23,659 nt of DNA from a virus, in IMG/VR virus record IMGVR_UViG_3300025120_009927, positions 1 to 23,659 of that record; one strand, 5' to 3'. The first letter of the stretch is position 1, and each line of letters starts with the position of its first letter. The position numbers were made by a program, and so were the translations under genes. This document shows positions 1-23,659 of the stretch, in pieces. Under the pieces are notes generated by a model, which did not search any database, had not been told where the DNA came from, and worked only from the letters and a program-made list of their open reading frames with translations.

Positions 1-560
1 ATAAAGCTGCTAAAACAGCAGTATCAGGAGCCTTTACTGCAACTAGTGCATCAATTGCATCAGATATTGCAGGTATAAGCACTACATTTACTGTAGCAGG
101 TACAACAGGTACACCTGACGATATTGATTCTGGAGATACACTATCAATACTGGGTACAGCAAATGAAATTGAAACAGCTGTTACAGCCAATACGATTACA
201 GTTGGTTTACCAGACAATGTAACGATTGGAGGGAAGTTAACAGTAACAGGTGACTTAACGGTAACAGGTAATACAATTGAACAACAAGTTACCAACTTGA
301 ATGTAGAAGATCAATTTATACTTCTTAACTCAGGTAGTGCAGCAGCAGATGCCGGGTTCGTAGTTAATGGTCAAGGAGCAGCAATTGGATGGGATGAATC
401 AGAAAATAGATTTGCTTTAGACTTTGCAGGAGCTACTTGGAACCAAACAGCAATCGGATCAGATGCCTTCATTGCAGCAGTTGTAACATCAGAAGATGCT
501 AACTACGCTAAAGTAGGTAACATTAGATTAGATAACGAAGATATCTACATATATTCATAA
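1..560 (+). CDS. Tail fibre-like structural protein, 5' truncated
   Basis: An open frame runs in from the left edge (first full codon at base 3) to the TAA at 558-560, so only the C-terminal ~185 residues are present. The sequence is low in complexity and rich in Ala, Thr, Ser and Gly. It contains the beta-repeat motif KLTVTGDLTVTGNTIEQQ, then a VEDQFILLNSGS stretch and an Ala/Gly-rich segment ending in IRLDNEDIYIYS. The same domain, a LTV-x-G strand followed by a DKNI/DQFI-type strand, recurs in the S74 fibre gene at 3419, so the two are probably related fibre or fibre-associated proteins. An ATG at 297 lies inside this frame and is not a real start. The start codon and N-terminal attachment domain lie outside the window. 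The fibre class is inferred from composition, repeats and neighbours. Confidence 0.8.
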   Translation, partial: KAAKTAVSGAFTATSASIASDIAGISTTFTVAGTTGTPDDIDSGDTLSILGTANEIETAVTANTITVGLPDNVTIGGKLTVTGDLTVTGNTIEQQVTNLNVEDQFILLNSGSAAADAGFVVNGQGAAIGWDESENRFALDFAGATWNQTAIGSDAFIAAVVTSEDANYAKVGNIRLDNEDIYIYS

Positions 561-564
561 TTAA

Positions 565-771
565 ATGTTTAAAAGGTTATTAATGGCAATAAAAGGTAAA
601 AGAAACATAGGAAGAGGAGAAACTACTAAATCAACCTCCTCTTCTATATTCTTAAAATCAGAAGCACTCTTTATCGGGCAAAAACTTCAACAAGCTAATT
701 TCAAAGGAGAAGAGTTTGAAACTTATCAACAGATAATGTTTAAGTTAAAAAGTATTGTAGATAAGGGATAA
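565..771 (+). CDS. Small basic hypothetical phage protein
   Basis: A 68-residue ORF begins 4 bases after the stop of the preceding fibre gene. An internal ATG at 583 has AAAAGG (571-576) six bases upstream and would give a 62-residue protein starting MAIKGKRN, so either start is possible. The N-terminus is Lys/Arg-rich (KGKRNIGRG) and is followed by a Thr/Ser-rich linker. The C-terminal half looks helical and amphipathic (FIGQKLQQANFKGEEFETYQ). It has no signal peptide, membrane segment or cysteines. I do not recognise a family. Its position just before an intergenic promoter-like motif suggests it closes the upstream transcription unit. Confidence 0.6.
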   Translation: MFKRLLMAIKGKRNIGRGETTKSTSSSIFLKSEALFIGQKLQQANFKGEEFETYQQIMFKLKSIVDKG

Positions 772-776
772 GTCCT

Positions 777-791
777 TATATTTATATTAAA
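777..791 (+). promoter_or_regulatory. TATTTATA promoter-like motif upstream of fibre gene 856
   Basis: TATTTATA occupies 779-786 within TTATATTTATATTAA, in the 84-base gap after the small gene and 69 bases before the ATG at 856. The same octamer recurs in the gaps before the S74 fibre, sheath, tube and hub genes. It is the reverse complement of the T4 late promoter core. A role as a late promoter is inference. Confidence 0.45.
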
Positions 792-846
792 GCTAATTAT
801 CGGCCTTGAAAGAGGGAGTGGGCTCATTGAGTAACCAACCGTAAAT

Positions 847-851
847 AGGAG
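847..851 (+). promoter_or_regulatory. Shine-Dalgarno site AGGAG for gene 856
   Basis: AGGAG lies four bases before the ATG at 856. It is one of the few clear purine-rich ribosome binding sites in the window and supports that start. Most other starts here are SD-less or coupled to the upstream stop. Confidence 0.6.
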
Positions 852-855
852 TAAC

Positions 856-2043
856 ATGCCAAATTGGAAAAAAGTAATTGTTAGTGGATCAGCCGCTAAT
901 CTATCAAATCTAGTAGTAAGCCAATCTATAACTGCATCTGCATTTAGTGGAGATGGTTCAGCCTTGACAGGTATTAATGCTTCCATAGTTAGCTCTTCAA
1001 CAGTAGCCGATACATTTACTTCTGCAACTACACATTCAGTATCACATACATTAGGTACAAAAGACTTAATAGTCAATGTATACGATAATAGTGACGATGT
1101 ATTTGTACCAGCTAGAATAAATACTCCAGACACTTCAACAGTAGTACTATACATGGACCCAGCAACTACTGGTAGAGTAGTTATAGGTAAATCTGGACAT
1201 ATAGTATCAGGATCAACTTCTTTTTCTAGTATTACAGGATTACCTTCATTAATAAGTGGTTCAGCTCAATTAGCAGCTAATATATCTGGTTCTATAACAG
1301 CAATCAGCTCTTCAGTCTCTAATAGGATATCACTATTAAATGTAAGTGCTTCAGCGATAAATGGGATAACATCAACTGCTGTAGTACCACCAGCATCTGT
1401 AACAGGATCAATCGATTTTGATCCAATAGCTACCACTAATGACACTGCTGCAGGAACAGTTCGTCTAACCGGTTTCGGGACTAATGGTGAATATGGATAT
1501 CTTGCTACCTTTTTATCTTCCAGCGGTGTAGCAGCTGGCACTGATATTTTTATTGCTGGTACAGGAAATAGTGGTGGAGTAGGAACATTTCGTTTCCATT
1601 CTATAGTATTTGGAAGTAACCTCAATAGAATTGATTTTGATGCATACCGTAATGATGGACAACCTACTACTACTGGTGATGTCTTTGCTTCAAATGCTAA
1701 TAATGCAATTCTGGCTACTGCTGCATTTCAAAATGAAGTTACTGCTAATTCATCACAATCTGTACACTACAATAGTTCAGTTGTTCCCGCAACACTAACA
1801 CTTGGTAGTAACACGACTGTTTCTGGATCCTTAACTGTAGGAACTACAAATATAACTGCAGCTAATATATCAGGATCATTTAATTCGGTTAGTTCTAGTA
1901 TAGCTACTGAGTTAAATAATGCTACCGGATCAGTATCATTAAATACAAGAGATAGTTCAACATTTGCATTTTGGCAAGGTTCTCAAGCACAGTATGATGC
2001 ATTAGGATCGTATGATAGTAACGTTATATACTTTACTACATAA
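856..2043 (+). CDS. Phage tail fibre protein
   Basis: This 395-residue protein begins MPNWKKVIVSGSAANLSNL, an N-terminal pattern I associate with fibre proteins of T4-like marine phages. The body is rich in Ser, Thr and Ala, with repeated SGS/GSAQL and ITA-type beta segments (SGDGSALTG near residues 31-39) as in trimeric beta-fibrous fibres. The C-terminus (about residues 372-395, FWQGSQAQYDAL then SNVIYF) matches a short module often found in phage fibres and fibre-tip connectors. An SD site precedes it. Its stop overlaps the ATG of the next gene as TAATG, so the glycine-rich adhesin is translationally coupled. The likely location is the tail-fibre shaft, with the downstream product as a tip or adhesin. 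Which fibre it belongs to cannot be told. Confidence 0.82.
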   Translation: MPNWKKVIVSGSAANLSNLVVSQSITASAFSGDGSALTGINASIVSSSTVADTFTSATTHSVSHTLGTKDLIVNVYDNSDDVFVPARINTPDTSTVVLYMDPATTGRVVIGKSGHIVSGSTSFSSITGLPSLISGSAQLAANISGSITAISSSVSNRISLLNVSASAINGITSTAVVPPASVTGSIDFDPIATTNDTAAGTVRLTGFGTNGEYGYLATFLSSSGVAAGTDIFIAGTGNSGGVGTFRFHSIVFGSNLNRIDFDAYRNDGQPTTTGDVFASNANNAILATAAFQNEVTANSSQSVHYNSSVVPATLTLGSNTTVSGSLTVGTTNITAANISGSFNSVSSSIATELNNATGSVSLNTRDSSTFAFWQGSQAQYDALGSYDSNVIYFTT

Positions 2044-2993
2044 TGGCTATCTATATTGGCAATACTGCAATTTCTAAAGTATTCAAAGGAAGTACTGATA
2101 TATCAAAAGTACTAAAAGGTGCAACTACCATATACGAATCATCATACAATGTTGATATTGATTACCTATCAATAGCAGGAGGAGGAGCCGGAGGAGGTGG
2201 TGGACGATATTGGAACGGTGGTGGAGGTGGAGGAGCCGGAGGAATGCTCACCTCAACTTTTAGTTCAGTAGCATCTAGTACTGTTATTACTTGTACCGTA
2301 GGAGGTGGAGGTAGTGGACAACAAACAGGTGGTAATAGTGGAACTAACTCATCAATATCAGCAACAGGAATATCAACAGTTACATGTACCGGTGGCGGTG
2401 GCGGCGGAGCAGAAGCAGGCGGTCAAGTAGCTAAAAGCGGTGGATCAGGTGGTGGTGATTGTTGGAATACTGCAGATGTAAGTAACGGACTTAGACTAGG
2501 AGGATCAGGAACATCAGGTCAAGGTAATGACGGTGGTAGTGTATATACTAGTTTCTCTACTGTTGGTGGAGCTGGAGGTGGTGGTAAAGGATCAGCTGGA
2601 GAAGATTTACCTTCTGGTGATTATAGAGGAACTAATGGAGGTTCTGGAGGAGCATCCTCAATAACAGGAACAAGTGTTACTTACGCTGGTGGCGGTGGAG
2701 GAGGAACCTATGCAGGTAACTCTGGTAATGCCGGATCTGGTGGAACAGGTGGTGGAGGTAACGGAAGTCCTAATGGAGCTGGAGGATCAGGAACAACTAA
2801 CTTAGGAGCAGGTGGAGGTGGCTCAGGTCATTTATCAAGTGCTCAAAACGGAGGATCAGGAGGATCAGGAGTCATAATTCTAAAAGTACCTACAGCTAAT
2901 TACTCTGGTACATCAACAGGTTCACCAACAGTAACAACATCAGGAGCAAACACTATAATTAAATTTACAGGAACAGGAACTTATACAGTATAA
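2043..2993 (+). CDS. Glycine-rich tail fibre adhesin (receptor-binding tip)
   Basis: This 316-residue protein has a short N-terminal region with two near-repeats, ISKVFKGSTD and ISKVLKGATT (residues 10-29). A hydrophobic strand follows, then ~230 residues of glycine-rich sequence with runs such as GGGGGG. The C-terminus has the usual GVIILKVP then FTGTGTYTV ending of phage glycine-rich domain proteins. T-even gp38-type adhesins use parallel polyglycine helices to display receptor-binding loops, and this composition fits that architecture. It has three cysteines: C84 and C115 in similar TCT settings just before Gly runs, and C140. It sits directly behind a fibre gene with a 1-base overlap. Host receptor binding is inferred from the family. 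Along with the fibres it is a plausible substrate for the modification enzymes downstream, but nothing in the sequence proves that. Confidence 0.82.
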   Translation: MAIYIGNTAISKVFKGSTDISKVLKGATTIYESSYNVDIDYLSIAGGGAGGGGGRYWNGGGGGGAGGMLTSTFSSVASSTVITCTVGGGGSGQQTGGNSGTNSSISATGISTVTCTGGGGGGAEAGGQVAKSGGSGGGDCWNTADVSNGLRLGGSGTSGQGNDGGSVYTSFSTVGGAGGGGKGSAGEDLPSGDYRGTNGGSGGASSITGTSVTYAGGGGGGTYAGNSGNAGSGGTGGGGNGSPNGAGGSGTTNLGAGGGGSGHLSSAQNGGSGGSGVIILKVPTANYSGTSTGSPTVTTSGANTIIKFTGTGTYTV

Positions 2994-2994
2994 T

Positions 2995-3363
2995 ATGGCT
3001 CACTTTGCACAACTTAGCGGAAGTATAGTACAACAAGTCATAGTTGTAGATAATAATGTAATAACTAGTGGTTCTCAAGAAGTAGAACAATTAGGGATAG
3101 ATTTTTGTAAAAGCATATTTGGTTTAGATACCGAATGGAAACAAACATCATATAATAATGAATTCAGAGGCAGCTTTGCTGGTACAGGATTTACATATAA
3201 TTCTACATTGAATGCATTTATATCTCCTAAACCTTATACTAGTTGGATCCTAAATACAGGTAGTTACCAATGGGATCCACCAACTCCTATACCTGAACAA
3301 ATAAACGATGAAAGGTACTACTGGAACGAAGACGAACAAAATTGGGTTTCAGGGAGTATTTAA
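2995..3363 (+). CDS. Conserved T4-like phage tail-associated protein, MAHFAQL family
   Basis: This 122-residue protein starts MAHFAQLSGSIVQQVIVVDN. I recognise this family from T4-like cyanophages and other marine myoviruses, where it occurs singly or repeatedly near tail-fibre genes and is usually left as hypothetical. Typical landmarks are FCKSIFGLDTEWKQTSYN (residues ~37-54), an FRGSFAGTGFTYN segment, and FISPKPYTSWIL followed by a Trp-rich acidic end. It begins two bases after the adhesin stop codon, so it belongs to the same transcript. A role as a small structural or fibre-associated protein fits the context, but its biochemical function is not established. Confidence 0.75.
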   Translation: MAHFAQLSGSIVQQVIVVDNNVITSGSQEVEQLGIDFCKSIFGLDTEWKQTSYNNEFRGSFAGTGFTYNSTLNAFISPKPYTSWILNTGSYQWDPPTPIPEQINDERYYWNEDEQNWVSGSI

Positions 3364-3373
3364 CCTAATTAGA

Positions 3374-3387
3374 CGATATTTATAAAA
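3374..3387 (+). promoter_or_regulatory. GATATTTATA promoter-like motif upstream of S74 fibre gene
   Basis: CGATATTTATAAAA lies in the 55-base gap between genes, with the TATTTATA core at 3377-3384. It ends 34 bases before the ATG at 3419. The extended CGATATTTATAA form also occurs before the sheath gene, and AGATATTTATAA before the tube gene. Late-promoter function is inferred. Confidence 0.5.
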
Positions 3388-3418
3388 GACAGCAACAAAC
3401 GAACAAACTTTATAACTC

Positions 3419-4492
3419 ATGAAAATACAAAAGCCAGTAATATCCCAACCTACAATCACGGATGCAGGTTCACTTACAGGAGCTGGAGCTAACTTAACAG
3501 GGTCCTTTCAAGGTGCTATGGATGTAACATCATTTGATGGTACTGCATCAACTACCATTTCTGGATCTTTAGGAGCGAATGCTACATTAATTAGATCACT
3601 AACTGCAACAGGAGTTTCAGGGTCATTGGGTGCTAACGGAACTTTAATTAGGTCCTTAACAGCAGCAACAATTTCTGGTTCTAACAATGCAACCAGTGCA
3701 TCAGTTTCTACTAGACAAACAACAGCAGAAGCATTTAAAACTTCTTTTGATGCTGCAGTAGGTCTTGATTCAGACGATGTAACCATATTAGGGAATCTTA
3801 CAGTACAAGGCACACAGACATCATTAGATACAGCTACATTAAACGTAGCAGATAAAAACATTACAGTAGCATCTGGATCAGCAGATTCAGCAGCAGCAGA
3901 CGGAGCTGGTTTAACAGTTGGCGGAGCAGGAGCTACATTTACTTACACTCATTCAGGTACTCAGTGGAATATGAATAAAGCTCTTGATATGGGAGCTAAC
4001 ACAATTACTACTACTGGAGCAATAGCAGGAGCTACATTAAACACCGGACAAGGTGCTAATGAGTTGTATGCAATGAACCAAGATGTACAAACATCAGATG
4101 ATGTTGAATTTAACGACGTACAGATTGATAGTATTGGTATAGGTACAGCAGCATCTGGAACAACAGGTGAGATAAGAGCTACCGGTGATATAACAGCATT
4201 CTATTCTTCTGATGAAAGACTTAAGGAGAACTTTGTTATACTAGATGGAGCTTTAGGCAAAGTCAATCAATTAAACGGATATGAGTTTGATTGGAAAGAC
4301 GGTATCGAAGACATAGTAAGTAAAAAAGGACATGACATCGGGGTTAAAGCACAAGAAGTACAAGCTGCTTATCCAGAATTGGTTCATGAAAGAGACAATG
4401 GGTATTTAGCAGTAGATTACGTTAAACTAACCGCAGTATTAATTCAAGCTGTCAAAGAATTATCTGCAAAAGTAGATGATTTAAGTAAATAG
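3419..4492 (+). CDS. Tail fibre with C-terminal S74 intramolecular chaperone
   Basis: This 357-residue fibre protein ends in an intramolecular chaperone auto-processing domain (Peptidase_S74, residues ~263-357). Its hallmark is SSDERLKENF, followed by LNGYEFDWKD, a DIGVKAQEVQ segment and a C-terminal helix. In this family a Ser-Lys dyad five residues apart (here S264 and K269) releases the chaperone after the trimeric fibre folds, so the mature fibre would be about residues 1-263. The N-terminal part has a tandem 19-residue repeat (residues 48-85) and Ala/Gly-rich beta repeats. It shares the LTVQGT then DKNITVASGS module with the truncated gene at the left edge. No SD is visible; a TATTTATA motif lies 34 bases upstream. 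Confidence 0.88.
   Translation: MKIQKPVISQPTITDAGSLTGAGANLTGSFQGAMDVTSFDGTASTTISGSLGANATLIRSLTATGVSGSLGANGTLIRSLTAATISGSNNATSASVSTRQTTAEAFKTSFDAAVGLDSDDVTILGNLTVQGTQTSLDTATLNVADKNITVASGSADSAAADGAGLTVGGAGATFTYTHSGTQWNMNKALDMGANTITTTGAIAGATLNTGQGANELYAMNQDVQTSDDVEFNDVQIDSIGIGTAASGTTGEIRATGDITAFYSSDERLKENFVILDGALGKVNQLNGYEFDWKDGIEDIVSKKGHDIGVKAQEVQAAYPELVHERDNGYLAVDYVKLTAVLIQAVKELSAKVDDLSK
3560..3673 (+). repeat. Tandem 57-bp repeat in fibre gene
   Basis: Two adjacent in-frame 57-base units encode SGSLGANATLIRSLTATGV and SGSLGANGTLIRSLTAATI. The DNA copies have diverged mainly at third positions, so the duplication is old or maintained at the protein level. It probably extends a beta-repeat of the fibre shaft. 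Confidence 0.8.
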
Positions 4493-4507
4493 TTCTTATA
4501 TTAAAGA

Positions 4508-5059
4508 ATGGGTTTAAAGTTACATGTTGATTTGGAAACGAATCGAGGTCCAACTAAAGAGTTGTATGTTAGAATAGATAGTTGGAAAGTTAATATGACG
4601 ATTAATGAGATTAAGTTCACAACGACGTCATGGATAGATAAGAGTTACGGAGATAGGTTCCTACGTAGATACTATACTGATAATTTAAAACCAGCAATAG
4701 GATTAGTAGGAGGTAAGGTTATTTATTACGATACTTCTTCTTCAGATGGAGAGGAATTAGTGATAGATAATTTATACATTGCTCCTATGGTAGTAGAAGA
4801 AGATATTACAGAAGATATTTTCGAAGAGAAAATCGTAACTAAAGAAGTTCCATATGTGAGCTTTGATGAAAACGGAGATGAAGTTACTCTTTATAGAACA
4901 GTTAATGTACCTGAAAAAGTTAAGGTAGGTACAAAAACAGAGATACAAAAGGTTGTTGATTATACCATAGTTGATAGACTAAGGGAGTTTTCATACGATT
5001 ACTTAGCAGAAGAACTTGCAAAAGTTTTTCCTAAAGATAAAATAGAAAAAATATATTAA
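4508..5059 (+). CDS. Hypothetical phage structural protein
   Basis: This 183-residue protein has no confidently recognised domain. The N-terminal half (GLKLHVDLETN, then GPTKELYVRIDSWKVN) looks beta-rich, with the tone of baseplate or fibre-connector proteins that start MGL and refer to paired strands. The middle is strongly acidic (residues ~97-110). The C-terminus is helical and charged (REFSYDYLAEELAKVFPKD). It has no cysteines, signal peptide or membrane segment. It starts 15 bases after the S74 fibre stop, in a TTATATTAAAGA leader resembling part of the promoter-like element at 777. A structural or fibre-accessory role is inferred from position only. Confidence 0.7.
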   Translation: MGLKLHVDLETNRGPTKELYVRIDSWKVNMTINEIKFTTTSWIDKSYGDRFLRRYYTDNLKPAIGLVGGKVIYYDTSSSDGEELVIDNLYIAPMVVEEDITEDIFEEKIVTKEVPYVSFDENGDEVTLYRTVNVPEKVKVGTKTEIQKVVDYTIVDRLREFSYDYLAEELAKVFPKDKIEKIY

Positions 5060-5060
5060 G

Positions 5061-5504
5061 ATGGCAGTACATACTTACGGAACAACAAATTTAAGTTTTA
5101 GTTCATTTGATACATGGTCAAACAGTGTATCTAGTGATTCTAATGTTACTATGAATAATGCATTAGGAGATGCTGTACCTTCGAATAGTAACCCGACAGC
5201 AGCTAGTGAAATATACAATAATAATTGGTTCTACGGAACCTTACAAGTATCATCAGGTGGATTTGTAGATATAAGTGCCACAGGATATTCAGTTGCAGAT
5301 AGTACAGGCGAATCACTTAAGAATGTAAACCTAGATGAAAGTAACCTAACACTTACTGCAGATGAAACTGCTGCATATCCTAGAACATTTGTTAGATGGA
5401 GAAGAGATAGTTCAAGTGGAGGTGAAATTAGCACTAACAGTACACTAACTATTTCATCAGGTACAGAAACATCTACTACAGTATTTTACGCAGAGTTTAC
5501 TTAA
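5061..5504 (+). CDS. Hypothetical Ser/Thr-rich virion-type protein
   Basis: This 147-residue protein starts one base after the preceding stop, so it is in the same transcript. It is rich in Ser, Thr, Asn and aromatic residues, with predicted beta strands throughout (TYGTTNLSFSSFDTW at the start; TVFYAEFT at the end). A bacterial-type repeat feel near the C-terminus (FVRWRRDSSSGGEIST then TLTISSGTE) suggests an Ig-like or InlB-type beta fold, but this is not a firm assignment. It has no cysteines or catalytic motif. It is the last fibre-region gene before the modification cassette and is probably a small virion component. Confidence 0.68.
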   Translation: MAVHTYGTTNLSFSSFDTWSNSVSSDSNVTMNNALGDAVPSNSNPTAASEIYNNNWFYGTLQVSSGGFVDISATGYSVADSTGESLKNVNLDESNLTLTADETAAYPRTFVRWRRDSSSGGEISTNSTLTISSGTETSTTVFYAEFT

Positions 5505-5514
5505 GAGTTAATTA

Positions 5515-5529
5515 AAAAGGTTTTTTTTG
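5515..5529 (+). promoter_or_regulatory. AAAAGG ribosome binding site supporting TTG start at 5527
   Basis: AAAAGG (5515-5520) is separated by six T residues from TTG at 5527-5529. The downstream frame has no ATG until far into the protein (residue 97), so this TTG is the best initiation codon for the first cassette gene. The run of eight T at 5521-5528 reaches into the start codon. Confidence 0.5.
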
Positions 5530-6381
5530 AATACATATTGGGTTTATGAAAATATACAGGAACGGGTATCTTTCTATAACAAGTTAGATACTCTCTTATT
5601 GTTAACTTCCGTCTACTTATGGAAGAAACACCACCCTACTTTTAACACCATTCTTTCTATTGATAAATTAACTTATGAATACCTCCATAACATAAATGCA
5701 CTGTACCTTTGGGATTCTGTTGAAATATTACCAAAACACGATGCTATTAATAAAGGAGTATTCTGGGCATCAGCAAAGTTAGAAAAATTAAGATTTGTAA
5801 AAGGACCAGCTATTATGATGGACCATGATTTCTTAATTTATAAAAACATATCAAAATTTTTAAAAGATAAACCATTCTTTGCCCATGAAGAAAATGGAGA
5901 CCAGTATTACGATACCGCATGGAATCCATTTATACAACAAGTAAGTCATATTATTAACAGACCTAAACCTCATGCAGTTAATTGCTGCTTTGAATACTTT
6001 CCAGATAGTGAATTTACAAACCACTATGCAAAGACCAGTATAGAGTTAATGCAAAAGTTTACTGAATTGAAAGTACCTAACTCTAGATTTTTAGTCTTTT
6101 CAGAACAACTACTGTTAAAGCACATGTTAGATTATCATAATATACAATATGATACCTTACTTAATGAAAAATGGAATGCGAAAGGTAAATACTATGAGCA
6201 AAGCGATAAAGGTCATATGTCGTTTATTGAAAGCAATACTACCTATAGACATTATTGGATGGACAAACCCTTAATAAGAAATAACAAGGAAGGGTTTAAT
6301 CTTGAAGGAGAAATCACTATATTAAATAATATACTCAGACGTACTGAAGTAAATTTAGAATATATTAACAATGCTCTTTAA
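5527..6381 (+). CDS. Putative GT-A fold glycosyltransferase (DUF6734-like)
   Basis: This 284-residue protein starts at TTG with AAAAGG six bases upstream. The N-terminal half reads like a nucleotide-sugar binding GT-A domain. It has alternating helices and strands leading to AIMMDHDFLIYK (residues 95-106), where the Asp-x-Asp (D99, D101) sits at the end of a hydrophobic strand, as in metal-dependent GT-A transferases. FWASAKLEKL before it and the FFAHEE segment after it recall the DUF6734-type putative glycosyltransferases. No signal or membrane segment is seen, so it should be cytoplasmic. It opens the coupled cassette and its 3' end overlaps the methyltransferase gene by 11 bases. The glycosyltransferase call is by motif and context; sugar donor and acceptor are unknown. 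Confidence 0.62.
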   Translation: MNTYWVYENIQERVSFYNKLDTLLLLTSVYLWKKHHPTFNTILSIDKLTYEYLHNINALYLWDSVEILPKHDAINKGVFWASAKLEKLRFVKGPAIMMDHDFLIYKNISKFLKDKPFFAHEENGDQYYDTAWNPFIQQVSHIINRPKPHAVNCCFEYFPDSEFTNHYAKTSIELMQKFTELKVPNSRFLVFSEQLLLKHMLDYHNIQYDTLLNEKWNAKGKYYEQSDKGHMSFIESNTTYRHYWMDKPLIRNNKEGFNLEGEITILNNILRRTEVNLEYINNAL

Positions 6382-7138
6382 CTTAGAATACATAAAACAA
6401 CACCTCACCAACAATCAACGTAAAGTGGAGGACGAAATAGGTAAAGTACATACCTATTACGACCCTGTACCTTATCGATGGGCACATGGAGCAACTGAAT
6501 ATTCTTTAGGAGATGGACTTCTTATATACTCTGTTATACATTTTATGAGAGCTAAAGTATGTGTTTGTTTAGGGTCCGGAGGAGGATTTGTACCACGTAT
6601 TATGACTCAAGCTCGACAAGACCTGTATGATGCAGGTATATTTGAAGGGGATAATGGTATGAGCTGGGGGGATATAGGTACAACTTACGTAGTAGATGCA
6701 GCTAATGAAATAGGTGGAAAGGTAAATTGGTTAGGTAAAGATTCATTTTTTAGAGAGAAGTTTTGCCCTAGAATTATAAACGATACCACTAAGAATGCTT
6801 ATTATAACTTTTTTGTAAAAGAGGATATAAAGATAGACTATATACATATTGATGCTGGACATTCATACGAAGACGTAAAACAAGACTTTAATTTATATAG
6901 TAAGTTATTATCACCTAATGGAATTATATCACTTCATGATACAGATATTAACTTTTCTAAAAACTATATTATTACTAAAGATATAACTGATCAAAACGAC
7001 CATCATGAATTTGCTGAAGGACCTTCTAAGTTTATAGAAGAAATATCAGATGAGTGGCAACGTTTTGATTTCTTTAATGAAGGAATACTACCTTCCAAAC
7101 CAAGTTCAACAGGGTTAACACTAATAAAGCATGCCTAA
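6371..7138 (+). CDS. Class I SAM-dependent methyltransferase (Methyltransf_24-like)
   Basis: This 255-residue protein has a Rossmann-type methyltransferase pattern. Motif I is VCLGSGGGFVP (residues 65-75). The second strand is TYVVDA (105-110), whose Asp would contact the SAM ribose. IDYIHIDAGHSYEDVKQD (155-172) and GIISLHDT (184-191) are characteristic of the Methyltransf_24 family. Members commonly act in polysaccharide or secondary-metabolite pathways, often as O-methyltransferases on sugars. It overlaps the upstream glycosyltransferase gene by 11 bases and the downstream GT2-like gene by 8. The simplest reading is methylation of a sugar made or transferred by its neighbours. The acceptor is not knowable from sequence. 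Confidence 0.82.
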   Translation: MLFNLEYIKQHLTNNQRKVEDEIGKVHTYYDPVPYRWAHGATEYSLGDGLLIYSVIHFMRAKVCVCLGSGGGFVPRIMTQARQDLYDAGIFEGDNGMSWGDIGTTYVVDAANEIGGKVNWLGKDSFFREKFCPRIINDTTKNAYYNFFVKEDIKIDYIHIDAGHSYEDVKQDFNLYSKLLSPNGIISLHDTDINFSKNYIITKDITDQNDHHEFAEGPSKFIEEISDEWQRFDFFNEGILPSKPSSTGLTLIKHA

Positions 7139-7970
7139 TTTAGTTACAGTAGTGGGAGAGAATACACATATTCTTCCTCATATGTTAAAACATTACGAAA
7201 ATAAAATAGATAAAGCATACATATGTGTTTACCAACAAGGTAAAAACGACGGTATACTAAACGAAATAGAAGAGTTAGGTATTACACCTTATATGGTGTT
7301 TACTGAGGATAAGTACAATTGGAATAGAGTTACAGAAATATACAACTCAGTAAAGGAAACCAAACCTAACGATTGGTGGATAGTTGCTGATGATGATGAA
7401 CTACAAGTATACCCTGAACCAATTGAGGACATCGTAGATAACTGTGAGAGACATGGATATGACTTTGTAACAGGAGGTTTCTTAGACAGAATAGGTATAG
7501 ATGGCATATTTCCTGAAGTTACGAGAGAGACTAACATACACGAGTCTTTTCCATTAGCAGGTTTCTTTAGGTACCCAATGTCTGGAGCTTGTCCTAATAA
7601 AGCTACCTTAATGAAAGGACATCAAAAAATTTCACCCGGTCAACATTATGCAGTATTTAATGACGGTTCCAATAGTTGGGGTGCAAAACACCCTAAAAGA
7701 ATGCCAATAGAAGAGGTGTTTACTCAAGTACACCATTTTAAATGGGATAAAACATGTGTGGATAGAATAAAAAAAGTAGCAGATAATAACGAAGTTTATT
7801 CTTACTCAGATGAATATAGAGTTATGTACAATGCTATTAAAGATTCCAATTGGAAAATAGATGTAGATAATATTAAGTATTTAGTTGAGGATCTGAAAGA
7901 ATTTTCTTATATTAGATATAATGACTACCCACACTGGACTACTTTAAAAAATAAAATCGTTACAATATGA
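7131..7970 (+). CDS. GT2-like glycosyltransferase (Glyco_tranf_2_4 type)
   Basis: This 279-residue protein resembles the Glyco_tranf_2_4 branch of GT-A enzymes. Its N-terminal strand (LVTVVGENTHILPHML) is followed by a helix. DWWIVADDDELQVYP (residues 81-95) supplies an acidic DDDE cluster at the usual place of the metal- and nucleotide-binding DxD motif. Near the C-terminus HHFKWDKT (201-208) matches the His-containing strand that follows the acceptor region in this family. No membrane helix is present, so it is probably a soluble cytoplasmic transferase. Its start overlaps the methyltransferase gene by 8 bases and its stop overlaps the next small gene as ATGA. The sugar specificity is unknown. 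Confidence 0.75.
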   Translation: MPNLVTVVGENTHILPHMLKHYENKIDKAYICVYQQGKNDGILNEIEELGITPYMVFTEDKYNWNRVTEIYNSVKETKPNDWWIVADDDELQVYPEPIEDIVDNCERHGYDFVTGGFLDRIGIDGIFPEVTRETNIHESFPLAGFFRYPMSGACPNKATLMKGHQKISPGQHYAVFNDGSNSWGAKHPKRMPIEEVFTQVHHFKWDKTCVDRIKKVADNNEVYSYSDEYRVMYNAIKDSNWKIDVDNIKYLVEDLKEFSYIRYNDYPHWTTLKNKIVTI

Positions 7971-8170
7971 GTGCAGACAATTACGAACAGCAGAGATTAA
8001 TTTTAGAAGAAAGAAAGACTAAAGCAACTGAAAAGATTGCAAGATGCTTAGATGCCTTAACTTTATGGTTTGAAGAAATAGATAAAGACGGGTGGAATGA
8101 AAGAGCACAGTTTTATTTATCAGAATTTCAAAAATTAGTACCTGAAAAAGATGAGTCAAAAGAATCATAA
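7967..8170 (+). CDS. Small charged helical protein in glycosylation cassette
   Basis: This 67-residue protein is predicted almost wholly helical, with a heptad-like charged first half (YEQQRLILEERKTKATEKIA) and a Trp/aromatic patch (LTLWFEEIDKDGWNERAQFYL). Its start overlaps the GT2-like stop by 4 bases (ATGA), and its 3' end overlaps the GT7 gene by 20 bases. The tight coupling supports a real gene. It has no cysteines or catalytic motif. It could be an adaptor or stabiliser for the flanking glycosyltransferases or a small virion component. I do not recognise the family. Confidence 0.68.
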   Translation: MSADNYEQQRLILEERKTKATEKIARCLDALTLWFEEIDKDGWNERAQFYLSEFQKLVPEKDESKES

Positions 8171-9596
8171 GCTTGGCATAATTATTCCCTATAGAGATAG
8201 AGCTAATCAGTTATTTGAGTTTAAAAAAGAGATTGATAACCATATAAATTTTGATTATGAGTTAATTGTAGTCGAACAGTTAGGAAATCAAGATTTTAAT
8301 AGAGGTAAACTACTGAATATAGGCTTTGTTAAGGCAGAGGAATTAGGATGTGATTATGTAGTATTTCACGACGTTGATATGATACCGGTTAATGTTGACT
8401 ATTCGTATGTCGATAAACCAGTACACCTTATTACGGAGTTAGACTTACCAGAAGGTACTGCTAGGACTTTATTTGATGAGTATTTCGGCGGAGTTACCTT
8501 ATTTCCATCTAATATCTTTAGGCAAATAAACGGTTATTCTAATGAGTACTGGGGATGGGGTTTTGAAGATGATGATTTACTACTTAGATGTCAAGAGAAT
8601 CATATAAAATTAGACGAAAAGAAGGTATTACAAAAAGGTAGAGAAGGAGTAGCATTAGAATTTAACGGTAAAGATTCTTTTGTTAAGTGTCCTAACATTA
8701 TTTCATCATATAGAAACTTTACCATCTTTTGTTCATTTACCATTGACAAGCTAACTATTCAGGACTACGAAATAACCGATGAGATGTCGGTTTTCTCTAT
8801 ACCTGGCTTTGATACTGCATTAAATTACAACTCATTTAGAGACTTTGTATTTCAATTTTGGAAAAAAGACTTAAGTTCCATATCTATACCATCTGATAAG
8901 TTTCCTGAAGGAGCTTATAATGTTGCAATTACAATAGACAATATGGCATCTAACTCTAAAGATGAATTTGGTGAGTATGTACCTAATATTAAAATGTTTA
9001 TTAACGGTAACTATGTAGATCACAGTTTCTTTGATAAGTTAATACCTCTGCAGGAGCAAGACTTTCTTTATTTAGGAGTTGGTAATCCAGAAAGAGATGC
9101 TAAACAAAATTGGTTTAACGGCACTATAAGTAGTTTTGCAGTTTACAACGAAGTATTAAATGATGACCTATGTAAACAGATTACAGCCAATATTAATAAC
9201 AGTTTATTTAAATTTAAAGATTCAGAATTTCTTAGGTTGTATTATGACATGAAGTTTTTAGATGAAAATAGAGTTATTGATTTAACCGGAAACGGTAATG
9301 ATGGTTATGGAAGTAACATTAACCAAGTCCCAACACAATATAGCACAGAAACCTCTATTCCTATACCATGTAGAAAAGAAGGTAAATACAAAGCATTATC
9401 TCATAGTGAAAACGGTTATAAAGATGGTTACTGGGTAAGTTGGAATAGTAGAAAGAATCAAATTAACTATTACTCTAAGTTCTATAAAGATAGGTCTAAA
9501 TATACAGAAGACGGTATTTCCACTCTACCTAATAACTACAAAATTAGAGATGAGTTTACAAATAATAATTTCCACCATTTAGAAGTTCAGATATGA
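8151..9596 (+). CDS. GT7 galactosyltransferase-like enzyme with inserted LamG-like domain (copy 1)
   Basis: This 481-residue protein carries the beta-1,4-galactosyltransferase (GT7) signature in order: FNRGKLLNIGF (49-59), FHDVDMIP (72-79, metal-binding DVD), YFGGVTLF (111-118) and YWGWGFEDDDLLLRC (133-147). About 220 residues of LamG/concanavalin-like sequence follow (about 167-385), with LEFNGKDSFVKCP, an IKMFINGNYVD strand, a WFNGTISSFAVYNEVL segment and a DLTGNGNDG end. GT7-type sequence then appears to resume: GKYKALSH (411-418) matches the GRYRMIRH region holding the third metal ligand, and TEDGISTL (452-459) matches the SDGLNSL segment. LamG would thus be inserted in the loop that closes over substrate in animal enzymes. 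It is probably a cytoplasmic hexosyltransferase with built-in glycan recognition. It overlaps its paralogue by ATGA. Confidence 0.85.
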   Translation: MSQKNHKLGIIIPYRDRANQLFEFKKEIDNHINFDYELIVVEQLGNQDFNRGKLLNIGFVKAEELGCDYVVFHDVDMIPVNVDYSYVDKPVHLITELDLPEGTARTLFDEYFGGVTLFPSNIFRQINGYSNEYWGWGFEDDDLLLRCQENHIKLDEKKVLQKGREGVALEFNGKDSFVKCPNIISSYRNFTIFCSFTIDKLTIQDYEITDEMSVFSIPGFDTALNYNSFRDFVFQFWKKDLSSISIPSDKFPEGAYNVAITIDNMASNSKDEFGEYVPNIKMFINGNYVDHSFFDKLIPLQEQDFLYLGVGNPERDAKQNWFNGTISSFAVYNEVLNDDLCKQITANINNSLFKFKDSEFLRLYYDMKFLDENRVIDLTGNGNDGYGSNINQVPTQYSTETSIPIPCRKEGKYKALSHSENGYKDGYWVSWNSRKNQINYYSKFYKDRSKYTEDGISTLPNNYKIRDEFTNNNFHHLEVQI

Positions 9597-11014
9597 GTCA
9601 TAAATTAGGTGTCTGTGTTCCATACAGAAATAGAGAGCTACATATGCATGAGTTCATACCTAAACTAGGTAAGTACTTAAAGGGGCATAATATAGACTTC
9701 CAAATATACATTGTTCATCAAGTAGACGATAAGTTATTTAATAGAGGAGCCACTAAAAATATAGGAGCTAAGCATGCGTTTGAAGATGGGTGTGACTACA
9801 TTGTATGGCATGATATAGACATGATTCCGGAAGATAATGGAGGAGCTGATTATTCTTATCCTAAAGGTGGACCTAGACATATAGCTACTAAGATACAGCA
9901 AATGGATTACGAACTAAAGTATCATGAGTATTTTGGTGGAGCTGTACTGTTTACTAAAGAACATGTCGAAGCAACAAATGGTTATTCCAATGACTATTGG
10001 GACTGGGGTATGGAGGATGATGATTTATTTTGGAGATGTCATCTAGAAGGTCTAACTAACGATACCTACTTACCAACAACTCTTAAGAATCAAAACTACT
10101 TACACTTTAATGGTAAAAATGCATATGCTAAAATACCATACCAAAGAGACTTTAAAGCACTAACTCAAAGATCTCATACTATATCAGCTTTAGTTAGGTG
10201 TTACCAACAACCAGATAAAAACGCAGTGTTTTTAATAGGTGATGATGAAAGAAAGTATGTTGAGTATCCGATTATAAGATTACCTGGTTATGACTATGGG
10301 TTATCATTTAATAACTCTAGAGCCTTATCTTTTACCTTTTGGAATGTATTCAATAAACACAATTACATGTGGTTAAAGAGGTACGATAAACAATGGAGTT
10401 GGGTAACAGCAGTTATTAGTGAAGAAGATCACATGGCTCACTTGTACTTAAATGGTACTGAAGTAGATTCTAAAGTTGGTTTAGGAAGCCCATCACCATT
10501 AAGGTTTGACGGTAAGTTAAAAAACTACGGAAGTAACGATTACTATCTAGGTCTATCACCATCTCAACCTGATGATAGTAGTTATAAGTACTTTAAAGGT
10601 GATGTAGCATTAGTACGAGGATGGAATAGAGCATTGTCCCCTAAAGAAGTTAAAAATTTACATAGGATATCACCAGATGAAGGATTAGTATTAGATGTTG
10701 ATTTTAACTACCCTAAGTCACAAGTAGACACTTACAATACAGAAGTTAAACAAGAAGATATAAAAATACCTAATTCTATTATACCTCATAGAGTAGAAGG
10801 ACGTATGAGATGCTTACCTCATGAAGACGAAGGAATAGTAGATGGAAAGTTTGCTAAAGGAGAAACTACTGCTAGAAATGAAAGACGTTATGTTTTAGAA
10901 ATGCAAAAAGGTTCTTGGTCCTATAAAGATGACGGTATTAAACAATTAAAATATGAATTAGTAGAGGAAAAGCAATTAACACCATGGGCTAAAATGCTAA
11001 ATATTAAATTATGA
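9593..11014 (+). CDS. GT7 galactosyltransferase-like enzyme with inserted LamG-like domain (copy 2)
   Basis: This 473-residue tandem paralogue of the gene at 8151 has the same domain order. The first part of GT7 gives FNRGATKNIGAKHAF (49-63), WHDIDMIP (72-79, acidic metal-binding pair), YFGGAVLF (113-120) and YWDWGMEDDDLFWRC (135-149). LamG-like sequence fills about 168-375, with LHFNGKNAYAKIP, HLYLNGTEVD, YYLGLSPSQP and FKGDVALVRGWNRALSP. The GT7 C-terminal part then resumes with GRMRCLPH (403-410) and KDDGIKQLKYEL (445-456), matching the metal-ligand and SDGLNSLTY regions of animal enzymes. Catalytic acids and the histidine are all present, so both copies could be active with different acceptors. 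It is coupled on both sides by ATGA, downstream to the first radical SAM gene. Donor and acceptor sugars are unknown. Confidence 0.85.
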   Translation: MSHKLGVCVPYRNRELHMHEFIPKLGKYLKGHNIDFQIYIVHQVDDKLFNRGATKNIGAKHAFEDGCDYIVWHDIDMIPEDNGGADYSYPKGGPRHIATKIQQMDYELKYHEYFGGAVLFTKEHVEATNGYSNDYWDWGMEDDDLFWRCHLEGLTNDTYLPTTLKNQNYLHFNGKNAYAKIPYQRDFKALTQRSHTISALVRCYQQPDKNAVFLIGDDERKYVEYPIIRLPGYDYGLSFNNSRALSFTFWNVFNKHNYMWLKRYDKQWSWVTAVISEEDHMAHLYLNGTEVDSKVGLGSPSPLRFDGKLKNYGSNDYYLGLSPSQPDDSSYKYFKGDVALVRGWNRALSPKEVKNLHRISPDEGLVLDVDFNYPKSQVDTYNTEVKQEDIKIPNSIIPHRVEGRMRCLPHEDEGIVDGKFAKGETTARNERRYVLEMQKGSWSYKDDGIKQLKYELVEEKQLTPWAKMLNIKL

Positions 11015-12381
11015 ACCCAGCAGAGGTAAAAAAGAAACTTGATAAGGTAGGGTGTGGGTTCTGTTTAGCAAAATGGACTCAAGTTACTCTGCATCTTGGT
11101 ACCGGTATGACTCACTCTTGTCATCACCCTTCACCTCATAAAATACCTTTAGCAGAACTAAAACGTAACCCTTCTGCGTTACATAATACCCGACATAAAA
11201 AGTCTCGTAGAAAGGAAATGCTTGAAGGCAAACGTCCTGATGAATGTAACTACTGCTGGAATGTAGAAGATAATTCTAATTCTTTTTCAGATAGAGTATT
11301 TAAATCTACAGAACCATGGTCAATTAGTGATTTCCAGAAAATAAAAGACAGTGATTGGAGAGAAGATTTTAACCCTAGGTATGTTGAAGTTTCATTTGGT
11401 AATGCTTGTAACTTTGCATGTGCTTATTGTGGACCTCAATACTCATCTAAATGGGTAGAAGAAATAGAAAAACACGGTGGATATCCTACCGAACATAATT
11501 TTAATGCAATAGACCAGATAAAAGAAAGAGGCCATATGCCTTATAAACAATCTGAACATAACCCATATGTAGAAGCATTTTGGGAATGGTGGCCAAGTTT
11601 ATACCCAGACCTTCATACATTTAGAATGACCGGTGGAGAACCTTTAATGTCAAAAGACGTCTTCAAAGTATTAGAGTACATTAGAGATAACCCAACCATA
11701 AACCCAAACCTATCTTTATCAATTAATACGAACCTAGGAGTACCGGATAAATTAGTAGATAGATTTATAGAGATTGCAAAAGATCTTTGTGAAAATAACA
11801 AAGTTAGAGAGTTAATAGTATTCACATCAGTAGAAGCTACAGGTTCACAAGCTGAATATAGTAGGTTTGGTTTGAAGTATGATAAATTTTGGGAAAACGT
11901 AGATAAAATTCTTACAGTACTACCTAAAGTTACTATTAACATAATGGCAACCTATAATGCTTTATCCGTATTTAGTTACAGTAATTTAATTGATAAGGTT
12001 TTTGAATATAAAAAGAAACATGCTAACGGACAAAGGTATTGGACTTCCTCTATACAATTAGACACTGCTTATTTGAGATGGCCAACACACCTATCGGTTA
12101 AGATATTAAAACCAGAACAAAAAGAACTGATATTGCAAGCAGCAGAAAAAGCTCTTTACTACGGCATTAAGGAGTTTACAAAGTATAATTATGGGTTTTC
12201 TAATGTAGAGATACAGAAGTTAAAGAGACTTTACGATTACGCTATTGGTTTAGACGATTTTAATGTGGATAAATATAGAAAAGACTTTGTTAAGTTTGTA
12301 GATGAATATGATAATAGAAGAGGTACAAATTTTTTAGAAACCTTTCCACAATTTCAACAGTTGTATGCTGAAAATAGATAA
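11011..12381 (+). CDS. Radical SAM enzyme with N-terminal twitch-type domain (subtype A, copy 1)
   Basis: This 456-residue protein has two cysteine regions. The N-terminal region has C18 (FCLAKW), C37 (SCHHP), C79 and C82 (ECNYCW), the pattern of a twitch/SPASM-like auxiliary Fe-S domain placed ahead of the catalytic domain. The radical SAM motif is CNFACAYC (C133, C137, C140), which would hold the 4Fe-4S cluster that cleaves SAM. TGGEP (207-211) is the SAM-binding motif. The family matches what is annotated as twitch domain-containing radical SAM protein. Such enzymes abstract hydrogen from peptide or sugar substrates; which one here is unknown. It shares HKIPL-x-EL, ALHNT and NPYVEAFW with the gene at 12949. 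Its start overlaps the GT7 stop by ATGA, and its end overlaps the LamG-like gene by 17 bases. Confidence 0.87.
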   Translation: MNPAEVKKKLDKVGCGFCLAKWTQVTLHLGTGMTHSCHHPSPHKIPLAELKRNPSALHNTRHKKSRRKEMLEGKRPDECNYCWNVEDNSNSFSDRVFKSTEPWSISDFQKIKDSDWREDFNPRYVEVSFGNACNFACAYCGPQYSSKWVEEIEKHGGYPTEHNFNAIDQIKERGHMPYKQSEHNPYVEAFWEWWPSLYPDLHTFRMTGGEPLMSKDVFKVLEYIRDNPTINPNLSLSINTNLGVPDKLVDRFIEIAKDLCENNKVRELIVFTSVEATGSQAEYSRFGLKYDKFWENVDKILTVLPKVTINIMATYNALSVFSYSNLIDKVFEYKKKHANGQRYWTSSIQLDTAYLRWPTHLSVKILKPEQKELILQAAEKALYYGIKEFTKYNYGFSNVEIQKLKRLYDYAIGLDDFNVDKYRKDFVKFVDEYDNRRGTNFLETFPQFQQLYAENR

Positions 12382-12949
12382 AGGAGAACCATGGCTGTTT
12401 TGGCCTAGTAGTATCTGTGAAACATTCCCTGAAAAACCTGCTAACTTAATACTATCAGGTGAGTATAATTTTGAACTAGAATTAAGTTTCATACTAAAAG
12501 ATGAATCACAAGAACAAAAAACTATTTTTACAATAGTACCACATTATACTGGATTAGATTTATATAATGATCAAACAGTTTTTACAGTGACTTTTGAAGA
12601 TAAAGCTAGATACTATAGACTGCCAAGAACTATATCACCACATAAAGTAACCAACATTAGAATAGAACATAAAGTAAAAGAGCATTTTAAAATATTTATT
12701 GATAAGGAAGAAGTTGTTTCTGAGTCATTAGTTGATAAAGTTTTAGGTAAGTGTCCTCATCCTCATATAATATTTGGAGCAGGTAATTTTCCTAAAAATA
12801 ATTTTAACCTTAATTATACAGACATAAACCTACTTAGATTTAGTCTTTTTCAGAATGATAGTTTATTAGCTGATCATTTCTTTGAAGAAAGAATATTCGA
12901 CAAGTATGTAGATGTTACTGGTAATTTAAATTTTATCCATAAAGTATAA
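12365..12949 (+). CDS. Free-standing LamG/concanavalin-like protein
   Basis: This 194-residue beta-rich protein lies between two radical SAM genes. Although divergent, it has the strand pattern of the LamG-like domains in the two GT7 genes. YNFELELSFIL is followed by an FTIVPHYTGLDL stretch, then KIFIDKEEVVSES in place of the MFINGNYVD strand, then PHIIFGAGNFPKNNFN in place of YLGVGNPERD, and INLLRFSLFQNDSL near the end. The fold is known for carbohydrate binding. No signal peptide is seen, so it would work in the cytoplasm or in the virion. The start at 12365 lies inside the preceding gene, and the end overlaps the next gene as TAATG. A glycan-binding partner of the radical SAM enzymes is a fair guess, not shown. 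Confidence 0.66.
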   Translation: MLKIDKGEPWLFWPSSICETFPEKPANLILSGEYNFELELSFILKDESQEQKTIFTIVPHYTGLDLYNDQTVFTVTFEDKARYYRLPRTISPHKVTNIRIEHKVKEHFKIFIDKEEVVSESLVDKVLGKCPHPHIIFGAGNFPKNNFNLNYTDINLLRFSLFQNDSLLADHFFEERIFDKYVDVTGNLNFIHKV

Positions 12950-14571
12950 TGGGAGTTTTCGCAAAAAAAGAAACTGAATCTTTTCAGGAGTACAGAGATA
13001 GGGTTGTAGATAAGTTGTCACCATCGTTTTGTGGTGCAAAATGGTACAATGCTACAATATGGCTAGGTAATGGACAGACAACGTCTTGTCACCACCCTCC
13101 TGCTCATAAAATACCTTTAGACGAATTAAAGTTTAGTTATAAGGCACTCCACAACACAAAGTACAAGAAAGCAGTACGAAAGCAGATGATGGAGGGTATT
13201 AGACCTAAAGAGTGTGAGTATTGCTGGAAGATAGAAGACTTAGGTAAAGATAAAGTCTCCGATAGAGTTTACAAATCAGTTATATATACTGATGAAGAGC
13301 TTAAAGATGCGAAAGAAACAATGGGTTACACTGAGGATGTAGATCTCAAAACTTTAGAGATAGCATTTGATGCCAATTGCAACTTTGCTTGTTCTTATTG
13401 TAACTCTTCTTTTTCAACCACATGGCAAAAAGATATTAAAGTAAATGGTCCTTACCAAAATTTAGTATCTGACGGAGCAGCAGCATTTCAACATGATGGT
13501 TCTCATGCTATGCCTTACGGTAGAAAAAATAAAGATAATCCATATGTAGAGGCTTTTTGGAAATGGTGGGAAGCTGAACTTCAATTTAGTTTAAGAGAAT
13601 TAAGAGTAACAGGAGGTGAACCTTCTATGTCTCCAGATTTTTGGAAACTTATGGAATGGTGGAAGAAGCATCCAGAATGTACAGTTCCATTTGCTGTTAA
13701 CTCTAACTTAGGTCAAAAGAAACAGTTACTAGATGCTTTAATTGAATCTTCTCATAGTTTTAAAGATTTTTCTATTTACACTTCTTGTGAAGCTGTTGGT
13801 TTACAAGCTGAATACATTAGATACGGTCTAGAATGGGACCTTTGGTTAAAGAATATGTATAGAGTAAACGAAGAAGGAAACATAAAATCTGTAAACGTAA
13901 TGATGACAATCAACAGTTTATGTTTATTTTCTATAACGGAATTTATGGATGAAATGTTAAAATTGAAAAAGAAATATGGCCATCAAGCTGCTGTAATGTC
14001 ATTTAATATTTTACGTTTTCCTTCTTTTCAATCTATCGTTACCTTACCAGAAAACATTAGAATGGAAAGAGCTTTAGCACTTGAAGATTGGTTAGCTGTT
14101 AATTGGAAAAATGGTACTAATGGATTTATGGACTACGAAAGAGACGGTGTACTAAGACTAATAGAGTATACCAGAAAAGTAGATACAGGACATGAATTTA
14201 CTTCTTCATTAGAATCCAGAGTAAGAGACTTTAGATCTTTTTACCAACAGTATGATAAAAGAAGAAAGAAAGACTTTTTGGAAGCATTTCCTATGTTAAA
14301 AACTTGGTATTTGGATATACCAGAAACTAATTTAGCACCCCTAGTTAAAGCTATAGATGGAGATGATGCCAAATCTAATAGGTACGTAGATGGAGTTCTT
14401 AAACAAGCAAAAGACGAAGGGTGGGTACTTAATCCTCAATGGGCTAACCCAGGGTCTGAACAGTACATTGAACCAGACGAACAACAACAGGATGATATGA
14501 TCGATTTAGTTTCACAATTAAATAAAGATCAAGATAAAAACTATGCTGGTAGTCAAGTAAAAAAGATATGA
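12949..14571 (+). CDS. Radical SAM enzyme with N-terminal twitch-type domain (subtype A, copy 2)
   Basis: This 540-residue protein is a paralogue of the gene at 11011. N-terminal auxiliary-cluster cysteines are C28 (FCGAKW), C47 (SCHHPPAHKIPL), C89 and C92 (ECEYCW). The catalytic motif is CNFACSYC (C144, C148, C151) and the SAM-binding motif is TGGEP (221-225). The residue pattern NPYVEAFWKWW is nearly identical to that of copy 1. It is longer because of an extra ~60-residue polar, acidic C-terminal tail ending in a Gln/Asp-rich stretch (EPDEQQQDDMIDLVSQL). The start forms TAATG with the LamG-like gene and the end forms ATGA with the next radical SAM gene. The tail may be a docking segment. 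The substrate is unknown. Confidence 0.87.
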   Translation: MGVFAKKETESFQEYRDRVVDKLSPSFCGAKWYNATIWLGNGQTTSCHHPPAHKIPLDELKFSYKALHNTKYKKAVRKQMMEGIRPKECEYCWKIEDLGKDKVSDRVYKSVIYTDEELKDAKETMGYTEDVDLKTLEIAFDANCNFACSYCNSSFSTTWQKDIKVNGPYQNLVSDGAAAFQHDGSHAMPYGRKNKDNPYVEAFWKWWEAELQFSLRELRVTGGEPSMSPDFWKLMEWWKKHPECTVPFAVNSNLGQKKQLLDALIESSHSFKDFSIYTSCEAVGLQAEYIRYGLEWDLWLKNMYRVNEEGNIKSVNVMMTINSLCLFSITEFMDEMLKLKKKYGHQAAVMSFNILRFPSFQSIVTLPENIRMERALALEDWLAVNWKNGTNGFMDYERDGVLRLIEYTRKVDTGHEFTSSLESRVRDFRSFYQQYDKRRKKDFLEAFPMLKTWYLDIPETNLAPLVKAIDGDDAKSNRYVDGVLKQAKDEGWVLNPQWANPGSEQYIEPDEQQQDDMIDLVSQLNKDQDKNYAGSQVKKI

Positions 14572-15914
14572 AAGTAAAACCAAAAGACGGTAATAAAACT
14601 TTTTGTATGGCTCCTTGGACTCATACCTACGTATCACCTCAAGGTGAACGAAGGCTGTGCTGTGCTTCTAGAGAAAAGTCTTCTTGGATAAAACAATATA
14701 TTGATATTGAAAGTGATGAAAAAAGTAAAGAGTTTGTACCCACTAAAGTAGAGGATCATTGGAATAGCGAATACATGAAAGATATTCGTAAAAGATTAAT
14801 GGCAGGAGAAGAAATTGAACAGTGTCAAGTTTGTAACCATAAACTTTTAAATTTAAATACATACAGAGGTTACTTTAATCATCAATTATTCCCTGATAAA
14901 ATAGATGAGGCATTTGACAAAACAGGAGAGGATGGACATACGGATATGAAACCTATATCTTATGATTACCGTATATCTAACTTATGTAATTTTAAATGTA
15001 GAATGTGTGGGGATCAACTATCTTCTTCATGGGAATCAGAAAGACGTCAAATGAAAAATTGGTCACCAGAAGGTGATCCTTGGATGACTCCTGAAAATAG
15101 AACTAAATTACAAAATTTTACAAAAGAAGTTTTAGAAAAAGAACTATGGCAAGCAGTACATGAAGAACGTATTGAAGAAATTTACTGGGTAGGAGGAGAA
15201 CCTTTAATGTTTCAGATACATTGGGATATTATGGAACACCTAGTCAAAACTGGTCAATCTAAAAATGTAATAGTAAGGTACAATACAAATTTATCAAGAG
15301 TGGAATGGAAAGGCATTAAACTATATGACTTACTCAAACACTTTAAACATGTTAATATATCAGCTTCTATAGATGGTACAGGAGCTATAGTTGAATACGT
15401 AAGAGATGGTATTAAATGGGATAGATGGTTAAACAACTTTAAACAGGGTCTATTTTTAAAAGACCTTTACGGTGATGCAGGTATAGTCTTAGATGTTACG
15501 ATAACTTCCCCAGGGTTGTTTGCAATGAAAGATTTATTTGATTTAGCATTGGAGTTAGATGTTATTTCTTATATAAAAAAGACATTTGAATTCGATCCTG
15601 CAATCGTAATGTCTCCTTCTATGATTCCTCGTCGCATACTAGAACCTTTAATAGATGATATATTAGATTACATTAAACCTAAAGTTACCGATAAGACGCA
15701 GATTTACATTGATGCACTAGAAGATGTTAGAAATATTAAAACCTTTGATGAAAAGTATCCCAATTGGTTAGAAGGGCTAGAAAGAGGTAAAACTAACCTA
15801 AAAAGAGTAGATAGATTTAGAAAATGTCAATACGATATTGACGAAATATTTAAAGATAATAATACAGAGTTATACAACTGGTGGAAAACAATACCCTATG
15901 AAACTTACATTTAG
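14568..15914 (+). CDS. Radical SAM enzyme with N-terminal twitch-type domain (subtype B, copy 1)
   Basis: This 448-residue protein is the first of a second radical SAM subtype. The N-terminus has FCMAPWTHTYVSPQG (C13) and a double cysteine LCCASREK (C31, C32), then QCQVCN (C86, C89), a twitch/SPASM-like auxiliary cluster site ahead of the core. The catalytic motif is CNFKCRMC (C140, C144, C147), followed by the SAM-contacting WVGGEP (207-212). The FCxAPW...CC form of this domain is typical of SPASM-family maturases and of the twitch-domain radical SAM proteins common in phage and surface-polysaccharide loci. It overlaps its neighbours by 4 and 17 bases. Which residue or sugar it modifies is unknown. 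Confidence 0.87.
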   Translation: MKVKPKDGNKTFCMAPWTHTYVSPQGERRLCCASREKSSWIKQYIDIESDEKSKEFVPTKVEDHWNSEYMKDIRKRLMAGEEIEQCQVCNHKLLNLNTYRGYFNHQLFPDKIDEAFDKTGEDGHTDMKPISYDYRISNLCNFKCRMCGDQLSSSWESERRQMKNWSPEGDPWMTPENRTKLQNFTKEVLEKELWQAVHEERIEEIYWVGGEPLMFQIHWDIMEHLVKTGQSKNVIVRYNTNLSRVEWKGIKLYDLLKHFKHVNISASIDGTGAIVEYVRDGIKWDRWLNNFKQGLFLKDLYGDAGIVLDVTITSPGLFAMKDLFDLALELDVISYIKKTFEFDPAIVMSPSMIPRRILEPLIDDILDYIKPKVTDKTQIYIDALEDVRNIKTFDEKYPNWLEGLERGKTNLKRVDRFRKCQYDIDEIFKDNNTELYNWWKTIPYETYI

Positions 15915-16914
15915 AAACAAACAAAACAAAACAATCGATGTAGATTGCACTATATTTAATTCTCCTTTAACAGATAAATGGGGAAGACTATTAGAGGGAG
16001 TCATACAAAATGACTTTATAGCATATGTTAAAAACTTTTCTTTAGTAGGAAATTTAGCAGAAAACAGACCACCAGAACAAATTATAAAAGAATTAGTAGA
16101 AGGTGTAAGAATATTAAAAGCAGCATCTTGGTACCCTGAATATGGTAAAATTAATGAGGATTTTGAAACTCTATTAACTACTTATGATCAAGACATGTTA
16201 AATGACCTACATCATCACTTTGATCAACTACAAGGACAGATTTGGAACCCAACTCATTTTCTAGCTCAAGCAACCGGTAAAGAAAGATTTGCTATATCTA
16301 AATTAAATCTGAGTTGTCATGAATTAGAAGCATATCACGATTCAAAAGAAAAGAAAGAACAAGAGCAACCACACAGTTTGTATTATTATTACTCTATAGC
16401 TGGTACACCAGTGTTTGAGGGGATAACATTAGAAGAAAAAATGCAGTTTAGTAGAACAGTTAGTAATGGTATGATATACCTACATTATGCACAGACTGGT
16501 AAAACGTGGTACGAAGCATATTGTGATAATGATGAAACAGTTCCAACAGAAAATATAACAGAACATAGAACAGTATCAGGTGAATTTTCAGCTCATATCG
16601 GAAAACCATTTAAATTCGAAGTAGATGAAGGGTTTAAAAAATATATTAAGACTAGAGGTAGAGACCCAGAAGATCCAGATTTAGCTATTGGGTATTGCCC
16701 TATTGGACAAATAAATTCAGTTAATGGAATAGATATTTCTGATTACGATGCATGTCAAAAAGTTTTACAAGAATATGATGATTTTTATGCTATTGAATTT
16801 AATGGATTTACAAATACATATGATTATAGAGCAGAAGATAGTAAATACCTAACTAAAATAGAAGGTGTTATGGATACATGGGAGGTTAACGATGATTTAA
16901 AAGAATTTGCATAA
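15898..16914 (+). CDS. Conserved-looking protein of unknown function in the radical SAM cassette
   Basis: I place the start at the ATG at 15898 (MKLTFRNKQNKT), giving 338 residues. The more upstream ATG at 15838 would overlap the previous gene by 77 bases, whereas 17 bases matches the short overlaps used elsewhere in the cassette. I do not recognise a family. Visible features are an N-terminal KLTFRN/VDCTIF beta region, a Trp-containing LTDKWGRLLEG segment and a His-rich helix LNDLHHHFDQLQGQIW (101-116). There is also LNLSCHELEAYH (136-147) and an aromatic strand LYYYYSIAG. His and Asp are frequent enough for metal binding, but no known motif is evident. It ends as TAATG with the oxygenase-like gene, so a partner role in that step is possible. 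Confidence 0.75.
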   Translation: MKLTFRNKQNKTIDVDCTIFNSPLTDKWGRLLEGVIQNDFIAYVKNFSLVGNLAENRPPEQIIKELVEGVRILKAASWYPEYGKINEDFETLLTTYDQDMLNDLHHHFDQLQGQIWNPTHFLAQATGKERFAISKLNLSCHELEAYHDSKEKKEQEQPHSLYYYYSIAGTPVFEGITLEEKMQFSRTVSNGMIYLHYAQTGKTWYEAYCDNDETVPTENITEHRTVSGEFSAHIGKPFKFEVDEGFKKYIKTRGRDPEDPDLAIGYCPIGQINSVNGIDISDYDACQKVLQEYDDFYAIEFNGFTNTYDYRAEDSKYLTKIEGVMDTWEVNDDLKEFA

Positions 16915-17585
16915 TGAGCACACTACAAATACATCCAGAAGTAGATATATCTAATATTCCTATTTGGAAAACCAGTCTTACTGACTTTAGTTACGACAGA
17001 AATTTTTTATCTCAAGATAAACTGTGGAAAACTAACGAACTCTCAAATGAAAGCTATACGGTGTATAATAAAGAGAGGTTAGATTATATCCCTGAAAGTT
17101 CTAATGAGTTTACCCAATGGTTGGAAGAATTTAAAGGTAGTAACGATATATTTACATTATTAGGTAATTTACTAGATAGTGATAAGAACAAAAAATACGT
17201 ATATTCAGAATACCCTCTTGAGTTTAAAAATACAACAATAGAAAAGTTTTTAAGAAAAAACTGTCAGTTAATATATAGAGTCATAAACGATGGACCTAAG
17301 TATAGTATGTACAAACACTACGACAACAGGAGTGTATTTGGTAACTTTTTTATAAACCTAGCAAATAACCCCGATGTGGCAACTGAGTTTTACAATACAG
17401 GTACTACTCTGAATACAGACACATTGGATAAAGATTCTGGTATTTTTTACAAAGGTCCAACAACACGTTGTGACGGGTTATTTTTTATGAATAGTTATCA
17501 CACATGGCACGGTGTAAATAACCGGTCTAACACTAACAGGTACATACTAAATATTGTAGTGTACTTTAATGAACTAACGTATTAA
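16914..17585 (+). CDS. 2-oxoglutarate/Fe(II)-dependent oxygenase-like protein
   Basis: This 223-residue protein has a double-stranded beta-helix oxygenase pattern. The metal triad would be H135-x-D137 (YKHYDNRS) with a distal His at H199 (SYHTWHGV; H196 is an alternative). R209 (NRYILNIVVYF) is placed to bind 2-oxoglutarate. The spacing and the final NRY-x-LN beta strand fit phage and bacterial 2OG-Fe(II) enzymes that hydroxylate proteins, nucleotides or sugars. It is joined by TAATG to genes on both sides, directly before the last radical SAM gene. O2-dependent hydroxylation next to oxygen-sensitive radical SAM enzymes suggests successive tailoring of one substrate. Which substrate is not visible. 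Confidence 0.74.
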   Translation: MSTLQIHPEVDISNIPIWKTSLTDFSYDRNFLSQDKLWKTNELSNESYTVYNKERLDYIPESSNEFTQWLEEFKGSNDIFTLLGNLLDSDKNKKYVYSEYPLEFKNTTIEKFLRKNCQLIYRVINDGPKYSMYKHYDNRSVFGNFFINLANNPDVATEFYNTGTTLNTDTLDKDSGIFYKGPTTRCDGLFFMNSYHTWHGVNNRSNTNRYILNIVVYFNELTY

Positions 17586-18946
17586 TGGAGAAAAAATACA
17601 TAATAGATAAAGATAATAAATCTTTTTGTTTAGCACCTTGGATGTCTACTCACGTATGGCCAGATGGTAAAACTTTTCCATGTTGTATATGGGACATAAA
17701 AAAACCTGTAGGTAATGTCAATAAAAACTCATTAAAAGAGATTTGGAATAGCCCCGACATGAAAGATGCACGGTTAAAAATGTTAAGCGGAGAGAAAGTA
17801 TCTGCTTGTGACCGTTGTGATCAATCAGAACATACTGGATATGACTCTTACAGGAAACATTTCAATGAAGACCATGGTGATAAGATGCACTACATACAGC
17901 AGACTAATGCCGATGGTTCTTATGATGAAATGAATCTGCATTTATGGGATTTAAGACTATCTAACTTTTGTAACTTTAAATGCCGTTCATGTGGTTTCGG
18001 ATTAAGTTCATCTTGGCATTCAGATCAAAACGCTTTAGCTGTTAATCCTAGGATGGATGCAGTGGGTAGTGGGTATTTTGGTAATGATGTTGCAGATAAA
18101 GCTCTTTTATCGGTAAATGGTAAAACTGATTTTCTTCACATGATGGAGGACCATTATAAATGTGTAGATGAAGTATATTTTGCAGGAGGAGAACCTCTTT
18201 TAATGCCTGAGCATTATCAAATTTTAGATAAGTTACTTGAGTTAGGAAGAACAGATGTACAGATAAGGTACTCAACTAATTTTTCTAGATTTAAATTTGG
18301 TAAAAAGCATGTATTTGATTATTGGAAACATTTTAAAAATTTACAAGTTTGGATTAGTGTTGACGGTATAGGTAAAGTTGGTGAGTATGTTAGACATGGA
18401 TTTAACGACAAAAATTTTGAAAATCAAATTAAGATATTTGCTGAGTCTGGTATTAAACCACCTGATACTGGTTATATGATTACTTACGGTGTAATGAACT
18501 TTTTACACTTATTCGACATGGTACTATCCTTTATTGAAAGAGACTATGTAGACTACGATGTTCCATTCCAAGGTAATAGACTAATGTACTTTAGTCCTAT
18601 TTCTTTCCCACAGTATTTAGACAGCAGATACTTACCAAACTGGACTAAGATAAAGTTTTTAGAAAGATTAAAAATGTTTCCTGATGAATTAAAAGCGACA
18701 GGAGCTAAAGAATGGTTTATAAAAGACGTTCTAAATAAACTTAACGTCATATACAGTAGGAGTTTAGAGTACGAGTTTAGTCATAAAGAAATGAATGAAA
18801 TGATTGTTACTACAGAGGAACTTGATAAATTAAGAGCAGAAAATTTTGATGATGTTTTTACTTACAACCTAAATGACTTTTCATATTCAGACCCTAACAA
18901 TAAACCACCTGAATTTCATGATTTTGATTTATCTAAAGTACACTAA
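17585..18946 (+). CDS. Radical SAM enzyme with N-terminal twitch-type domain (subtype B, copy 2)
   Basis: This 453-residue protein is a paralogue of the gene at 14568. The auxiliary domain has FCLAPWMSTHVWPDG (C15), PCCIWD (C33, C34) and ACDRCD (C75, C78). The NSLKEIWNSPDMKDARLKM helix between them is the classic SPASM/twitch linker. The radical SAM motif is CNFKCRSC (C129, C133, C136), preceded by LRLSN, and FAGGEP (199-204) follows. All cysteines expected for one catalytic and one auxiliary cluster are intact. It is coupled by TAATG to the oxygenase-like gene upstream and to the SGNH-like gene downstream. It might epimerise, dehydrogenate or cross-link a glycan or peptide; the specific reaction is unassigned. 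Confidence 0.87.
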   Translation: MEKKYIIDKDNKSFCLAPWMSTHVWPDGKTFPCCIWDIKKPVGNVNKNSLKEIWNSPDMKDARLKMLSGEKVSACDRCDQSEHTGYDSYRKHFNEDHGDKMHYIQQTNADGSYDEMNLHLWDLRLSNFCNFKCRSCGFGLSSSWHSDQNALAVNPRMDAVGSGYFGNDVADKALLSVNGKTDFLHMMEDHYKCVDEVYFAGGEPLLMPEHYQILDKLLELGRTDVQIRYSTNFSRFKFGKKHVFDYWKHFKNLQVWISVDGIGKVGEYVRHGFNDKNFENQIKIFAESGIKPPDTGYMITYGVMNFLHLFDMVLSFIERDYVDYDVPFQGNRLMYFSPISFPQYLDSRYLPNWTKIKFLERLKMFPDELKATGAKEWFIKDVLNKLNVIYSRSLEYEFSHKEMNEMIVTTEELDKLRAENFDDVFTYNLNDFSYSDPNNKPPEFHDFDLSKVH

Positions 18947-20100
18947 TGAATAAAGTTATAGAAGAAGCTGAAAAAATTAGCACTGACTTTATAAATTCTA
19001 ATAATAAGTTTATAGAAACAGGTGATCCATTTGTAAAGTACATTGCATCTCATAAAGGATTAGCCTCTTTCGGTAGACCAAACGTTACCGTTAATATAAA
19101 GAAAGAAAAATCAGCTGATTCTTTAATGTACCCAAACTCGGTAGTATTTGAAGCTACCTATAATTTTGATGAACAAGGTAGACGTAAAACATCAGTAACT
19201 TTTGGCGATAAAGACTCTTATGGTATATTTTTTGGAGATGCTCACTGTTTTGGAGAAGGGTTGAACGATAATGAAACTCTACCTTACTTTTTTGAAAAAT
19301 ACAATTCTAATTACGTATCACTTAATTACGGTTTTCTAGGTCATGGTCCAAATCACATGTTGTATTGGTTTAACACTCCTGAATTTATAGAGGAATTTAA
19401 AGACACTAAAGGAAAAGTATTTTTTGTGTATAGAGATGATGCAATTAAAGTGAGTGTAGGAGAAGTACCATGGGGAGAAGGTTACCCAAAGTATAATATT
19501 CAAAATGGTAAGATTAAATACGAAGGTTCATACGGAGGAGATAATTACAAACCTAATAATATGTACCTACCTTCTATGTTTACTAATAAGGATTTTAATA
19601 TAACCTCAGAAATTTTATTAGAGTGTAAAAATAAACTTAAGGAAATATCTAAAGATTTAGAACTATACATTATTATTATACCTTTAAGTTTCTCTAACTA
19701 CCAAATTCAACCTTTACTAGAAAGTAAAGATATTAATGTAGTTAACTTATATACTACGGATCTAGAATACCACACAAAAGCTGACGCTCGATTTTTAGAC
19801 GGTGTACATACAAAACATTCTAATGAGTTAATAGTTAAATTAGTTAACACACATATAAAAGGTAATTTAACAAACGTAGACAATAGTCATAAGGATTATA
19901 ATTCATTACAAGAACTTGAGAAACGTTTAGATCTAGAGGCAATGTACATACCCTGTATGGTAGATTTTCCGTATGATGATGCAGGTGTAATAATTTCTAA
20001 TGTACTAAAGAGTTATAAAGGTGTGCCGGTAAAGTACGATTACCTTTTAAAATATTTAGAAAAGGAACATACAAAAAAATTAAAAAGAGTTACAACATGA
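18946..20100 (+). CDS. SGNH hydrolase-like protein lacking the serine nucleophile
   Basis: This 384-residue protein resembles SGNH/GDSL-type esterases. Residues 95-105 read FFGDAHCFGEG, followed by LNDNETLPYFFEKY, where active family members have GDS-x-T-FGEG. The strand YVSLNYGFLGHGPNHM (123-138) supplies block II/III-like Gly and Asn. FLDGVHTK (283-290) supplies the usual D-x-x-H (D285, H288). The nucleophile serine is replaced by A99 (GCT at 19240-19242), and C101 lies two residues later. Active SGNH enzymes remove or transfer acyl groups on glycans. This one may be inactive, binding only, or use another residue. It sits behind a radical SAM gene (TAATG) and before a small gene (ATGA). Confidence 0.72.
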   Translation: MNKVIEEAEKISTDFINSNNKFIETGDPFVKYIASHKGLASFGRPNVTVNIKKEKSADSLMYPNSVVFEATYNFDEQGRRKTSVTFGDKDSYGIFFGDAHCFGEGLNDNETLPYFFEKYNSNYVSLNYGFLGHGPNHMLYWFNTPEFIEEFKDTKGKVFFVYRDDAIKVSVGEVPWGEGYPKYNIQNGKIKYEGSYGGDNYKPNNMYLPSMFTNKDFNITSEILLECKNKLKEISKDLELYIIIIPLSFSNYQIQPLLESKDINVVNLYTTDLEYHTKADARFLDGVHTKHSNELIVKLVNTHIKGNLTNVDNSHKDYNSLQELEKRLDLEAMYIPCMVDFPYDDAGVIISNVLKSYKGVPVKYDYLLKYLEKEHTKKLKRVTT

Positions 20101-20348
20101 AAAATATTAAATTAGAAGAAAGTGAATTAATCATGCTAAATCAACTTAAGAATGCTAGGTCCGGTATCATTAATGAGTTTGGCAAGATATCTATTATAGA
20201 GTTACAACTATCACAACGAAAAAGCATAGCAGAAGAGAACTTTCAGAAGATAGAAGATGCACAGACAGGTTTTGCAAAAGACCTTGAAGAAAAGTACGGA
20301 AAGGGCACTATAGATATTGACAGTGGGGTATTTATACCGTTAAAATAG
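20097..20348 (+). CDS. Small coiled-coil-like hypothetical protein
   Basis: This 83-residue protein is mostly helical with heptad-like spacing (LEESELIMLNQLKNA, then IELQLSQRKSIAEENFQKI). It ends in a short beta-like tail, DIDSGVFIPLK. Phages often encode small proteins of this kind near structural genes. Its start overlaps the SGNH-like stop by ATGA, making it the last gene of the coupled cassette before a 111-base gap. No cysteines, signal peptide or catalytic motif are seen. It could be a scaffold or adaptor for the cassette or a small virion factor. Confidence 0.72.
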   Translation: MKNIKLEESELIMLNQLKNARSGIINEFGKISIIELQLSQRKSIAEENFQKIEDAQTGFAKDLEEKYGKGTIDIDSGVFIPLK

Positions 20349-20366
20349 TTTATGGTAAATTTAGTC

Positions 20367-20374
20367 TATTTATA
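20367..20374 (+). promoter_or_regulatory. TATTTATA motif, distal copy upstream of the sheath gene
   Basis: This is one of two TATTTATA cores in the 111-base gap before the tail sheath gene. It lies 85 bases before the ATG, in CTATTTATATATG, without the GA extension seen in the proximal copy. It may be a second start site or a chance match in AT-rich DNA. Confidence 0.3.
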
Positions 20375-20419
20375 TATGTAGCATACCTACCGTTAGTTTG
20401 GTCGGTTTAGAAAGCTTTA

Positions 20420-20433
20420 CGATATTTATAAGA
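20420..20433 (+). promoter_or_regulatory. GATATTTATA promoter-like motif upstream of the sheath gene
   Basis: CGATATTTATAAGA, with the core at 20423-20430, ends 29 bases before the sheath ATG. The 10-base form GATATTTATA is identical to those before the S74 fibre and tube genes, the best case for a phage-specific late promoter element. The gap holds no gene and no clear terminator. Confidence 0.5.
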
Positions 20434-20459
20434 GTACTCAATAATTTAACTTATATAAC

Positions 20460-22199
20460 ATGGCAGAAACATTAATCTCCCCAGGTGTATTAGCAAGAGA
20501 GAATGATATATCCTTTATCGCTCCACCAGCCTTAGCAGCAGGAGCAGCTATAGTAGGGCCGACAGTCTTAGGACCAGTCAACCAACCTACAGTAGTAACA
20601 TCATATGGAGAATATCAAAAAATCTTTGGAACTACTTTCACTTCGGGTTCAACAAAACAAGAATACTTAACTTCATTGGCAGCAAAGTCATACTTTGGTC
20701 AAGGAGGTAATTCTATCTTAGTAACAAGAATCGCAACAGGGTCATTCACATCAGCAGTTAACGATCACATATCGTCTTCGGCTACTTCAAGTGCACAACC
20801 TTTTGAAATTAGTACTATTGGTGAAGGTACCATTATGAATAACACTGGTTCAACTAATGCAGACGGTACACTAGTAAGTGGTACATCAGATAATATTAGA
20901 TTAGAAATAACCAATGTAAGTAATAACAAAGGTACATTTAGCTTATTAGTTAGAAGAGGTGATGATGCTACTAAAAACAAAATTATACTAGAAACATGGA
21001 ATGATTTATCATTAGATCCAAATTCTGGTAACTATATTGAGTCAGTAATTGGGAACCAGTCTACAACAGTAAATACTGGAGAATCTCAGTACTATGTACA
21101 AACAACAGGTGAGTATGTTAATAAGTCTAGATTTATTAGAGTTTCTGCAGTAGGTCTACAGACATTAGATTACTTAGCTAATGACGGTGTAACAGTAGGT
21201 AATGATTCTAACGGAGTATCGTTCTCTGGATCTTTACCAATTGCACAAACATCAACATTCCAAACAGCAACAGGAGGAAATGTAACAGCAGGAGTCGCTA
21301 GTAACTTCTTTAAAGATATTAACGGAACAAGATCACAAGGATTCCAAGGTGGTGAATATGCTACAGCTTTAAACCTATTGGGAAACAAAGATGAATATTC
21401 ATTTAACATTATATCAGCACCAGGATTGATATATGAGTTTGGAGAGCATAAGACGCAGTTAGATACAATGATATCTTTAGCTGAGACAAGAGGAGATGCT
21501 ATTGCAGTAGTAGATTTACAAAATTATGGAGCAACTGTTGCTAATGTAACAGGAACAGCTAGTAGTTTAAATTCATCTTACGGAGCATCTTACTGGCCTT
21601 GGGTACAAACACAATCATCAACTGGTAAAAATGAATTCGTACCAGCATCAGTTGTTATACCAGGAGTATATGCATTCACAGATGGAGCAGCAGCACCATG
21701 GTTTGCACCAGCTGGTTTAACTAGAGGTGGTATTCCAACAGTAATACAAGCAGAGAGAAAATTAACAAGGTCTCAAAGAGATACACTGTATAACGCAAAC
21801 GTTAACCCAATTGCTACATTCCCAGGAAGTGGAATATCAGTATTTGGTCAAAAGACATTGCAGAAAAAGTCTTCAGCTCTTGATAGAGTAAATGTAAGAC
21901 GATTATTAATTGCCTTAAAGAAATTTGTAGGTGATGTTTCAAGAGAATTAGTATTCGAACAAAACACTAACGTAACTAGAAATAAATTCTTAGCTCAAGT
22001 TAATCCATATTTAACTTCAGTAGTTGAACAACAAGGTTTGTTTGCTTACAGAGTTGTAATGGACGACACTAATAACACATCAGATGTAATCGACCGTAAT
22101 CAATTAATAGGTCAAATATTTATACAACCTGCTAGAACAGTAGAATTTGTAGTATTAGACTTTACAATTGAGCCAACAGGAGCAACATTTGGAGCATAA
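20460..22199 (+). CDS. Contractile tail sheath protein (T4 gp18-like)
   Basis: This 579-residue protein has the N-terminal signature of T4-type sheath monomers, with ISPGVLARENDISFI then VGPTVLGPVNQPTVV and a YGEYQKIFG segment (residues ~5-56). The C-terminal domain is the most conserved part of the family: VNVRRLLIALKKFVGDVSR, VFEQN, then FLAQVNPYLTSVVEQQGLF and a final AFGQ-like VEFVVLDFTIEPTGATFGA. It polymerises around the tail tube and contracts to drive injection. The length is close to but shorter than T4 gp18 (about 659 residues), the difference probably lying in the outward-facing middle domains. No SD is present, but a GATATTTATA motif lies upstream. It is followed by the tube gene, the usual order in T4-like phages. 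Confidence 0.93.
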   Translation: MAETLISPGVLARENDISFIAPPALAAGAAIVGPTVLGPVNQPTVVTSYGEYQKIFGTTFTSGSTKQEYLTSLAAKSYFGQGGNSILVTRIATGSFTSAVNDHISSSATSSAQPFEISTIGEGTIMNNTGSTNADGTLVSGTSDNIRLEITNVSNNKGTFSLLVRRGDDATKNKIILETWNDLSLDPNSGNYIESVIGNQSTTVNTGESQYYVQTTGEYVNKSRFIRVSAVGLQTLDYLANDGVTVGNDSNGVSFSGSLPIAQTSTFQTATGGNVTAGVASNFFKDINGTRSQGFQGGEYATALNLLGNKDEYSFNIISAPGLIYEFGEHKTQLDTMISLAETRGDAIAVVDLQNYGATVANVTGTASSLNSSYGASYWPWVQTQSSTGKNEFVPASVVIPGVYAFTDGAAAPWFAPAGLTRGGIPTVIQAERKLTRSQRDTLYNANVNPIATFPGSGISVFGQKTLQKKSSALDRVNVRRLLIALKKFVGDVSRELVFEQNTNVTRNKFLAQVNPYLTSVVEQQGLFAYRVVMDDTNNTSDVIDRNQLIGQIFIQPARTVEFVVLDFTIEPTGATFGA

Positions 22200-22209
22200 T
22201 TTAATTTTT

Positions 22210-22222
22210 AGATATTTATAAT
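22210..22222 (+). promoter_or_regulatory. GATATTTATA promoter-like motif upstream of the tube gene
   Basis: AGATATTTATAAT, with the core at 22213-22220, ends 13 bases before the ATG at 22234 in the 34-base gap after the sheath stop. If this is a -10-type element, the tube mRNA would have a very short leader. Confidence 0.45.
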
Positions 22223-22233
22223 AAAGAAATAAA

Positions 22234-22719
22234 ATGGCAGTAGTAGATCCTAACGAAATAATGTTCAGAGCCTTTGAACCAAAGGTGCAAAATAGATTCT
22301 TAATGTTCGTAGATGGTATTCCATCATTTATGATAAGAACAGCAGCTGGTCCAAATTTTACTGACAACGCACTAAAATTAGATCACCTTAATACTTACCG
22401 TAAGATTAGAGGTAAGAGAGAATGGGGTGATATAGATATGACCTTATATGACCCAATTACTCCATCTGGTGCACAATCAGTAATGGATTGGGCAAGATTA
22501 TCATATGAGTCTGTAACAGGTAGAGCAGGGTATTCTGATTTCTACAAGAAAGACTTAACACTTCAGGTTTTAGGACCTGTAGGGGATATAGTAAGTGAGT
22601 GGGTGATTAAAGGAGCATTTATCACCAGTATGGATCAAGGAGGATTTGATTGGGCTACTGATGAAACAGTAGAGCTTTCATTAACTGTTGCAATGGACTA
22701 CTGCGTATTGAACTTCTAA
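22234..22719 (+). CDS. Tail tube protein (T4 gp19-like)
   Basis: This 161-residue protein matches the T4 gp19 tube family (163 residues in T4) in length and pattern. It has NRFLMFVDGIPSFMIRTA (residues ~20-37), KLDHLNTYRKIRGKREW (47-63), a DITLYDPITPSGAQ-type strand and WARLSY. The end reads GFDWATDETVELSLTVAMDY. Hexamer rings stack inside the sheath to form the DNA channel. The order sheath then tube is the standard T4-like order. A GATATTTATA motif lies just upstream and a rho-independent terminator follows, so the tube is the last gene of the sheath-tube unit. No SD is seen; the leader is A-rich. Confidence 0.94.
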   Translation: MAVVDPNEIMFRAFEPKVQNRFLMFVDGIPSFMIRTAAGPNFTDNALKLDHLNTYRKIRGKREWGDIDMTLYDPITPSGAQSVMDWARLSYESVTGRAGYSDFYKKDLTLQVLGPVGDIVSEWVIKGAFITSMDQGGFDWATDETVELSLTVAMDYCVLNF

Positions 22720-22747
22720 TCACGCTACACTACATACCAATATTGAG

Positions 22748-22773
22748 AATCCTCCTTACGGAGGGTTTTTTTT
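22748..22773 (+). terminator. Rho-independent terminator after the tube gene
   Basis: An eight-base-pair hairpin pairs AATCCTCC (22748-22755) with GGAGGGTT (22760-22767), with one T-G pair, around a TTAC loop. A run of eight T (22766-22773) follows. It lies 28 bases after the tube stop codon and before the promoter-like motif at 22811, so it separates the sheath-tube unit from the hub unit. Confidence 0.88.
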
Positions 22774-22807
22774 CTCTATATATAGTTGGTTCCCATTTTA
22801 AAAGTAC

Positions 22808-22822
22808 CTATATTTATATATA
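22808..22822 (+). promoter_or_regulatory. TATTTATA promoter-like motif upstream of the hub gene
   Basis: CTATATTTATATATAA-type sequence, with the TATTTATA core at 22811-22818, ends 29 bases before the ATG at 22848. It follows the terminator in a 128-base gap, exactly where a new transcription unit must begin. This is the strongest positional argument that the motif is a promoter read on the plus strand. Confidence 0.5.
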
Positions 22823-22847
22823 ATACAAGTTATACTTAATAAAATTT

Positions 22848-23594
22848 ATGAGCTCAAACTTTACATTACCTACCGAACAGGTAGAACTACCATCAAAAGG
22901 GTTACTATACTCTGAAGATTCACCTTTAGCTAGCGGCACTATAGAAATGAAGTATATGACTGCTAAAGAAGAAGATATATTAACCAATCAGAACTATATT
23001 TCAAAAGGTATAGTTGTTGACAAATTATTAGAATCTTTAATAATTACCAAAGTAAATTATAACGATATACTAATAGGAGATAAAGATGCATTACTTATAG
23101 CATCTAGAATATTAGGTTACGGTAAAGATTATGAATTTACTTATGCTGGAGAAAAAATAAAAGTTGATTTAACTACATTAAAAAATAATGAGTTAGATAC
23201 TAAGTTAGTAAAAGACAGGGTAAACGAGTTTACCTTTAAGCTCCCTCATACAGACAACACTATTACGTTTAAGTTACTTAGTCAAAAGGACGAAAAGCAG
23301 ATACAAAGAGAGATAGATGGTTTAAAGAAAATATCACCTACCTTAACTCAAGACTTATCAGTTAGAATGAAACATATGATAGTTTCTATTAATGGTAACT
23401 CAGAAAAACCAGCAGTTAGAGACTTTGTTGATAATGGGTTTCTTGCTAAAGATGCAAGAGCATTTAGAGAATATTATGCATCAATTGTGCCAGGAATAAA
23501 CACAACGATCTCTCATGAGTTCGCAGATGGGGTAGAGGAGGATCTCACCATTCCGATTAATGCTAACTTTCTTTGGCCTGACTTCGGAGTATAG
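22848..23594 (+). CDS. Baseplate hub protein of the T4 gp26 family (T4_baseplate)
   Basis: This 248-residue protein fits the T4_baseplate family (T4 gp26, about 208 residues). The N-terminus has LPTEQVELPSKGLLY, then IEMKYMTAKEEDILTNQ (residues ~32-48) and VVDKLLESLII. DALLIASRILGYGKDYEF follows, and the C-terminus ends in FLWPDFGV, a usual finish for the family. It takes part in assembly of the baseplate hub at the tip of the tail. It starts a new transcription unit after the terminator. Its 3' end overlaps the next gene by 35 bases in another frame, an arrangement also suggesting coupled synthesis of two baseplate components. Confidence 0.87.
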   Translation: MSSNFTLPTEQVELPSKGLLYSEDSPLASGTIEMKYMTAKEEDILTNQNYISKGIVVDKLLESLIITKVNYNDILIGDKDALLIASRILGYGKDYEFTYAGEKIKVDLTTLKNNELDTKLVKDRVNEFTFKLPHTDNTITFKLLSQKDEKQIQREIDGLKKISPTLTQDLSVRMKHMIVSINGNSEKPAVRDFVDNGFLAKDARAFREYYASIVPGINTTISHEFADGVEEDLTIPINANFLWPDFGV

Positions 23595-23659
23595 AGCAGC
23601 CATATTTTCACAAATTCACGAGATAGTATTTAACGGTCAAGGCGGATACGATTACGAAA
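23560..23659 (+). CDS. Baseplate/hub-associated protein, 3' truncated by window edge
   Basis: A frame opens at ATG 23560 inside the 3' end of the hub gene and stays open to the window edge, giving 33 residues. It reads MLTFFGLTSEYRAAIFSQIH followed by EIVFNGQGGYDYE. I recognise the EYR-x-x-x-F-x-QIHEIVF-x-G-x-GGYD pattern from small proteins encoded right after the gp26-family gene in T4-like phages. The 35-base overlap in the +1 relative frame suggests translational coupling to the hub protein. The C-terminus lies outside the window, so full length and domain content are unknown. Confidence 0.7.
   Translation, partial: MLTFFGLTSEYRAAIFSQIHEIVFNGQGGYDYE

Follow-up and report, generated by a model that had tools for sequence, protein, structure and literature searches.

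Radical SAM genes have been noted beside glycosyltransferase genes in phages since 2010, and in the literature that we searched no function has been shown for the pairing. Campylobacter phage CP220 carries a module of five radical SAM genes, an amidinotransferase and sugar transferases (PMC2853527; FN667788), which the authors who described CP220 and CPt10 called an 'interchangeable module' and for which they proposed a role in host metabolism rather than in glycan tailoring (PMC2853527). The host-recognition cluster of pelagimyophages is a hypervariable island that holds tail fibres, several glycosyltransferases and radical SAM cassettes, and its glycosyltransferases have been interpreted as modifying the host O-chain (PMC7029224). 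The T4-like environmental genome TARA_ERS488813_N000010 contains 12 radical SAM genes, which have been read as part of Fe-S metabolism (PMC5332604). Glycosyltransferases of mycobacteriophages have been shown experimentally to modify the phages' own capsid and tail-tube proteins (Freeman et al, 2023, as summarized in PMC12363180 and PMC12619734).

Organization of the cassette

The DNA analysed here (the window; 23,659 nt, IMG/VR record IMGVR_UViG_3300025120_009927) comes from an uncultured marine tailed phage and contains a cassette in the same late-gene run as tail-fibre and adhesin genes. An ORF check reproduced the 15 ORFs of the original prediction at 5527-20348, all on the + strand, with neighbours overlapping or abutting throughout (gaps of -1 to -20 nt). 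The predicted flanks were also recovered, with a tail fibre gene upstream (3419..4492, +) whose product ends in a Peptidase_S74 chaperone domain (Pfam 1.1e-15; PHROG tail fibre/baseplate families) and, downstream, the genes for the tail sheath (20460..22199, +), tail tube (start 22234) and baseplate hub (start 22848). The bounds of the cassette needed correction at both ends. The last ORF, g15 (20097..20348, +), encodes a small protein of 83 aa that was rejected as a cassette member because it precedes the sheath gene in relatives that lack the cassette, including the cultured Flavobacterium phage immuto; with g15 assigned to the sheath module, 14 genes remain. Upstream, the unit reaches back to 5061 and takes in s5061 (5061..5504, +), an adhesin-like gene separated from the fibre gene by the conserved gene s4508 (4508..5059, +). 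Synteny counts place s4508 in 57 of 58 cassette loci and in 3 of 7 loci without the cassette.

The late-promoter-like element TATTTATA, whose promoter role we infer from its position, occurs ahead of the fibre gene (3377..3384, +), its last copy before the cassette, and again ahead of the sheath gene (20423..20430, +, with others at 20329 and 20367). Between 3385 and 20328 the window contains none (2.1 expected), compared with eight in the flanks (0.64 expected). Across related loci, TATTTATA lies 10-150 nt upstream of the sheath (93/97), tube (90/90), hub (49/65) and fibre (15/23) genes, and was not found at that distance from g1-g5 or g7-g9 (0/48 to 0/71 for each). Immuto (Immutovirus), the closest cultured relative by sheath (60%), has the same fibre-to-sheath interval and the same elements, which precede its fibre, sheath, tube, hub and tape-measure genes; its 160-kb genome has no cassette and no N_Twi_rSAM gene. 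On this pattern, cassette and fibre gene appear to share one transcript.

Glycosyltransferases and radical SAM enzymes

The first gene of the cassette, g1 (5527..6381, +), belongs to the DUF6734 family (Pfam 1.3e-7) and is glycosyltransferase-like by context only, a PDB profile search having returned no relative. It is followed by g2 (6371..7138, +), confirmed as the predicted Methyltransf_24 methyltransferase (Pfam 1.6e-10), and g3 (7131..7970, +), a GT2-type glycosyltransferase (Glyco_tranf_2_4; Pfam 1.3e-6). The next gene, g4 (7967..8170, +), lies nearly always between g3 and g5 and encodes a helical protein of 67 aa. We rejected it as a favoured candidate for a RiPP precursor: an alignment of 17 homologues is conserved over the full length and contains no variable core. 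Pfam and structure-profile matches bear out the prediction that g5 (8151..9596, +) and g6 (9593..11014, +) are GT7 galactosyltransferase-type enzymes with an inserted LamG domain. Each has GT7N and GT7C (about 1e-16 to 1e-19) enclosing a Laminin_G_3 domain, and in profile comparisons the GT7 part matches beta-1,4-galactosyltransferase (beta4GalT1) structures at 9e-50 and the insert matches sialidase and pentraxin lectin domains. The insert sits between the EDDDL..R and P.R...H elements of the GT7 fold, and despite it the DxD, the WGWGxEDDD-type motif and the downstream metal-binding histidine are kept in 21 aligned proteins. Hundreds of GT7-LamG relatives occur in uncultured viruses, and a set of 50,697 GenBank phage records contains no match.

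Four radical SAM enzymes follow: g7 (radical SAM 1; 11011..12381, +), g9 (radical SAM 2; 12949..14571, +), g10 (radical SAM 3; 14568..15914, +) and g13 (radical SAM 4; 17585..18946, +), the last two with an N-terminal SPASM-like part. Their prediction as twitch-type enzymes holds for all four, which match NF033640 (N_Twi_rSAM) at 1e-93 to 1e-104 and 314 to 349 bits, above the curated whole-protein cut-off of 170 bits, and possess CX3CX2C, GGEP and N-terminal auxiliary cysteines. CX3CX2C is intact in all 468 full-length radical SAM ORFs among the homologues. Radical SAM 1 has no close homologue in cultured phages, with distant ones in Vibrio phages K566 and K567 only; the sequenced record of K566 contains N_Twi_rSAM genes. 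The literature searched gave no substrate for the N_Twi_rSAM subfamily.

Among the genes interspersed with these enzymes, g8 (12365..12949, +) keeps its predicted LamG-like assignment through profile comparison only, in which it matches the LamG insert of the GT7 enzymes (E 1.6e-5). The gene g11 (15898..16914, +; ATG at 15898 more likely than 15838) encodes an unknown partner of radical SAM 3, identified by a conserved adjacency that extends to jumbo contigs; its AF2 model (pLDDT 76) had no match in the PDB, and a PDB profile search was likewise empty. The description of g12 (16914..17585, +) as oxygenase-like stands on its motif, HxD(NR)...H...R, in which the HxD...H triad and distal arginine of the 2OG-Fe(II) oxygenase pattern are invariant in 6/6 sequences, and is not joined by any Pfam, NCBIfam or PDB profile match. 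Similarly, g14 (18946..20100, +) resembles SGNH proteins by motif, and neither HMM nor PDB profile searches returned a match. Its block I reads GDA instead of GDS in all four homologues, with alanine replacing the nucleophilic serine, and the protein is likely to be non-catalytic or to have a different chemistry.

Recurrence and a candidate acceptor

The order fibre-s4508-s5061-g1-g2-g3-g4-g5-g6-g7 forms a nearly invariant block in dozens of IMG/VR contigs, so the gene set does recur between tail genes, where the original prediction had suggested looking for it. After g7, the radical SAM and sugar-tailoring genes are exchangeable between relatives, which carry an aminotransferase (DegT), epimerase, UDP-sugar dehydrogenase, amidinotransferase or carbamoyltransferase gene here, and the sheath gene comes next. 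Gene content, late fibre-linked arrangement, conservation and modular exchange of the 3' part can all be read directly from these loci. In unrelated jumbo contigs, the four radical SAM orthologue groups lie in conserved order downstream of a fibre-like gene whose product matches Peptidase_G2 weakly. One genome scan covered bacteria. Among the matches listed, bacterial relatives of radical SAM 1 are mostly solo genes in Bdellovibrionota, cassette-type blocks in bacterial bins are on phage contigs, and no full cassette is of bacterial origin; at the sensitivity used, these matches do not show the concentration in bacterial polysaccharide loci that the original prediction had named as evidence against it. 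A membrane-type segment is absent from 1098 of 1102 distinct cassette-region ORFs, and ten cassette contigs contain no priming transferase (Bac_transf), GtrA or flippase. In these contigs, the cassette shows none of the membrane GtrA/GtrB-type or lipid-carrier enzymes of Gtr-type O-antigen conversion.

The gene s5061 is an obligate companion of the cassette, present in 56 of 58 cassette loci and in none of 7 fibre-positive loci without it. It encodes a Ser/Thr-rich (32%), beta-rich protein that is a candidate acceptor or adhesin; the best that its AF2 model (pLDDT 87) gave against known structures were weak matches, short of significance, to domains of adhesins and pilins. Divergence of s5061 tracks that of the GT7 enzyme g6 (r 0.90) more closely than that of the sheath (r 0.55). 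The linkage may reflect shared inheritance alone, with a cassette-less comparison set of 7 loci. Together with fibre synteny and the shared putative late promoter, this companion backs the late, fibre-linked placement.

Proposed function and alternatives

We propose, with a probability of roughly one half, that the cassette encodes a late pathway by which the phage builds and tailors a modification, presumably a glycan, on its own host-recognition proteins. The GT2 or DUF6734 enzyme would start the glycan on Ser/Thr (or Asn) of s5061, the adjacent fibre, or both. The two GT7-LamG enzymes would extend it, with the inserted lectin domains holding the growing chain, and the methyltransferase and phage-specific N-twitch radical SAM set could go on to tailor it by oxidation, epimerisation or in some other way, a task that in relatives would be shared with the sugar-tailoring enzymes listed above. 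Acceptor, order of steps and chemistry are all proposals here, as is the biological role, which might be adhesion specificity or shielding. Support for modification of the virion comes from conservation of the block, the TATTTATA pattern, the linkage of s5061 and its co-divergence with g6, as well as from the scarcity of membrane segments, the missing priming transferase, GtrA and flippase, the intact CX3CX2C and the synteny in jumbo contigs. The proposal is weakened by the usual role of GT7 enzymes, which elongate glycans rather than initiating them on protein, and the starter enzyme is a guess; it is weakened further because the s5061 linkage may be shared inheritance and the promoter is assigned from position.

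Soluble glycosyltransferases can also act on lipid-linked glycans of the host, and the cassette might instead alter the host O-chain or capsule late in infection, excluding competitors or preventing progeny from sticking to debris. Such a role was proposed for the glycosyltransferases of the pelagimyophage cluster (PMC7029224), and DegT, epimerase, UDP-sugar dehydrogenase and carbamoyltransferase genes in relatives are typical of surface glycans. We consider it the main rival, although less probable than modification of the virion: the cassette is accompanied by neither a flippase, a priming transferase or GtrA nor any membrane protein, the inferred promoter ties expression to the fibre rather than to early genes, and the obligate Ser/Thr-rich companion would be left unexplained.

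The radical SAM enzymes and their partners could also modify a peptide side chain, as RiPP-like enzymes or maturases acting on fibre, adhesin or g4, with the glycosyltransferases serving a separate purpose. SPASM/twitch enzymes are indeed often peptide-acting and g4 is a small conserved protein within the block, but the end-to-end conservation of g4 without a variable core, the sugar-tailoring nature of the exchangeable 3' genes and the dominance of GT7 enzymes in the conserved block make this quite improbable. Still less probable is a hypervariable island that has gathered general Fe-S or auxiliary metabolism genes without a shared product. The 3' part does differ among phages, and radical SAM genes of T4-like environmental genomes have been read as part of Fe-S metabolism (PMC5332604), yet g1-g7 stay coupled and in the same order, and four orthologous radical SAM groups keep their order across unrelated phages. 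DNA hypermodification in phages is known to involve glycosyltransferases, radical SAM enzymes and carbamoyltransferases, and base glycosylation with tailoring, encoded near tail genes by chance, is the explanation to which we give the least credence, since 9 of 10 cassette contigs lack any gene of the thymidylate synthase/hydroxymethylase family and the promoter pattern suggests a late fibre-linked transcription unit. A Tet_JBP search was empty, but its control was silent too and it does not count.

If virion adhesins do carry tailored glycans, host range and evasion of immunity or defence could not be read from the fibre sequence alone, and the sugar or peptide chemistry of N-twitch radical SAM enzymes would be a large resource still to be tapped. 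More tentatively, marine tailed phages from Immutovirus-like (about 160 kb) to jumbo phages may share a complete, exchangeable biosynthetic line for placing a radical-SAM-tailored glycan on the fibre or adhesin, where recognition or shielding would be altered by swapping enzymes and not by changing adhesin sequence. Viral protein modification would thereby gain a new class. The arrangement, candidate acceptor and promoter logic make the question of cassette function directly testable.

Comparison with known systems

The T4-like genome TARA_ERS488813_N000010 resembles that of the source phage in its many radical SAM genes and likewise comes from a marine phage; the passage cited does not place these genes relative to the fibre (PMC5332604). 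Mycobacteriophage glycosylation, in the accounts cited above, involves no radical SAM array and concerns capsid and tube rather than fibre; it is experimental, whereas the cassette is known from its genes alone. CP220 and CPt10 resemble the cassette in having a coupled run downstream of baseplate and tail genes, in theirs made up of several radical SAM genes, sugar-nucleotide transferase genes and a pentein amidinotransferase. In contrast, the CP220 radical SAM proteins have no N-terminal twitch part and reach no more than about 31 bits against NF033640, far under its cut-off, and CP220 has no annotated GT7-LamG enzyme where the cassette has two. The pelagimyophage cluster shares the structural-region site, fibres, glycosyltransferases and radical SAM genes, but lies between VrlC and gp14, is dominated by GT8 and is described with no GT7-LamG pair or conserved block (PMC7029224). 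The original prediction that no described system has this set of genes was therefore too strong: with the CP220 and pelagimyophage modules preceding it, the cassette is not the first of its kind and is a variant of these already described, functionally unexplained phage radical SAM/glycosyltransferase modules.

A conserved cassette between fibre and sheath genes

The record is a linear fragment (23,659 bases, the complete IMG/VR entry) in which no tRNA genes were found. Fifteen genes occupy positions 5527-20348, all on the + strand, and neighbouring genes abut or overlap by 1 to 20 bases. Pfam and NCBIfam matches identify DUF6734, Methyltransf_24, GT2, two GT7, and four radical SAM proteins, and together with the ORF listing they bear out the coupled enzyme set of the original prediction. 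Tail genes lie on both sides, as predicted, with a Phage_tail_C protein, a glycine-rich adhesin-like protein, and an S74 fibre (3419-4492) upstream and the sheath (20460-22199), tube, and baseplate hub downstream. The glycine-rich protein (Gly_rich_2, 2043-2993) adjoins the fibre genes and is plausibly a tip adhesin. G+C is low and uniform over the cassette and its near flanks. Shine-Dalgarno-like signals are scarce (1 of 25 window genes), which fits a Bacteroidota host, as for the sheath-nearest cultured relative, Flavobacterium phage immuto.

Relatives of radical SAM 1 (g7) were confirmed by tblastn in 108 viral stretches, and relatives of the GT7-LamG proteins (g5 and g6) in 510. A search for the same gene set between tail genes of other phages recovered a block in near-fixed order from the fibre side towards the sheath: fibre, s4508 (4508-5059), s5061 (5061-5504), and g1 to g7, often continued by g8 and g9. 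The enzyme set is conserved and coupled to the fibre genes. In the reconstructed gene order, this fixed block is followed by a variable part, then g15 (20097-20348) and the sheath. The variable part, where tailoring genes are exchanged, holds additional radical SAM genes in some phages and a DegT aminotransferase, epimerase, UDP-sugar dehydrogenase, arginine-deiminase/amidinotransferase-like protein, or carbamoyltransferase in others. Two uncharacterised families of this region, c9 and c18 (L085:11316-12419, L053:8935-9945), are homologous to one another (hhalign 99.9%), recur in many cassettes, and have no match in Pfam. Sheath-positive relatives that lack the cassette, including the complete immuto genome, which has no N_Twi_rSAM gene, fill the fibre-sheath interval with different genes. 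Because g15 remains with the sheath in these phages, it lies outside the cassette, which is reduced from the fifteen genes first proposed to g1-g14 (5527-20100).

Enzymes of the cassette

Both GT7 proteins retain galactosyltransferase motifs, and a LamG lectin domain of ~200 residues interrupts the GT7 fold after the EDDD motif and ahead of the metal-binding histidine, an insertion found throughout 21 aligned proteins. The glycosyltransferase portion resembles beta-1,4-galactosyltransferase structures (9e-50) and the insert resembles sialidase lectin domains and pentraxins. The separate LamG protein proposed alongside them, g8, is LamG-like by hhalign (E 1.6e-5). The label oxygenase-like for g12 (16914-17585) agrees with an invariant HxD...H...R pattern; HMM searches gave no match. 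The g14 protein (18946-20100) resembles SGNH proteins as claimed but lacks the catalytic nucleophile, with alanine replacing serine in every member found (4/4 homologues).

All four radical SAM proteins match NF033640 (N-terminal-twitch radical SAM, N_Twi_rSAM) well over the cut-off. In a maximum-likelihood tree they fall in four distinct groups, of which 2 and 3 are strongly supported and 1 and 4 less so, and every group includes members from jumbo-phage contigs. These contigs, of up to 374 kb, carry radical SAM 1, radical SAM 2, a radical SAM 4-like gene, and then radical SAM 3 with g11, after a conserved stretch of virion genes, among them those for a fibre-like protein (weak Peptidase_G2 match) and two weakly glycosyltransferase-like proteins. 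Across L037, L043-L085, and L170-L183, the fibre-like genes are followed by arrays in which 3-6 N_Twi_rSAM genes keep their order, with the two glycosyltransferase-like proteins in tandem between. In the window, as in many jumbo contigs, radical SAM 3 has a member of the g11 family (15898-16914) next to it, a conserved partner in two phage lineages; the predicted g11 fold had no match among solved structures.

Among the matches listed, bacterial relatives of radical SAM 1 are chiefly solo genes of Bdellovibrionota. Lone N_Twi_rSAM-type genes are dispersed over Bdellovibrionota MAGs (L188, L190-L195, L197-L206), and these predators have the phage radical SAM 1 family in common. Two bacterial MAG contigs, L205 (on both strands) and L208, hold several such genes each and could derive from phages or represent a bacterial form of the array. 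L189 and L196, GTDB MAG contigs (Marinimicrobia, Pelagibacterales) with cassette or neighbouring phage genes, are probably phage contigs binned into bacterial MAGs.

A putative late promoter flanks the cassette

The motif TATTTATA occurs eight times on the window's + strand, an ordinary count in an unusual placement: at 779 (ahead of a gene at 856), 3377 (fibre, 3419), 20329, 20367, and 20423 (sheath, 20460), 22117 and 22213 (tube, 22234), and 22811 (hub, 22848). No copy lies within 3385-20328, where 2.1 are expected, while the 6.7 kb of flanks hold 8 against 0.64 expected. In related loci it stands 10-150 nt ahead of 93/97 sheath, 90/90 tube, 49/65 hub, and 15/23 fibre genes, and ahead of g1 to g6 in 0/66, 0/58, 0/64, 0/65, 0/66, and 4/68 cases, respectively. 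Copies in immuto lie 19-38 nt before a fibre, sheath, tube, hub, and tape-measure gene, and the motif is strongly conserved and late-promoter-like in Immutovirus and its relatives. T4 late promoters are the model for reading TATTTATA, although it differs from the T4 late consensus TATAAATA. If TATTTATA is taken as a putative late promoter, the cassette would therefore be transcribed together with the fibre.

A candidate acceptor and the role of the cassette

The gene s5061 was found in 56/58 cassette loci and 0/7 cassette-free loci, counting loci in which the fibre is present and followed by 4 kb or more of sequence; the Fisher p value (5e-8) overstates the evidence because all the loci are related by descent and some lie on the same contig. 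Its homologues contain 21-33% Ser+Thr, and the window protein, at 32%, has the highest value of all window proteins. An AF2 model is beta-rich and confidently folded (pLDDT 87), with weak matches, all of adhesin or pilin type. Across 12 contigs, pairwise divergence of s5061 correlates more closely with g6 divergence (r 0.90) than with sheath divergence (r 0.55).

We propose that the GT2 and DUF6734 proteins would start a glycan on s5061 or the fibre, that the GT7-LamG enzymes would extend it, and that the methyltransferase and radical SAM set would tailor it. The enzymes could instead modify the host surface, since lipid-linked host glycans can serve as substrate for soluble enzymes, but the absence of membrane partners (1098 of 1102 distinct cassette-region ORFs have no membrane-type segment) and of lipid-carrier partners in 10 cassette contigs, together with the late, fibre-linked position of the cassette, leaves this the less probable reading, though one of appreciable weight. 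A role in DNA modification is unlikely, as 9 of 10 cassette contigs contained no gene of the thymidylate synthase/hydroxymethylase family.

Relation to known phage modules

The original prediction knew of no described system with this set of genes. Modules combining radical SAM and sugar-transferase genes are in fact on record in Campylobacter phages CP220/CPt10 (PMC2853527) and pelagimyophages (PMC7029224), and a T4-like TARA genome is rich in radical SAM genes (PMC5332604); the relevant passages of these three reports demonstrate no function for them. The CP220 radical SAM proteins belong to a different subfamily from the N_Twi_rSAM proteins of the window. Because such modules are already known, and the GT7-LamG pair, the fixed block, and the s5061 link were not found described in the literature searched, we regard the cassette as a variant of this kind of phage module.
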